Source: Jaminaea rosea (taxonomy: Eukaryota > Basidiomycota > Exobasidiomycetes > Microstromatales). Taken from it: a DNA stretch of 64,000 nucleotides. The translations under genes were made by a program, and so were the position numbers. The stretch covers positions 62,001 through 126,000 of the forward strand of contig NW_020289988.1 of NCBI RefSeq assembly GCF_003144245.1. Direction: 5' to 3'. Positions within the stretch are counted from its first letter, which is position 1. Every line of letters starts with the position of its first letter. The notes beneath the pieces are model-generated. The model was not told where the DNA came from. It was given only the letters and a program-made list of their open reading frames with translations, and did no database searches. Positions 1 to 64,000 of the stretch are shown here, one piece after another.

Positions 1-415
1 TTTCGCCAAAGACGGTGTTCAGGGCTGGAATGAGGGTGGGCAGGAGGCCGAGGATGAGGCCGTGTGCGCTGCCGGGAGGGATACAATATCAGCTGGATCG
101 AAGTCGACTGCCATTCTCGTCAGCATATACGCACGAAAAGCCCTCATTGCTGACTGCTTGCTTTGCTTGTATGCCGTGCTTGACGTGGACCTCGCTCATG
201 TCTTCCTCGATCTGGCCGGCTTTGGGCGGGTAGAAATCTGGAACAGACAGAGCCTGAGATCCTGGATGCATGAGTGGTCTCCATGATGGTGGTAGAGGTT
301 GATATGCTACGGCTGGCAGGTTGAGAGCAGCTGGCGAGTCCTGGCGAGAGGACGACGACTGTGTCGAAGGCGACGCCGCTGCCTCAGCGGGTGTACCAGC
401 CGATCGAGTTGCCAT
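1..415 (-). CDS. MED12: Mediator complex subunit 12 (Med12/Srb8), N-terminal part only
   Basis: Med12 belongs to the Cdk8 kinase module of Mediator and represses or tunes RNA polymerase II transcription. The start codon is at 415. After a Ser/Ala/Pro-rich stretch the protein reads RPLMHPGSQALSVPDFYPPK, then GQIEEDMSEVHVKHG. This matches from memory the conserved N-terminus of Med12 (human RPL...PPDVYP...QKEDELTALNVKQG). Exon 1 is 415..135. A GTGCGT donor at 134 and a CAG acceptor at 69-71 give a 66-base intron. Exon 2 (68..1) continues FSAHGLILGLLPTLIPALN in frame and runs off the left edge. About 116 residues are visible of a protein that normally exceeds 1,000. The identification rests on this one motif block. 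Confidence 0.8.
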
Positions 416-947
416 GACACGACTGCCTGTCTTCTGTGGTCCAGTGTGAGATGCTGATGGTGCTGCTGCTGCTGCTGCTGCTCATGACATCGTGAGGCGT
501 CGAGGAGACAAACGAGGCTTGGAAGCAAAGCAACGGCAGAGCTGCAACGCTCACCTCAACGACGACGCACAGACGCGGACTGAGCGCTCTCGCAATGGCC
601 TCGATTGCCGTCCGTCGGTCCGCCAAAGGTTCCGCCAAAGGTTCCGCGCTCCTTTCATCTCGACCAGAACTTCCCAACTCGCAGCAATCGCCACTACGCC
701 TCATAGATACCACTGCGCTAGGGCAAGAAGACGCTCTCTCCTCCCCTTCGCATCTACCAACGTCAAAACAATTGCGCAGGTTGAGCAGCATAGATCAATC
801 TTGCTTGCGTGCTCTCGACAGGCCCGGACGCCACTTGCCGCCAACGCCTCCGACCTCATCGATACCCGGCGAATCGAGCGACCCGACCTCTTCAGCATCT
901 TTCCCCCTCTTCTCCCATAGCATCGTCACCCACACTCTCTCGCTACA
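416..947. promoter_or_regulatory. Divergent promoter region between MED12 and the phosphatase gene
   Basis: This stretch separates two divergently transcribed genes and should hold both promoters and leaders. It contains a CTG repeat near its left end and CT-rich tracts before the phosphatase start. An ATG-started open frame (595..1068) overlaps the phosphatase start in another frame. It would be a long upstream ORF if transcribed, but nothing in it looks like a conserved protein. Confidence 0.5.
461..482. repeat. (CTG)n / (CAG)n trinucleotide repeat
   Basis: About seven perfect TGC/CTG units lie 46 to 67 bases upstream of the MED12 start codon, probably in its 5' leader (as CAG on the transcribed strand). 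Confidence 0.9.
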
Positions 948-2111
948 ATGGCCTTCGATCTTGATGCATGCATCGCCACCCTCTTGCGCAAGCAGCTCCT
1001 CGGCGAGGCCCTCCTCAAAGAGATCTGCGAAAAGACGAAAGAGCTCCTCATGCGTGAGGGCAACGTAGTCCACATTTCTGCACCCGTTACCGTAGTGGGA
1101 GACATCCACGGGCAATTCTACGACTTGATAGAGATCTTCAGAATAGGAGGCTACTCCCCGCATACAAACTACCTCTTCCTAGGAGACTATGTGGATCGCG
1201 GCCTCTTCTCGGTCGAGACGATCAGCCTGTTGACTTGTTTGAAGCTGCGATATCCGGATAGGGTGCAGCTGATTAGGGGCAACCACGAGAGTCGAGCGGT
1301 CACGCAGGTGAGCAGGCAAAGAGGCGTCAGGCAGGAAGGAGCATCGGAGGCGTCGAGCTGACCCTTTCACGCTTGCGTAGACGTACGGCTTCTATACGGA
1401 GTGCACACGCAAGTACGGCGGATCAACAAAGGTCTGGCAGCACTTCACGGACATGTTTGACTTTCTGACCCTGTCCGTGGTCATTGACGACCAGGTGAGC
1501 GCGTGCTGGCGACTCCAATCTCCGCGTACACCCTTCTCACCCCCCACCCCCTCTCCATCCTCACTCCAGATCTTCTGTGTCCACGGCGGTCTCTCCCCTT
1601 CCGTCCACTACATCGACCAGATCAAAGTTATCGATCGTTTCCGCGAGATCCCGCACGAAGGGCCCATGGCTGACCTCGTTTGGTCAGATCCAGACCCGGA
1701 CAAGGAGGAATTTGCCATCTCACCGCGAGGGGCCGGATACACCTTTGGGAGCACCATTGTCTCGCACTTCCTGGAAAGGAACGGGATGAATCATATTCTC
1801 AGAGCTCATCAGCTTTGCATGGAGTGCGTTCAGCGGCGTGTTGTTAGTAGTGGTGCGCATGCGCTGACATCGACGTATTTTCTGCTTTGCGCACGCGCAG
1901 AGGCTTCTCGGTCCTGTACGACGACAAGCTCAGCACGGTGTGGAGTGCGCCAAACTACTGCTATCGATGCGGCAACATGGCTTCAATCCTTGAGGTTGGG
2001 CCGGGCGGGACAAAGCATTTCAATACCTTCATGGCGGCGCCGGAGAACGAGAGAGATGGACCGTTGCAGGCGGCAGAGAAGAAGCACGATGCGGTGGAGT
2101 ATTTCCTGTGA
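948..2111 (+). CDS. PPG1: PP2A-like Ser/Thr phosphatase catalytic subunit, Ppg1 type
   Basis: This is a phosphoprotein phosphatase of the PP2A/PP4/PP6 branch. Four exons (948..1307, 1381..1494, 1570..1823, 1901..2111) encode 312 residues, the usual catalytic-subunit length. All metal and catalytic motifs are present: GDIHGQ, GDYVDRG, RGNHE, and the HGG and RAHQ segments. The tail ends in YFL, as in PP2A-type enzymes. Runs such as [30 protein letters not shown] and [14 protein letters not shown] match yeast Ppg1 better than Pph21 or Sit4. In yeast Ppg1 works with the Far complex and in glycogen control; that role here is inferred from the family. The acidic spacer of yeast Ppg1 before YFL is missing, giving a compact form. 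Introns have GTGAGC or GTGCGT donors. Confidence 0.9.
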
Positions 2112-2224
2112 CTGCGAAGAGAACAAAGGAGACGCTGCTGTTCTGCTGCCCCGTGTACTACTAGATCGCCGCTATTCATGATACGCTGTATGCATTCTAT
2201 TCCGAGCACGCACACGATCCCCGC

Positions 2225-3980
2225 CTACAGCCACTCAATCGTCGCCGGGGGCTTGGAGCTGATGTCGAGCACGACGCGGTTCACCCCGGCTACCTCGTTG
2301 GTGATGCGGTTGCTCACCTTGCAAAGGAACTCAAAGGGGAAGGGGAACCACGTAGCCGTCATAAAGTCGGTCGTCTGCGCAGCTCGCAGCGCGATGACCT
2401 GGTCGTAGGTGCGCTTGTCACCTTGCACACCCACTGCTCGTACGGGCAGCAGCACCGCAAACGCTTGCGAGATGTCGTCGTAGAAGCCAGCGTTGCGAAT
2501 CTCCTCGATGTAGATCTGGTCTGCCTTTTGCAGAATTTCGACCTGAGAGCGAGTGACGGCGCCGAGGATACGGATGGCCAGCCCAGGGCCGGGGAAAGGG
2601 TGGCGTCCCACAAGGTGGGCAGGAATACCGAGCAGCTTTCCCAACGCTCGCACCTCGTCCTTGAACAACTCGCGCAAAGGCTCGATGAGCTTGAGCTTCA
2701 TGTCCTCGAGCAGTCCGCCGACATTGTGGTGCGTCTTGATCGTGGCTGATGGGCCCTTGAAAGAGATGGACTCGATGACATCCGGGTAGAGGGTGCCCTG
2801 CAGGAGGAACTCGTACTTGCCCTTTGCCTCGTGCGCCCGACCTGCCTTCAGCGCCGCAGCTTCCTCCTCTTCGGCCTCACGCTCGAGCTTAGCTCCTTCC
2901 TCCTCGAATACGTTGATGAAAGTGTTGCCGATGATCTTGCGCTTCTGCTCTGGGTCCTCGACTCCCTCGAGACGGCTCAAGAACAGATCTGAGGCGTCTA
3001 CGACGGTGAGCTTGACGCCCAAATCCTCCGACAGCATCTTGTGCACCTGCGCCGCCTCGTTGGATCGCAACACGCCGTTATCGACCATGACGGCGTGGAA
3101 ACGGTCACCAATGGCCTCGTGCATCAGCTTGGCGGCGACGGACGAGTCGACACCGCCAGAGATGGCGCCGATGACCCTACCCTTGGGGCCGACGATTTCG
3201 CGAATACGAGCGATCTCCTTGTCAATGAAGGTGGACATGGTCCAGTTGCGGCGGCATCCGCAGATGGTGACAAAGGCCTGTCCGCGGGGTGAAAGAGCAT
3301 AGAGAGTGATGTCAGCTTCTAGCCGACCGCACTGCATGCTTGTTCTCGCGCCCACGCACCTCAAAAAGCTCCTTTCCCTTGGGCGAGTGCGTCACTTCCG
3401 GGTGGAACTGAATGCCATACATCGGCCTCTCCTTGTGCGCAATGGCCGTGTACGGCGAAGTAGCCGTCTTGGCGATGACCTCGAATCCTTCGGGCATCTT
3501 GGACAACTGGTCGCCGTGCGACATCCATACGGGGACCTCATCCGACTCGAGGTTGGCAAAGAGAGCATCCATGCGCTTGTCACCCGTCTTTACGACCTGC
3601 ACAGTGCTCTGTCCATACTCTCTTCGATCGTGCGGGTCCACCTTGCCTCCGTGGTTCCAGGCAATCTCCTGCAATCCGTAGCAGATGCCGAGGATTGGGA
3701 CGTCCAGCTTAAATACGTCGGGGTCGACACGAGGGGCTCCTTCGTCGTAGACTGAGTAAGGGGAGCCGGACAGAATAACACCTTTTGGAGACCAGTCGAG
3801 GTCTGCGATCTTCTGCGTGCAGGGGAGCATCTCGCAGTAGACGTTGAGCTCACGACATCTTCGGGTGATGAGGTGAGAATACTGCGAGCCAAAGTCGAGG
3901 ATGAGGATCGAGTCGTATTGGCTGTGGATAGCCTCCGTGAGCGGAGGAGCTGCCGATGAGGACGATGCTGAGCCGTTCAT
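2225..3980 (-). CDS. GUA1: GMP synthase (glutamine-hydrolysing)
   Basis: This enzyme converts XMP to GMP with glutamine and ATP, in de novo purine synthesis in the cytosol. Exon 1 (3980..3360, 207 codons) is the class I glutamine amidotransferase domain: [14 protein letters not shown], nucleophile Cys100 in GICYGLQE, and His193/Glu195 in [11 protein letters not shown]. Exon 2 (3277..2225) is the ATP-pyrophosphatase domain with P-loop SGGVDSSV, followed by the dimerisation domain ending in the family-typical [13 protein letters not shown]. The 82-base intron lies between the two catalytic domains. The predicted 557 residues is slightly above the usual fungal length because of a short Ser-rich N-terminus. 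The start at 3980 was chosen because further in-frame sequence upstream is Arg-rich and unlike the family. Confidence 0.95.
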
Positions 3981-4356
3981 GGCGGGCCAGTGATAAGATT
4001 GTGGGTGGGTTGAGAAGAAAAGTCGTCTCGACGACTGCAGCCTCTCTGTCCGCCCGTCTCGCCGCCTCGTATCGCGCCCGCCCAAAAAGTTCGCGTCGCC
4101 CGGAGCTCAATTTGGCTCGCGGCTTCGGGACTGAGCGACTTGGCCCAGGGAAACGAATTGCGAATTGCAACGTGGGCCCTTAGCGTGGACCTGCATCTGA
4201 GCTCTCAGCCGTGCATCCTCACGCCGTGATCTTCTAGGCAACGACCGTTTTGCCAAGATGTCCAGGCGTGTGACCTGGTGGCTCGTCTGAGCACGAGCGT
4301 CTTGCTTTCTTCCTCCTTTTCATCATCACCACCAAGTAGCTCCTCGCCGCGCTATC
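3981..4356. promoter_or_regulatory. Divergent promoter between GUA1 and the permease gene
   Basis: The starts of two divergent genes flank these 376 bases. CT-rich leader sequence precedes the permease start on the right. No specific binding site is claimed. Confidence 0.45.
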
Positions 4357-6588
4357 ATGGAAGCCGCTCAAGCTGCCTCCATTGTCCGCCGGGCGCCATC
4401 CAATCCCACGGCTGGGCAAGGCGCCTCGTTGAACGGGCATGGCATCTTCGCCATCGTCGTCTTTGCCATCGTCATGTTCGTCGTCATCCAGCCTCTGCGC
4501 ATACCGGTACCCTTTGCCGTGAGCGACTGGACAAGGGCCAAGTGGCGAAAGCTCAATCCGCCAGTGCATGATGAGCAAGAGCAGCATACAGTCACGGACA
4601 ACGCAGCTACGCCTCCAGCAGGCCCTGATCCGCCGAGCCGCCCGGCCTCGCTCATGTCTGAACATCAGGTCGTCGACCACGGCACTCGTCGCGATCGCGT
4701 CTACCTGAATCTCAATCACGTGAATGCCCCAATCGTGGGCATCCTTTTCCTCCTGGCGACTAAGACCATCGGCGGCGAGCAGATCAAGCTAGGAATCGTA
4801 GGCGACGGTCACGTGGAGCCATACGATACGCTCCTGCTCTTCCTCTCCCTAGCATATATCGCCATCTCTCTCGACACTACGGGTCTGCTGCGCTTCTTGG
4901 CCTTTCACGTCTCCATTTCGGGTGGCAGGTCAGGGCCACGGCTCTTCTACTCCCTTTATGGCTTCTTCTTCTTCCTCGGTCTACTCGTAGGGAATGACGC
5001 CGTCGTGTTGTCGGGAACGAGCTTCTTGGTCTACTTTACGCGCATTGCAGGCATCTCACCGCCAGATGCGTGGATCTGGGCTCAATTTGCTGCGGCGAAT
5101 ATCGCGAGTGCAACGCTGGTGTCTTCGAACCTGACCAACGTAGTCGTCGCTACGGGCTTCGGCATCAAGTTTACGACGTACTCGGCTTTCATGGCTCTAC
5201 CTACCGTGGCGAGCGGAGTGGTCGCCATCTTCTGCATTCGCGTCCTCTTCATCAATCGTCAGCCACGCGACAATCCCTTCAAGAAGATTGTCAAGAAGCT
5301 GCGAGAGCCCACGATGACGACCAATGGGGGTGCGCGCGTCAAGCCTGGAGTCGCGCTGCCAAGCTTACCTCGCCGACGCTCCACGATGAGCCGTACGTCC
5401 CACGTCGAGTCGCTGAAAAAGGTTGCAGGAGGCAAGGCCACGCCGGTCGAGGAGGAGGAGGAGCGTGGCGTAGAAGCCCAGACAGGTGTAGCTTCCGCAT
5501 CTGCCGGTCCATCGTCAGCAGGGCGCTCATCAGCCACAGCGAGCGTTGCAGCCCGCAGTCATCGCGAGCAAGCCAGCGACAGCGACGATGATTCCCCCTC
5601 GCCCGCCGCGCGTCAGATCGTCTTCATGCCTCCGTACATGATCCCGCCTGACGTCAACCCACGCTCCGCCCTCAACGATCCATTCGGCGCCATCTGGGGC
5701 TCGGCAGTGATGGCTATCACGCTGGGCGTGCTGGTAGGCACATCGGTGCTGGGAACAGTCAAAGTCTATCAGGTCTCTCTACCTGGAGCCTTCTTGTGCC
5801 TGGCACGCGACTTCTTCAAGGATGTCAAGGACTGGCGCGCAGAGAGGTTGCGCAAACAGAGGGAGGGCGACTGCCCCGGCGGACGAGAGGCGGGGCGATG
5901 TGAGCCTGATGGGCGACCGTGCGAGGCTATCGAGTTGGAGCAGGTCGCGGCCGTGGCAAAGGAGCAAGAAGCAACCACACCATCACGGGGTCGTCCGCGC
6001 CCAAACGTCCTCCAGCGCATCATGGCCCTGCCACACTGCATCGCCCGGGTCCTGCCAACCGTCACGCACGTCTGCGCCCGTCTGCCCCTGCCCCTCCTCC
6101 CCTTCGCCTTCGGCATGTTCATCCTCGACGAATCGCTTGCTCACGTCGGCTTCATCACCATCATGGCCCGCGGGCTGGGCAAAGTATGCGCCGGTGGAGA
6201 ATTGGGCACAGCCTTTTTTATTGGAATGCTGAGCGTAGTGCTGTGCTGCTTTGGAGGGACGAACATTGGAGCGTGCATCTTGCTTGTGCGCTCTTTCCAG
6301 GACGCGGCCTTCCAGGGCCAATTGCCTGCTCTGCCCACTGGAGAGGCAGAGTCAATCACTCGCGTGGCCCTCTACTCTTTGGCACTGGGCTCAAACGTCG
6401 GTGCGCTGGGAGGCACATTCGCTGCCTCCCTTGCTGGCCTGCTATGGAGGGGCAGCCTGCGACACGGTGGCATCACGGTGAAGCCGAGCAACTTCTTCCT
6501 CTGGAGCGCCGCGACTATGCCGCTCAGTCTGGCCGCCGGGGTTGTGGTGGTATGGGCGCAGGTGAAGAGCGGGAAGTGGCCAATGTAG
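4357..6588 (+). CDS. ArsB/citrate-type anion permease
   Basis: This single-exon gene encodes a 743-residue polytopic membrane protein. An N-terminal hydrophobic helix (about residues 27-45) is followed by a hydrophilic stretch, then two blocks of membrane helices (about 120-310 and 430-740). The segments GNDAVVLSGTSFLVYF, ASATLVSSNLTNVVVATGFG and FGGTNIGACILLVRSF resemble the repeated pore-loop halves of the ion-transporter superfamily that includes ArsB, NhaD and citrate/dicarboxylate carriers. A cytosolic loop of roughly 120 residues (about 310-430), rich in Ser, Arg and acidic clusters, separates the two halves. The substrate (arsenite, carboxylate, phosphate or sodium) cannot be told from sequence. 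No arsenic-resistance genes are nearby, which weakens an arsenite role. Confidence 0.75.
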   Translation: MEAAQAASIVRRAPSNPTAGQGASLNGHGIFAIVVFAIVMFVVIQPLRIPVPFAVSDWTRAKWRKLNPPVHDEQEQHTVTDNAATPPAGPDPPSRPASLMSEHQVVDHGTRRDRVYLNLNHVNAPIVGILFLLATKTIGGEQIKLGIVGDGHVEPYDTLLLFLSLAYIAISLDTTGLLRFLAFHVSISGGRSGPRLFYSLYGFFFFLGLLVGNDAVVLSGTSFLVYFTRIAGISPPDAWIWAQFAAANIASATLVSSNLTNVVVATGFGIKFTTYSAFMALPTVASGVVAIFCIRVLFINRQPRDNPFKKIVKKLREPTMTTNGGARVKPGVALPSLPRRRSTMSRTSHVESLKKVAGGKATPVEEEEERGVEAQTGVASASAGPSSAGRSSATASVAARSHREQASDSDDDSPSPAARQIVFMPPYMIPPDVNPRSALNDPFGAIWGSAVMAITLGVLVGTSVLGTVKVYQVSLPGAFLCLARDFFKDVKDWRAERLRKQREGDCPGGREAGRCEPDGRPCEAIELEQVAAVAKEQEATTPSRGRPRPNVLQRIMALPHCIARVLPTVTHVCARLPLPLLPFAFGMFILDESLAHVGFITIMARGLGKVCAGGELGTAFFIGMLSVVLCCFGGTNIGACILLVRSFQDAAFQGQLPALPTGEAESITRVALYSLALGSNVGALGGTFAASLAGLLWRGSLRHGGITVKPSNFFLWSAATMPLSLAAGVVVVWAQVKSGKWPM

Positions 6589-6641
6589 GCGTGCAATAGA
6601 GCGTGTAGAGATCTATTTAATTCATTGCAACGTACGACTCG

Positions 6642-8940
6642 TCATTGTCTCCCTGGCACAGGCTCCATAGGCGCCGGCCCCCCTCCTGACATCGCATTGT
6701 GATACCCCGCCGCGCTGACTTGATGTCCGCTGAACGTGTACTCGACCATGACAAAGAAGATGAGCAGATGCATTCCAGCAGCGTAGAGCACTGCCGCGAT
6801 TCTTGCTCTCCTATCTTTCACCAGCACGGTAGCAGCAGCGTGTAGCAACCTCTCCAGCGGGTTCAGCCGCGCCAGAGCGCTACGTTGCTCTCGACCGCGG
6901 AACGCTTCGAATGGATTCATGCTAGCTTCGTAGCGCCGACGGTACTTGTCTTCCGGGTGCGGAGTTGATGAGCCGGACGCAATGCTAGATGGAATGAGGC
7001 CGCCTCGCTCCTGTTGGTAGGATCTTTGCGGCGGATACGCGCCCGACGCATCCGTCCTTGCAGGTACGGCCGTGACCATGGAAGCGGCGCTTGACCCACT
7101 CCCGCCGTAGCTTTGGAGGTAGCGCACCTTCTCGTAGAGGGCGAGATTGTCCGCCTGCAGTCCCTTGACATCGCTGCGCAGTTGTGTTACTACGTCGAAT
7201 TGCTTGCGGAGCTCCTCCTCCAACTCGGCGTTACGGGCGCGGAAACGGTCGCGCTGTGAGACGATGATGGGTAGAACACTTTCCGACGATGACGAGGAGG
7301 CCGGTGTCGATGTCGAGACGACGTTGCGGGCTGGTGCTGACGAGGATGCGCTCGTCGTCGCTGCCGTGCTGCCGTTCGCTTGAGGCTGGGCGGCTTTGCC
7401 CGCCTTGAAGTCAAGCTCCCCCTTCTCGATACGCCCCATCTCCTCCAACATTTCCTCAGCGCTCTGCGTTTTGCTGCCCGCCGGCTTCTGAGGAGCAGCC
7501 GCCGACTTGCTCTCACTCGCACCGCCCACCGCCATCAGGTCCGCCTCCAATCTCTCATTGAGCGCTGTCAACCTCTTGACCTCCTCACGCAGGTTCGGTA
7601 CCTCGCTGGTCGAGGTTGCGCTTCCCTGCTCAAGCTCGTGGTGCTTAACGCGGAGAGTTGCCAGGTCGTCTTGAAGCTTCTTGTTCTTCTCCATGAGGAG
7701 CGCCTCGAGGGGTTTCGCCTTACTCCTGACGGCGGAATTGTCGTCCTCCTCCTCGTCCAAACCGCTGCTGAACTCCACGAGCCGCATTATTTCGAGCTCG
7801 CGCTTGATCTCGCCATAGTCTGCCATGCTGTCGAGCTTCTGGCGAAGCGTGGCCAACTCGTCGTTGCGCTCCTTGAGGGTACGTCGAACCTGGCCAAGCC
7901 CCTCCTCCGCCGACGCCAGCGATGCACGCTCCTTCTCTGCGGCCCCATCAAGCTCAGCCTGCAGCCTCGCCCTCCCCTCTTGCTCCTCACTCAATCTGCG
8001 CTCCAGGTCGGCAACCCTCTTGTCATCGGCGTCCCCAGCCTTGACCTTCTCCACCTCTTCTCTCAGCTGCTCATTGCGTCTCTCGACCGCAGCCACACGC
8101 TGCTGGGCTCTCTGCAAGTCAGCGGACAGCATCTCCACCTCTGCTGCCGATGCACCACCGCTCGGAGCTGCCGCAGCCGCTACATAGTCTGTTGCGCTCG
8201 CCAAGAGCCGTTTCTGCGCAGCTTCATGGCTCGCCCGCAACCCCTCGAGCTGCTTCTCCAGCTCCACCTCCCGCGCTTTTGCGTTGTCCAGTCGTTCCGA
8301 AAAGCGGGCAGCCGTCTCTGCTTCTACTGCGCTGCGCTGCTCCTCGAGGCGGTGGTCGAGTGACAAGACGCGTGATGTGAGTCGGGAGCGCTCTTCCTCG
8401 AGTTGGGGTAGCGAGGTAAGGCGTGATTGAAGGGAGGCATTCTCGGTGCGTAGCGAGGCGACTTGGCTGCGCAGCGCAGCGAGGTCTGGGTGGTTGGCGA
8501 ATTGGTCCTGCCAAGGTGAAAAGGGTGGCATTGGTCAGCGCCTACTGTTCTCGCGTCTTGATTTGATGGTTGATGCCACTCACGATCAATTTCTCGACGA
8601 CATTAGCGGGATCCTCGATGCCCCTCAACCTCTCCTCGACCCTCGTCACTCCTCCCTCGGCCTCTCGTGCCCTCTTTGTCAATTCATCGACTTCCCCCTG
8701 GTAAAGCTTCAGAAGCGGCTTGAATCCATCAATCTTTGCCGCATCGGTGTCGAGCTTCTTCCAGCTGCGCGTCTCCTCTGCGAGCTTCTTGCGCGATTGC
8801 AATGAAGACGTCTGCAGGCTAGTGAGCGGGGTGACGAGCTGCGTGAGGTGCGATTGGAGGGAAGGGAGGTCCAATGATTTGTAGGAAGAAAGGATCGAGC
8901 TGAGCTGAGGTTGCGATGTCGATAACGCTGCTTCTGTCAT
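6642..8940 (-). CDS. COY1: CASP / Coy1-type Golgi coiled-coil membrane protein
   Basis: This is a tail-anchored golgin that works in intra-Golgi retrograde transport with tethers and SNAREs. Exon 1 is 8940..8584 and exon 2 is 8507..6642, joined across a 76-base intron (GTGAGT donor, CAG acceptor); the product is 740 residues. Nearly the whole protein is heptad-rich, with long Glu/Arg/Leu coiled coil from about residue 30 to 480. The C-terminal block NPFEAFRGREQRSALARLNP, followed by a single membrane helix (LYAAGMHLLIFFVMVEYTF), is the CASP signature just before the end. The unspliced exon 1 frame ends soon after the donor, which supports the intron. Confidence 0.9.
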
Positions 8941-9313
8941 GTTGTTGCGTGGGAGCGAGGCATCGAGGTGCCAGAGTCAGCGCTGAGCGTTGAGCGTTGA
9001 GCGTTGGTCTTGCTGGAACGAAGGCAAAGTTGCGCTCAGATCAGGCCGACACTTCGTCTGTCCGCCCGCCCTCTCGGCCGCTCCTCAACCCGCTCAGCCA
9101 GTGAGAGCAAAGGGCTCCAGGCGGGCGCTAGAAGCATGATGATCAATACGAGAGCATACAGCCAATCACACGACACAATCGCTGCCTGCGGTCAAGACGA
9201 CGGTGCTACGGAGTCATAGTGATTACTTCGGCGCCTTGCACGCCCGCATACAAGCACATCCTCGACCCCGTCTTCGCAACCTTTTTGAATACCACGACGA
9301 GAAGCTACATCCC
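8941..9313. other. Intergenic region upstream of COY1 and downstream of RPS27
   Basis: This holds the COY1 promoter on its left and the 3' end of the ribosomal protein gene on its right. Apart from a short heptamer repeat next to the COY1 start, I see nothing specific. Confidence 0.4.
8984..9006. repeat. Short tandem repeat of TGAGCGT
   Basis: Three to four head-to-tail copies of the heptamer TGAGCGT lie about 45 bases upstream of the COY1 start, within the probable promoter or leader. Confidence 0.8.
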
Positions 9314-10272
9314 TTACGCCTGATAGCGATGAAGCAGCATCCACACTCTCGCCTGGTCAGCCTCCTGTCCACTACTCTCCTTGCACTATCACCCCGCGCC
9401 GCCGCGCCGCCGGGTTTCGCCATTAGCTCACCTTGCGACGGAAGGAGCATCCCTCAGTCAGCCTGGCCTTACCACCCGTGGGCTGGGCGAGGACCTGCGA
9501 GCACGACCCGCACATGACGACGCTGTGAGCGTGCGAAAAGACCGTGGTGATGGCGAAGCAGCCGGGGCACTTGACGTCCATGAAGTACTGGAGGCGACAA
9601 GATGGATAGGTTCGGTGTCAGGACTGGGGAACGTCTTGGCGGCAGGACAACGCTGCACGCACCGAGTTGGGGCTCTGTACCAATCGCTTAAGCTTGTGGC
9701 ATTGAGCTTGCTGCTCAGTAGAAGGGTTGAGGAGGTCGACGGCAAGAGTCTGTGCGAGGGAAGATGAAGTGAGTCAGCAAGTGGGAATCGAGATGAGTGG
9801 GGAGAGCAGGGGAAAGGGCACGACGTCCTGTTCGCCTTTGTAGGTTGACCAAGCCAGCGACATCGTGAGCTGAGATGCTCTGCGATGCCCAGAGCAGACG
9901 TGCTGAAAGGCCGGGCAGAACCCAGAGTATCTCTAGCGTGCAAGCACGATCCTTCGGCAGACTACCCTTCCCCCGGACGAAATGAGCTGTCATGCTCCTC
10001 GCCGCGGCCGTCCAGAGCGGCCATGGGGTGATAACCACCAGCTCAAGGCATCGAAGGCAGCCCGAGCTACTTCCATAGCCCTTCTTTCGACCCCAGGACG
10101 GCCACAAAGGCCCACGAAGACGGCATCGACTGCAACGTCCTCGATGTCCTTCCCTAATCTCAAGCAACCCTGCTACCCGCGGCTGCTTGCATCACTCATC
10201 TTCCCGACGGCACAGCGCCTCCTCCTGCAATGCCCGCGATTGTCATCTCTTCTCGTCTTGAATACGTACCAT
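9314..10272 (-). CDS. RPS27: Small ribosomal subunit protein eS27
   Basis: This is a zinc-binding protein of the 40S subunit. Exon 1 is only the ATG (10272..10270), followed by a perfect GTACGT donor and a 517-base intron. Exon 2 (9749..9663) encodes [14 protein letters not shown] to LVQSPNS. Exon 3 (9587..9432) encodes [19 protein letters not shown] to GCSFRRK. The four zinc cysteines (CPGC and CGSC) are present and the length (about 83 residues) is typical. The 3' end has two readings. Either a GTGAGC donor at 9431 splices to CAG|GCGTAA (9319..9314, used here), or the donor is read through as Val-Ser-stop (end 9423). ATG-only first exons with long introns are common in ribosomal protein genes. 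The leader just upstream (TTCATCTTTCTTCGAAC) is pyrimidine-rich, also typical. Confidence 0.9.
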
Positions 10273-10730
10273 CTTTGTCGAGCTTGTGTTGTTCGAAGAA
10301 AGATGAAGGTGGGGTGATGCAGTAAGATCCCAAGTCCGAGGTGTGCGGTCGAGTGACCGCCACCCGCCGTGCCGCCCACGGCCCAAGGACGAGGCGAGTC
10401 GAGTCCCGCCTCGAGTCCGCTCCGCCTGTCCGCCCTCCTCGGGACCGACCGACGTCGCCTTTGTGTCTCACAACTGAGAAAGTTGGTCGTCGCAATGCAA
10501 CGAAGGTATGCTTGACGCGACGCGATCAACACAAGATGAGAAGAGGTGAAGTGGTCACATTGATGCCATTTTGAATAGATAGAATGCGAAGAGCACCGCT
10601 CAATGAGAGGACTCATTCTTCGAACGCTGTTTATCGATATCATCGTCGCCTTCGCCCTGCTCCCTCCCCTCCAGTCGTATCCTCCCTCTCTAGGGTATCT
10701 CTTTCTTCCCCGACCCACCTACGCTAGCAC
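10273..10730. promoter_or_regulatory. RPS27 promoter and 3' end of the DUF1295 gene
   Basis: Upstream of the ATG-only first exon of RPS27 lies a pyrimidine-rich leader. The remainder is intergenic. An open frame on the minus strand (10718..10173) is Arg-rich, shows no family features and is not called as a gene. Confidence 0.4.
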
Positions 10731-12083
10731 CTACTTCGTCTTGCTCCCCGCCGCATTTCCACCCCACACCTCGTCATATACCTTCTTCCTCTCCTCCTCT
10801 CCCACGACGACGCGGAACCACACCTTTCTCAGGATTGTCTCCAACGGGTTGAAAGGCGCAACGGCCCTCTTGTAGCTCTTGTACAGCGGGTACTTCTTGG
10901 CCGACATCTTCTCCGTGTAGTCAGTCGAGGCGGCAAACAAGCCACTCATGGCCACGGGTGAGATGAGCGCGTAGTTGAGAACCAGAGCGTGACCCAGCTT
11001 GAGCATCTCACGCGCCGTGTGGTGCGAAGAGGTGAAGAGGGAAGGGTAAAATGTAATGGCCACAAAGAGGTAGAGCAGCCACCAGACGCATTGTTCGCAG
11101 GCAAAGTTGGGGTGGCGCGACCATGCCCAAAGCCCCTTGGTGACGAAGCCACGCTTCCTGTCGGCCTCGGTGAAGAGCTGCGCGCCGTCGCTGTAGCCAA
11201 AAGTGACTGCCTCGTCCTTCGTTGCCTGACTGTTGTCCTTGCCTTCGCGCTTCTGAGGCAGCCCAAAGAGGCTAGCCTTGTAGCCACGCTTCCAGTTCTG
11301 GTAAACTTGTTGTTGGTGGTCAGCAAGGAACTCGAAGCCCAAGTTGACGAGGAAGACTGCTGCAAGGATCAGATCGGCCGTGGTGAGCTGCAGTGTCGGG
11401 CTTGAGGCGAGGACGCCACGAGCGCTGAATGTGGTGGAGAGGAGCATATACTGCGGGAGGGCGGTGATAGCCAGCAGGATGTTCTGAATAATCGCAATGA
11501 AGAAGAAGGCGAAGAGCTCCCACTGCCAGCGGGGCATGCCCTTCCGCAGCTCGGGCCAGCGATAGTCCTCTTCGCCGACCTTGAAGAAGCCTCGGCGCCA
11601 GGCGTTGAAGGTGAGACGTGACGACCAGAGAAGCTGCAGTGCCAGCATCAGTGCAAGACGAGGCTGCAGCTGAGCGGTGACGTTGGAGTTGCCGGCGAGC
11701 TTCTTTCCCCAGAAGCTGAGGGCAGCTACAGGGTCACTGGCTGCGCCCTTGAGAGTCCCCTTTGCCAATCCGCTCGCAATGAGCTTGGCGGCGATCACCG
11801 GCTGCAGCGTGAAGTGAGCACCGTACCAGACCGGCGCAAACGTCCAGATGCGGTCCACCTGCGACGCGTTGCCTGTGATCTGCTGGGCGACATAGACGGC
11901 GGTAGAGGAGATGGTACAGAGTACGATGGCCGTGTGCAGTGGGTCAACGGTTGCGTAGTAAGTGAGCCAGGACTGCGGGCTGAGAGGGGAGTGAGAGGTG
12001 AAGAAGCTCTGCAGCGTGGGCAGAAACGACTTGAGAGTGGGTAGCAGGTGCGCAGACGCTTTGAGGTACTCGGTCGACGCCAT
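10731..12083 (-). CDS. DUF1295 family membrane protein (steroid 5-alpha-reductase-like)
   Basis: This intronless gene encodes 450 residues with several hydrophobic helices. The C-terminal third carries GLWAWSRHPNFACEQCVWWL, close to the RHPN-containing core shared by DUF1295 proteins and the C-terminal domain of steroid 5-alpha-reductases and isoprenylcysteine methyltransferases, where it contributes to the cofactor site. This points to an endoplasmic-reticulum membrane enzyme acting on a lipid, probably a reductase, but the substrate is unknown. The start at 12083 (MASTEYLKAS) is the first ATG of the frame. A tail rich in Lys/Glu (VGEEERKKVYDEVWGG) follows the last helix. Confidence 0.75.
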   Translation of the reverse strand: MASTEYLKASAHLLPTLKSFLPTLQSFFTSHSPLSPQSWLTYYATVDPLHTAIVLCTISSTAVYVAQQITGNASQVDRIWTFAPVWYGAHFTLQPVIAAKLIASGLAKGTLKGAASDPVAALSFWGKKLAGNSNVTAQLQPRLALMLALQLLWSSRLTFNAWRRGFFKVGEEDYRWPELRKGMPRWQWELFAFFFIAIIQNILLAITALPQYMLLSTTFSARGVLASSPTLQLTTADLILAAVFLVNLGFEFLADHQQQVYQNWKRGYKASLFGLPQKREGKDNSQATKDEAVTFGYSDGAQLFTEADRKRGFVTKGLWAWSRHPNFACEQCVWWLLYLFVAITFYPSLFTSSHHTAREMLKLGHALVLNYALISPVAMSGLFAASTDYTEKMSAKKYPLYKSYKRAVAPFNPLETILRKVWFRVVVGEEERKKVYDEVWGGNAAGSKTK

Positions 12084-12404
12084 GGCAGCTAGCGAGCGAG
12101 TGTTGATGGGGTAAGTTGGTTATGTGGATGGCAAAGGAAGGAGGACAAGACGGATGGAGTGGATCGGTGAGTGGATGGCTGAGGCCGAGCGAAATCAAGG
12201 ATCAGGAGGCGATCCGTTGGAGCCGCCGCGCCTCTGCTCCAGTGCCCACATTGCCTCTTCCGCCTGCCTCCACTCCATCTCTGTCCGCCGCATCATTCGT
12301 CAGCCCGGCGTCGACGCCTCGCCAAGGCTGCTCAACGCTCCACTGCACGACGGAAACACGGCTCAGCAACTAATCGCACCCACTGAATTCACGACTCGTT
12401 GACC
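12084..12404. promoter_or_regulatory. Divergent promoter between the DUF1295 gene and an unknown gene
   Basis: The two flanking genes start in opposite directions from this 321-base stretch. No distinct motif was recognised. Confidence 0.4.
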
Positions 12405-14357
12405 ATGGCGAGAGCTGCGAGCGCCAGTGGTAGCAGCGCAAAGAAGGCTCGCCCGCCTGCTCGCTACGCAAGAAAGAAGAGCGCCAAGTCTTCAAAGCAA
12501 TCCTTCTCGTCCGATCGATCCCAGTCGCATACCGCCGTGTTCAGGCCGTCCGTGTCGCGCAGCAGTAGTCGCGGCAGTAGCATATAGGGTACCGTGTGGC
12601 AGTCTCTGACCAGCCGTGGCTACATTCTGCCCCGTGTACGCTTCTAGAGAGACTCTGCCCGGCGAAGAGAGTGGTGAATGCTGCCAACGAGTCGTCCAAG
12701 GCATTGAGCTGGTCCTCCAACTTGCGCGCGTCTTGCCTGCTGACTTGACTGCGTCGCCTTTCTTCCCTCGTCGCAAGATTCTACTCTGCGTAACGCCACG
12801 TCCACCACATCGAAGCGCCTTACCCTTCCCGCACACCTCACGCAGACGGTCGAAGCATCCGCCGCCAGAAGCTATGCAGCCACGAGTGGCCTGGGCGACC
12901 ATTTTGCTGCTCAGCGCTCGCACTCAGCTTCCTCTCTGAGGCGGGTGACCAGTAATGTCGGCGTCGGCTCGGTTCCTGCGGCACTGGCACGCTACCGTAG
13001 GAAGGCTGGCGTGCCGCGCGTGATCACCAACGCCAGTGCGATCATTGACGCATCGTCATCAGGTGAGCCGGCGAAGCTGCCCCAGGTGCCGAGTGTCATA
13101 GCTGACCGAGAATACGCCATCGCGCAGCATCTCGCCCCTCCCTAGACTCCACAACTCATCTTGAGCTAGCCACACAGCAGGTGAGCACCTCGCTCAGTTG
13201 CAACACCAGCATAGCTCAACTCCAGCTCTCCCTCATCCGCCTCGCAGCCCCCTCCTTGGATGCGTGACCTCATTCATTCCCAGTCACCTCAGTCTAATGT
13301 TGCTCAAGCTTCAGAATGGGGACCTACATCTGAGGAGCAAGAACAATTGAGCGCAGTGTACGCCAGCTCCCCAACGCAAAGCATCAACAGCAGCACGAGC
13401 AGCAAGCCATTCTCCGAGCCAGGTCTGGCAGATCTGCGCCACCTCACGCTCGCTCGAGCACCGAATGTTCGTCCGATTGACTATGCGGAGGAGGACCTTA
13501 ATGCGGGTTATGCCAGCGACGAGTTTGCACTTGCTTCGCACCACTACGCCGACGGCGAAGAGACTACGTTGCTTGCCCAGCAAGAATTGACGTCTTCTCG
13601 CCCCCCGACCGCGCCTGAAATGCTCCGCCCTTGGTCGCCTCTGCGCAAGGACGGTCTTTCTTACCAAGAGGATGATGTGCAGACCGCCAAGGTCGCTACC
13701 ACGAACAGTCACCTCCATGCCATTGAATTAGCCCGTCCGACCAAGAGTGTCAGCTTCGCCGACTCGCCACAGTTCCTCAGCGACGTTCTTACTGCCTCAT
13801 CTGCTTCGCCCGGACATTCCTTTCTTACGCCAATGGATCCCTCCAACTCGGCGGACGGGCTTCAGCAGCTGCTTTCTGGCTCCTCTTCTTTGCTCTCGGA
13901 CTCAACTGGCAAGACAACGCCAACAACTCCCACGTCTGCTTCTGAGCACTTCTCCACACTACTGAAGCCTCGCAGCCCATGGAGTTCGCCTTTTGCTCCA
14001 CAGCTAGGTGGGATCGCCCGTAGACAAGGAGACGCGGCACCTCGTCCGTTGTACTCGGAGGCAGACGTCGAGATCTACAAGCGGGAGGTGCTCCTTGGCG
14101 GGCAGGCCGGCGCTGCCAGTAGCGAACAAGGGGAAGGCGCGAAGGATACCGGCAATCAGGGGCGATTCGAGACGTTCGACGACTATCCTGACGGCAGCAC
14201 AACTCGCTCCGGCAGTGTCGCAGCCGCAATTGCTGACGTCGGACAAGATACACACAAGACGACTGCAGAGCAAGAGCAGCATCACTTCTTTGATTCGGAG
14301 GGACTTGGCGACGACGAGGACTATCAGGATGATTGTGAGGGCATGAGGAGCGATTGA
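12405..14357 (+). CDS. Hypothetical low-complexity protein, five exons
   Basis: I do not recognise this protein. Splicing reconstructs one reading frame: exon 1 12405..about 12564, exon 2 12614..12673, exon 3 12778..13062, exon 4 13128..13180, exon 5 13248..14357. Introns have GTGAAT or GTGAGC donors and pyrimidine-rich acceptors, and phases agree throughout (for example ASSSG/CA-TCT giving SSSASRPSLDST, then ATQQ joined to PPPWMRD). The exon 1 donor (GTAGTC) is the least certain. The N-terminus is basic (ARYARKKSAKSSKQS); a Ser/Thr-rich middle carries SP and TP sites; the C-terminus is acidic (SEGLGDDEDYQDDCEG). The composition suggests a phosphoregulated nuclear or cell-cortex protein, but no domain supports a function. 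It shares a divergent promoter with the DUF1295 gene. Confidence 0.65.
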
Positions 14358-14482
14358 GTGCGAGAGCGAGGAGTGGCGACGAGAGATTTACAGGAGATGA
14401 GGGGAAGAGGGGAGAAGATTTACAATGTTGGGTAGAGGTTTGCGAGGACGATGTGATCTCGAGGGTGTTCTGGTGACAATGG

Positions 14483-17400
14483 CTAAGCCTTCTCCTCAAT
14501 GCCCTTGTCCTGCGAGTCTTTGACGCGTGGACGTGCCGTGCCGCCCGTGATGGCGGTGAGCCAGGGCCATCCGCCCCTCCTCGCGAGCCACTTCCATCCT
14601 TCCACGCTGAGCGTAAAGACAACCGTGGCAGCGAGAGCGACGCCCCACCCTACGCCACGGAGAGCGCCATGATGGAAGACGTCCGAGTTGAAACGCGGTA
14701 CGTAGAGGCAGAGAGGGATGGTGGCTACACCGAAGAGGACCGACCAAAAGAGGATTTTGTTCCTTGCTACGTGCTTGATGGCCTTCCATGAGAGAAGTGT
14801 ACCCTCCAGCGAGTGCATGGCCCAGGCGACGATCAAGTTCTGGAGGATGAGAGCCGTGAAGACCGCGGAGCGAGCTTGGAACACAACATCGCATGCCGGA
14901 CCGCCGTTGGAGCCGTTGCACTCCACTCCGAGGTCGCCACCGCCCACCGCGTATATCATGACGACGAAAACGACGAGGCAGGTCCAGCCCATGGTGAAGC
15001 CGTACACGAGCATGTCGACCACGACCAGCTTGGAGAAGACGCCAGCTTTGCCATCGACAGGTGGACGCTCCATGATCTCAGCGCTAGGCACCTCCATTCC
15101 CAGTCCGACAGCAGGTAGTGATGCGGTGACCATGTTGGCCCACAAGATTTCCACCGCGGTGAGCGCAAAGACGCTTTCCCCGGTTCGGTCTTGGAACGCC
15201 AATCCAACAAGGAGAAGGATAACCTCGCCCACATTAGCGACGAGGAGAGCTATGATGAAGCGTTGAATGTTGTCGAAGATGGTACGCCCCTCGCGAACGG
15301 CTTGAACGATAGACTCAAAACAGTCGTCCGTCAATACCATGTCCGCCGCAGCTTTGGCTACGTCAGTACCGGTTTCGCCCATGGCAATACCGATGGGAGC
15401 TTGCTTGAGGGCGGGTGCGTCGTTGACTCCGTCACCAGTCATAGCAATGTAGAGGCCGCGACGACGGCCGGCTTGAACCATGCGTACCTTGGTGCTTGGA
15501 GAGCAGCGGGCGATGACGAGAGGTAGCGTGGGAAGGGCGTCGACCTCGGATTCGGAAAGGGCCTCAAACTCCTGGGCGGTCATGACTGCTCCTTTGCCCT
15601 CCGAATGGTCCTGCGGTAGGATGCCAACCTCGCGAGCGATGGCGCGAGCTGTGGCTGCGTGGTCACCTGTGAGCATGGAGACCGTGATGCCAGCCTTCTT
15701 GCAGGCGAGTACCGCAGGGAGGGAGGTAGGGCGTGGAGGGTCGTACAGGGCGCAGAGACCAAGGAAGGTCATGTCGCATTCCACCGTGGCGCGGGTGAGC
15801 GTGGCGGCGGGTTGAAGCAAATTCCGCGAAGCGAAAGCAAGGACTCGCAGCCCTTGCCCTGCAAGACGCTCGGCTTGAGCCGTAATACGCTGGCGTCGCT
15901 CCTCGGTCAGGTCGCTGTCACAGCGCGCAAGCACACGCTCGACAGCTCCCTTCATGAGGGCCTGTTCCTTCTCGCCATCCGGACTGGTGTACACGGTAGT
16001 CATAAGCTTGACGTCGCTGTCAAAGGGATACTCAACGACGAGCTGGTATCCCTCGGGCGTCTTCTTCTCGCTGTTGGGCACGTCTTGGCCGAGAAGCTTG
16101 GGGCGACCCAGACCGAGCTTGGTAGCCATGACAAGGAGGGCGATTTCCGTAGGGTCGCCGCGAGCTGACCAGCCTGTGCGTTCGGCGTCGGGTGGCATAA
16201 GCTCGGCGATGTTGCAGAGTGAGGCGGCCGTTGCTAGCTTGCGGACGTCATCAGGTAGCGAGCCGTTGTCGCAGTACTTCTCGGTGCCCACCTCCGCAAT
16301 CCTGCCTACGGGCTCAAATGCGGTAGCGGCCTCCTCGACTTGATACTCTGCTCCATCCTCAAGCCAGAGCTTGCGCACGACCATCTTGCCCTGAGTAAGC
16401 GTACCAGTCTTGTCACTACAGATGTTCGTGACGCCGCCCAACGCTTCGAGGGCTTCAATCCTGCGCACCACGACGCCAGACTCTGCCATGCGCTTGGCGC
16501 CGACGGAGAAGGTGATGGTGAGGACCGGGATGAGCGACTCTGGAATGACACCGATGCCTAGCGCGATGGCGTAGAGCAAGATGTCTGAGTCGAGCTCGAA
16601 TTCGGCGACGGAGAAGACGATGATGGCGCAGAGGACCGCGAGGCCGAGCAGAATATAGGCGAACTTGTTGAGCTTGATTTGCAGAGGAGTGCCGTGGCGA
16701 AGACCAAGCAGCGTAGCCGTCTTGTCCCAAACCTTGGACCAGAAGCCGCCCTTGTTGTTGGCTTGGCGCGAAGCCATCTCCTCTGCGATCTTGCCAATCT
16801 GAGTCTGGCGGCCGGTGGCGATGACGATGCCCGTGCCGCGACCCTTGGTGACGACGGTCGAGGAGTAGGCGAGGTTGATGCGGTCCGCGGCACCGAGGGC
16901 CAAGTTGGGGTCGAAAATAGTGTCGAGCGTCTTGGCTACGGGCAGCGATTCGCCCGTCAGAGCGGCTTCGGACGTCTCGAGGTTGGTGTGCGCGAGGAGG
17001 CGAACGTCTGCGGGTAGGACATCACCCGTCCGGAATGCAATGACATCGCCTGGTACAAGCTGAGCGGAGGGGGTGACACGCAGCTCGCCATCGCGGTAGA
17101 CGGAAGCCGTGGGCGATGAGAGATCTCGCAGTGATGCCATGGTACGCTCTGCTTTCCACTCTTGCGTGAAGCCGATGACGATGTTGGTCACAATGACGGC
17201 GAGTACGACGCCACCTTCAACCCAGTCCTGCACGCCGAAGCTGAGCGCCATGGCTGCGAGGAGCACGACGGTGAGGCAGTTTGCCACCTGTCGGATGAAG
17301 ATGGTCAAGGCAGACGTAGGTTTCTGCTCCGTGACAACATTGGCGCCGTGAAGCGTCTGACGCTCAGTGGCGTCGGTCGATGTGAGACCGGTGGTAGTAG

Positions 17401-17716
17401 AGTTGAGCACTTGAAGTAGTAGCTCGCCGGTCATGATATGCCCTCGCACTGCAACGAGGCTTGCCACGGCGAGGGGGTCATGCCGGGCGGCGGCGATGGC
17501 TGCCGTGAGGGCGGGGTCATCGCGAATTGATGTGCTGACGGAGCTGATGGAGCTGGGTGCCGTCGATGTGAGTGTCTCTGAGCGTTGTCGATTGATTAAG
17601 CCACTATCAGGGGGTTTGGCTTCGTCTTCGCCACTTGGGCTCGAGCTGAGAGCGCCTGCGCCTGGGGTTGTGTTGGCACTGGCATTCGATGGCAGAGAGG
17701 TGGGGGGAGGTTCCAT
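14483..17716 (-). CDS. P-type (class II) cation-transporting ATPase
   Basis: This single-exon gene encodes a 1,077-residue ion pump. All catalytic landmarks are present: actuator LTGES, phosphorylated Asp435 in CSDKTGTLTQGK, the KGAVERVL nucleotide-binding site, the TGDH segment and MTGDGVNDAPALKQAPIGIAMG. About ten membrane helices are visible. Membrane helix 4 reads GVIPESLIPVLTITF. SERCA-type pumps have PEGL here and fungal ENA sodium pumps usually PSSL. This mixed signature fits class II fungal ENA or ACU (alkali-cation uptake) ATPases better than SERCA or PMR1, but I cannot assign the ion. The N-terminus (about 90 residues) is Ser/Pro-rich and unlike the family, so it may be regulatory. 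The gene is convergent with its left neighbour, only 125 bases away. Confidence 0.85.
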   Translation of the reverse strand: MEPPPTSLPSNASANTTPGAGALSSSPSGEDEAKPPDSGLINRQRSETLTSTAPSSISSVSTSIRDDPALTAAIAAARHDPLAVASLVAVRGHIMTGELLLQVLNSTTTGLTSTDATERQTLHGANVVTEQKPTSALTIFIRQVANCLTVVLLAAMALSFGVQDWVEGGVVLAVIVTNIVIGFTQEWKAERTMASLRDLSSPTASVYRDGELRVTPSAQLVPGDVIAFRTGDVLPADVRLLAHTNLETSEAALTGESLPVAKTLDTIFDPNLALGAADRINLAYSSTVVTKGRGTGIVIATGRQTQIGKIAEEMASRQANNKGGFWSKVWDKTATLLGLRHGTPLQIKLNKFAYILLGLAVLCAIIVFSVAEFELDSDILLYAIALGIGVIPESLIPVLTITFSVGAKRMAESGVVVRRIEALEALGGVTNICSDKTGTLTQGKMVVRKLWLEDGAEYQVEEAATAFEPVGRIAEVGTEKYCDNGSLPDDVRKLATAASLCNIAELMPPDAERTGWSARGDPTEIALLVMATKLGLGRPKLLGQDVPNSEKKTPEGYQLVVEYPFDSDVKLMTTVYTSPDGEKEQALMKGAVERVLARCDSDLTEERRQRITAQAERLAGQGLRVLAFASRNLLQPAATLTRATVECDMTFLGLCALYDPPRPTSLPAVLACKKAGITVSMLTGDHAATARAIAREVGILPQDHSEGKGAVMTAQEFEALSESEVDALPTLPLVIARCSPSTKVRMVQAGRRRGLYIAMTGDGVNDAPALKQAPIGIAMGETGTDVAKAAADMVLTDDCFESIVQAVREGRTIFDNIQRFIIALLVANVGEVILLLVGLAFQDRTGESVFALTAVEILWANMVTASLPAVGLGMEVPSAEIMERPPVDGKAGVFSKLVVVDMLVYGFTMGWTCLVVFVVMIYAVGGGDLGVECNGSNGGPACDVVFQARSAVFTALILQNLIVAWAMHSLEGTLLSWKAIKHVARNKILFWSVLFGVATIPLCLYVPRFNSDVFHHGALRGVGWGVALAATVVFTLSVEGWKWLARRGGWPWLTAITGGTARPRVKDSQDKGIEEKA

Positions 17717-18638
17717 GCGTTGGCTACAGAAAGCGACTTGAGAGCGAGTGTGATGCTAGTGAATGCTATGCGATGAAGGTGGTCAAGACGGGATCATTCT
17801 ATGAAGGGTACGACTGCCACGCCTTTAATAGGTGTGTGGGGGGCCCCCTCCTTGGCGTGCTAGCTCCAAGTGAGGCTGTGGCCGCGCTGATGCCCAGCCT
17901 GGTCTACTCTAGCTGACGCTGATGCTCTCGTTGCTGCTGTCGTCTCATCTTGTGCCTCTGCGTGATCGGGACATCAAGGGTCCAGGCAGTTGAGGAGCCA
18001 ATCTGCGTTGCTAAGTCCGCGCTACTCGACGAAGACGACGTCGACGACCGAATGCTTGGCGCTCGCCTCATGCACGCAGCCAGCACCGCTTTGTCGTCAT
18101 CCGCCCCCATCCAACAGCTTCGCGGCTTTACTCTGCTGCCCTTCGCACGGGAGATCGCCGATTATATCGTCCGAGCAGCAAGGCAGGACGAGACGACACG
18201 AGCGTAGAGATACGACCATGGCGGCGGCTTAGTCGAACCATCCTTGGACCTTTTGATCGCTGTTATCGCGGCGGTGAGCCTGGTGGGGCGGTAAGGTAGT
18301 CGAGCACGTGGCGTGCGTGGGCGTGGCGGGCTGAGCGCATGGTCGGCAAGAGCAGTGGAGCTCTGAGCGCGAGAGGAAACTTGCCGCCCAAATCGAAACG
18401 GCCGACGGCGGCTCGACTTGAATTCTGTAGCGGCTTGCCGTGCTTCGCGCAGCTTCGCTCGCTGTCATTGCTATCATCCAACAGCAACGACGGCTGGCCC
18501 GCTCATCATCTTCATCTTCATCTTCATCATTGCAATGTGCTGCTAGCATCGCCTACGAAAGTGCGGCCGACTTGACACCTCAGCTGTTCTCGATTCCATT
18601 CAGCACGCGTACGCAGCTAAATCGATTCTCAAGTCGCA
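17717..18638. promoter_or_regulatory. Long divergent intergenic region upstream of the ATPase gene
   Basis: These 922 bases lie between the ATPase start and an unknown gene on the other strand. Short open frames on both strands have no consistent family features. The length, unusual for this compact contig, suggests an extended regulatory region for the pump gene. No specific motif is claimed. Confidence 0.4.
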
Positions 18639-19709
18639 ATGACGCCAGCACAGCTTGGCTTCAGCCAATCGCTCCCCACTTCTGCGAGTTCTTTCGCATT
18701 GAATGGCAGCCATCTTCACAAGCGGCGGCGCTCAAGGGCAACTTGTAGACGAGCGTCAGCGCAATCAGCCGTATCGCAGCCACACGCAGCGGCAGGAACG
18801 GGCAATGACAGCGATTCCGATGACGACGAGGAGCCTATCGAGCAGGGATCGTCGTCCTCTGAAACAATTGGTGGTCACCCACGCAAACGTCCTCACCTTG
18901 ACTCGAGTGACGTTGGCCGCTTTGCAAGCATGTCCATCGCGCCGATGATGCTTGACCTAGACGGCAGCAAGGATCCGGCGGACGATCACGATGCTGCGCC
19001 GCCCACTACACCCTGCCTTCCCGACTCGAGCTCGTCGTGGGGTGCTCCGCCAACCACACCGACGACTGCAACCGCACCTGCCGGTTCTACGTGGGAAATT
19101 GACCGCTACCGCACTTACGTGGCCAGCCTCGACGACGACGATGAGGATGCAAACGCGTACGTTCCTCCACAGCCCTCGAGCCCTCCACGCCGAGGGTCAA
19201 AGGCTACAATTCCCATCACTCGTCAGGAAGCGGAAGAGGTCGAACGCTTCAAAGCTGCCAAAGATCCGGTAGCGATGCAAGAGGGCGAGGGAGCGGAGCC
19301 TTGCTTGGAGGTGAACCCGGAGCTACTCGCCAAGCTCGAAGCACACTCCCAGGCGCTGCTCGTGGGTGGGGACATGAGTCGTCGTCGCGGCGTGCCAGAC
19401 AGAGATACTGCTCAGGGAAGTGAAGGCGCTCTGGTACTCTGGAAGAGCCCGGAACAATTGATGCAGCAGAGAGCAGAGTCGCGAGGTCACATCGCCTCGA
19501 CGCCCAACGCTTCGTCCAACTCTTCATCTGCGACGGCGACACCCCTCTCGACAGGCCACTCGACGCCAACAGCAGCAGGCAGTCACAATCACCAATCCCT
19601 TTTCGCCTTCGGTACCGCGTCGCCAGACGTGCCCTTCTCGCCCATCTTCACAGGAGCGGCTGCCGCTCTCCCCCCGAGCAACGAAGAGATGGAGATGGAC
19701 TACGAGTAG
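18639..19709 (+). CDS. Hypothetical nuclear-type protein with acidic and basic patches
   Basis: I do not recognise this 356-residue, single-exon protein. It has a basic bipartite patch near the N-terminus (HKRRRSRATCRRAS) and a second KRP-type patch (HPRKRPHLDSS). There are two acidic stretches (DSDSDDDEEPIEQG and SLDDDDEDANAY) and many Pro-directed phosphosites. These features suggest a nuclear regulatory protein. The block RKRPHLDSSDVGRFASMSI, with the nearby ITRQEAEEVERF helix, is the least repetitive part and the best place to search for homologues. It starts at the first ATG after a CT-rich leader and ends in EEMEMDYE. Confidence 0.65.
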   Translation: MTPAQLGFSQSLPTSASSFALNGSHLHKRRRSRATCRRASAQSAVSQPHAAAGTGNDSDSDDDEEPIEQGSSSSETIGGHPRKRPHLDSSDVGRFASMSIAPMMLDLDGSKDPADDHDAAPPTTPCLPDSSSSWGAPPTTPTTATAPAGSTWEIDRYRTYVASLDDDDEDANAYVPPQPSSPPRRGSKATIPITRQEAEEVERFKAAKDPVAMQEGEGAEPCLEVNPELLAKLEAHSQALLVGGDMSRRRGVPDRDTAQGSEGALVLWKSPEQLMQQRAESRGHIASTPNASSNSSSATATPLSTGHSTPTAAGSHNHQSLFAFGTASPDVPFSPIFTGAAAALPPSNEEMEMDYE

Positions 19710-20073
19710 CGGTCGTGCTCCAGTTGTTTTGTTCACGGAAGAGCCAATCTTTGTTTCCTTTGTCAACCTGTACCATATGCATTCAGCCTCATCTCGAATC
19801 GTCATGACGTGCCATCGTAGCCTCTCTCATCCCTGCATGGCTCGTGCGCGGGTCACACGCCCGTCCTTCCGGACTTTCGGGCGAGTGGAAAGCAAGTGGC
19901 GTCCGTCCGGCTCAAGAGCGAGCATCTTGGCTCTCTTTCGTCCGGTTTTCGCTGCCGGCAGTCGAGAGCCTCCTCCTGACCGGCGGTCTTGTATAACGGT
20001 CGAGCCACCTTTTCCTTTCCTACGAAGCTCTACAACGCTCTATTCCTCCCTCACTCAAGCTTGTCCTTCCATC
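19710..20073. other. Upstream region of the enoyl-CoA hydratase gene with an in-frame open extension
   Basis: This lies between the stop of the preceding gene and the chosen hydratase start. The hydratase frame stays open back through the region and contains upstream ATG codons at 19777, 19804 and 19837, all in frame with 20074. The last would add 79 mostly basic residues beginning MARARVTRPSFRTFGRVESK. A promoter and the neighbour's 3' end must also fit here, so the extension is only a possibility. Confidence 0.4.
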
Positions 20074-21091
20074 ATGCCTCGCACACCACCACCGCCGCGA
20101 GACCCTCCCAAGGTCGGCCCACACCTCCTCCTGTCCCAGCCGATTCCGCATGTCCTTCATCTCACCCTCAATCGCCCTCAAGCCATGAACAGCATGACCG
20201 ACTCTCTCGAAAAGGATTTGCGCGCCACTCTCAAGTGGTTCGAGGCCAACACCAGCCTGTGGGTTCTCGTCCTCTCCGGCAGCGGCAAAGCCTTCTGCGC
20301 AGGTCAAGACCTCAAGGAGTGGCTTGAGAAGCCTAAGCTCTCTGCGCAGAGGAGCAGGGCGACGGGAAATGTTCCTCTGCAGCATGAGAAGGATAATGCG
20401 GCTATGCTTCATCGCATGAAGGATTTGGGCGGCTTTGGCGGATTGAGCACGCGCAAAAGTAACAAGCCTATGATCGTGGCTGTGGATGGGTTGGCTATGG
20501 GCGGTGGAATGGAAATTGTCGTCAACATGGACATCGTCGTTGCCACGTCAAGGGCACGCTTCTCGCTGCCTGAAGTCTGTCGCTCTGTAGTTGCGGCTCA
20601 GGGCGGCATCCCTCGTTTGATGAGCATCGCAGGCCCGCAGCTGGCGGCAGAGATGTTGCTCACAGGACGCATCATCAGCGCACAAGAAGGGTATGAGCGC
20701 TTTGGCTTCATAAATGCTCTTGTCGACGTTGACAAGGCTGCCACGCCAGAGGACGGGCAAGCTTGTGCGCTGGAAAAGGCGCTGGAGTACGCCCAGCTCA
20801 TCGTAGACAACTCGCCAGAGGCGGTGCAGGTCACTAAGCGAGCGATGCGACTCGCGAGGGATGGCGTGGATGAGAGTGTGTACAAGAGTGCGGGGGGGAT
20901 TGCGAGTAGGGCTTTGTATGCGGGCAAGAACATCAGTGAGGGGTTGACGGCTTTCAAGGAGGTGCGTTCGACAGCGATGACGCGCGGGCATTCTCGACGA
21001 TGACAACAGCTGACTTGCGCTACGTCTTGCGCTTTGCCAGAAACGCAAGCCCCGGTGGTTCGACCCGCCGGCAATCAAGTCAAAGCTGTGA
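20074..21091 (+). CDS. Peroxisomal enoyl-CoA hydratase/isomerase family protein
   Basis: This crotonase-fold enzyme acts on acyl-CoA thioesters. Exon 1 is 20074..20961 and exon 2 is 21041..21091, joined across a 79-base intron (GTGCGT donor, GCCAG acceptor), giving 312 residues. The oxyanion-hole segments are FCAGQDLKEW and AMGGGMEIVVNMD; the catalytic-type Glu residues lie in GGGME and in LPEVCRSVVAAQGGIPRL. The last exon encodes only KRKPRWFDPPAIKSKL; its SKL end is a perfect type 1 peroxisomal targeting signal. Unspliced transcript would end 14 codons into the intron and lose the signal. The substrate is not fixed. Beta-oxidation is the default, but the position near siderophore genes recalls the peroxisomal hydratases that make acyl groups for hydroxamate siderophores. 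Confidence 0.88.
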
Positions 21092-21230
21092 AGGTGTGAC
21101 GGGACAGAGCAAGAGAAGGGCGCCTTCCTAGCCTTGATCGAGTCGGAGAGGTTTGGATTGACGTTGAGAGTTACGGACGTTGGTCACAGGTATGTTTGAC
21201 CGAATCGACATGGAATACTCGCCTGCTAGA

Positions 21231-21962
21231 CTACACGTAGTCATCGCCGTCGTATTCGAACGCGCGTCTCTCTGGGAGGGGCTTGAACCAGATATCGACT
21301 AGGTCGGGAATGGTCTCGTTGGTGAAGTCGGTGGGCCACTCGCCTGCGCGAAGAGGAGAGCAAAGCCCGATCAGCTCCAGCGCCCCCGGCATTGCTTCAG
21401 CTCCCAGCCTGTCGCCCTGCTAGCCCAATACGTACAGTCATCTTTGCGAGCCATAAAGAAACACTTTATCTCATGAAGAGGTCGATGAGGATCTCCGCGT
21501 CCCAGGCAGACCGCTATAGTGTCGATGGCCTTGCAATTCGGGTCCATGGATTCGTCGACTGCATATCCTCCTCCGCCGCAGGCAGTAGCTGCGCAGCCCG
21601 TGGCGCAATGAGCGAGCAGAGACATGTCAGTCAACCCGAGCGCAGCCGCAGCGATAGTGTCATGCCTGAAATCGTGGCTCACTGAACTCCAGACGACCTG
21701 GGCGCAGGATGTTGAATTCAGCAACCATCTGTCCGTACAGATTGCCCCACTCCTTGGCGCATCGATAGTCTGCATTGCCTGTCAGAGACTTGGAAACGTC
21801 CGCGATGCACAGTCGCTCGTATCCGTAGTCAAATGGCGAGTTGAAGCCCTCGAGCCAGCTGCATTGAAAGTGATCAGCACGGGAGAGGTGGGGAAACAGA
21901 GTGACGAAGAGCGCCGCAGTCGGAAACGCCACAGCAGGAAGCGCTTGCAGAATGGAAAACAT
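21231..21962 (-). CDS. Secreted cysteine-rich protein, family member 1 (8-Cys subfamily)
   Basis: Three exons (21962..21683, 21588..21436, 21343..21231) encode 181 residues. A signal peptide (MFSILQALPAVAFPTAALFV...HLSRA) precedes a mature protein starting near DHFQCSW. Eight cysteines follow, in the contexts QCSW, RLCIA, DYRCAKEW, TACGG, PNCKA, AVCLGRGDPHRP, IKCFF and DDCEWP, suggesting four disulphides. The second intron interrupts the Cys codon of DDC|EWP and the first is phase 1 after RLEF. Every feature is matched by the gene at 22390-23102 on the same strand. An N-glycosylation site (NET) lies near the C-terminus. I did not recognise the family. Size, secretion signal, cysteine content and clustering make it an effector candidate by analogy only. 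Confidence 0.85.
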
Positions 21963-22389
21963 GTCGCGGTGTCGCGTTGACTTGCGCTGCTAGACGGACA
22001 AGGAGCGATCTTATAGCCAGACAGAGCTGGTCTCATCCTCGACGACCGTATCGGTTCATCTTGGGATATCGGATGAGGCAATTGCGCCGGAGCGACGTTG
22101 TTGCGAGCCGCTGAGGACATCGTCGGTCACCACCACTCATTTTCACGTCCGAGTCACGCTGGATGCTCTTATCGCTGCTGCAACTCTCCACCATCAATAT
22201 GAATGGAATGATCATTCTCAGGAGGTGCTGCCTTCATCAGAGTCTGCTGACGCAAGAGGGAGAGTCACACTTCGCATCGTGCAGACACACCGACGACCCT
22301 CGAGCCCAGCGTCAAGCCCATCGTCAGCTCCGCCTGACCCCATTGCTGACGTCCCGCAGCTTCCCCCACTCTGGTCGTTGTCCACTGAG
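21963..22389. promoter_or_regulatory. Promoter of secreted-protein gene 1 and 3' end of gene 2
   Basis: A TTATCG element (GATAAG-type core on the gene strand) at about 22171 lies roughly 210 bases upstream of the start of gene 1. GATA cores are frequent by chance, so this is only a candidate site. Confidence 0.35.
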
Positions 22390-23102
22390 CTAATCATCGG
22401 CGCCGAGTCGGAGCTCGCGCTTCTCCGGATAGGGTAGATACCAGATATCGACCATGTCGGGGATACTGTCGTTCGTGAACATGGCGGGCCATTCGCCTGC
22501 ATGATCCAACGGAAGCAACGTGCGGTCAATACTACTCTAACAGACCCATCAACGATGAGCACGCACAATCGTCTGCGCGAGCCATGTAGAAACAGTTGAT
22601 CTCTTTGACAGGCCGATGAGGATCCCCACGGCCCAGGCACATAGCCATGCTATGTATCCATGTGCAGCTCGGAGACACCCATTTCGTCAGCGCGTAACCA
22701 TTCTCACCGCAAGCAGCAGCTGGCAGCCAGCATGTGCACAGAATAGATGTCATCATGCTTCAGCGTGGGTGTAAATCTCGCGCCTCACGCCAACTCACCA
22801 AACTCGAGGCGACCTGGGCTGAGTACGTTGAAGTCTGCCACCAATATACCGTAGGTCGTAGGCCACTCCTTGGCACAGCGGTAATCTGCGTATCCCGAAG
22901 CAGTCTTGGCCACATACGCCATGCAGGAGCGGTCATAGCCATACTCGAATGGAGAGTTGAGACCTTCTTTCCAGCTACAAACATGGTGATCGGCGAGTGC
23001 CAGCTGCGGGGCAAGCTGCGCTGCAAGAAGGAATAGCGCAGGTGCAACGAGGAGATGGTGAGGGGTCCAAAGCATGGTGGGCGGGCTTGAAGTTACTGGC
23101 AT
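22390..23102 (-). CDS. Secreted cysteine-rich protein, family member 2 (8-Cys subfamily)
   Basis: This is the closest paralogue of the gene at 21231-21962. Exons are 23102..22799, 22719..22567 and 22496..22390. A start at 23075 (MLWTPHHLLVAPALFLL...LALA) gives a more typical signal peptide and 178 residues; the upstream ATG at 23102 would give 187. The mature part begins DHHVCSWKEGLNSPFEYGYD. All eight cysteine contexts of gene 1 recur, including YRCAKEW, MCLGRGDPHRP and MARADDCEWP. Exon 2 is exactly 153 bases in both genes, with identical intron phases, proving recent common origin. The C-terminus diverges (YPEKRELRLGADD against PERRAFEYDGDDYV). Function unknown. Confidence 0.85.
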
Positions 23103-23628
23103 GGAGAGGAAAGCGTCAAGGGAGCAGGCCTATTTGAATCTCCCACGGCGTGGAAGATCAGATAAGCTGCTATCGGGACTAGCCGCGACGCTACCTCGCT
23201 CTCCCTTGATGCGATGAGACCGCCTCGGTTGCCCGGTGAGCCGTGGCGACCATACCTCGCCGACCTCCGTCCCACAACAATTGCCGTCGCTGAATACCCT
23301 CAGCCCTCGGAGAGCATCTTCAATTGTCGTCGTGTACAATGTAACAGTGGCCTATAGTGCCGCTGATGCTTTCAATCTCGTCCGTCCTGCGGCGACGCTC
23401 CGTTCACACTGACGCTCAGGAGACGTTTCTCTCACCGGCCTAGTCGCTATCCTCTCAAGCCTCTCACCTAAGCAATCCGAGTGCCCTCACAGTTGCTCCG
23501 CTAGATGCCGAGCAGTGATGGACCTTTTCCACGTTGCTCTCCATGAGCCAACGCAATCCTCTCTATCGCTCTTGCGCACCCACCCGTTCCTCCTCGACTG
23601 TCACGTCTGTTGTCGGCGCCACTGCGCA
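23103..23628. promoter_or_regulatory. Shared divergent promoter between secreted-protein genes 2 and 3
   Basis: This 526-base spacer is the centre of the head-to-head array. It contains CAGATAAGC at 23159-23167, a good GATA-factor-type core (AGATAAG), about 60 bases from the gene 2 start, and weaker GATAG cores towards gene 3. A regulator bound here could drive both subfamilies. This is inferred from layout only. Confidence 0.45.
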
Positions 23629-24426
23629 ATGGTCATCAAGCGGCTGACCTTCACGCTCATACAAGCACTGCTCACCACACTTCTCCTGCTACCGCGATCC
23701 ACGCTGGCGGAGCATCGAGTCTGCACATGGGACTTGGGTACGCACGATCCAGGACCGCATGGCTGGATCGACTTCTGCGACGCTTATCCCGTTGAGGAGC
23801 ACCATGTGAGTAGGCAGGCGAGAGGAGCCGTTGCGCACGCTTCAGGCCAGCTCAATGTCTCTGTTTTCCGCAGAACGGCACATACACATACCGCTGCGAG
23901 GAGAAGCCCGTCATAGGGCACGGTCGTCAGGTTGCTACATGGGGCCGTATCAAACCACGTACCATTGAAGTGGGTCAGTGCAGGGCAACGAAGCGCATTC
24001 CTCCAAAAAGAGCTCACCGACCTCCAAAACTTCACACATACTGTAGACAAACCCTGCTTCCGGGGCTTCGCTGAGCACTCCTGGCACTCGAATCCAGGCA
24101 AGTGCCATTGTTGGCATTCCTTCGCAGTGTGTCCTTGGCCGGAGTCAAATTTTCCGACGTGCTTTGGATGGAGCGCCCACGATGACTGCGAGTGGCCTTT
24201 CCCAACTGCTGCCCCCTACTACGTCTCCATCTATGCAAGAGGACATTTTGCTGAGGATGGCGTGGGGAAATGTGGGCCGAGGCTTGGCAGGCGAGACGGT
24301 GAGAATGCGACCATGCTCCTCGACGACGGGAGTTCGGCCAGTCCTCGAGCGTTCATTGACAACAGAACGACGCCGACGGGCTTCGTGAAGAAACGCGTTG
24401 TCCTAGTGAACAGAGATGCTCTTTGA
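23629..24426 (+). CDS. Secreted cysteine-rich protein, family member 3 (10-Cys subfamily)
   Basis: Three exons (23629..23805, 23874..23973, 24047..24426) encode 218 residues. The signal peptide is MVIKRLTFTLIQALLTTLLL...STLA; the mature protein starts EHRVCTWDLGTHDPGPHGW. Ten cysteines follow, in VCTW, DFCDA, YRCEE, KPCFRGF, KCHCWHSFAVCPWP, PTCFGW, DDCEWP and KCGP. The frame CxW...G...P...G...C, then YRC, a GRQVATWGRIKPRTIE segment (compare GQMVAEFNILRPGRLEF in gene 1) and DDCEWP, shows homology to the 8-Cys subfamily. Intron 2 is phase 1 at the same place as intron 1 of genes 1 and 2. The donor of intron 2 is a less usual GTCAGT. An upstream in-frame ATG exists, but 23629 gives a clean signal peptide. 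Function unknown. Confidence 0.85.
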
Positions 24427-24939
24427 GTCGGAAAAAGGCGGCGTCCGCAGTGGTGTGCGGCCTGGGCTGACGGTGACGGACGATACTGTGAAAATGCCGC
24501 CCTTCCATACCGCCTGACCAATCCTTCGAACCACTGTACTTTGCAAGATGATGCACCGCAATTGCCTTGCTCCCATGCTATTTGACCATGATCCGAAAAT
24601 GGCTGCCACCAGCTCGCCGAGATGAGAGAGGCTATCTCATATCGAGGATACGTTCAATCTCACCGCTCATGTCAAAAGCAACGCCGACCCAGATGCTTAC
24701 CAGAGCACGGCCGTAGATGACACTCTCACCGGTGTTCCCCCGAGCCCACTTGTTTTGCCAGAACGAATCACTTGCCCTCCGAGCAGTAGAAAAGGCCGAG
24801 GAAGCGCGGCGAAATTGCTCGTTGCTGCTTGCTTGACAAACTCATCAGATAGCTCCTTATCCAGCTCCGGCTTCATACTACTCTTCGCGCTGCCGCTGCC
24901 TTCTGCAGACTGCAATCTTTCCAAGCTTGCCACTACTCC
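24427..24939. promoter_or_regulatory. Promoter region of secreted-protein gene 4
   Basis: This 513-base spacer lies between two paralogues in tandem. Weak GATA cores occur (for example CAGATAGC near 24845). No gene or repeat was recognised. Confidence 0.35.
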
Positions 24940-25798
24940 ATGCCTACTACGATCACGATGCGTTTCGTCTCGCCGCTCCTTCCAGGTGTATTCGCGTTGA
25001 TGCTGCTCCTGTCCCTCCAGAATGCAGTGGCGAAACATCAGGTCTGCACTTGGGACTTGGGCACGCACGACCCAGGACCGCTTGGCTGGCACGATTTCTG
25101 CGAAGCCCACTCTATCGACAATCATGTGAGTAGGGCGAGCCGCAGCTGCGAGTTCACTCGCTTGACTGACTCACCGGTCGTCGCAGGACGGAACGTATAC
25201 ATATCGCTGCGACGAGAGGCCCAGAGTCGGGCATGGCCGCCAGGTGGCAACCTGGAACCGTATCGGGAAGCGGACCATTGAGATGGGTGAGTGTGACACC
25301 CGCATGCCCCCAATGAGCGTGTCTGATCCTCTTTGTCGTCGCCGCCCACCTTCCCCGCCTTCTCTTTGCACAGACAAGGGCTGCTATCGTGGCTTCGGTG
25401 AGCATGCAAGCCATGCAATGTCAGGCATGTGCTACTGCTGGAGGAGCTTTGCCGTCTGCCCGTGGCCTGTAACAACATTCACCACTTGTCGAGGATGGAG
25501 CGGCAAAGACGACTGCGAGTGGCCGATCCAGACGCCTCCGCCGCAGTACCTGTCCATCTATGCCCTGGACCACTTTCATGAAAAGGGACTCAGGCGATGT
25601 GGTCCCACGGTAGAGAGGAGCCAAATCGACGGGCGAGACGGCGTCAATGCGAGTGTGCTCATCGGCGATAATGACGAGCTGCACGAATGGGATGAGGGAG
25701 ACGAATGGGACGAGCGTGAGGAGGCGGACGACTGGAGCGAGTGGAGCGCACGCAACATGACGACCGAGAGAGGCGTCGTGGTCAATAAAGAGACCTGA
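24940..25798 (+). CDS. Secreted cysteine-rich protein, family member 4 (10-Cys subfamily)
   Basis: This is the tandem paralogue of the gene at 23629-24426. Exons are 24940..25125, 25187..25286 and 25374..25798, for 236 residues; exon 2 is 100 bases in both genes with the same phases. A signal peptide (MRFVSPLLPGVFALMLLLSL...NAVA, or six residues longer from the first ATG) precedes KHQVCTWDLGTHDPGPLGW. The ten cysteine contexts match gene 3 (KGCYRGF, MCYCWRSFAVCPWP, TTCRGW, KDDCEWP, RCGP). It differs by an acidic, Trp-rich tail in which WDE- and WSE-type units recur (HEWDEGDEWDEREEADDW, then SEWSARNMT), absent from the other three. That tail may be a quickly evolving binding segment. Function unknown. 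Confidence 0.87.
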
Positions 25799-27341
25799 CT
25801 CGGAGGATGCTGGCTGCTGGCGGCGAGCGAGTCGGACGATGCTCGTTCATGCACATGACTCTCCACCAACATCTTGCGTTCGGGGCGACTCGCTGAACGC
25901 TGATCAACTTGCGATTTGACCAATCTTGCCAATCGATTCAATGCCCTTTTCAAATCGACTGTGTGCCGCGCGAGCCACGTCAGTGGGCAGGAGTGCTGTA
26001 CAGAGAGCTGCGTGTGCGGTCCATAGGAGATCTGTGCGTCGCGATGGCGATCGAGTAGACTACCGGCATGGAGTTGGTGAGGAGCGCAGGAATGGCAGAG
26101 CCAAGCCGCGCGCGTATAAGACAGCGACCGGACGGAAGTGGAGCTCAGGCCACGTGGTGCAGTGCGGTCCCTCCTCGCCGCCCCGAGCTACGCCTAACGC
26201 ACCCTTTGCTCCTCGCCCTCTCGGAGTCCCCGTCGTCTCCGTCGTCCCCGTCTGTCGTTTCCGTCGTTTGCCAAGCCCAAAGCAAGACCAGTAGCGAAGC
26301 GCTTAGTATGCGTGCGTGAATGCACAGCGGTAGGTACAATGGTGCCGATCTCCTGCCTCGCTCCTCTGAATAACCGGCAAACCGTCGTCGTCGACGCCGT
26401 CGTAATCTGATTGCCCAAAAAACTCAGAAGGCTAATTCACGCAGGGCGGCGACAACTTAGCGATGACGGCGATGCGAGCAGCAAAGTGTTGCGTTGCTGG
26501 ATGTTGCGGCGCTGTGCAGGCTCGATCTGGCAAGAAGAAGAAGAATTGCCGCTGATTTGGCGGAAGCAGGGCACACGGGGGCATCACTGGTGAGAGGGGT
26601 AGAGACCTTCGCACGATCGAAAATGGGGTGGCCACCAGCTTAGACTCTTGGGTTTAGAGTTTGCACGACGTCGTCGCTAGCACCGACGAGCTTTAATGTG
26701 GCCTTCCATCATTGCCGCTGCTGACCATGACCACGGCGACCCGGGATGCCCCGTCTGTTGCCATCCGCTGCTCAGGCAGATGCACGCATGCTGGCTGTCA
26801 TGCTATGCTCACCGAGCATGCCTGACCGAAAGTGTCGCGAACCTGACGCCCCGCTCGAGCTCCTCGCCATCATCGTCGTTTGCGGGCAAGAGCCCGCATT
26901 GCCCGACAGCTGCTGAAAGTTGCAGCAAAAGGCTCGTCGTCGCATGCCTGCTTTTGCCTTCGCACCCTCGTCGGCGTACACAGTCGAAGCGCATCTTGCT
27001 GAGCCCAAATTGGGAGACGAGAGGCCCGAGACGCCCGGCAGCTCCGCCTACGTCGTGACCCCACTTTGTTCTCGCCCGGATGCCCGCACAGCATTCACAC
27101 CGACTCGGATTCGCGGACAGGTACCAGACAAGACGGCAAAGGGGAGCCAATGTAGCGAGTCTGTTTACGGTGCATTGACATGCTTCATTGCCGAAGTGAC
27201 GGGACACAGACGAGGGACAGACACACATGATCGGTTCGAGCAAGAGTAGGTTGGATGCCGAGGAAGAAGTCAAAGCTGACAGTCTCGTTCCGCCGAGAAA
27301 TCGGCCTCTCCGCGCCCTGTTTCTTCCTGTCTTGCCTCCCT
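25799..27341. other. Gene-poor region between the secreted-protein array and sid1
   Basis: These roughly 1.5 kb contain only short, mutually overlapping open frames on both strands without family features, signal peptides or consistent splice sites. It is the longest apparently gene-free stretch in the left half. It may hold distal regulatory sequence for sid1 and the 3' end of secreted-protein gene 4, or an unrecognised non-coding RNA. I see no transposon remnants. Confidence 0.45.
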
Positions 27342-27358
27342 GATATCGATAAGATAAA
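27342..27358 (+). promoter_or_regulatory. Clustered GATA motifs upstream of sid1
   Basis: The sequence GATATCGATAAGATAAA carries three GATA cores in 17 bases, two of them the strong GATAAG and GATAAA forms. It lies about 130 bases upstream of the inferred leader-intron donor and about 1.0 kb upstream of the sid1 start codon. In Ustilago maydis distal GATA elements upstream of sid1 are bound by the iron-responsive GATA repressor Urbs1. The same role here is inferred. Confidence 0.6.
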
Positions 27359-27485
27359 AAATTTGCCCCGCTCCCTTCTTTTTTCCCCTCCCACTATTTC
27401 TCCACCTCCCCACTTCTGCTCCACCCAGACTACCAGCAGCGTCGCTTCATCGCCTGCCACTCTCACTCTCGCACACACCAAAAAC

Positions 27486-28380
27486 GTGAGTAGGCCCAGA
27501 CACTGTACGGTAGTTGCGGGGCCGGGGCCGGTCCGCAGGCACTGGAGGGCGAGACGTCGCTCTTGGCCAGCCATACCATTTCCGAATCGACTGCGATGGC
27601 ATGATGAGTGGGACGAGGATGTCCGGCGACCGCCAACCAGGATGGCCATCGATGAGGCGGTGTTGGCTGGTTGCGGTGATGGCGAGTCCGCCCTCTCTCC
27701 TCTTGCCTCGGTCCGCTGTCTACCGGCGGGTGTGACGGCAACGTCATTCCTCTACCGTCGGCAAGCGAACGTGTGGTATTGAGATGACGATGGGCGATAC
27801 CCAGACTTGCTTTCCCCTCGTCACCATCCTTTGACGTCTCATGTTCCTTGCGATTTGCGAATACGCAACTCGCGAATTCCCAATTGGCCTCGGCGACGAC
27901 GGCATGCGCATGTGCTGACCTCATGCTCGCTCCCCGCACCCACACGCCCCCCTCCCTCAACCCTGATTCCGCTCCATCCACCCTGCTCGATCGACCGCAT
28001 CTCCACCCAACTGCAACACCTCACCCCGCCCTGTGCTCTCGACTGGGCCCAATCTGGATTTACAACGACCCACCTGCGCGGCTGACGTTGCTTCTGTCCC
28101 GCCTTCCGCCGGACAATGGATTTCAAATCCAATTTTGGGTCTCACCGTAACTACCGCCGACTCGCCCCCGCCTTGACTCTGGACTCGACGCCCCAAACCT
28201 CTCGCTGCTCGCCCCTGATCGTGGCATCATGATGATCGACGACATCGACGCCTTTGTCAACTAGTCGCCGCCTCAATAAAAGCGCGACCTACCACGGAGC
28301 ACGAATAGCAACAGCAGGCGACTCACTCACCTTGTCCTACTACATTACACGCCGCTCTCTCCTCATCGAACACCACCCAG
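27486..28380 (+). other. Probable 5' leader intron of sid1
   Basis: A CT-rich stretch without ATG (about 27360-27485) looks like a transcribed leader and ends at a good donor (AAAAAC|GTGAGT). A CAG acceptor at 28378-28380 sits one base before the sid1 ATG, after a CT-rich tract. Splicing would remove about 895 bases that otherwise place many upstream ATGs before the coding region. No transcript evidence is available. Confidence 0.5.
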
Positions 28381-28381
28381 C

Positions 28382-30573
28382 ATGCAGCAACCTCAGCAAC
28401 AACAGGAACCTGAGATCTATGATCTCTTCGGCATTGGCTTTGGTGAGTTTGGCGGAGGGAGAACGAGCAGCCATTGAGGAAACAGGATCAGCTGATTCTC
28501 TCGTCCGCCTCTGTTGCCCTATTCAGGTCCGGCCAATGTCGCTCTGGCCATCTCATTGAGCGAGTCAGAGGAGGCGCAGAAGAGGGGACTGAAGTTTGGC
28601 TTCATGGAGCGACGTCCCAGCTTTGCTTGGTGAGTGAAGCGCAGCAGCGGTGGATCGCAGCATGATCAGGTACTCATCCTCATACTTGCCTCCCGCATAT
28701 AGGCACCCCGTTCTTCTGCTCCCCGGCGCCCAGCTGCAAGTCTCCCCTCTGAAAGACCTTGCCACCATGCGCGACCCGACTTCAACATTCACCTTCGTCA
28801 ACTACCTCCACAAGATGGGACGCCTCTCGGCCTCGATCAACCGCGAAGCCAACATCCCCTCTCGCAGAGAATGGAGCGCTTATCTCACCTGGTGCGCAGA
28901 GCGATTGAGCCACCTGGTAAACTACGGCGAGGAGGTCGTGTGCATCGAGCCCGTTGCCAATTACGGCAGCTCGCCCTCGTGCGTCGACCACGCGCTCAGC
29001 AAGGCTCAGCCTGCCTCGACGGGCAACAGTGTAAGGCTGCTCCGCATCACTTCCCGCCGTCATGGCTCAGACGAGCTCGTGGTCCGTCTCGCCCGGAACA
29101 TCACCGTAGGCGTGGGTGGCAGCCCCTCCATCCCTCACCAATTCTCGCACATCTACCCGAAGCAGCCCTGGGAGCAGGCTTCGCGCATCGTCCACTCGGG
29201 CACCTTCCTCCCTTCCCTCAACGCAATCGAGCCCGAGCTTGCCGCTGCCGTCGAGCAACGCCTGGGTCGAAGCTCGCCCGCCTCGAAGACGAACTGGCCA
29301 TTGCGCTTCGCTGTCATCGGTGCCGGTCAATCTTCAGCAGAGATGCTCCTCCACCTGCGTCGCACCTTCCCCTCAGCACATATCCAGATGATCTTCCGCG
29401 CTTCAGCGATTGTTCCCTCCGACGACTCGTCCTTCGTCAACTCGGCCGCCTTCGACCCGGAGCGCACCGATGCATTCTGGAAGGCAGGCGAGCAGGAGCG
29501 CGAGGCGTGGCGCACGGAATTCAAGCGTACCAACTACTCGGTGGTGCGCAACGATGTGTTGAACGAGTTGAGCGAGGTCATGTACGATCAGAAGATCGAG
29601 TTGCCTGCCCTGTACCCGGGTAGCGATGGGCCAGCGGAGGGGAGGGTGGAGATTACGCCCAACACGTTCGTGGAGACGGCGGATACTGTCAAGGTGGATG
29701 GACTGGAGCAGTGAGTGCGCGCTCCAAGATGAAGCATTGCAGGAACGCCCAGACTAACTTGACTCCTTTCCCGTGCACAGAGTCCGCCTCGTCATCAAAT
29801 CTATGAAGACAGCCGAGCCAGCCACCATGCTCGATTTCGATGCTGTCTTCATGGGTACTGGATTCATCCGCCGAGCAGACAGCCTCAACTTCCTTAGCCC
29901 CCTGCGCGACCACCTCCCCATCCTCGATGTTGAGAACGCTTCGAAGCGCCGCGCAGCACTCGGCTTCTCAGATGATGATGATACACGCACCATGGCTGGA
30001 GAGGACGAAGCGGCCAAGGAGATGGTTCGCGAGCGGGTACGCGGGATCACTCGCGACTACCGCTTGGTGCCATACTTGAGCGACTCCTTTACCCCCAAGG
30101 CACGGAGCTCAAGCCGTTCACCTTCAACCTCCGTTTCCCCGTCACGACAGCGCTCTGCGGCCTCGTCGCGCCGCAACAGCTCCACGTCGGACGAGACATT
30201 GGCAAACAACGGCGGCGAGTTCGAGGACTCTGCTGCCGCTCGCCCGCGCTTCGAGCCCAACATCTACTCCTTCGGCGGCAACGAGGCTACGCATGGTCTC
30301 AGTGACAGCCTGTTGAGCATCTGCGCATGGAGGGCAGGGGAGGTCACGGACTCGCTACTGAAGCGCTTGCCGCTGCGACCTGCAGTTGAGGGCGAGGGCG
30401 AGGGTGAGAAGGACTCTGCATTGGCAGATGCTGAGGCCAAGACGGCTGGAATTCTAGCCATTTCTGGCGGCGAGGCAAGACGGGCTTCGACGAGCGTGGA
30501 GACGGCCAAGGCCAAGGCGCAGGCAGCGGCGGCAAAGGTGTTGCCGGCATCGATGGCGCATCTCTCGATTTAG
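28382..30573 (+). CDS. sid1: L-ornithine N5-monooxygenase (siderophore biosynthesis)
   Basis: This FAD- and NADPH-dependent enzyme hydroxylates ornithine at N5, the first committed step of hydroxamate siderophore synthesis. Exons are 28382..28442, 28527..28629, 28703..29710 and 29781..30573, giving 654 residues. The FAD motif GIGFGPANVAL (residues 17-27) is split by intron 1. The segment LQVSPLKDLATMRDPTSTFT is a family hallmark. The NADPH motif VIGAGQSSAEMLLHL, the C-terminal FMGTGFIRR and HGLSDSLLSICAWRAGEV complete the signature. A Ser/Arg-rich low-complexity insertion (about residues 485-530) and an Ala/Glu-rich tail lengthen it relative to bacterial PvdA. It is preceded by GATA motifs and a probable leader intron. 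The partner NRPS lies about 25 kb away on the other strand. Confidence 0.95.
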
Positions 30574-31249
30574 AGGCGTAGTGGCAGCATGACGAGAAGT
30601 GGCAATGGCGTTGGTTCAGCATGATATGGTTCAAAAGCATTGCATTGTAAATTGAAGATTCCGGAATAGCATCCGAAGAAGTTACTCAGCCTGGCGTGAG
30701 GCTGTTGCTTGGCCGCGGCATGGCTGACGGCTGACGGCTGACGGCGGCCTCTAAGTAGAAAGCGCCTCTTCGTGCCGCGCGCGAGCCTCGAACTGGCGCA
30801 ATGCTTCGCAACTCTCCGTGTCCCTCTTCCTTCACCCTGCTCACCTCTTCTCGACCTCTCCTCGTCGCTGGCGTCATCAAAAGCAAAAAGAAAAGATTGT
30901 ACGATGTCGTGAGGTGGCCTTGCGCTCTACCTTGACAAGGTGTTGAGTGTGAAATGAATCGAAAAAGTCGTCACACGACGCTGTGGATCGATGAGACGGG
31001 ATGGCACGCGGCAGGAAAAAGCGGCAGCGTGGTTGATTCCCGTTCCACCAAGCGCCGGTCGAACTGGACGAGCTCAGGAATGCACATTATGAAGTAACAC
31101 GCAGAGAGCCGGGCGCGAGAACGTCAACGACCACGGTCCGTGCGGGAGAGAATTGACGTTTTGGCTTCGTGGCTTCGTTGCTTGTCTCCCTCACATTCCA
31201 CCTCACCAAGTCAAGGCGCAAAGTTACTCTCCTGTTGCGCCCTTATGCT
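30574..31249. other. Intergenic region downstream of sid1
   Basis: These 676 bases hold the sid1 3' end and the promoter of the next gene. A GGCTGAC heptamer is tandemly repeated at 30722-30743. Nothing else is recognised. Confidence 0.4.
30722..30743. repeat. Tandem GGCTGAC repeat
   Basis: Three contiguous copies of GGCTGAC are followed by a partial copy, about 150 bases downstream of the sid1 stop. Confidence 0.85.
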
Positions 31250-33038
31250 ATGCAAGGGCGCCCGCCACCGATCGCGACCCACCACATTGACCTGAGCGAC
31301 CATTCTCCCTCCTCTGCAATTGCCAAGCTCAGTCAGCTCGAAAACGATGAGTACCATCCACTGCGGGTGAGCAAGTTGACCCTCCTCGGTTGGGGGGATG
31401 AGGTGGCGGAGCTTTGTGACTGGCTGGCAGAGGAGATGAGAAAGCATCCTTGGGGATGGAACGCGAAGGAGGGCAGCAGCAGGGAGAAGCCCAACCGCTT
31501 GCCCATCCGCACCTTCTCCCTCTCCAACTACAACTGCACCGCCGTAGGATACGATGCCATTGCCCGCTTGGTGGAGAAGCATGGCTCTCTCACCACACTT
31601 GAGCTAGTAATGAATTCCTCGCGGGTACGTAGCCCTTCGCGACCCCAATCTTTCGGCATGGCGCTCATTCATGTATCCTTGGCTCGCCCAGACAGTCCCC
31701 GACCTTCGTCGCTTGACGTCGAGCATCTCCCTTTCTCTGCTACGGACAGTCACTCTCTCATCTACCAAACTTACCCCGCAGGCATTTTGCGACTTTATTG
31801 ACGGCCTCGATGCGCCCTGCCTACGCGAGCTGAGGATGAGCTTGACGCTGACGGGAGCAGAGGTGAAGAGAGAGGATTCCTTACGAGCTGCTGCGAGTGT
31901 AGCGCATCTCGTTCGGAGCAGCAATGAGACTAACGCACATTCTCAAGACGATTCGACTACTGCATCCTCACGCCGCGGCTGTGCTCCTCAACTCGAGCTT
32001 CTCACCCTTAATGGGTGCGCCCTTACTCTTCGCGGGGTCCGCATGATTGTCGCCGCCGCCATTGGAGGGTCACACTCCACGCCGAACAGAAGCTTGACGC
32101 ACGTCGAGCTGTTCGCTACTTCTCAGCCGGGGGAGGTGGACTCGGATCAAGAAGGAGAGGGTAGCGAGGTTCAGACCGGGCAAGGTACTGAAAGGAGAAG
32201 GAGGACGGTCAGCATCGGCCGTAGCTTCGTTGAGGCGCGAAGAGCCAGAAGGAGGGACGAGAGGGAAGGGATGCCAAGCGTTGATGTCGCTACCAGCAGC
32301 TCCTCCTCAACAGGCTCCACTCGCCCGCATCCAACGAACAATAGCGCATCTCCCAGTGCTCGCCAGCACCCCATTCTCACACCGGGAGATCCCCGCTGCT
32401 ATCGCCACATCTCATCCGCTAATTGGCGCTCCGCCCTCAACGCCCACCTCTGGCAGAACGTCCAAGACAGGTCAGCTGTGATAGCTGCCGCTACTCTGCT
32501 CTTGGCTAAGGCCAGGGTATTGGGGTGTCGGTCACAGCTCAGCTATCCTGAGGACAAAATTACAGACACGATGGACTTGACTGCCCTACCCCCAGAGATC
32601 AGACTCGAGGTGCTCCGCGCCTTGGACGACGAGCACGTCCTCTCGGAAGGGCAGTTCAGACGTGTAGTAGCATGGGCGTGCGATCCCTCTACGATAGGCT
32701 ACGGCAGGCACACCTGGCGACCTCCAACACTATCGCCCGACGAACGAGCCGACGACCGCGCAGGGCAGGGCCTTATACCCACGCAGCCCCACGACTGGCC
32801 TACCACCCTCTCACGGTCTCCTCCGCGCGACTGGGCGGCAGAAGCGTACGACGACTGGTCCGTGGCGAAGAGCCACGCATTGTTGCCTTTGCCTGACCCG
32901 CTTGAAGAAGGGCAGAATAGGAGAGAGACGAAGCGCGCCCCTCCTCCTGGTGGTGAGGAGCGATGCCAAGGCATCGCGGATGCTGCCTTCCTGGCCTTCT
33001 TGGAGGGGACGCGGGTGAGATTTCGAGAGGACCATTGA
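31250..33038 (+). CDS. Leucine-rich-repeat-like protein with a C-terminal F-box-like segment
   Basis: Two exons (31250..31624 and 31692..33038; GTACGT donor) encode 573 residues. Irregular LRR-type strands are visible: VSKLTLLGWGDEV, LTTLELVMNSS, LRTVTLSSTKLT, LRELRMSLTLTG, LELLTLNGCALT and LTHVELFATS. Between them lies an Arg/Ser-rich unstructured insert (about 260-340). Near residue 420 the segment LTALPPEIRLEVLRALDDEH resembles the start of an F-box. If correct, the protein could be a substrate adaptor of an SCF ubiquitin ligase, but the order is reversed from usual F-box/LRR proteins and the match is short. The frame is open upstream of the chosen ATG, so a 5' exon is possible. Confidence 0.6.
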
Positions 33039-33310
33039 ATCTCCCAGCATTGTACGATAGCAATAGAAGTCACTGACTCCGATGTCAGGCAGGGTGAGGA
33101 AGAGCAGGCAAGGCTTGACAGAGCGTGGCAGAGGCAGAGGCAGCAATCCGATGCATTGCGAAGCGCCGAAGCGTGGCAAAGGGGACGGGGCTGACAACGA
33201 GAGAGGGAGAGACTTGGATGAAAGGACGAAATGAATGAGGCATGCGACCTCTGAACAGCGAGCGACGACGAGGACAAGAGCGTTGGATGCGGCGATGAGG
33301 GAGAGCCAGC

Positions 33311-36300
33311 CTACTCCTCCGCAACATCATCACCTGCCGCCGAGCTAGCTTCCTTCCCCACCTTTCCCACTGCCGTAGACGACGAGTTCTGCCTCTTGGG
33401 CCACCTGAAGGACCTGCGCTTGGCAGAGCCCGGCTCGGCGCCAGGGCGAGAAGACGACGAGACGATGGAGGCAGGCGAGGTGCCCAGCTGTTGAGACGCT
33501 GCGGCCGCCTCGCTCGTCGAGTCGGCGCCAAGGGAGCCAAAGACGTCTTCCTGCCCAGGCGTTGTAGGCGTGTCGGCGCCCGGAGGAGAGGTGGCGGGGA
33601 GTCGATTGTTGGCATTGGTCGAGGAAGAGGAAGAGGCTGACGTCGAGAGACGCTCCCGAGAAGCGCCGCGCTCATTTCCGCCCGCTCCACCCCCATTGCC
33701 GCTCGCACTCGCCCCAGAGCTGAGGCTATTGAGTGACCCTTTGCTGTTCTGCGACCAGAACGCGAAGCGAGACCTGTTTCGGCTGGTAGCAGGCGACGCC
33801 GAGGCGGTCGCAGCGAGGTCAGGTTGTGATTGCGCGCTGCTTCCGATGCTTGCTCCGGCTGAGGTCGTACGTCCGAGAGGTTGGAAGAGGTCCTCTGACC
33901 ATCCATTGAAGGGTTCCTGCCCCAGTCCCGACGGGATGATAGGTGAAGCATTCGCATTCGCTGCAGACAGGCCACCAGACGGGGTGCGCTCATGTCCTGG
34001 ACCTGCAAGTCGGGAAGGTAGGCCTTGACGTTGGCTCCACTGATCGAAGGCTGACCAGGATCTCCGGCCCTCTTCTTCGTCCGGTGGATTCGAGGCTTCG
34101 AATGCTCGGAGGACCGCGTCAAATGGTGTTGATCCTTGTCCAGCCCCCGCTCCACCTGCCGCAGCGCTGCCGCCTTCGACGCCAGCTCGTGCTCCAGGCG
34201 GGCCAAGGTAGCCTTCAGACCCAAAACCATTAGGCTGAAGGCCGCGAAGCGCATCCGCGTCTGCCTGCTTGCGAGAGGCACTGCGGAAGGCGCGAGCCCC
34301 AGGATTGAGGAGACGCGGGAACATCCCAAAGGACTTGCGTTTGCCGGACGCCGCGCCTGTGGACTCGTCGTGGTCGTCATCGTCCTCTGGGTCTGCGTCT
34401 TCCCCAGCGCCGGCGTTGGCTTGCCTGTTCGCCCGATTGGTCGAGCCCCACCAGCTTCTTGCTGGCTTCACTCTGGCACGCTGGCTAGCAGCCTCACGTC
34501 CTGCAGCAGCGGCAACCTCATCCTCGCTCTCGTGTTCGGACAAGGGATGGAGGAGATCCCCGTCTAGGACACCATCCACCGTCTCGCGATCTGACTGCTC
34601 ACCACCCTCTGCAGGGCCCTGCCCCTCCGCGTCGGATGTGTCTGAATCAACCAACCCGAACCTGCCCATCGCAGCCTCAATTGTGTCGCTCCTGCTTCTC
34701 GTACCGGCCGGATGGCCGGCCTCATCCTCTATTGACTGGAAGAGATTGGACGGAAGAAGGTCGGTGCTGAAGGGTGAGACGGGCGGGAAGCCTGCGTGCT
34801 TGGGCTGGTATGGGGTGGAAGAGTCTTCCGCGTATCGGGTCGAGAGGTCCGCCATGCTGCGCGGGTGGCGAGGAGTGTGGTAGGCGCCGTGCGAGGGAGG
34901 TAGAGGAGCATTGTCGGTGCCGAAGGGCGAAGAGTGCTGGTCGAGGCCGTGTTGCTGGTGCTGAAATCCGGGGACATAGGCGTCGGCGGCTGAGCTGCCG
35001 AAAGGGTAGAAGCCAGTAGCTGATCTGCCGAATTGATCCTCAGACGCTCGTCGCCCAGCAAGAGGTGCGAATGGCTGGTACAGCCCCTCGTTCTCCTCGC
35101 CACGTGGCCACGCTTGATCATCTTCGCCAAATCCATACTGGCTCCCGTACGCTCCGCCAGCCACCTGGTCAGCATGAGCGAGCTGCATAAGATGCTGCTG
35201 CTGCTGGGCCTGCTGAGCCTGCTGGTGTTGTGCCTGGTACGCAGCTTGCGCAGCTGCGGCGGCCCGCTGAGCTTTAGTCTTCATTCTGGCCTGCAGCGAT
35301 GTCTCGGCAGCTTGGACTTTCTCCTGCTCTTCGAGGACGACCTTTTCGTACTGCTCAACTTTGTCTTTAACCTCGGCCAGAGCCTTCTCAGCATCCAAGA
35401 TGCTCTGTTGTTTCTCGGCCAGCTCCCTCTCAATCTCGGCGCGACGCTCTGCCCCGCCGCTCAAAGCCTTGCTCAGCCTCTCGGCGCTTGCCTTTTCCCT
35501 CTCCTGGAACGAAGTAAGCGCAGCCCTTGAAGCGTCTGCCCTCTTCTGCAAACCTTCTCGCACCTGCTGGGCAGCCTTCAGCCTCTTTTCCGCGTCGCGC
35601 TTCGCAGCTTCGGCGGATCGCTTCCCCTCGTCAAGTGTCTTCATCTTCCCCTTGAGATCTGCACGAGCTGCATCGTCGTCCTTTTTGCGGGTGCGAAGCT
35701 CTTCCAGTTGGACTTGCAGCTGGGATTGTGTAGAGTCGGTTGAGCCCTTGAGTGAGGCGAGTTGGGCACGCAGCTCTTCGATGTCGGATTGAAGCGCTGT
35801 GGCATCTTTGCTCTCGGCAGCGTTCGGAGCTGCCCCTTCTGCGGCGCGGGGAGGTTGGGTCGTATCCGATTGAACGTGCTGCGGCGACGGGAGATCATCG
35901 GCCATGTTGCGTTGAGCTGCGATTGCCGTGCTACGGGCAGCTGCTGTGGGTGGAGCGGTGTTCTGCGACGCGCGTAGACGTAGCGAATTCTTGGTCTTGC
36001 GCTTCGCTGCCTTGGCTGCCACGGCAGCGCTCTGCTGGCCGTGGGGTAACACATCATCCTGCGCTCGTCCATCATCTCTGCTTGCCTGGCGCTGATCCGC
36101 ATCACCAGTCTTCATCTCCAGCACGCCATATTCGACCCCCTTGCCTACCGCTGCAGATCGATCAACTCCCTTCTTGCCACCTCTCCTACCCACATCGCCG
36201 CTGCGGTTGCTATTAGTCTGCTGCAGATCTGTTACCTCACTAGCTCCATGCCACCATCTTCCAAATACGCCAACGTACCATGAGTTGCGCGGACGATGGA

Positions 36301-37138
36301 CTGCGGCGTCCGGCGTATTGCACGTCGAGCAGGCACTCTTCGCTTGACGTGACGCCGGATACGCTAGACCAGGAGCACAGGGGCTCGGGGGATGCGATAC
36401 CATAACGATGCTGAAGAGCGCATAGTCATGGCGAACGTACGGCGGGGTGCGGAGCGAGATGGAGATACGGTTGGCAAAAGTGAGTACGTGAGGCGACGTT
36501 CGATCCGAGGGCAGTGCCTGCTCCGACGCCGCAGAGGCTGGCTGCCTGGCAATGGATGTCTTTGCTGCTGCCGATCCGCCCTTTTGCTGGTCTTGGATGT
36601 GGCGAAGATGCTGATGCAGCGACAGGCCGGTGAGGTAGTTGCGAAAAGAGGCGTCGGACGGCTTGGTCCAATAGGCGACGACGAGGACTATGACAAGGAT
36701 GAGAAGACCAGTCACTAGATCTTTGGTATCGATGCTGAACACGATGAGGAAGGCGGCAGCAATCCTCTTGAAAAGGCGAGAGAAGGTGAGGCTAGCGCCT
36801 TGCAGCAACATCTCCGGAAAAGAGAGCGGCTTGCCACTGGCACCTTCTGCGCCCTCAGCATCGTTGCTGTTGCGAGCTTGCAACAGCGTGAGACCTCCGA
36901 AGATGAGACTACTCAGACCCATGAATGCCGAGTAGGCAATCAGAGTGAGCTCGCTGGGACCGTTGTCTTGGCGATCAGGCGATGCAGATGTCGGCGAGGA
37001 TGAGGACGAAGGGCGACGCAAAGCTCCGTGAGGGGCATCGTAGTGAGCATGAGCTGCCGCCGCCGCTGCTTGCTGCTGCTGCTCAGCAGCCAACTCTGCT
37101 TCCAGCTGCGCCTTTGAGGGGAAGGCGGGAGCTGCCAC
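33311..37138 (-). CDS. Large membrane-anchored coiled-coil protein, function unknown
   Basis: This is a long uninterrupted frame of up to 1,275 residues. Near the N-terminus are two to three hydrophobic segments (ELTLIAYSAFMGLSSLIFGG, RIAAAFLIVFSI and LVTGLLILVIVLVVAYW). They are followed by a long Glu/Lys/Ala coiled coil (about 440-640), a Gln/Ala-rich stretch and a long Ser/Gly/Pro-rich tail with repeated SxxFxxW-type islands. I do not recognise it. The right coordinate is not a true start: the codon there is GTG, the frame stays open for several hundred bases upstream without an ATG, and the first in-frame ATG (36922) would cut the first membrane helix. A short 5' exon supplying the ATG is the likely answer. 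Residues around 230-330 read unlike the rest and may include a retained intron. Confidence 0.6.
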   Translation of the reverse strand: MAAPAFPSKAQLEAELAAEQQQQAAAAAAHAHYDAPHGALRRPSSSSSPTSASPDRQDNGPSELTLIAYSAFMGLSSLIFGGLTLLQARNSNDAEGAEGASGKPLSFPEMLLQGASLTFSRLFKRIAAAFLIVFSIDTKDLVTGLLILVIVLVVAYWTKPSDASFRNYLTGLSLHQHLRHIQDQQKGGSAAAKTSIARQPASAASEQALPSDRTSPHVLTFANRISISLRTPPYVRHDYALFSIVMVSHPPSPCAPGLAYPASRQAKSACSTCNTPDAAVHRPRNSWYVGVFGRWWHGASEVTDLQQTNSNRSGDVGRRGGKKGVDRSAAVGKGVEYGVLEMKTGDADQRQASRDDGRAQDDVLPHGQQSAAVAAKAAKRKTKNSLRLRASQNTAPPTAAARSTAIAAQRNMADDLPSPQHVQSDTTQPPRAAEGAAPNAAESKDATALQSDIEELRAQLASLKGSTDSTQSQLQVQLEELRTRKKDDDAARADLKGKMKTLDEGKRSAEAAKRDAEKRLKAAQQVREGLQKRADASRAALTSFQEREKASAERLSKALSGGAERRAEIERELAEKQQSILDAEKALAEVKDKVEQYEKVVLEEQEKVQAAETSLQARMKTKAQRAAAAAQAAYQAQHQQAQQAQQQQHLMQLAHADQVAGGAYGSQYGFGEDDQAWPRGEENEGLYQPFAPLAGRRASEDQFGRSATGFYPFGSSAADAYVPGFQHQQHGLDQHSSPFGTDNAPLPPSHGAYHTPRHPRSMADLSTRYAEDSSTPYQPKHAGFPPVSPFSTDLLPSNLFQSIEDEAGHPAGTRSRSDTIEAAMGRFGLVDSDTSDAEGQGPAEGGEQSDRETVDGVLDGDLLHPLSEHESEDEVAAAAGREAASQRARVKPARSWWGSTNRANRQANAGAGEDADPEDDDDHDESTGAASGKRKSFGMFPRLLNPGARAFRSASRKQADADALRGLQPNGFGSEGYLGPPGARAGVEGGSAAAGGAGAGQGSTPFDAVLRAFEASNPPDEEEGRRSWSAFDQWSQRQGLPSRLAGPGHERTPSGGLSAANANASPIIPSGLGQEPFNGWSEDLFQPLGRTTSAGASIGSSAQSQPDLAATASASPATSRNRSRFAFWSQNSKGSLNSLSSGASASGNGGGAGGNERGASRERLSTSASSSSSTNANNRLPATSPPGADTPTTPGQEDVFGSLGADSTSEAAAASQQLGTSPASIVSSSSRPGAEPGSAKRRSFRWPKRQNSSSTAVGKVGKEASSAAGDDVAEE

Positions 37139-38195
37139 CGACGAGGTGGAGTTCCTCTGAGCCTCTATCGCTGCTGGAATGGCGGGCGATGACGAGTGGG
37201 GTGAAAAGACGAGGAGGACGCTGGCGGACGTTGAGTTGACGGCGGCAGTCGATTGGATGTCGAGCAGGTGTTGTGCGTAGGCGGCTTGGTAGTGAGGGAA
37301 GCGTAGGCCAGCGCACCCTCTAGCCGTCGTCGTCGTCGTCGAGGCGAGACGAGGTTGTGTCGTGTGATTGATTGTCTTGGATTGAGTCTGACTGGCAGGC
37401 TGTTCAGTCGTTGTATGCGGTTGCGATTCCTTTGAGACGAGTCGGACGACGACCGGCGGTACAAGGAATAGGAAAGTCGGGCAAAGGGATGGCGTGTCGA
37501 CGATCCGTCTCCCTTGCTAGTTGCAGGAACACAGTCGTCGACGTATGGAAGTGGGTGGAGGAATGAAGAAGGGGAAGATGGCGGAGGAAGAGGAGGAGGA
37601 GGAGAGGAGAGAAGCAGGAGGGTAAATTTGGTGGTGACGATGACGACTGCCGGCGTCGAGCAGCCCACAGTGCGACTTGAGTCGAGTGAGAGTGAGAGCG
37701 GACAGAGGCAACGCCGGGCGGCTCAGGCGGCGGCTCATCCTCGCACGACGCTCAGCCTCACAAAAACGAGCGAGAAAGCGGACGGGGCGAGCGGATGGCA
37801 GCCATGCGGGGGCGACGATCCGACTTGAAATAGGCAGCGGGTTCAACGAAGCAAGGACGCAAGAGGACAACAACGCATATAGAGGTTGCGATGCGCTGAG
37901 ACTATGTATGGTACCACCGTTGTGGAACTATGAGGTGGTGTCTGGGCCATGGTCAGTGTCTTTGAACCAAGACACCTCATTGCCTTCTACTACTCTCCAT
38001 GAGCTGGTGGCGCGAGGCACGGTCACGCCACGCCACGTGGCTTGGTCATCGGCTCCGACGCCTGGCCTGGGCATTGATCAAGTGGATGCGATCGAGGCTG
38101 AGCAGCACGGCACCTTCTTGACGTCCTTCCTTCCGCCCATCCGTCACTCTCTCTCTCATCACCCCGTGCCACGATAGCCTTTGCTTCACGCACGC
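37139..38195. promoter_or_regulatory. Divergent region between the coiled-coil gene and BDF1
   Basis: This 1.06 kb stretch probably contains the missing first exon and leader of the coiled-coil gene (pyrimidine-rich on the minus strand near 37560-37640) and the BDF1 promoter. Short open frames on both strands are not convincing as separate genes. Confidence 0.4.
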
Positions 38196-41135
38196 ATGTC
38201 TGACAACACCAACGGCGTCCCCGCAGCTCCAGGTCAGGGCAGTGGGCCGAGTGGGGAGAATGTTGGCGGTGGAGGCGCTGGTTTGGATTCATCTGCGCGT
38301 CTCGACGCGCCACGCGACGTGCTGCATCCATCAACTACTTCTTCCTCATCGTCCACCATCGTAGACTCTACATCCAAGCCTACGATGCCTAGCGTGGCAG
38401 AACAGACACCGAGCATCAACATCAGTGCACAAGACTCTACGGCCGATGCAGCAGCAGCACGAGCAGCGGTGCAAGACCCATTGCCAACGGCTTCAGACAA
38501 TCTTGCCACTTCAACGCGACCCGTCATTCAGCCTCCTACCAGCGACATGCGATCCGACGTCGCATCCGCGCCAGTCGATGCTGCAGCACCACCCATCAAT
38601 GGGTCAGGAGCTGCAGCTACAGCTTCCGCTCAAACTCCAGCGATGACCTCTGATGTTGGGCAAAGTACGTCTGCTCCTCAGCCAATCGTTCCGCCCACGG
38701 GCACTGGTAATCCCTATGATGCCAGGGAGGAAGCTGAAATCGCCAGAGATGCACCGCCCGCATCGAGCGCAGCGCCTCCTGCAGCAGAGATCGCCCCTCC
38801 CTCAACAGAGGCAGTCGCGCCCAAGAACGAATCGGTCCTCAGCCCAGTCGACGTACGAGGCCAAGCAATCGACCAAGTCGCCGTCCCCGTCTCTTCCACT
38901 AGCAACGCAGCACCAACGTCAGCTGATGCTCCTCGACCAGCTGAGCCTGTCGCGCCAGTGCAGAGCTCGATCGCAGAACCGGCATCACAGGTCGGCGTCG
39001 ATGATCAGGCCAAGCCTGCCGATACTTCACTCAATGGCGAGACTAAACCAGAAGAGGCGACTACGCAAGACGCAGTAATGGCTGATGGGACCGTTTCTTC
39101 TTCGGTCGCCCCCGCCGTTGCCGGTATGGGTGGTGCTCCAACTTCCGAGGAGCCGCCTATGAAGAAGCTCAAGACATCGCCTGGTCCCAGTGCTACTCCC
39201 TCCGCACCTGCCGCCGCGACGCCAGCGGGGGCTGCGGCTGCACCTCCAGCTCCCGCCATAGCGGCCCCTCCTGCGCACGCAGAAGGCTCGCAGCTCGGAG
39301 CGGTTACCGCCGATCCCTCCACGATCGGCATGACGCAAGCGCAAATCAAGTTCGCCCAGAACAGCGTCAAATCGCTCAAGCAGCGTCCCGAAGCTCCCGC
39401 TTTCCTGCAGCCCGTCGATCCGGTGGCTCTCAACATCCCGCAGTATCGTCAAATCATCGAGAAGCCCATGGACCTGGGCACCATCGACGTTAAACTCGCC
39501 ATGACGGCTTCGGCGCTCAAGGGCGGCAAGCCAACGGAGAAGACCAAGACGGCTGAGCAGCTCGGGCTTGACCTGTCGCGCGATGTGTACAAGAGCGTGC
39601 AGGAGTGGGAGAGCGATGTGCGACTGGTCTTTGCCAACTGCATCCGGTTCAACGGGCCGGACCACGCCATCTCGCAGGGAGCCAAGGCTCTCGACGCCGT
39701 CTTTGCGAAACAGCTCAACTCGATGCCGGTCGAGGGCGCCGCTGACTCGGCCGTAGCTGGCGCGACCGGTTCCACCGCTGCTGCTGGCTCGAGCGCCGCC
39801 GTCCGTCGCCCCTCGAATCCGGTCCCGACAATTCGTCGCTCCTCGTCAGACAATGCTGCAGGCCGTCCGAAGCGAGAAATCCACCCTCCTCCCCCGCGCG
39901 ATCTGCATTACGAGGAGCCCGCCTCTTCTGGCCGCAAGCGCAAGAACAGCAAGGCCATGACGCCTAAGCAGGCGGCGTACTGGGCGAAAGTCAACGCCGA
40001 TGAGCTCAAGTTCTGCCTCAAGCTCACTGAAGACCTCTCCAAGACGTACTACGAACTCTCGTGGGTCTTCATTGACTTGCCCGATCGTAGTCTCGCCTTT
40101 GCGCCCGCCTACTACGCTACGATCAAGCAGCCCATTTCGCTGAGTATGATTGCGGACAAGATCAAGAAGCGAGACTACGAGGACAAGGACGAGTTTGTGG
40201 CCGACATGCGCCTGCTCTTCCAGAACTGCTACACGTTCAACCCACCAGAAGAGGACGTGCACAAGATGGGACAAAAGCTCGAGGGGATCTTCAACGAGAA
40301 AATGCGCAAGCTGCCGAAGCCTAAGGCGATGACTCCTGAGCTGGCCATGGACGAGGACGAGGACGGGGACGGGGAGGAGGACTTTGAGGAGGAGGACAGG
40401 TTGCGCGCGGAGAAGATTCGTGAGCTTGAGGAGCAGCTGGCCGAGCTCAAGCGTCAGGCGAAAGCGGCCAAGCAGCGACAGGCAGGCAAAAAGAAGCCTC
40501 GTGCCAGTGGCGCTGCGGGTGGCAGCAGCAAGAAGGCGGCCTCCTCAAAGAAGAGCGCTGGAGGAGCATCGACGGACGCAGCGCCGAAAAAGTCCAAGTC
40601 AAAGAAGACCAAGGGCGGAGACGATGGGTCCGAAGACGACGAGGACGTCCGCTCGGTCAGCTGGGAGCAGAAAGAGGAGCTCGCCCGCAAGATCACCCAA
40701 CTCTCCGATGAGCGCCTTGATGGTGCCCTTCAGATCATCAGCGAAGACAAGCCGCCCAACGCCAATGACGACGAAGAAATCGAGCTCGACATTGAGGACC
40801 TCTCCCCTCGCACCCTGTACAAGCTCTATCGCTATGTGGTCAAGCCCAAGAAGAAGCCTGGGCCTAAGCCTGGCACGGCGAAGGCCAGTGGGAGCGGGAA
40901 GGCCGGCAAGCAGGCGACGGGAGGCAAGAAGAGGAAGAATCTGGATGAGGAGGAAGAGGCTGCGAGGATTGCGAGGCTGCAAGAGCAGCTGCAGAGCTTC
41001 GATCGCGCGCCTGATGGGCAGGGAATGGCTATGGCTGGGCCTAGCGCTGGGGCTGCAGCCGGGCATGATGATCTGGTGCAGTCGGAGAGCTCGTCGGGCG
41101 AGGAAGACTCAGATGCGTCCGACAGTGATTACTGA
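38196..41135 (+). CDS. BDF1: BET-family double bromodomain protein (Bdf1)
   Basis: This nuclear protein binds acetylated histone H4 and recruits transcription factor complexes. The intronless gene encodes 979 residues from the ATG at 38196. After a 330-residue Ala/Pro/Ser-rich N-terminus comes bromodomain 1 (about 380-508) with IIEKPMDLGTIDVKL and the acetyl-lysine-binding Asn in NCIRFNG. Bromodomain 2 (about 598-702) has YYATIKQPISLSMIADKI and NCYTFNPP. An acidic region, a Lys-rich linker and the NET domain (about 823-885; EQKEELARKITQLSDERLDG, then ELDIEDLSPRTLYKLYRYV) follow. The protein ends in the acidic ESSSGEEDSDASDSDY, a usual BET tail. Bromodomain 2 has PISL where most BET proteins have PMDL, a polybromo/RSC-like variation that may change its ligand preference. 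Confidence 0.92.
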   Translation: MSDNTNGVPAAPGQGSGPSGENVGGGGAGLDSSARLDAPRDVLHPSTTSSSSSTIVDSTSKPTMPSVAEQTPSINISAQDSTADAAAARAAVQDPLPTASDNLATSTRPVIQPPTSDMRSDVASAPVDAAAPPINGSGAAATASAQTPAMTSDVGQSTSAPQPIVPPTGTGNPYDAREEAEIARDAPPASSAAPPAAEIAPPSTEAVAPKNESVLSPVDVRGQAIDQVAVPVSSTSNAAPTSADAPRPAEPVAPVQSSIAEPASQVGVDDQAKPADTSLNGETKPEEATTQDAVMADGTVSSSVAPAVAGMGGAPTSEEPPMKKLKTSPGPSATPSAPAAATPAGAAAAPPAPAIAAPPAHAEGSQLGAVTADPSTIGMTQAQIKFAQNSVKSLKQRPEAPAFLQPVDPVALNIPQYRQIIEKPMDLGTIDVKLAMTASALKGGKPTEKTKTAEQLGLDLSRDVYKSVQEWESDVRLVFANCIRFNGPDHAISQGAKALDAVFAKQLNSMPVEGAADSAVAGATGSTAAAGSSAAVRRPSNPVPTIRRSSSDNAAGRPKREIHPPPPRDLHYEEPASSGRKRKNSKAMTPKQAAYWAKVNADELKFCLKLTEDLSKTYYELSWVFIDLPDRSLAFAPAYYATIKQPISLSMIADKIKKRDYEDKDEFVADMRLLFQNCYTFNPPEEDVHKMGQKLEGIFNEKMRKLPKPKAMTPELAMDEDEDGDGEEDFEEEDRLRAEKIRELEEQLAELKRQAKAAKQRQAGKKKPRASGAAGGSSKKAASSKKSAGGASTDAAPKKSKSKKTKGGDDGSEDDEDVRSVSWEQKEELARKITQLSDERLDGALQIISEDKPPNANDDEEIELDIEDLSPRTLYKLYRYVVKPKKKPGPKPGTAKASGSGKAGKQATGGKKRKNLDEEEEAARIARLQEQLQSFDRAPDGQGMAMAGPSAGAAAGHDDLVQSESSSGEEDSDASDSDY

Positions 41136-41420
41136 ATGGGAGAGGCGTCAACGGAAGCGATCACCACCACCACAACCTAATCTGGCAATGAAGGGCTTCG
41201 CTAGTCTAGCCTCATCATCATCACCTTCCACTCCACCTCAGTCTCAGTCCACAGAAAACGAAGCGCCTCGCGTCTTGCGAAATAGCTCGCAGCTCGTGTT
41301 GTTCGTCAATCTGTCCAGCTCGCTCGCAGAGCCATCAACCTCTCCACTCGTTCTCTCTTTCAATTCAAAATCTATTCGATCTCCACACGACCTTTGCTGT
41401 GCGATCTTTTGATGCTGTGT

Positions 41421-41997
41421 CTATGCCTTAAAGTCGACCTTCTGCCCCAGGCTCTCCAACTTCTTCTTGGTCGCAGTCGGGATCGGACAGGCGTCTACCT
41501 GAGCTGAGGTACCCTTGGTCGCGTAGAATTTGTTGCAGCACCGGTAGAGGTCGACGAGGATGTTTTGGCACTTATCGTGCTGTGTGGGATACTTGTTGAG
41601 ACACTCTTGGAGGTCACAGCTGTGTGCCAAGCGAGAGGAGGGGAGAACAGGTGAGCAGCAATGAAAAGGGATGACAGAGGGAGATGAGAGAAGACTTACG
41701 CGTGCTCATGCTGTGGGCGAGAAGACGGATCAAGAGGTGGGGAAGGGTCAGCGTGCCTTTCCTTCTTGCTCCTTTCACGACCTCTTCCCCGACAGTGTAG
41801 CTCTCGCTTCCCCGCACCCTCACACCCCTTCCCGTCAATCGATCGCATCGATACAGTTGGCGAGCTACCACCCCGCGCTCCCACGCTAACACCTCGCCGA
41901 ATGGCGATTCTCATCCCCACACTGCGCCACGTCCTCGTCCCGCTGTCGCTACTCTACTCACGCAAGGGTTGATCCCGTCGAGCCTGTCTTGTGCCAT
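41421..41997 (-). CDS. CMC4: Mitochondrial twin-cysteine protein Cmc4
   Basis: This is a small intermembrane-space protein with a CHCH-like fold, imported through Mia40. Splicing of three exons gives 81 residues: exon 1 41997..41962 (MAQDRLDGINPC), exon 2 41710..41700 and exon 3 41619..41421. Exon 2 is only 11 bases and supplies HEHA with part of the next codon. The joined sequence NPCHEHACDLQECL aligns with human CMC4 DPCQKQACEIQKCL, and the following DKCQNILVDLYRCC with SKCQAVIQELRKCC, so the cysteine pattern is complete only when the micro-exon is included. Donors are GTGAGT and GTAAGT, acceptors CACAG. No other reading keeps the first two cysteines. The first intron is about 250 bases and the second 80. 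Confidence 0.9.
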
Positions 41998-42271
41998 CTT
42001 TCAAACGTTCGCGATGTGGGGGAGATGAAGAAGGTGGCTTTCGCTTGATTGGGGCTTGGATGGGTGCCGATGTATACGCAGGGTCCAAGAAGATGTCGTC
42101 TGTGGCTTTCGCTAGCTTGGCTGGCCAATTCAAGTAGCGACGTGCGTGAGTGGCTGACAAGAGGTGAACGGGTAGCGTAAGAAAGGTGGTGAAGTCTTCA
42201 GGTGGAGAAGTGTGAGAGCGCGGCGAGGCGAGGCGCGGCGAGGCGAGGGAAGGCGGAACTGACTGGCTCAT
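41954..42271 (-). CDS. Possible small protein or upstream ORF overlapping CMC4 exon 1
   Basis: An ATG-started frame of 105 codons overlaps the first exon of CMC4 in another frame on the same strand. Its product has a non-repetitive middle (DFTTFLTLPVHLLSATHARR, then YLNWPAKLAKATDDIFLDP) that looks more protein-like than random frames here, and a basic C-terminus. It could be an upstream ORF in a long CMC4 leader, part of a separate short gene with its own downstream exon, or chance. No family was recognised. Confidence 0.3.
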   Translation of the reverse strand: MSQSVPPSLASPRLASPRSHTSPPEDFTTFLTLPVHLLSATHARRYLNWPAKLAKATDDIFLDPAYTSAPIQAPIKRKPPSSSPPHRERLKDGTRQARRDQPLRE

Positions 42272-43671
42272 CTGGGGCTCACTGGTCTCACGAGCTAGGC
42301 AGCAAGATGACGATCAGGGTCTGGCGCCATGACAAAGGCTCTTCTCTCATCCTTGTTCGAGCTGGTCGTCATAATTGAGAACGCCACTCGCTACCGCTGT
42401 CGTGGGTAATCATTGATCAGCTTGAAGCTGAGAGCCTGAGACGAAGCTGAGATTGATCATCATCGGCCTCGCATCGGGGTGATGTGTGGGGAGTCGTGAG
42501 AATGCAACGCCGGGTCGCCGTCTACCAGTCAGTCAGGGCAGGCGTGGATACGATGAGAGGTCGCGAAGAAGACAGGGCCACTGCGCATTAATAGGCGCTC
42601 GTCCCTCGTAGCTGCCAAGAGAGCTCGCTCGTCGTAAAGTGATCTCGCTTTCCTCGACCTGGTCATGACGATGACCACCGATTGCATTAGTACGAGGGCC
42701 CGAATTGCTCTATACCTCGCCTGACGATGAGGAGCGGGATCATCGCCGTCTCTATGCTGATGAAGCCCCGTAAAGTGGTGGGCGCCCGCAAGTAGAATGG
42801 ATATTCAGGGTCCAGGATTAAAGCAGCCGTGGCCGGTTGAACAGCCTCCCAGATGACTGCGATTTCACGCTGCGTCATCGCGCCTGAGTTGACTCTCCGC
42901 TCCACGAACTCGCCCTACCTCTGCCGCTGCTTTGTCGCCCGCCCGCCCGCCCGCCTCGCCCGCCGGACTCTGGCTCTCCTCAAGGCCCGAAGTCAGGCGT
43001 CGAATGCGATCAAGGTTGACTTCTTGGGCTTCGATGCCTCGATGGGTTGCGTCGGGGCTTTCATGATATTTGCTAACAACAAGCTTCGGTCTTTGGGCGC
43101 GCTGAAAGCGAGAAGAAGAAAAAAAATTAAGTGGCATGGTGGTCGATGAGGAGGATGAATGCTTTGAGCGCAGGGCGGAGGAGGGTCGAGATCGATGGGC
43201 GGCGGGTTGTGGGTGGGCTACAGAGGCCTAGTGAAGCGGGTGTTTTGAAGGCCCGCTGGCGACCTGGCGGCGGGAAGACGAGCAGCACTCATCGCTGAGG
43301 CGGAAACGCTGCCTTGCCTGGCCGCGTCTTCTCACATTGATTGGTTCGTCCGATCTCACTCTGCGCTCCTCGTCATCACGCCGACACCACAGACGATCTC
43401 AGGCTAGACCAGAGTCGTGTGTCAGCCCCACTTGCCTTTTTGCCTTGGTTCCTCACGATCCTTGTCGATACACAGCTACGCCATCGCCCTCATCACCACC
43501 ATCATCATCGCCGACGTTGACATCGAGATCAAGATCGCCTTGCTGATAGCAACTGCGGGTCAGTTGTAGTCGTACTAGAGTCGTCGTAACATTGCGCCAT
43601 CACACGTACATCGACCACCGAAGTAATTCTACTACTCCACTCCTCCTCCATCCACTCTCCACACGGCCAAG
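41998..43671. other. Gene-poor region between CMC4 and the next gene
   Basis: These 1.67 kb hold the small frame at 41954-42271 and a minus-strand frame ending at 42687. That frame, from its internal ATG (63 codons, starting MTQREIAVIWEAVQPATAAL), has ordinary composition but no known relative. GC-rich repeats occur at about 42211-42250 (GGCGA units) and 42943-42964 (GCCC units). No tRNA or mobile element was recognised. Confidence 0.35.
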
Positions 43672-44817
43672 ATGTCGGCTCTCGCCTCATCATCACGCAT
43701 CGCGCCCCTCACATCAGTGATACCCAGTGGCGGCCACGCTCACGGTAGCGAGTCGCCCAAGGACTCGTACTACTCGCGCATGGGCAGCCGTAGCGGCAGC
43801 CTCAGTCGCGCCTCGTCCATCTCCTCAACATCTTCCTCGCGTCGAGGCTCAGCAAGCTCAGCCGCCCCCGTGGTACGCAATGGGTTTGTCATCCCTTCGA
43901 TCACCCTGACACCTCCCGACGAAAAGCCCGCTCGCTCGCCCTCTCTCCCTTGGCAAGACTACACCTCCAAGTCGACCCTCTACGTCCCTGTCAAGACGGA
44001 GGATATCGGATGGGAAGAAGGAGGCCTATGGTGGCATGGTCACTATGAGTATCGCGAGGTGCAGATCTACGGTGGGGAGGATGATCGCGTCGTTGGCAAA
44101 TACAGGGGCGGGCCAGAGGGGTATGGTTACATGGAGGTGTGGGATCAAGAAGGATACGGGCGCGGTCAGGCCAAGAAGATGGAAGAACCGGCCCCGCAAA
44201 AGAGCAGCGCCAAGACTACCAGTAGTAGCAACAGTGGGGCTAGCAGCTCCGCAACAGCTAGGAGGAGATCATCTGGTGCCTCTTCTACTTCGAGCTCATC
44301 GTCCTACCGCCGACGCGACTCGACCGACTCTTTGGCCACCGATGGAGGTGACAGCACGACATCCTCTCGCCGTACATCAGACTCGACGGTGGACACGGCC
44401 TGCACCACTCCATGCGACACGCCTGCGCGTAGCATGAGCTTCAGCGACTCCAAGGCGGCAGTCCCTACCACTACCGTAGTCGAGGAGCCAGCCGCCTTCG
44501 ACAAGCAGCTCGAGTCGGCTCTATGGGCGCTACGCGAGGAGAAGGCCAAGAGGGAGGATGACGAGACGGAAAGTGTCAGTGGCCCAGCCACCGTCACTAC
44601 TTCCACGCCCACCACCGCCACCAGCACTTCGTCCTCTCTCACACCAGGCAAGAGTCTCCACCTCAGCGACGAGGGGCCAAGCGCGACGCATCGCTGGCCA
44701 AAGGGACGCGGTGTGGCCAAGCTGGCAGAGACGCCTTCCACTGCAGCGCAACGGCTGACGGCGAGCACTAGGATGAGCAGCGCTTTGCCCCCGCCTCAAT
44801 CGATACTGCCTCAATAG
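43672..44817 (+). CDS. Hypothetical Ser-rich protein with a conserved-looking aromatic core
   Basis: I do not recognise this 381-residue, intronless protein. Ser/Arg-rich ends flank an ordered-looking segment (about residues 90-165) rich in Trp, Tyr and Gly: DIGWEEGGLWWHGHYEYREV, then EDDRVVGKYRGGPEGYGYME and VWDQEGYGRG. The rest is Ser/Thr-rich with many RRxS and SP sites, suggesting phosphorylation. A short acidic helix (ALWALREEKAKREDDETES) follows. The start at 43672 has an A at -3 and follows a CT-rich leader. The aromatic core is the part to use for homology searches. Confidence 0.65.
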   Translation: MSALASSSRIAPLTSVIPSGGHAHGSESPKDSYYSRMGSRSGSLSRASSISSTSSSRRGSASSAAPVVRNGFVIPSITLTPPDEKPARSPSLPWQDYTSKSTLYVPVKTEDIGWEEGGLWWHGHYEYREVQIYGGEDDRVVGKYRGGPEGYGYMEVWDQEGYGRGQAKKMEEPAPQKSSAKTTSSSNSGASSSATARRRSSGASSTSSSSSYRRRDSTDSLATDGGDSTTSSRRTSDSTVDTACTTPCDTPARSMSFSDSKAAVPTTTVVEEPAAFDKQLESALWALREEKAKREDDETESVSGPATVTTSTPTTATSTSSSLTPGKSLHLSDEGPSATHRWPKGRGVAKLAETPSTAAQRLTASTRMSSALPPPQSILPQ

Positions 44818-45233
44818 GGCCTTACAAGGCTCTCACTCAACATACACGAGATCATAGCGACTCCCGTTCAAGGTTCAAGTCTCGAAGTCTCTCAGACCAC
44901 ACAGTGCCTCGGTCCCCCTCTTTTTGCTCCACCAAATCTGTATCATTAGCGCCTCTCACTACCACTTCGACTTCCAACCCCAACATGTCATTGTCGCCGT
45001 AGACCTCGGCCTCGACGCCAACACCTTCTAATCTTCACACCTACCGAATCATATAAACGATCGATTCGATCCATAGACCTACTCTCCTCTTTGACCAATC
45101 ACGATACACATCCTTCAGTCTCACGCGCACGCCTGAATATGATGATGCAACTGCGTCTTGTTGTTCGTACAGTTATGTGTCTTTTACTGACTCCCTTCTG
45201 CCCCTTTCCGGACTCCTCTTGCCCATCCCGGCA
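44818..45233. other. Convergent 3' intergenic region
   Basis: This 416-base stretch lies between the ends of two convergent genes and contains only expected untranslated sequence. Nothing further is seen. Confidence 0.4.
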
Positions 45234-46738
45234 TTACTCCTCGTCCTCCTCATCATCGCTCAACTCCTCCAAATACTTGGCCAACGGCGCAGCAGCCTTC
45301 AAGAACTCGGCCTTGCCCTCCGCTCTGGCCCCCTTGCCATACCAGTACAGGATGGCCTGATCGCTGATCACGTCTGCATTGTACAGGACCTTCAAGATGG
45401 GCACAAATGCCTTCTGCAGCCTCATGTCGTTCTCGTAGCACCAGAGCTGTACCTTGTTGATCAGCAAGATCTCGGCCTTGGGATTGTTGGGGACAAAGGG
45501 CTCAAGAAGCGGTGCAAAGGATTGCACCTGGCGAACAGCGTTCGATTCGGCTGCAGCTTGGTCCGTTGGGTGGGTGAGGGACTTGGTGAGCCCGTCGAAG
45601 AGGATGGGCGTGAAGTCCTCCATGGAGAGACCCGTCTTGGCACGTTGCTCCTGCAAGAACTCGACAATCTCATCATTGCTGTACGACGAGGCGCCACCGT
45701 TCGTAGTGGCCGACGCAGTACTCTCGTCCGCGCCCTCTGCAGCGGCTGGCTCAGGCTCTTTCCTCATCTCGGCCAATCGGCCAAGGACGGCCTCGCGCGT
45801 ATCCTTGATGGCGCGCTTCTGCCAGTACTCGGCGGCTTGGTTCAGCCCCACTTGCCTGAAGTGATTGGTAACGATGCCCGGCTGACCGCGCTTCTGGAGT
45901 GGGAAGAAGAGCAGAGGGTCGCGAATCCCTCCCTTGCGCAGGGTCGAGCCGAGCGAGTCCATTGGCTGGTCCACGAGAGAAGAGGAGAGATAGGAGTCGA
46001 AGAAGGAGAGAGCGAGCTCTGCGCGAGGAAGCAGCGAGGAGAATGGTCAGCTTCGGAAAATCAAATGCTGAGGAGCAGCTCGTTGCCCGCCTTGCACCCA
46101 CCATCCTTGACTAGGTGGTCCTTCTGGAGCACCTGGAGCACCTGAGCTCCCACGAGTCCAGACTGTATGAACAGGGCAGTAGCTGTAGCGAGCTTGGCAC
46201 GCTGCTCCTTGTCAAAGCGTTGGATGTACTGCAGCAGACCAGTGAGAGTTGTCTCCTCGAGGGGCTTCTGCAGAAATTTGTAGCGTCCTGAGCGCGGCGC
46301 ATGATGGGTAGCATACAGTCAGCGCGACGCTCCCCAGATGGACGATCAAACACCGAGGCGCTTCTACGCACGAATGACCTTCTCGATCACCCCAATGTAA
46401 GGCTTGACATCTTCGACCTTGTCACTCTTGGCGGCGAAGACGCTGAAGCTACTGAGCTCCACTTCCTCATCCTCGTACGCTCCTCCCGGGGCGAGGATTC
46501 CCCCTGCGATGAGAATATCAAAGAGTTGATCGGAATATTTGCGATAGTCGAGGGTGTTTCCAGCTTTGTCTAGTGCAGCGGCATAGCCATCCCAGTCAGT
46601 AGGAGAAGAGACGTTTGCTTCGAAATGGGAGAAGAGGGAGTCCCTGAATGCTTCTGGCTCGAACTTTGCTTGTGACTTTGCGACGCCTTTTCTTTGCTTG
46701 ATGCGCGAGCCTGCTAGGGTGGGAAGGGGGTCGGGCAT
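45234..46738 (-). CDS. eIF5-mimic protein (BZW/5MP, W2 domain)
   Basis: This protein competes with eIF5 for eIF2 and eIF3 through its C-terminal W2 (HEAT) domain, limiting initiation at poor start codons in animals. Exons are 46738..46372, 46287..46102 and 46018..45234, for 445 residues. N-terminal matches to human BZW proteins include LDYRKYSDQLFDILIAGG, LAPGG and the splice-joined KVIRRYKFLQK (human KLIRRYKYLEK). The C-terminal W2 part contains QSFAPLLEPF, LINKVQLWCYENDMRLQKAF, ILKVLYNADVISDQAILYWY and the acidic tail EELSDDEEDEE. Intron phases join all three blocks without gaps. Budding yeast lacks this protein, so its retention here is informative. The donor of the second intron is GTGGGT. 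Confidence 0.9.
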
Positions 46739-47089
46739 CAAGTTTGAGTAGAGAAGGAGTAGACTGGTCCTTGGAGAGAGTTGGTAGAGATGAAAAGGAA
46801 GAGAAAGTGGAGAGGGTGGGCAGAGGGGAGGAAGCTTGTGTGAGCCTGGATCCGGTCTTTGAGTCGCCTGAGTGAGCCCTCGAGGCAGCTCGAGGCCGGC
46901 TCTCCTCCCGCCTTGGCGCCAGCTCCGCCAGGTCAATGCGCGCCGGGCGTTGGTCTCGATTTGAGGGGGAGAGAGACACACGACGCACACACACGCGCAC
47001 GTAGCCAGGCACAATGACGGGCCCGCTCCCGCCTCGTCAACCTTCCTTCCTCCTCCCAAACACCCTACGCCTTCTCACCGTATCGCAAC
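46739..47089. promoter_or_regulatory. Divergent promoter between the eIF5-mimic and ArfGAP genes
   Basis: The 351 bases between two divergent starts contain CT-rich tracts for both leaders. No distinct motif is claimed. Confidence 0.4.
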
Positions 47090-48546
47090 ATGTCAAGAGT
47101 CACGCAAACCAAGCAACAGCAGCAGAGCAACGCCAAGCTCCTTCGTACCCTCGCAAAACAGTCGGGCACCTGCGCAGACTGCAAGAAGAATGACCCGAGG
47201 TGGGCCAGCTGGAACATGTGAGTCGGTGGGGCGACGCTAGCGTGCGATGAAGCTTCAGGCGGACTCACCACATCGCCTTACTCCTGGCTCCTCTTCTCCG
47301 CAGCGGCTGCTTCCTATGCATTCGATGCTCAGGCATCCATCGTAGCATGGGCACGCACATCAGCAAAGTCAAATCAATCGACTTGGACATCTGGACTCCC
47401 GAGCAGATGGAGCAGATTGAGAAGTGGGGCAACAAGAGGTGTAATTTGTACTGGGAGGCGCATTTGAAGGCTGGGCATGCTCCACCAGATCACAAGGTCG
47501 AGAGCTTCATCAGAAGCAAGTACGAGACGCGACGATGGGCAATGGACGGTCCACCACCCCCTGATCCAAGTGTCTTGGAGGGCGGAGGAGGAGGAGGAGG
47601 AGGAAGGGCAGCAGCTGCGCCAGCACCTGCTGCGCCATTGCCGTCGTCATCATCTTCTCGAGCGTCAACAACAGCAGCCGTGCCCCCTCGTTCATCAGCC
47701 ATCGACTTGCTGGGAGGAGACGCGGCTCCAGCAGCAGCGGCTGCACCTGCCCTCACGACAGCTCCTCGTCGCACAAACGCCTCCCTCTTTGATGACGATG
47801 ACCAAGGACCACCACCAGCTGCAGCACGCAACGGAGCAGCCCCCGCCCCCTTTGCAGCTGGAAGGTCGACTGCCCAACCGAAGCCGGCAGCTGCGCCCGC
47901 TCCTGCCGCTGCTGCCCCTCCCAAGGCAACCTCTGGCGGGGGAGGCGGCGGCCTCTTCGATCTGGACTGGCATGACCCTCCCCCGGCTGCTGCGGCGACA
48001 TCCCCATCAGTAGCAGCAGCATCGTCTGGTCGAGGCAAGTCAGACATTCTCTCCCTCTTCAACAATACTAGCACAAGCAGCAGACCGGCCGTCACCTCGC
48101 CCACATCCCCGCCAGCGAATGGCGGCGGGTTCGGAGGGCTGGACTCTTTTGGCGGGCTAGACCTGGGAGGCGGCAGTAGTAAGCCTGCTCAACCGCCCTC
48201 GTCTTCTTCATCCCTGTGGGGAGCCCCCGCTGCTGCGCCAGCCGCAACGCAGTCATCAGCATCATCAGACCTGTGGGGGTCGTCTGCGGCGTCCAACCCG
48301 TGGGGCTCCACCTCGCCTGTGCAGACCAGGCAGGCGAGTGGTAGTTTTGGTGGTGGTGGCAGCAGCGGCAGCGGCGGCTTCGGTGCAGCACCAACAGCGT
48401 CTGCGCCTGCTCCTGCAGTACCTTCAGCAGCTGGGTCAGGGGCGGACATCTGGGGCGACTTCTCGACGGGCAGTAGCGGTGCAGCGAGCGGCGGAGGGAG
48501 CGGTGGAGTCATCAAGGACGATCCGTTTGGTGATATCTGGAAGTGA
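47090..48546 (+). CDS. AGE2: ArfGAP, Age2/SMAP type
   Basis: This GTPase-activating protein for Arf acts in post-Golgi and endosomal vesicle formation. Exon 1 (47090..47217) and exon 2 (47304..48546) join at AAC-AT|C to give 456 residues. The zinc finger is complete: CADC, 16 residues, then CIRC, with the arginine finger in the following GIHRSMGTHISKVKSIDLD. LYWEAHLKAGHAPPD and the SKYETRRWA end of the GAP domain follow. The C-terminal 320 residues are Ala/Pro/Gly-rich with repeated LFD, DLW and NPW motifs (LFDLDWHD, SSDLWGSS, SNPWGS), typical clathrin-adaptor and EH-domain ligands. Age2/SMAP was chosen over Gcs1 or Glo3 types because of this tail and the WTPEQMEQIEKWGN segment. Confidence 0.85.
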
Positions 48547-48840
48547 ACGGAGTTGATGTATGAGTTGCTATCTTCGCATCTCCTGTCTCTCTCTCTGCGA
48601 TGAATAGATAGACGGCCGTCAAGCCGCCGTTGGGCTGTCATTCGCCGCCGAGTCATTGATGATTGGATGCGCCCGCCTTGAATGACAGGGGCCCGTGCGA
48701 AGAAGCCTTGACGACGTGCGGTGGTGCGTCTTCGAGTGCGAAGCGGACCAGCTTTGACTGGTTCTATCCCAACCACCAACATCGATCCTGCTCTATCTCG
48801 TGGCAAACTTTTCTTTCGTACATCACTCGCCACGACAGTC

Positions 48841-51555
48841 ATGTCGTCCTCACCCTCGCAGGGCAAGAAAAGTGAGGCAGGTGTGACCGCTACCTTCTCC
48901 CTCTTTGTGTATGGCACCCTCGTCCACCCGGCCATCCTATCTCGCGTCCTATCGGGAAGTTTGCGCCAACCTCTGCAAGGCTCGCCTTCTTCCACCACCA
49001 CTGCGGATGATGCCCTACAAGTCATTCCCGCTCTCCTTCCCTCTTACGAGATTCGCCGAGTCAAGGGGCAGGAATACCCTGCTCTGCTCAAGCTCGATGA
49101 GGATGCGACTCAATCCTACGTACGCGGAGTCGTTGTGCACAACCTCACTCTAGCGCAAATCTTATCCCTAGATCGCTTTGAAGGCGAAGAATACTCTCGT
49201 ATCCCCCTCACGGTGCTCACCTCATCCCAGGACAAGCCTATGTCTAACAGCGATCGGCTAGGCTGGGACCAGGCAACCATCAGCGGGGTGTTGGATGCTC
49301 ATCTTCCCCCTGCGAAGTGCGAAGCAATGCTCAAGGGCGGCGGCGAGGGGGTAAAGAAGATAGAGGTGCAAAGCTATCTCTGGGTTGCAGCAGAGTCAGA
49401 GCTAGACGCAAGGGACGGTCCACGAGGCCCCTGGATCTTCAGCGAGTTTGCCGGGAGTAAGGCTGGGAGGTGGACTACGGGAGAGTGGAGTGACGAGGGA
49501 GGTCCGGACGGCGTGCAAGAGGATGGCCGAGGGAGCGACTCCGCAGCGATAGATCGGTCATCTACTGCTACTCCCATCCCTACAGCCACTCGACCAGGCA
49601 GAAGTGGCTTTGATGAGATTCAACGCAGCATGTCATACGAAGACAACGTTCGGCAAGCGGGCATGGACGCACCAGACAGCTTCTCGACGTTGAGCATTGG
49701 AGCCGACCCGTGGGCAGACCCGCCATCGAATACAAACACAGTGCGCTCTGACAATCCATGGGCGTCTGGAGACGCAGCCACTACCTCCAGCGTGGGGCAA
49801 GGCGCGGCGAATGGCGCTACCGCAGCCTCTAGCTCAGCAACAGGCGCGGCAAAGGCAGACACCGCTGCTCCTAACGCCGGCTGGGGCTCCTCTTCGCGCG
49901 AGCTCGAAGGCGCAGAGTCTCCTGGTTACGAGCGATTTGGCAAACCTTGCAGGCGATTGTGGTACCACGGTGACACGAAAGCTAGTGGGGCCAGGCCGTA
50001 CCTGAACATGAATGCTGGTAAGCCTCAATTGCAATCGATTGGTAAACGCGACGGACACACTGACCTCTTTGAGTGCTCGTTTACCTGCAGGAGCCTTTGG
50101 ATCATGTCCGAAGCCCGTCATGGAAGCTAGCCACGCTTGGAGCGTCAAGGCGGAGGAGAATCCTGATGTGAGCCTGCCACCCCGTACTCGACCTCACTTG
50201 GCCCACCGCTCACGAACATTATCCCTTGATGCCCTGCCGCGCAGCTCTTCCGCCGCTTTACCTACCCCACACAGCTGCGTAGCATCCTAAGGCGCCTCTC
50301 CTCTGAGCGCCTCCCGCACTGCCCCGCTTCGACTCTCGCCCTGATCCGCAACGCCACCACGGGAACGAATGCAGTCCTTCGTGGCATCCCGTGGCAGGAG
50401 GGAGACCACATTCTCTGCTTATCCACCGTGTACGGAGCGCTGGATAGGACTATAGACTACATCATAGAGCACAGCGCCACAAGCGGGACTCCCAAGCCCA
50501 CAAAGGTCACGATGGAGGTCACCTACCCCATCTCGCACGAGGAGCTTCTCAAAACCTTCACCGCCAAGCTATCCGCCCTCCGCTCAGAAGGCAAACGCGT
50601 CCGTCTCGCCACATTCGACGCCGTCTCTTCCCACCCTGGCGTCCTCCTCCCATGGGAACGACTCTGCGTCCTCTGCAGAGAGCACAACGTCCTCTCCCTA
50701 GTAGACGCCGCACACGCTTTTGGCCAGATCGACTGCTCCCTTCTCGGCTCCTCTGCAGCCCCTGCAGACTTCTGGGTAAGCAACGTCCACAAATGGTCAT
50801 TCGCTCCGAGAGGATGCGCCATCTTCTACGTGCCGGCGCAGAATAGGCATTTTGTGCCGAGCACGCTGCCCACTTCGTGGGGGTGGAAGGCAAAGGCCTC
50901 GAGCAGTCTTGCCACGCCTGGGGTGGCGGCCGATGAAGAATGGGCCGCAGCATGGAGGGACCCGGGGACAGACCAGGTGTCCCACTACCTTTCCGTCGAC
51001 GCCGCCCTGGATTTCGTGCGTGACCGCCTTGGAGGGGAGGAGCGGGTTCGTCGATACAATACCAGTCTGGCACGAATCGGCGGAGCAGAGGTGGCGAGAA
51101 TACTGGGGACGGAGATACTTGACGTGGAGGGGAAGGAGGAAGAACGCCTGACAGCTTGCATGGTCACGGTGCGTCTGCCCCTCGTCTCGCGAGCTATCGG
51201 GCCTGATGCGACAAAATGGGTGTGGCAGATGGGAGGCGAGGGATTCTTCTTTGAGACATTGCAGGATGACTTTGCTACGGTGAGCACAGCGCGTCTGCAT
51301 CCCGTCCAAAGATTGACTGCTTCGCTGACGACTTCTCAACGGGACGTGCGTCATGACCAGAACATCCCCATCCTTGCGCACAACAATCGCGTCTACGCCC
51401 GGCTCTCAGCGCAGGTTTGGCTGGACGTGGACGATTTCGCGTATGCTGGGAGAGCGCTCAAGGAGGTCTGTCGAAGGGTCAATGAAGGGGACATGCCCGC
51501 TGCCAAGGCGAGTGTAGGAGCAGAGGCTGCGGGACAGCCAGTAGAAGCAGCATGA
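48841..51555 (+). CDS. Fusion of an AIG2/gamma-glutamylcyclotransferase-like domain with a class V aminotransferase
   Basis: One frame, three exons (48841..50017, 50091..50167, 50245..51555), 854 residues. The N-terminal domain (about 17-210) has the AIG2/GGCT signatures FSLFVYGTLVHPAILSRV and the acidic catalytic region LDRFEGEEYSRIPLTV. A Ser/Ala-rich linker with DPWADPP and NPWASG units follows (about 215-360). From residue 365 the protein is a PLP enzyme of the class V (isopenicillin-N-epimerase/cysteine-desulphurase-like) group: FGKPCRRLWY, YLNMNAGAFGSCPKPVMEA, ALIRNATTGTNAVLRG, DAAHAFGQID, and Lys601 in SNVHKWS, the likely PLP lysine. Both introns lie inside the aminotransferase part and join conserved blocks exactly. 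A link to glutathione or gamma-glutamyl-cysteine breakdown followed by PLP chemistry is tempting, but the substrates are unknown. Confidence 0.85.
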
Positions 51556-51810
51556 TGGTGTAAAGCAGACATGTACGCGCTCCTCCCTGCTTGCTCATCG
51601 GAACATAGAGTGAATCAATTGTCATTGATGTGCAGGGCAGAGAGGCAAAGGAAACAGGCCAGAAGTAGAGAAGCGCAAGAGCGAGACGAGTAGATACAGA
51701 AAGATCGATCAAGAGCACGAGAGGTGACAACGAGGTATCGAGCAGGACAAAGCCAGAGACGAACGAACGAGCAGAGCGAGCAGAGCGAGCATTGGGTAGC
51801 TTTGAGTTAT

Positions 51811-54786
51811 CTAGCGCGCGCTCCCACTGAACGTCTTCTGAATACTCCTCGTTGCCTCATCCCACGAGTACCCATTGGCGGTGAACAGCCTCGAGCCCAG
51901 GAAGGGCCTGACATCATAGATGTCCGCCATGTCCTTTGCGCGCTTCTCGAGCTCCGAAGCGGGAACAGTGATGGTCGTCTCCCCCTCTGTGGCACCACCA
52001 CGCTGCTGCTGCTGGGCGCGCAGACTGGCGAAGCGCATCCGATCCTTGACAATGCCGCCGAGGATGAAAGCGAGCACCTCCTCGTGGTCCTTGTTCGTGG
52101 CAGTGTATCGCCTGAAACCACGCTGAAGCGTCTTCTTGACGCTCATCTTCTGTGCCGACACGAAACTCTCCACCGTAGCACCGATGGCCACGTCAATGTC
52201 GTCTGAGCGCACAAACTCGCGAAGGTGCATCTTGGCGCTGGCCTCGGCCATACGGATCATGCTCTCCAGGTGGCGCACGGTGATGGGGTACGAGCCGGTG
52301 GAGAGAGACTCGCGACGCAGGTCTGCGTACAAGCGGGAAAGGCGATCCTGGTCGAGAGCGTGGAGCTTGGGGCGAATACGGTCTCGCGCATACATGATGT
52401 ACTTTCGCAAAAGGTCTTGAGGGATCAGGTCCGCATCCAGGCTTGTGGCTACGCGAGCCTCATCCACTTCCTCATCGAAGCCTGGGTGAGAGCGCAGGTG
52501 CGAGCCGACGACGAAGCGCGCAAGCATGTCGTCCTTGACTGGGTCAACAGTGTCTTTGACGACGCAGAGGACGTCGAAACGCGAGAGGATGGGCTCAGTG
52601 AGCTCCACGTTCTGGCTGAAGGGGATCGTAGGGTTGTATCGGCCGCGAATCGGGTTGGCCGCAGCTACGATTGCGCAGCGCGCTTGAAGAGTGGTAACAA
52701 TTCCAGCCTTGGAGATAGAGATGGACTGCTGCTCCATGGCTTCGTGAATGGAAGTGCGGTCGGCGTCGTTCATCTTGTCGAACTCGTCGATGAGGCATAC
52801 ACCCTTGTCTGCGAGCACGAGAGCGCCGCCCTCCAGCGTCCATTCGAGGGTCATAGGATCCTTACGCACGCTGGCAGTGAGACCGACTGCGCTTGCTCCT
52901 TGGCCAGTGGTGAAGATAGCACGGGAGGCAGTCTTCTCGACGTACTTGAGGAACTGGGATTTGGCTGTTCCCGGGTCACCAAGAAGAAGCACATTGATGT
53001 CGCCACGAATGCGATGCTTGCCTCCGACGTCCTTGGGCACGCCGCCAAACAAGGCTAGAGCTACCGCCAGCTTAATGTCGTCGTGACCGTAGATGGAGGG
53101 GGCCATCGATTTGACGATTCGCTTGCCAATGCGGTCGTCGCGGGCTAGAGCTCGGATTGCGCGCTCATCCTCCTCCGTCATGCGGAACGCAGCGTAAGCA
53201 TCGTCGCGCTTGGCGATGTGATTAGCCTCGAGGACGGTGGCAAAGACGGGGAAGCCGTTCTTGGTGTTGAGACTGGCGTCAAAATTGTTGCGGTACACGC
53301 CTGTGACTTCGATCTCCTCGCCAGGCTTGGCCGAGTCGATGAGGTCCCAGAGAAGGATCACCTCGCGGTGACGAGGGAGACGACCCGGGGGGACACTGCC
53401 GGGAGACTCTTGCAAGGTCATCTTTTGGTAGTTGCGATAGACGGTCTGCTCTGCGTTGACACGGAAGGGCCCTCGCTTCTCGCAGTTCGAGCAGTAGCTG
53501 ACCTTCACCTCCTTTGATGCGTCTTGCCAGAAGGGGCCGAGAACGTGACCACACGACAAACAGTCGAACTTGACGTACTTGAGCTGTGGGAATACGCTTG
53601 AGCGCTTGGTGACGACGCCGCTGACGCGGACGAGGGAGTTGAGCTGTGCCTGACGGAGGTCACGCAGCGACGAAGACGTGGGCAAGTCGGAGATGCGGAC
53701 ATGGATCTCCGGGTGAATGCGGTCGTAGGATGGGTAGTAGAGAAGGATGACGTCGAATGCGACCTGGTCGAAGATGGGCAGCATCGAAGTGGGCGAGTTC
53801 GCGAGGAAATAGGCGAGAATAGCCTTGGAGTCGACTAGGTGGAGGAAGGAGACTTCAAGTGACTCGCTGTTCATCTCACCGAGCGTCTTGATGCGCTGAC
53901 CGTAGACGGAGACGCCGTTCTCATCAACATACGTGACGAGGAAGTTGCGGAACTCGCGCACGACGGTGCGGCGGACGCTTTCTGTAGCCACCCAAGCTGC
54001 GATGCTTTCGGCTTTGACGTCGCCGAGCTGCTCCAGAGGAAGCTCGTCTGCGCCTTCGTCTTCATCGTCAGCTGCCTGTTCATCGTAATGGCGTCGACGT
54101 CGTCGTCGAGTGGTGCCGTCATCGGAGGAGAGGTCATCGTCCGATTGTAGGAAGGCGGGTGCTCGGCTTTGAGCGCCGTACCTGCCCTTTCCCTCTGCAC
54201 GATCTCTGCGAGACATCTTGAGCTCAGCGAGGCGACGAGCATTGGCGTCCATCTCAGTGTCGTCCACGTCGTCATCGATGCCAAGTGCTTGGTCATAGTT
54301 GTCCAGGCGGGCGTTGTGTGCGTAGTCGTCTCGCATGTTGTCGCCAAAGAGATCCTCGCCTTCTGCATCCTCGTCCTCATCGTCTTCGCCTTGGTATCCA
54401 TCGCCAAGGCGGCGAGCATCGAGCTCATCGTCAACTACACTCTCTTCGCCTACATCGTCTGCGTCTGCGTCTTCAAAGTCGCTGAGGCCCTGCGGCGGGC
54501 TGGAGGGTGGGATTGAAGAAATGGGGGTGGGGGCACCGCCAAGGGGATCAGCGGCAGGTGTGGATGTGGTCGAGTACGAGGGGCCAGCGCCGGGTGAGGA
54601 TGCGTCGAGTGGTGCTCTGCTGCTTGATGCACCGCCGAGAGGCTGAGAGCGAGAAGGAGAGCGATTGCGTTTGCGGTTGCCGGGAGGGGATGGTTGGGAC
54701 GACTGCGGATCAGAGGGCGAGAGGGGGGAGAGGCGATCAATATGCTGTCGTGCGGGAATTGCATTCTTGACAGACGAGCTTACCAT
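51811..54786 (-). CDS. MCM2: DNA replication licensing factor Mcm2
   Basis: This is a subunit of the Mcm2-7 replicative helicase. One exon encodes 991 residues. A long acidic, Ser-rich N-terminal tail carries CDK/DDK-type sites. The zinc-binding segment CLSCGHVLGPFW, with CSNC, is followed by the Mcm2-typical NTKNGFPVFATVLEANHI. The AAA+ core has Walker A GDPGTAKSQFLKY, Walker B CLIDEFDKMND and arginine finger LSRFDVLCVVKD. The chosen ATG is immediately followed by GTAAGC, and a CAG lies 39 bases further on, so splicing after the ATG to give a shorter start (MHIDRLSP) is conceivable. Such an intron would be unusually short. Confidence 0.95.
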   Translation of the reverse strand: MVSSSVKNAIPARQHIDRLSPLSPSDPQSSQPSPPGNRKRNRSPSRSQPLGGASSSRAPLDASSPGAGPSYSTTSTPAADPLGGAPTPISSIPPSSPPQGLSDFEDADADDVGEESVVDDELDARRLGDGYQGEDDEDEDAEGEDLFGDNMRDDYAHNARLDNYDQALGIDDDVDDTEMDANARRLAELKMSRRDRAEGKGRYGAQSRAPAFLQSDDDLSSDDGTTRRRRRRHYDEQAADDEDEGADELPLEQLGDVKAESIAAWVATESVRRTVVREFRNFLVTYVDENGVSVYGQRIKTLGEMNSESLEVSFLHLVDSKAILAYFLANSPTSMLPIFDQVAFDVILLYYPSYDRIHPEIHVRISDLPTSSSLRDLRQAQLNSLVRVSGVVTKRSSVFPQLKYVKFDCLSCGHVLGPFWQDASKEVKVSYCSNCEKRGPFRVNAEQTVYRNYQKMTLQESPGSVPPGRLPRHREVILLWDLIDSAKPGEEIEVTGVYRNNFDASLNTKNGFPVFATVLEANHIAKRDDAYAAFRMTEEDERAIRALARDDRIGKRIVKSMAPSIYGHDDIKLAVALALFGGVPKDVGGKHRIRGDINVLLLGDPGTAKSQFLKYVEKTASRAIFTTGQGASAVGLTASVRKDPMTLEWTLEGGALVLADKGVCLIDEFDKMNDADRTSIHEAMEQQSISISKAGIVTTLQARCAIVAAANPIRGRYNPTIPFSQNVELTEPILSRFDVLCVVKDTVDPVKDDMLARFVVGSHLRSHPGFDEEVDEARVATSLDADLIPQDLLRKYIMYARDRIRPKLHALDQDRLSRLYADLRRESLSTGSYPITVRHLESMIRMAEASAKMHLREFVRSDDIDVAIGATVESFVSAQKMSVKKTLQRGFRRYTATNKDHEEVLAFILGGIVKDRMRFASLRAQQQQRGGATEGETTITVPASELEKRAKDMADIYDVRPFLGSRLFTANGYSWDEATRSIQKTFSGSAR

Positions 54787-55124
54787 GACGTCGTAGTCTT
54801 ACGAGAGGAGAAGGAGACAATCAGTGATGGGCGAGGATGCAAGAGTAAAGCAAGAGCGCACCACAGCTCGAGTTGTTCTCTGAGTCGTCCGCCCCCGTCC
54901 ACGCCTCGCCCTTCGATTCGCGGCATCGCGACCTGAGGCCAATTTACACGAAACGCGTTCGACGCGCGCGCCGCGCGCCCTCTTCAGACACGCCAAAGAT
55001 AAATGTGCGCGTCGAAATGATGCTCAGACCGGCGCGCTCGGGAACAAGCCAGCTACGCCTGCGAGAGATTCGTGACTTTGCTATTCATTGAAAGCTCCGG
55101 AATACATAGTTGCTGAACACTGCA
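54787..55124. promoter_or_regulatory. MCM2 promoter and 3' end of the NRPS gene
   Basis: The stretch (338 bases) contains a palindrome-like GC-rich run of CGCG at about 54963-54978 (GCGCGCGCCGCGCGCC), which resembles the MCB-type ACGCGT context only loosely. Nothing stronger is seen. Confidence 0.35.
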
Positions 55125-58100
55125 TCACCTTGCACGCCCATTTGACGACCCATCTTTCAAGCAGCTGTCCACCCGCTCCACGATACGCGCAACCATGCTA
55201 CGAAGCTCGTCCTCACCCATGACCCTCGCGTCGCACCGAACGCCGAAGTCGACGGTCATCTGACCATCCTTGCCGTTGCTGACCACAACATCTACATCGA
55301 GCGTTCTCCGGCCAGTCGCCTCGCGCATCAGAGCGCCTGCTCCACCCAAGTTGCCAAACTCGTCGATGGGCGTCGCGAAGTTTTGCTTCTCGGATGGCGC
55401 AAACTCCACGGCGTCGCCCAGCGTGATTGCTTGCCAGCTATGAGCGGAAAGAAGGGACTCCGATGGCCGCATGATGACGTTCAAGTAGGTGTCGAACAGG
55501 GCCTCGCCACCTCCTCGTGCCCAATTGCAGACTGAGCCAAGATTGCTCTGCTCCCAGCGCATCCGCTCCAGCAACTGCGTGCGAAGGAGCTCGGCCATAT
55601 GGCTGAGCCCTGCCTCTGCTGGCGTTTGCATGGGCAAGACATTCATCGTTGGCGCAGCGAGTTGCTCCGCATCGATGTCACCGCCGTCAGCTGCTGCCCA
55701 GCTTGTTGCGCGTCCGGCTTGGTAGAGACCGAAGATGGGCCGATCGACATTGGTGAGGGCTCGCAGCTCGGCGCAGAAAGAAGCCATGAGGAGGTGCTGG
55801 ACCCGATGTTGCATGTGGCGAAACGAGAGAGTCATTGCTCTCGGGATGAAGAAGGCGACGTCCGTGCTGTCGCACGCCACATTCCGCCGTCTGCGTGCAT
55901 CGGACAGCATCGTAGGCTGCACGTTGGTGAGCTGCCCCTTCCAGAAAGCCGCCTCCTCCTCTGCACCTCCTTCGTTCGACTTGACGCGCCTCACGAAGCC
56001 AGCCCAATCATTCGCGCCCAGCTCTGCCGCTCCCTCCGCGTAGAGTATCTGCAAGTCTCGCACGAGCATGTCGAGGGACGAGGCATCATAAAGGGCGTGC
56101 GGGAGGTCAAGGATCAGCAGCGACTGCGTCGCGTTGGAGAAGACCTCAATTTGGGTCAATCCGCGGGAGAAGGAGCGCTCCGACCGCGTATGAGCGAGTT
56201 GCTGGAGACGGCCTCTCACAGCGGTGTCGAGGTCGCTGTCCCTCTCCACGGCAGGATGGACGGCGAGGTGGGGCTTCTCCTGAAGCACGATCTGGTACAG
56301 ACTGCCCTGCTCCGCGACAAAGGTAGTACGAAGGATGGCGTGGTGGGCACAGAGCTGGGCCCAGGCCGTCTCCAGCTTGTCGGCCTCGAGGGCTGGCTCT
56401 GCCTTCCAGACGAAAGAATAGAAGCCGCCCATGCGTTTGCCGCTGTTGAGCCAGCTAGCGAAATGGAAGGACTGGCCGGCGAGAGCGGGCAGAACAGCCT
56501 CAACGTGGTCGCTGCACAGGCTCAGTCGCTCAAGCAGCCGGTGCCTGACCTCTTCGCCTACAAGGGGAGCGGAGAACGATGGCATCGCCTCCTCTTTCTT
56601 CGTCATGCGCGCCTCGACCAGCCTCCCAATCCCCCGGATCGACATCCCATGCACCACATCAGCGACAGCCACCTTCATCTTGCCTTCTCTCTTCGCCAGG
56701 TTCGCGAGGCGGATCGCACTGATTGAGTCGAAGCCAAGAGAGGCAAGCGACGTGGTTGGAAGGACATGCCCCGATTTGGCTTGCGATATCGAAAGGACGT
56801 GCTTGAGAAGTTCCGATTCAAGAGGCGACCAACCCTGATCATCGCAGCCATCGGCAAGAGGGTGCGCGTGGATTCCATTCTGCTTGCTGGGCGGGAGAGA
56901 GGGATGCGAGGCGGGGAGAGCATCTGCTGGGCGCTCCAGATGCGTCAGAGAGTCGACAAAGACGTCCTCAAACCGTGTGAGTAGCACCTGAACCTTCCCC
57001 GAGGTGTAATACTGGGGGTCAGCGGTGACGTGAACGTCGAAATGATCGAGGCCTTGGCGAACCTCGATGTTGAAAGGATACTGCACGCCGCCTGCTACTT
57101 GACCTCCTGCTGACGAGGGTGGCAATGCAAGCTGCACTTTCTTCCACTCGTGACCATACGCCTCTGCTACCTGGTAATCGACGAGTACGTCAAAGGGTGC
57201 AGCGAGCAGGCCGAGCTCTCGCAGGATGTCTCGGAGAGCTGCGTTGGAATGGACGCGAGCCTCGTCTGCTTTGCGCTGGACTGTAGCAAGCAATTGCCCC
57301 ATAGTCGACTCGCTGCGATTCCACTGAATTCGTACGGGTACTGTGTTGAAGGCAGGGCCGAACACTATGTCACCGCCGGGGAAAGCGTCGCGCAGGCTGA
57401 CGATCTGACCGAGTACGATGTCGCGCGAGTGCATCGCGCTGGCCATGACTTTAGCGATTGACGCGAGAGCTACGGTGCGAAGTGAGACGGCTGCTGCGCG
57501 GGCCAACTTTCTCGCCTCCGACATTGGTATAGAGAGGCGTCGAGTTACCTCTAGAGGAGTGATACCTTGAGCACTGTCTTTGATCGGTTGACTCGGCTGA
57601 CATTCGAAGTCTCGCAGACTAGTAACCCAGTATCGGACGTCTTCGTCTCGCGGCAGAAGGTGAGGCAGCAGCTGGGTGAATTGCGGCCGTCGCTCCAGGC
57701 GCAGCGTTTGAAGCGCACTGTCCAGGTCAGCGAAAAGCTGAGGAAGCGTATTGCCGTCGTACAGAGCGTGGTGTATTGACAAAGCGACACAAAGTCCCCT
57801 GTTGGCGCCGTGAATGACGGTGAGTTGCAGCGGTGGCTCGTTGGCGAGTACGTCGTCCACAATAAAAGGGCACGGTCGCTGGACCAGCTGTTGCCAAGCA
57901 GTCTCGATCGACTCTGCCTTCTCTGAGAGGAGCGATGCAGACGTGGCAGCTCGTCGATGTACGGCTTGAACCCATCCTTGTCCTGATCGGCGTCGATGGA
58001 AAGTCGTCCTGAGGATTTCGGCGCTGGTGACGACCTTGGTCCACGCCGCAGCCAAAGCTTCTTCTGTCACGCCTTTGTCGAGGCGCAGCAAGTGGTGATG

Positions 58101-61100
58101 CCAATACAGCCTCCCGCCCTCAATGATGCTCTGCTCGATCATGCTTTCCTGCAGTGGCGTGCATGGAAGGACGGTCGTCACTTCGTCTTCGTTGGAGAGT
58201 CGGATAGCCACAATGTCGACCTCCTCTCGGGCCCCAGCTGCTAACTCTTCGGGGCGCGAATCCTTTCTCGATGTCGTGTTGAGGTATTCGGCGAGCCCCG
58301 CAATGTTGGACGAGCGCAGAATGTCCCTCACGGCTATGGCTCCCAGCCCTGCGTTTTTGATGCGGCGAGCGAAGCGAATGGCAGACAGACTGTCCAGACC
58401 AATGCTGTAGAAGGAGGCGGTACGGCGAATGTCGCCCTCTGACATGCCGCTGAGGTCTGACAAGATGTGACAAAGCTGCTGCTCCTGCGGTGACCACTCC
58501 TCAGCGTCGTTCTCGGCAGGTTCGTGCGAGGGGCTCAGCTGCAGCACCTCGACGTCGAGAGCGAGGAATGCCTTCTCCAAAGCCCGGATATCGACCTTGA
58601 TGTTAGGCGTCAGGGGCAAACCTCGCCGGGCTATGAGGATGTGACTGGGCACCATGTACGAGGGCAGCCGCCTGCGAACTTCGGCCGTAATGGAGTCGAG
58701 AGCCCATTGAGCGGCCGGATCCCTGCGTGTCTCGACGCTGCCGCCGGTAGCAGACTTCTCGCTCTCACTTGCCTCGGCGAGGGCAACCCATGTCACGAGC
58801 TGCTTCGCGGGCATGGATGGATGCTGGACGAATAAAGTTGCCGCGTCCGCTACAGCAGCTTGCGCACGGAAGGCATGGCTGACCTCGTCCAGCTCGAGGC
58901 GTTGACCGCGCAACTTGACCTGACCTCGACTGACGCGGCCCAACACCTCCACGGTCCCATCAAAGAGGATGCGCCCTCGATCACCAGTCCGATAGACGCG
59001 TTCGCCGCTCGGCATCGTGACGAATGCCTCGTGAGTGAGGTCTGGTCTCCCCATGTAGCCCTCGGCGACTTGTGGTCCACCGACGGCAAGCTCACCGACG
59101 CATCCCTTGTACGCGATGTCCGTTGAGCCAGGATTCAAGACATAGATAGAGCTCGTGGGGTAGGCTTGGCCGACGATGGAGCGTTTGAACCCAGGCTTGA
59201 CGAAGCCAAGCGTGTTACCAATCGTCGCCTCTGTCGGTCCCCACGCGTTGATGAGGCCGTATGGTGCCCACTCTGCTATCACACGCTCGTCGATGGCGTC
59301 GCCTCCGGACATGAGCCACTGCAGGCGTGGTACGGCGGTAGGACGAATTGTGGGAGCCAGGGAGGCGGGCAGATCTGCCATGGTCAGCTGCAGCTTGTTG
59401 AAGGTGTCTTCGAGATCTTCCAACAGGACGTCCTTTGGCGCACTTGCGACGGTGAAGCCGAATGCGAGAGGCATGCAAATTTCGATCAGGGAGACATCGA
59501 AAGAGGGCGATGCAAGTTGGAGCATGCGAGAGGAGTGATTGTGCGGAAGGATGGACTGCCAGGACAGGAGAGCTGCAGAGAGAGCTCGATGGCTGACAGG
59601 AACAGCTTTGGGGGCTCCAGTGCTGCCGGAGGTGAAGAGGATGTACGCCACTGATGAAAGGGGAGCGAGGGCTGGCGAGAATGCCGTCGAGGACGATCGT
59701 CCGTCGATCATGAGAACGTCGTCGGAAAGTTGTTCAGCATCGCCGCGTGTCGTACCATCTGTGACGATGAAATTGGTCTGCGCGATGTCGAGCATGTAGC
59801 GCAGTCGTTCGCGAGGAAGAGCTGAATCGAGAGGCATGTACGCCTTGCCAGCCTTCCAGACTGCAATAATCGATGCGTAGAAGAGGAGAGAGCGCTGCGT
59901 GTAGACGGCAACGGTGGGCGAGCGATGGGATACGAGCTCTGCCGCGATGCTGTCGCTCAAGCGGTCTAGCTCAAAATAGGTGAGGTGCTGGTATGGTGCG
60001 TCGAGGCCTTCGGCTGCGAAGTCAATCGCCCTGGCATCTGGACGTTGCTCGAGTTGTCTCCAGAATTGCCGGATGAAATGCGCGTCCAGCTCGTCGTCAT
60101 GGATCGTCTGCTTTTCTTCGATGACGGAAAGCAGTGAAATTTGTGATACTTCGGCCACCTGCCCGCCCTTGGCGTACGCGAGCAGCTCCGCATCGAGCTG
60201 CTGCAGGATGAGCTTTGCCTGCTCTCTTGGTATGTGATTCGGATCAAAAACAATGCGCAATGCAATCGAGTTGTCGTGTATCGGCTGAACCTCAAAGGCC
60301 ACCGGGTATTCGGTATCCATGCTTGCGTTTACAGGTCTAAGAACGTCGTGTGTTTGCGGCGGAGCAGTCTGCGGAAGGAATGAAAAGAGGGTATTGAAAA
60401 GTTGCTGATCTTGAAGGAGAAGCCATTGGTTGAGTTGCGCCAGGGGCGTATGCTGGTGAGCGTAACTGCTCAAAATGCTTTGGTGGACCGCTCGAGTGTG
60501 AGTGTTGGGGTCCCCGCTGCCGGCAAGGTGATCTGTACGGAAAGGGATTGTGGAGAGCAGAGGACCCTGAATCTTATCGGCACCTTCAAGAGGGAGTGTA
60601 CGACCGCCCAGAACAAGGCCGAAGATGGAATCGGCCTCGCCCGTGAGCTGGGAGTAGAGAGAAGAGAAAGCCGCAATGACGAGGGCCTGAGGAGTTACTC
60701 TGAGCCCTTGTGCGCTTTTCGAAAGCTCACTGAACGACAGCGACGACGCAGTCTCCTCCTCGCATCGTTGCCTCTGCGTGGCTTCCGTTGTTGCGAACTC
60801 GGACAAATTCGGCAAAGGCGTCAAGCTGAAATCTCCGAGCCTCTCCAACCAGAATGCCTTGGAGCCCTCCCCCGTACCGATCTGTGCGATCAGGTTTGCA
60901 GCCTGCCCAAAAGCGGGACGCTGTGGCTGAGGTTGCTCGCCGAGCCAGCCGAGCTCAACATCTTGCTGAAAGAGGTCAATGGTAGTACCATCGAAGAGAG
61001 CGTGATGCGCAAGGATGGTGAGCCAGTTGGCATCAAGGGAGAAGCGGACCGGCGGGCGCGTCGCAATGCTGTTGAGCAGCTCCTCTGACGCCGCGTCCAT

Positions 61101-64000
61101 ATCGAGGTCGCTCATCCATTCGACATCGACTGTTGAGGATACGAACTGGCAGAAATGACCGTCAAGCTCGACGAAGGCTGTCCTCCAGATTGAGTTCTTT
61201 TCCACAACTGCAGTGACTGTAGCCTTGAGGCGCTCGAGGTCAGCTCCCGGTGAGACGCCGAACGAGATCCGCGAGACGTAGAGTGCGTCTTTGCTGGCGA
61301 GCGATTGGAGAAGCAGCGACTCCTGCAGAGGCGTACATGGAAAGACCTCGCCGTCTTGATCTTGTAAGAGGCCCGCATCTCGTGCCTTGGCAGTCAGCGC
61401 GCTTGATAGAGAGTCGTGCATCTCTGCTTCCCCGTTTCTGCTGGCCTTCACAACATGAGTAGCGACGTCCTCGAGCAAAGAGTTCGCCATCAGGTCGGCC
61501 ACGGAAAGCTCATAGCCCTCGCGGCGCAGCCGGCTTACGAAGGTGATGGCTGATAGGCTGTCCAAGCCGAGCGCGAACAGGTCGTCGAACGGCGCAACCA
61601 TGCGATCGCCAGCAAGGTGGAGAGTGCTGCGCAGAGTGGTAACGAGCAGCGCCTCGATGTCGGTGAGAGCTCGGCGGTCTCCATTGGGTGCTGCCGACGA
61701 CGTCAGCTGGGCCACCTGATTGCTGAGACGGCTCCTCCATGCCTCGTGCACCGCCTTGACGTCGACTTTGCCCGAAATTGAAGCTAGAGGGAGGTGCGAG
61801 AGAGGCACAATGATGCTCGGGACCATGTGCGCCGGTAAGATTTCGCGCAATTTGCGCCAAGTCTGCTGCGTCGTAGCAAGCATAGCCGCATCAAGCTCAA
61901 CATGCGCGCCTGAAGGCGAGGTCGAGCGTCTTGCCATAAAGGAGACAATTTTCTCCTCATCCACGATAGAGACCGCGTTGACGCCTTCTTCGCCGGCGGC
62001 TTTGAGGACCGCCGCATCAACCTCGTGCAGCTCGAGCCTGGCTCCTCGGATCTTGACCTGGGATCCATCGATACGCCCAAGGTACATGGCTTCGTCATCG
62101 ACAGTGAGGCGCGCCAGGTCTCCTGTACGGTATGCTGGTTGCCCACCCCATGTAGTGAAGGCTGCAGATGCCTCTTGCCCCAGGTAGCCAGCACCGACTT
62201 GAGGACCGAGGATGCAAAGCTCACCGGGCTCACCGCGCAGCGTAGGTACGAGGGAATTGCTGCCTGGCTTAGTGATCAAGTATCGCGTTCCGTGAAAAGG
62301 GCGACCAATGTTGCTCGCCGAGGATTCAGGCCGGACACGAGCCATCGAGGACCCAATCGTCGCCTCAGTAGGCCCGTACGCGTTCAGCAAAGGCACCCTC
62401 GAGCCGGCCCACAAATCAATGACGTCCTGGCTGATCTTCTCTCCACCGACGATGAGAGCTCGAAGGGCAGGCAAATCCTGAGGAGCGACGCGCTTCCCCT
62501 GACTGAAGAAAAGGGACGGCACGACGGCTGCATGCGTGACCCTCATCCGTGCCATAGCTCGCCCGATATCCTGAAGAATCTCGGCGCGAGGAGCCGTCAC
62601 AATTGTGCCTCCTACGCGCAGCGTGAGGAACACCTCGAGAAGAGCGACGTCGAACGCCTCAGCTGATCGGGCAAGAAAGCGTACGCCTGAGTCTAATGAG
62701 CTGGGTGCTTCGTGCTCGAAGACAAGGCGAAAGGCTTCGACGGCGACGGCGAGATTGCGACGCGTGAGGCGGCAGCCCTTTGGCTTGCCCGTGCTGCCAG
62801 AGGTGTAAAGGATGTAAGAGAGGTCGTCTGGTGAGACACACGGGGGCTGATAGCTGGATGACGGGGGGAGACGGCGAGTGAAGGGATCGTCGTCACAGAC
62901 GAAGACCTCAGGGCCAGAGGGAAAACGATGGGCGAAGAGTGTTTCGGTGATCACGCCGGCTGCAGCGCTGTCTTTGACCAGCAGTTGCTGGCGCTGCTCC
63001 GGTAGGTTCTCGTCAATGGGTAGGTATGCCATGCCGCTCAGCTGCGTGGCCAGTAGGGCGACGTAGGAATATGGGCAGCGGCGAAGGCAGACTGCCACAA
63101 CCGAGCGCGACGGAAGAGCGGTGCTGAGGAGAGAGGCGAGGCGGCGGGCGTCCTCGTAGAGTTGACCGTACGAGACAACGCCTGGAGCTGTTGCATCGCC
63201 GAGCCCGTGCCAAAACTCGAGAGCAGGGGCATTGCCATGAGAAGCAGCTCCTTTAGCCAGCCACACCTCTACGCTCGCCTCTTGGTCGGCTGCTGCAACC
63301 GCTTTGTGGTGGCGATCTTGCGTGACTGAAAGTAGCCGCTGCTCCACTGAGCCCGTCATCCACCTTTTCACCTCGTCATCTAGGCGCTCAGTGAAGGCCT
63401 GAAGCGCCGCATCATACTGACTCAGCAGAGTCTCTGCGTGCCTGCCGTCCATCAGGTCGCTTCTCCAGTACAGGCCCAGCTCGAGGTTCCCCTCTGCATC
63501 GAGTAGAATCTCGATCGCTAGGGGATGCTCAACCGAAAGCTCCAAGTCGCGCACATGTTTCAGCGTCGTCGTTTTCTTGGGCGACGGGCCTCCCTCGAAG
63601 ACGAAGATGGACTGAAAGAGGCTCGCCGACGGCGAGAGCTCGAGGTGCTGTCTGACCCAGCTGAGCGAGACGTGTTGATACGCCAGCGTCTTGCGATGGA
63701 AGCCGTCGAGCTGATCCACCATCTTTCGCTTCGTGTTCTTCGGGTCCACGTGGATGGGCACGGGGACCGTAGCGTGTAGTGGGCCCCAGACATCGTCAAG
63801 TGCAGGCCCAACCGTACGGCCCGAGACGGAGTCGCCGAGCATGATCCATTCTGTCTCGAGGTATGAGGAGAGGATGAGAGCCCAGGCACACTGCGCTAGC
63901 GGACGAGCAGATGTGCCCAGTGATTGGGCGACGCTCGAGAGGGTGGCCCATGTGACGCTTGCTGTGCGGGAGACGCGGCCGAAGGTGGGCGCTGCACTTG
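55125..64000 (-). CDS. Siderophore-type non-ribosomal peptide synthetase, C-terminal part
   Basis: This multimodular enzyme joins hydroxamate ornithine units and other amino acids into a ferrichrome-type siderophore. The frame is open to the right edge (2,958 residues visible) and the N-terminus lies outside. Order, with landmarks by position: partial C1 (64000 to about 63300); A1 (YTSGSTGKPKG near 62800); T1 (LGLDSLSA near 61560); C2 (HHALFDG near 61000); A2 (FTSGSTGAPKA near 59630); T2 (IGLDSLSA near 58395); C3 (HHALYDG near 57760); T3 (LGFDSISA near 56730); C4 (PHALYDA near 56090). A terminal T-C pair without an A domain is typical of iterative ferrichrome synthetases, and there is no thioesterase. 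Both A domains keep the Asp that binds the alpha-amino group (FDVALLEVF, FDVSLIEI). No introns are needed in this part. Confidence 0.92.
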   Translation of the reverse strand, partial: SAAPTFGRVSRTASVTWATLSSVAQSLGTSARPLAQCAWALILSSYLETEWIMLGDSVSGRTVGPALDDVWGPLHATVPVPIHVDPKNTKRKMVDQLDGFHRKTLAYQHVSLSWVRQHLELSPSASLFQSIFVFEGGPSPKKTTTLKHVRDLELSVEHPLAIEILLDAEGNLELGLYWRSDLMDGRHAETLLSQYDAALQAFTERLDDEVKRWMTGSVEQRLLSVTQDRHHKAVAAADQEASVEVWLAKGAASHGNAPALEFWHGLGDATAPGVVSYGQLYEDARRLASLLSTALPSRSVVAVCLRRCPYSYVALLATQLSGMAYLPIDENLPEQRQQLLVKDSAAAGVITETLFAHRFPSGPEVFVCDDDPFTRRLPPSSSYQPPCVSPDDLSYILYTSGSTGKPKGCRLTRRNLAVAVEAFRLVFEHEAPSSLDSGVRFLARSAEAFDVALLEVFLTLRVGGTIVTAPRAEILQDIGRAMARMRVTHAAVVPSLFFSQGKRVAPQDLPALRALIVGGEKISQDVIDLWAGSRVPLLNAYGPTEATIGSSMARVRPESSASNIGRPFHGTRYLITKPGSNSLVPTLRGEPGELCILGPQVGAGYLGQEASAAFTTWGGQPAYRTGDLARLTVDDEAMYLGRIDGSQVKIRGARLELHEVDAAVLKAAGEEGVNAVSIVDEEKIVSFMARRSTSPSGAHVELDAAMLATTQQTWRKLREILPAHMVPSIIVPLSHLPLASISGKVDVKAVHEAWRSRLSNQVAQLTSSAAPNGDRRALTDIEALLVTTLRSTLHLAGDRMVAPFDDLFALGLDSLSAITFVSRLRREGYELSVADLMANSLLEDVATHVVKASRNGEAEMHDSLSSALTAKARDAGLLQDQDGEVFPCTPLQESLLLQSLASKDALYVSRISFGVSPGADLERLKATVTAVVEKNSIWRTAFVELDGHFCQFVSSTVDVEWMSDLDMDAASEELLNSIATRPPVRFSLDANWLTILAHHALFDGTTIDLFQQDVELGWLGEQPQPQRPAFGQAANLIAQIGTGEGSKAFWLERLGDFSLTPLPNLSEFATTEATQRQRCEEETASSLSFSELSKSAQGLRVTPQALVIAAFSSLYSQLTGEADSIFGLVLGGRTLPLEGADKIQGPLLSTIPFRTDHLAGSGDPNTHTRAVHQSILSSYAHQHTPLAQLNQWLLLQDQQLFNTLFSFLPQTAPPQTHDVLRPVNASMDTEYPVAFEVQPIHDNSIALRIVFDPNHIPREQAKLILQQLDAELLAYAKGGQVAEVSQISLLSVIEEKQTIHDDELDAHFIRQFWRQLEQRPDARAIDFAAEGLDAPYQHLTYFELDRLSDSIAAELVSHRSPTVAVYTQRSLLFYASIIAVWKAGKAYMPLDSALPRERLRYMLDIAQTNFIVTDGTTRGDAEQLSDDVLMIDGRSSSTAFSPALAPLSSVAYILFTSGSTGAPKAVPVSHRALSAALLSWQSILPHNHSSRMLQLASPSFDVSLIEICMPLAFGFTVASAPKDVLLEDLEDTFNKLQLTMADLPASLAPTIRPTAVPRLQWLMSGGDAIDERVIAEWAPYGLINAWGPTEATIGNTLGFVKPGFKRSIVGQAYPTSSIYVLNPGSTDIAYKGCVGELAVGGPQVAEGYMGRPDLTHEAFVTMPSGERVYRTGDRGRILFDGTVEVLGRVSRGQVKLRGQRLELDEVSHAFRAQAAVADAATLFVQHPSMPAKQLVTWVALAEASESEKSATGGSVETRRDPAAQWALDSITAEVRRRLPSYMVPSHILIARRGLPLTPNIKVDIRALEKAFLALDVEVLQLSPSHEPAENDAEEWSPQEQQLCHILSDLSGMSEGDIRRTASFYSIGLDSLSAIRFARRIKNAGLGAIAVRDILRSSNIAGLAEYLNTTSRKDSRPEELAAGAREEVDIVAIRLSNEDEVTTVLPCTPLQESMIEQSIIEGGRLYWHHHLLRLDKGVTEEALAAAWTKVVTSAEILRTTFHRRRSGQGWVQAVHRRAATSASLLSEKAESIETAWQQLVQRPCPFIVDDVLANEPPLQLTVIHGANRGLCVALSIHHALYDGNTLPQLFADLDSALQTLRLERRPQFTQLLPHLLPRDEDVRYWVTSLRDFECQPSQPIKDSAQGITPLEVTRRLSIPMSEARKLARAAAVSLRTVALASIAKVMASAMHSRDIVLGQIVSLRDAFPGGDIVFGPAFNTVPVRIQWNRSESTMGQLLATVQRKADEARVHSNAALRDILRELGLLAAPFDVLVDYQVAEAYGHEWKKVQLALPPSSAGGQVAGGVQYPFNIEVRQGLDHFDVHVTADPQYYTSGKVQVLLTRFEDVFVDSLTHLERPADALPASHPSLPPSKQNGIHAHPLADGCDDQGWSPLESELLKHVLSISQAKSGHVLPTTSLASLGFDSISAIRLANLAKREGKMKVAVADVVHGMSIRGIGRLVEARMTKKEEAMPSFSAPLVGEEVRHRLLERLSLCSDHVEAVLPALAGQSFHFASWLNSGKRMGGFYSFVWKAEPALEADKLETAWAQLCAHHAILRTTFVAEQGSLYQIVLQEKPHLAVHPAVERDSDLDTAVRGRLQQLAHTRSERSFSRGLTQIEVFSNATQSLLILDLPHALYDASSLDMLVRDLQILYAEGAAELGANDWAGFVRRVKSNEGGAEEEAAFWKGQLTNVQPTMLSDARRRRNVACDSTDVAFFIPRAMTLSFRHMQHRVQHLLMASFCAELRALTNVDRPIFGLYQAGRATSWAAADGGDIDAEQLAAPTMNVLPMQTPAEAGLSHMAELLRTQLLERMRWEQSNLGSVCNWARGGGEALFDTYLNVIMRPSESLLSAHSWQAITLGDAVEFAPSEKQNFATPIDEFGNLGGAGALMREATGRRTLDVDVVVSNGKDGQMTVDFGVRCDARVMGEDELRSMVARIVERVDSCLKDGSSNGRAR

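Follow-up and report, generated by a model that had tools for sequence, protein, structure and literature searches.

Four neighbouring genes of Jaminaea rosea belong to a large family of predicted secreted, eight-cysteine proteins

Four neighbouring genes (A–D) in a 64,000-nucleotide stretch of the Jaminaea rosea genome (contig NW_020289988.1, positions 62,001 to 126,000; the window) were found to be members of an apparently old gene family of Jaminaea with about 85 members, which is defined at the sequence level by a predicted secretion signal, a common cysteine frame, common introns, tandem arrays and overall purifying selection. The family members are probably secreted, disulfide-locked binding proteins for interactions on the leaf surface, a reading to which we assign a probability of roughly 0.55. 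The models of the four genes are as follows.

21231..21962, minus strand: gene A, exons 21962-21683, 21588-21436 and 21343-21231, 181 aa
22390..23075, minus strand: gene B, exons 23075-22799, 22719-22567 and 22496-22390, 178 aa
23629..24426, plus strand: gene C, exons 23629-23805, 23874-23973 and 24047-24426, 218 aa
24940..25798, plus strand: gene D, exons 24940-25125, 25187-25286 and 25374-25798, 236 aa

In agreement with the initial annotation, which had described four intact genes, two per strand, between 21231 and 25798, three-exon models with the same ends were obtained, and their middle exons measured 153 and 153 bp (A and B) and 100 and 100 bp (C and D), as it had reported. All eight introns are of the GT-AG type with lengths of 61-94 bp, and the models contain no internal stops. 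Protein A consists of a signal peptide followed by a sequence running from DHFQCSW to DDCEWP, with 8 Cys, protein C of the family domain and a C-terminal extension, and protein D of the family domain and an acidic C-terminal extension. Since the model of protein B is identical, letter for letter, to the deposited J. rosea protein P0001 (BDZ90DRAFT_262143), its splicing is externally checked, and this check covers B only, with none for A, C and D; A and C have relatives in P0002 and P0003, which are partial and unspliced (96-97% identity over 53-59 residues). The motif frame proposed for the four proteins held for H..C[ST]W..G, YRC, G..VA and DDCEWP, which were present in all of them, whereas its '[K/R]P' element was literal in A and C only, being SP in B and GK in D.

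The claim that the four genes are paralogous was confirmed with a profile HMM built from 35 intronless paralogues, A–D excluded, which scored A with E 1.1e-36, B with 6.3e-36, C with 1.9e-23 and D with 1.6e-22. Because all four were recovered by this HMM and the best E among the controls (4 reversed and 100 shuffled copies) was 20, their likeness goes beyond chance.

The genome of J. rosea carries 89 family loci at 16 places, comprising 13 arrays of 2-19 loci and three single genes, so that the small four-gene cluster of the initial annotation is not supported, its description being incomplete but not in error. Full models were obtained for 84 loci, A–D included; those left out are three fragments (C20, 171.8, 177.5 and 211.1 kb) and two unmodelled loci on C2. 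The layout is that of a signal peptide and a domain of about 125 residues with eight conserved cysteines and common intron positions, Cys1 to Cys8 being present in 84, 79, 79, 75, 80, 84, 81 and 78 of the 84 models. Secretion, called from a hydrophobic N-terminal stretch, was predicted for 81 of the 83 models with a start, as had been proposed for the window genes, and 71 of the 84 models have Ala just ahead of the mature protein.

An intron at HMM position 76, phase 1, is present in 34 of the 84 genes (all four window genes among them) and 35 genes, A and B among them, have one at HMM position 121, phase 1, within the Cys8 codon. These counts lean toward the family frame because HMM score was one of the criteria by which introns were picked; 37 models are intronless. 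Automatic models with unspliced stretches or with doubtful starts, ends or junctions are uncertain, for example those at C1 272.0 kb, at C20 196.9 and 203.0 kb, and on C10 at 353.9, 354.9, 356.3, 357.3, 358.3, 360.9, 362.1, 363.3, 407.1, 409.9, 411.0, 417.9, 419.0 and 575.9 kb. The family tree was built from 83 rows, one further row having been dropped for 40 or more gaps. A and B grouped with the C10 544-580 kb and C1 genes (support 98/86), and C and D were placed on a long branch; the hypothesis that A–D share a single local origin was not rejected (p-AU 0.40). A candidate origin of the intronless copies is a single retroposed founder; a single clade of the 36 intronless copies outside C10 was borderline rejected (p-AU 0.049) on a poorly resolved tree.

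The median pairwise identity among 40 family sequences was 32%. No Pfam model covered A–D or the family when A–D and 33 members were searched; the weak matches of the 33 members at E <= 1 were to IL6Ra-bind (2/33, E 0.003), fn3 (1/33, E 0.068), DUF1039, a myosin SH3 model and PIR (1/33, E 0.28). The NCBIfam search gave a single match, judged to be due to chance, and no PDB sequence relative was found for D or for the family profiles. The family had gone unrecognised in the initial annotation. The homology searches reached close relatives only, found in Jaminaea and in metagenomes, and within this range there were no matches to a well-described non-effector family across saprotrophic fungi. Excerpts of the Jaminaea literature matches listed contained no published description of the family, which would offer an undescribed domain for characterisation.

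In UniRef, P0001 carries the name 'Cyanovirin-N domain-containing p..', which would make these proteins lectins of the Cyanovirin-N type (CVNH, PF08881), which are likewise small, all-beta and disulfide-rich. PF08881 was unmatched genome-wide at E <= 10 (exon-wise search), in A–D at E <= 10 and in the 33 members at E <= 1, and the profile comparison with cyanovirin-N gave a probability of 0.1%. This identity was rejected by the negative outcome of all these searches and is extremely improbable; the CVNH fold was not among the structural matches listed, an absence that is uninformative.

The structure prediction suggested in the initial annotation was made for two family members; the AlphaFold2 models were all-beta, but no fold match rose above noise. 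No significant structural match to PDB was obtained for the first model, compared by VIA-align only, or for the second, for which Foldseek gave no match at E <= 0.001. Both models weakly resemble Fusarium Avr2, MATH and FnIII chains, Avr2 being tied with the unrelated MATH and FnIII folds, and a ToxA-like fold (ToxA, Fusarium Avr2) may be regarded as a weak lead from the models. The likeness to the ToxA-like, MATH and FnIII beta-sandwiches consists in this weak resemblance, and IL6Ra-bind and fn3 are among the weak Pfam matches of the members.

The array had initially been viewed in the frame of smut pathogens. J. rosea is a leaf-surface yeast and not a known pathogen: it was isolated from the Plumeria phylloplane (PMC8880017) and is counted among phylloplane fungi (PMC7766764), and the passages of this literature name no host or disease for it, an absence of record that is not proof. 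If J. rosea were a plant parasite seen in its yeast stage, the family could act on the host as effectors do in smuts, and two traits of effector families, an N-terminal secretion signal and tandem arrays of paralogues, were found here; rapid or diversifying evolution was not. The dS of close paralogues was at least 0.99. Of 39 close pairs, 23 had a finite dS and gave dN/dS of 0.07-0.39 (dS was saturated in the other 16), values that are rough because dS is large or saturated and that, as pairwise averages, are compatible with single positively selected sites. The mature part was the more conserved one in three near-orthologue pairs, matching at 127/129, 123/130 and 135/136 positions as compared with 15/20, 19/22 and 12/16 in the signal peptide; in two further orthologue pairs, in which the database proteins run on into intron sequence, it looks less conserved, matching at 38/61 and 69/92 as compared with 25/27 and 25/28. 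Judged from these comparisons, the close paralogues appear to be old and constrained overall, unlike the products of a young or ongoing arms race with a host, and no recent duplicates were seen. Together with the tie of Avr2 with unrelated folds, this makes plant-directed effectors a rather unlikely explanation. The data support an undescribed family of secreted paralogues; they do not show a smut effector cluster, and effector function is putative.

Accounts of known effector families in PMC9816061 allow a comparison of traits. The Tin2-like family of Ustilago maydis, with about 30 members one of the largest reported in the subphylum, resembles the Jaminaea family in its secreted, species-specific paralogues, its arrays with additional scattered copies and its place in the same subphylum. 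The Jaminaea family differs in its 89 loci, its eight-cysteine domain, its paralogues that can still be aligned and its presence in a leaf yeast without known disease. The extremely expanded families of Blumeria and Puccinia (100 or more members; PMC9816061) are alike in scale and in a [YFW]xC element, although their carriers are obligate biotrophs. In the Jaminaea family this element lies mid-domain, with Y/F/W at HMM position 51 in 82 and C at position 53 in 79 of the 84 models, and a string so short and common does not argue for a relationship between the families. A family of about 85 secreted proteins would be unusually large for a fungus without known disease; such a number of genes in a 16.6-Mb leaf yeast would show that such an expansion does not mark a fungus as a parasite, and would warn against effector calls from clustering and cysteines alone.

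For the preferred reading, that of leaf-surface binding proteins, we infer that the signal peptide would lead the protein out of the cell and that the domain, compact and all-beta, would be locked by four disulfides. Outside the cell the protein would serve as a rigid scaffold for binding, with variable parts that change from one paralogue to the next; the term is drawn from the cysteines and the beta fold because no fold match exceeded noise. The divergent paralogues would then equip the yeast with a permanent repertoire of distinct extracellular binders for leaf-surface partners, the candidate targets being microbial competitors, the surface or apoplast of the plant, or a small molecule released into the surroundings. 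The leaf-surface habitat of J. rosea was counted in favour of this reading. A precedent for secreted antagonism by a leaf-dwelling fungus is the GH25 lysozyme that a phyllosphere yeast antagonist secretes against another microbe, as described in a passage of PMC7870139; that protein is an enzyme of a known family, whereas the Jaminaea family is without an enzyme match.

The constraint would equally be expected of a structural surface protein. As adhesive or structural parts of the extracellular matrix or of the cell wall, in yeast or hyphal form, diversified for different growth forms, the proteins would account for the purifying selection and the conserved mature domains, and J. rosea is also filamentous according to a passage of PMC7766764. 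Many intronless members, however, are predicted to stop a few residues past the domain, which would leave little room for a wall anchor, and such a number of divergent copies is in our judgement unusual for a wall component; we regard this role as distinctly unlikely.

The 'iron-related' function, one of the hedges of the initial annotation, received unexpected positional support from siderophore genes next to the array.

19462..21003, plus strand: left neighbour, open frame with an enoyl-CoA hydratase domain
28638..29711, plus strand: right neighbour, L-ornithine N5-monooxygenase, SidA/Sid1-like
55128..63998, minus strand: NRPS frame with A, T and C domains, extending beyond the window, with a C-T-C end by domain spacing

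The array A–D lies between a SidH-like and a SidA-like gene and is physically linked to siderophore genes. The best PDB match of the left neighbour was the SidH mevalonyl-CoA hydratase 7oeq (1.6e-43; next 1.2e-33), and the right neighbour gave the genome's sole strong match to PF13434 (8.9e-59), the two further matches being at 2e-6 and 6e-5. Two loci in the genome had condensation-domain matches at E <= 1e-10, the window NRPS and a second NRPS at C10:391.4-402.5 kb, after which another family array begins at 404.1 kb. The last three C domains of the C10 NRPS are spaced too closely to hold A domains between them, and closely spaced terminal C domains are given as a feature of ferrichrome synthetases in a passage of PMC2644324. 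The U. maydis ferrichrome genes named in the consulted part of PMC10098057 are sid1, sid2 and fer3-fer8; the hydratase (Fer4/SidH), the ornithine monooxygenase (Sid1) and the two ferrichrome-type NRPSs correspond to the Jaminaea loci, whereas no secreted cysteine-rich array is named there, fer8 being called hypothetical. Random placement of the 16 places gave a probability of 0.019 for the second site alone; for the two sites together it lay between 2.4e-4 (tight) and 8e-4 (wide), values that are post hoc, the pattern having been noticed first.

These positions would fit a co-regulation of the arrays A–D and C10 404-421 kb with siderophore synthesis and a part in extracellular iron capture, for example by binding ferrichrome-type siderophores or iron. 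This iron link is the boldest live lead and, if true, would extend the siderophore biology of fungi by a layer of proteins; we consider it improbable, though with a real chance, since 13 of the 16 family places lie elsewhere, a scan of 31 of the 54 non-family frames in the stretches retrieved gave no siderophore-biosynthesis domain, and matches to the PF13523 acyltransferase were located on C1 and C2 and none near the arrays. It is a long shot that Jaminaea drew a secreted family into its siderophore economy, in which the proteins of both arrays would act extracellularly as binders of ferrichrome-type siderophores or of iron and so keep, shield or steal siderophores on the leaf, the scattered paralogues binding other, perhaps foreign, siderophores; siderophore-binding proteins would thereby have a counterpart in fungi.

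Two sites upstream of window genes bear on co-regulation.

23157..23165, plus strand: ATCAGATAA, 82 bp upstream of the start of B
24844..24852, plus strand: ATCAGATAG, the same motif as ATCAGATAA with G as last base, 96 bp upstream of the start codon used for D

ATCAGATAA fits an iron-type GATA-factor consensus. ATCNGATAA was found upstream of 1/4 window genes, 2/11 genes at C10 404-421 kb and 0/68 others, which favours the siderophore link. Against it, the strict ATCWGATAR occurred among family genes upstream of B and D only, neither site being at the siderophore genes, and its count in the window was not significant as compared with shuffles; at least one site like ATCAGATAA was present in 24 of 100 shuffles of the window, and two sites of the type of ATCAGATAG were reached in 24 of 100. 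The GATA motif as a family-wide regulator was rejected, HGATAR being observed 52 times in 83 upstream regions as compared with 50.1 expected, and TATA, CCAAT, STRE and StuA motifs showed no enrichment in the same regions. Separately, the lone family gene at C20 274 kb has one of the four TRI12-type transporter loci at a distance of about 4 kb, which is too little to use. GATAAG was found upstream of the family 15 times as compared with 8.8 expected, the largest shuffle value being 15.

The spliced models of the four window genes (A and B on the minus strand, C and D on the plus strand; 21231–25798) each comprised three exons with GT-AG introns and zero internal stops. The middle exon was 153 bp long in A and B and 100 bp long in C and D, as claimed in the initial annotation. 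Protein A, whose neighbour B is identical in sequence to J. rosea BDZ90DRAFT_262143 (database protein P0001), showed 56% identity to B and 26–27% to C and D. The motifs H..C.W..G, YRC, G..VA and DDCEWP, together with further single residues, were invariant in all four proteins, in agreement with the motif frame proposed earlier, except that its K/R-P element is literal only in A and C. A profile of 35 intronless paralogues, with A–D left out, recovered the four proteins at E 1e-36 to 1e-22 (controls, 4 reversed and 100 shuffled copies, E 20 or worse). The four-gene observation was real and well placed. C-terminal extensions are present on C and D, that of D (25600–25798) being acidic and rich in D, E and W.

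Six-frame searches gave 77 exon-wise matches with A and 51 with D as query, more than four genes could yield. The family HMM, run on 263 kb (the fetched regions and some flanks, window included), gave 90 hit groups, reduced to 89 loci after merging one split gene. These occupy 16 places (13 arrays and three single genes) on contigs C1, C2, C4, C7, C10, C14 (which holds the window, at 62001–126000) and C20 of the 16.6 Mb genome (21 contigs); the counts are at least 89 loci and at least 16 places, because the genome search scores best candidates only. Models of at least 110 residues were obtained for 84 of the 89 loci, A–D among them, the others being three fragments and two C2 loci without a workable model. 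With the profile lacking A–D there were 136 hits among the 6264 reading-frame fragments of the 263 kb and 0 among 6264 reversed ones. One C4 member has the sequence of J. rosea BDZ90DRAFT_259682 (P0008). Fragmentary copies lie within the C20 arrays (171.8, 177.5 and 211.1 kb), which points to birth-and-death turnover of genes.

The family domain of about 125 residues lies downstream of a predicted signal peptide, and its cysteines 1–8 were present in 84, 79, 79, 75, 80, 84, 81 and 78 of the 84 models, respectively. An intron at HMM position 76 (phase 1) was found in 34 genes, including A, B, C and D, and another at position 121 (phase 1), within the eighth cysteine codon, in 35 genes, including A and B; 37 models were intronless. 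The recurrence of these positions argues for common descent, although HMM score partly guided the choice of introns in the models. The mature N-terminus carries a histidine in 75/84 models, on visual inspection the second residue past the probable cleavage site, and this histidine is a possible metal ligand. At HMM 51–53 a [YFW]xC element was observed (Y/F/W in 82/84, C in 79/84). It resembles the element of that name in powdery mildew and rust effectors and sits mid-domain in this family; the likeness is probably convergence.

In the family tree, built on 83 rows and 140 columns and with many of its forks unresolved, contig labels required 13 changes versus 36.1 in shuffles, as expected under local duplication. 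A and B cluster with the C10 544–580 kb and C1 genes (support 98/86), C and D sit on a long branch, and a single origin of A–D was not rejected (p-AU 0.40). No young duplicates were found among the 39 paralogue pairs of at least 52% identity: dS was finite in 23 (0.99–3.56; dN/dS 0.07–0.39) and saturated in 16. Three near-orthologues from metagenomes were identical to J. rosea proteins at 127/129, 123/130 and 135/136 mature residues and at 15/20, 19/22 and 12/16 signal peptide residues, the signal peptide being relatively more divergent. The pairs P0003–C and P0007–B were reversed (mature 38/61 and 69/92 versus signal peptide 25/27 and 25/28), but both database proteins run on into intron sequence. 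Metagenome proteins P0009 (full-length matches 34–44%) and P0010 (best three full-length matches 34–37%) are without a close J. rosea partner, so gene content differs between relatives. The family thus appears to consist of distinct proteins that arose long ago and have been retained, rather than to stem from a recent expansion.

The genes that probably bear on siderophore synthesis are as follows.

From 19462, immediately left of A–D: enoyl-CoA hydratase, best PDB match SidH mevalonyl-CoA hydratase (1.6e-43; next 1.2e-33)
To 29711, right of A–D: SidA-like L-ornithine N5-monooxygenase (PF13434, 8.9e-59)
55128–63998: NRPS, condensation-domain matches
C10:391.4–402.5 kb: second NRPS, condensation-domain matches

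The SidA-like gene is the sole strong PF13434 match in the genome (two weaker at 2e-6 and 6e-5), and condensation-domain matches at E ≤1e-10 occurred genome-wide only at the two NRPS loci. Their last C-domain matches are 505–706 bp apart, too close for an intervening A domain. The window NRPS has one terminal T-C, as in U. maydis Sid2, and the C10 NRPS the T-C repeat of the common ferrichrome synthetase layout, according to portions of PMC2644324 (U. maydis genes, portions of PMC10098057). We infer that both are ferrichrome synthetases. The window looks to hold a hydroxamate siderophore region, with the SidH-like and SidA-like genes at 19462–29711 and the ferrichrome-type NRPS about 25 kb beyond; housekeeping genes (BET bromodomain, ArfGAP, MCM2) separate the SidA-like region from this NRPS.

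The second NRPS, ferrichrome-like by domain spacing, is directly followed by 11 family genes (C10:404.1–421.0 kb), the array beginning about 1.6 kb past its last C-domain match. Under random placement of the 16 places, both array–siderophore coincidences together had p 2.4e-4 (tight) to 8e-4 (wide), and the second p 0.019; the coincidence was noticed post hoc, and 13 of the 16 places are situated elsewhere. The fetched DNA has 54 frames outside the family, of which 31 were scanned. None of these gave a siderophore-synthesis enzyme; the matches included CorA, Na/Ca exchanger, sugar transporter, P450, kinase and coproporphyrinogen oxidase, among others, and many of the frames fell in no family. 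HGATAR was not enriched across 83 family upstream regions, counts per gene being higher in the window (6 in 4 genes) and at C10 404–421 kb (10 in 11) and lower in C20 (16 in 33) and the other C10 genes (14 in 26). The window contains two ATCWGATAR sites, 82 bp upstream of B and 96 bp upstream of D, a count reached by 24/100 window shuffles, and both the SidH-like and the SidA-like gene lack this motif; as a regulatory sign the pattern is a hint, no more.

J. rosea (Microstromatales, Ustilaginomycotina) was isolated from Plumeria phylloplane in Florida (PMC8880017, in part) and appears in a list of phylloplane fungi (PMC7766764, in part). The proteins are likely to be secreted, locked by disulfides and built as a beta scaffold that faces outward, and they may form a standing set of different binders for leaf-surface interactions. 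This reading best fits habitat, number and constraint (probability roughly 0.55). A role in siderophore use and one in a hidden plant-parasitic phase are live readings of lower, equal probability, and a wall protein is possible, at slightly lower probability still. A leaf-surface binder may also bind a siderophore or plant target, so the readings overlap and their probabilities need not total one. A lineage-specific secreted paralogue family is a known kind of thing; what is new here is that such a family is so large in a leaf yeast, so old, and placed beside siderophore genes. No description of it was seen in the titles and abstract openings of the Jaminaea papers listed. Near the lone C20 member at 274 kb, an MFS/TRI12-type transporter and a coproporphyrinogen III oxidase were observed (C20:268.7–272.9 kb).
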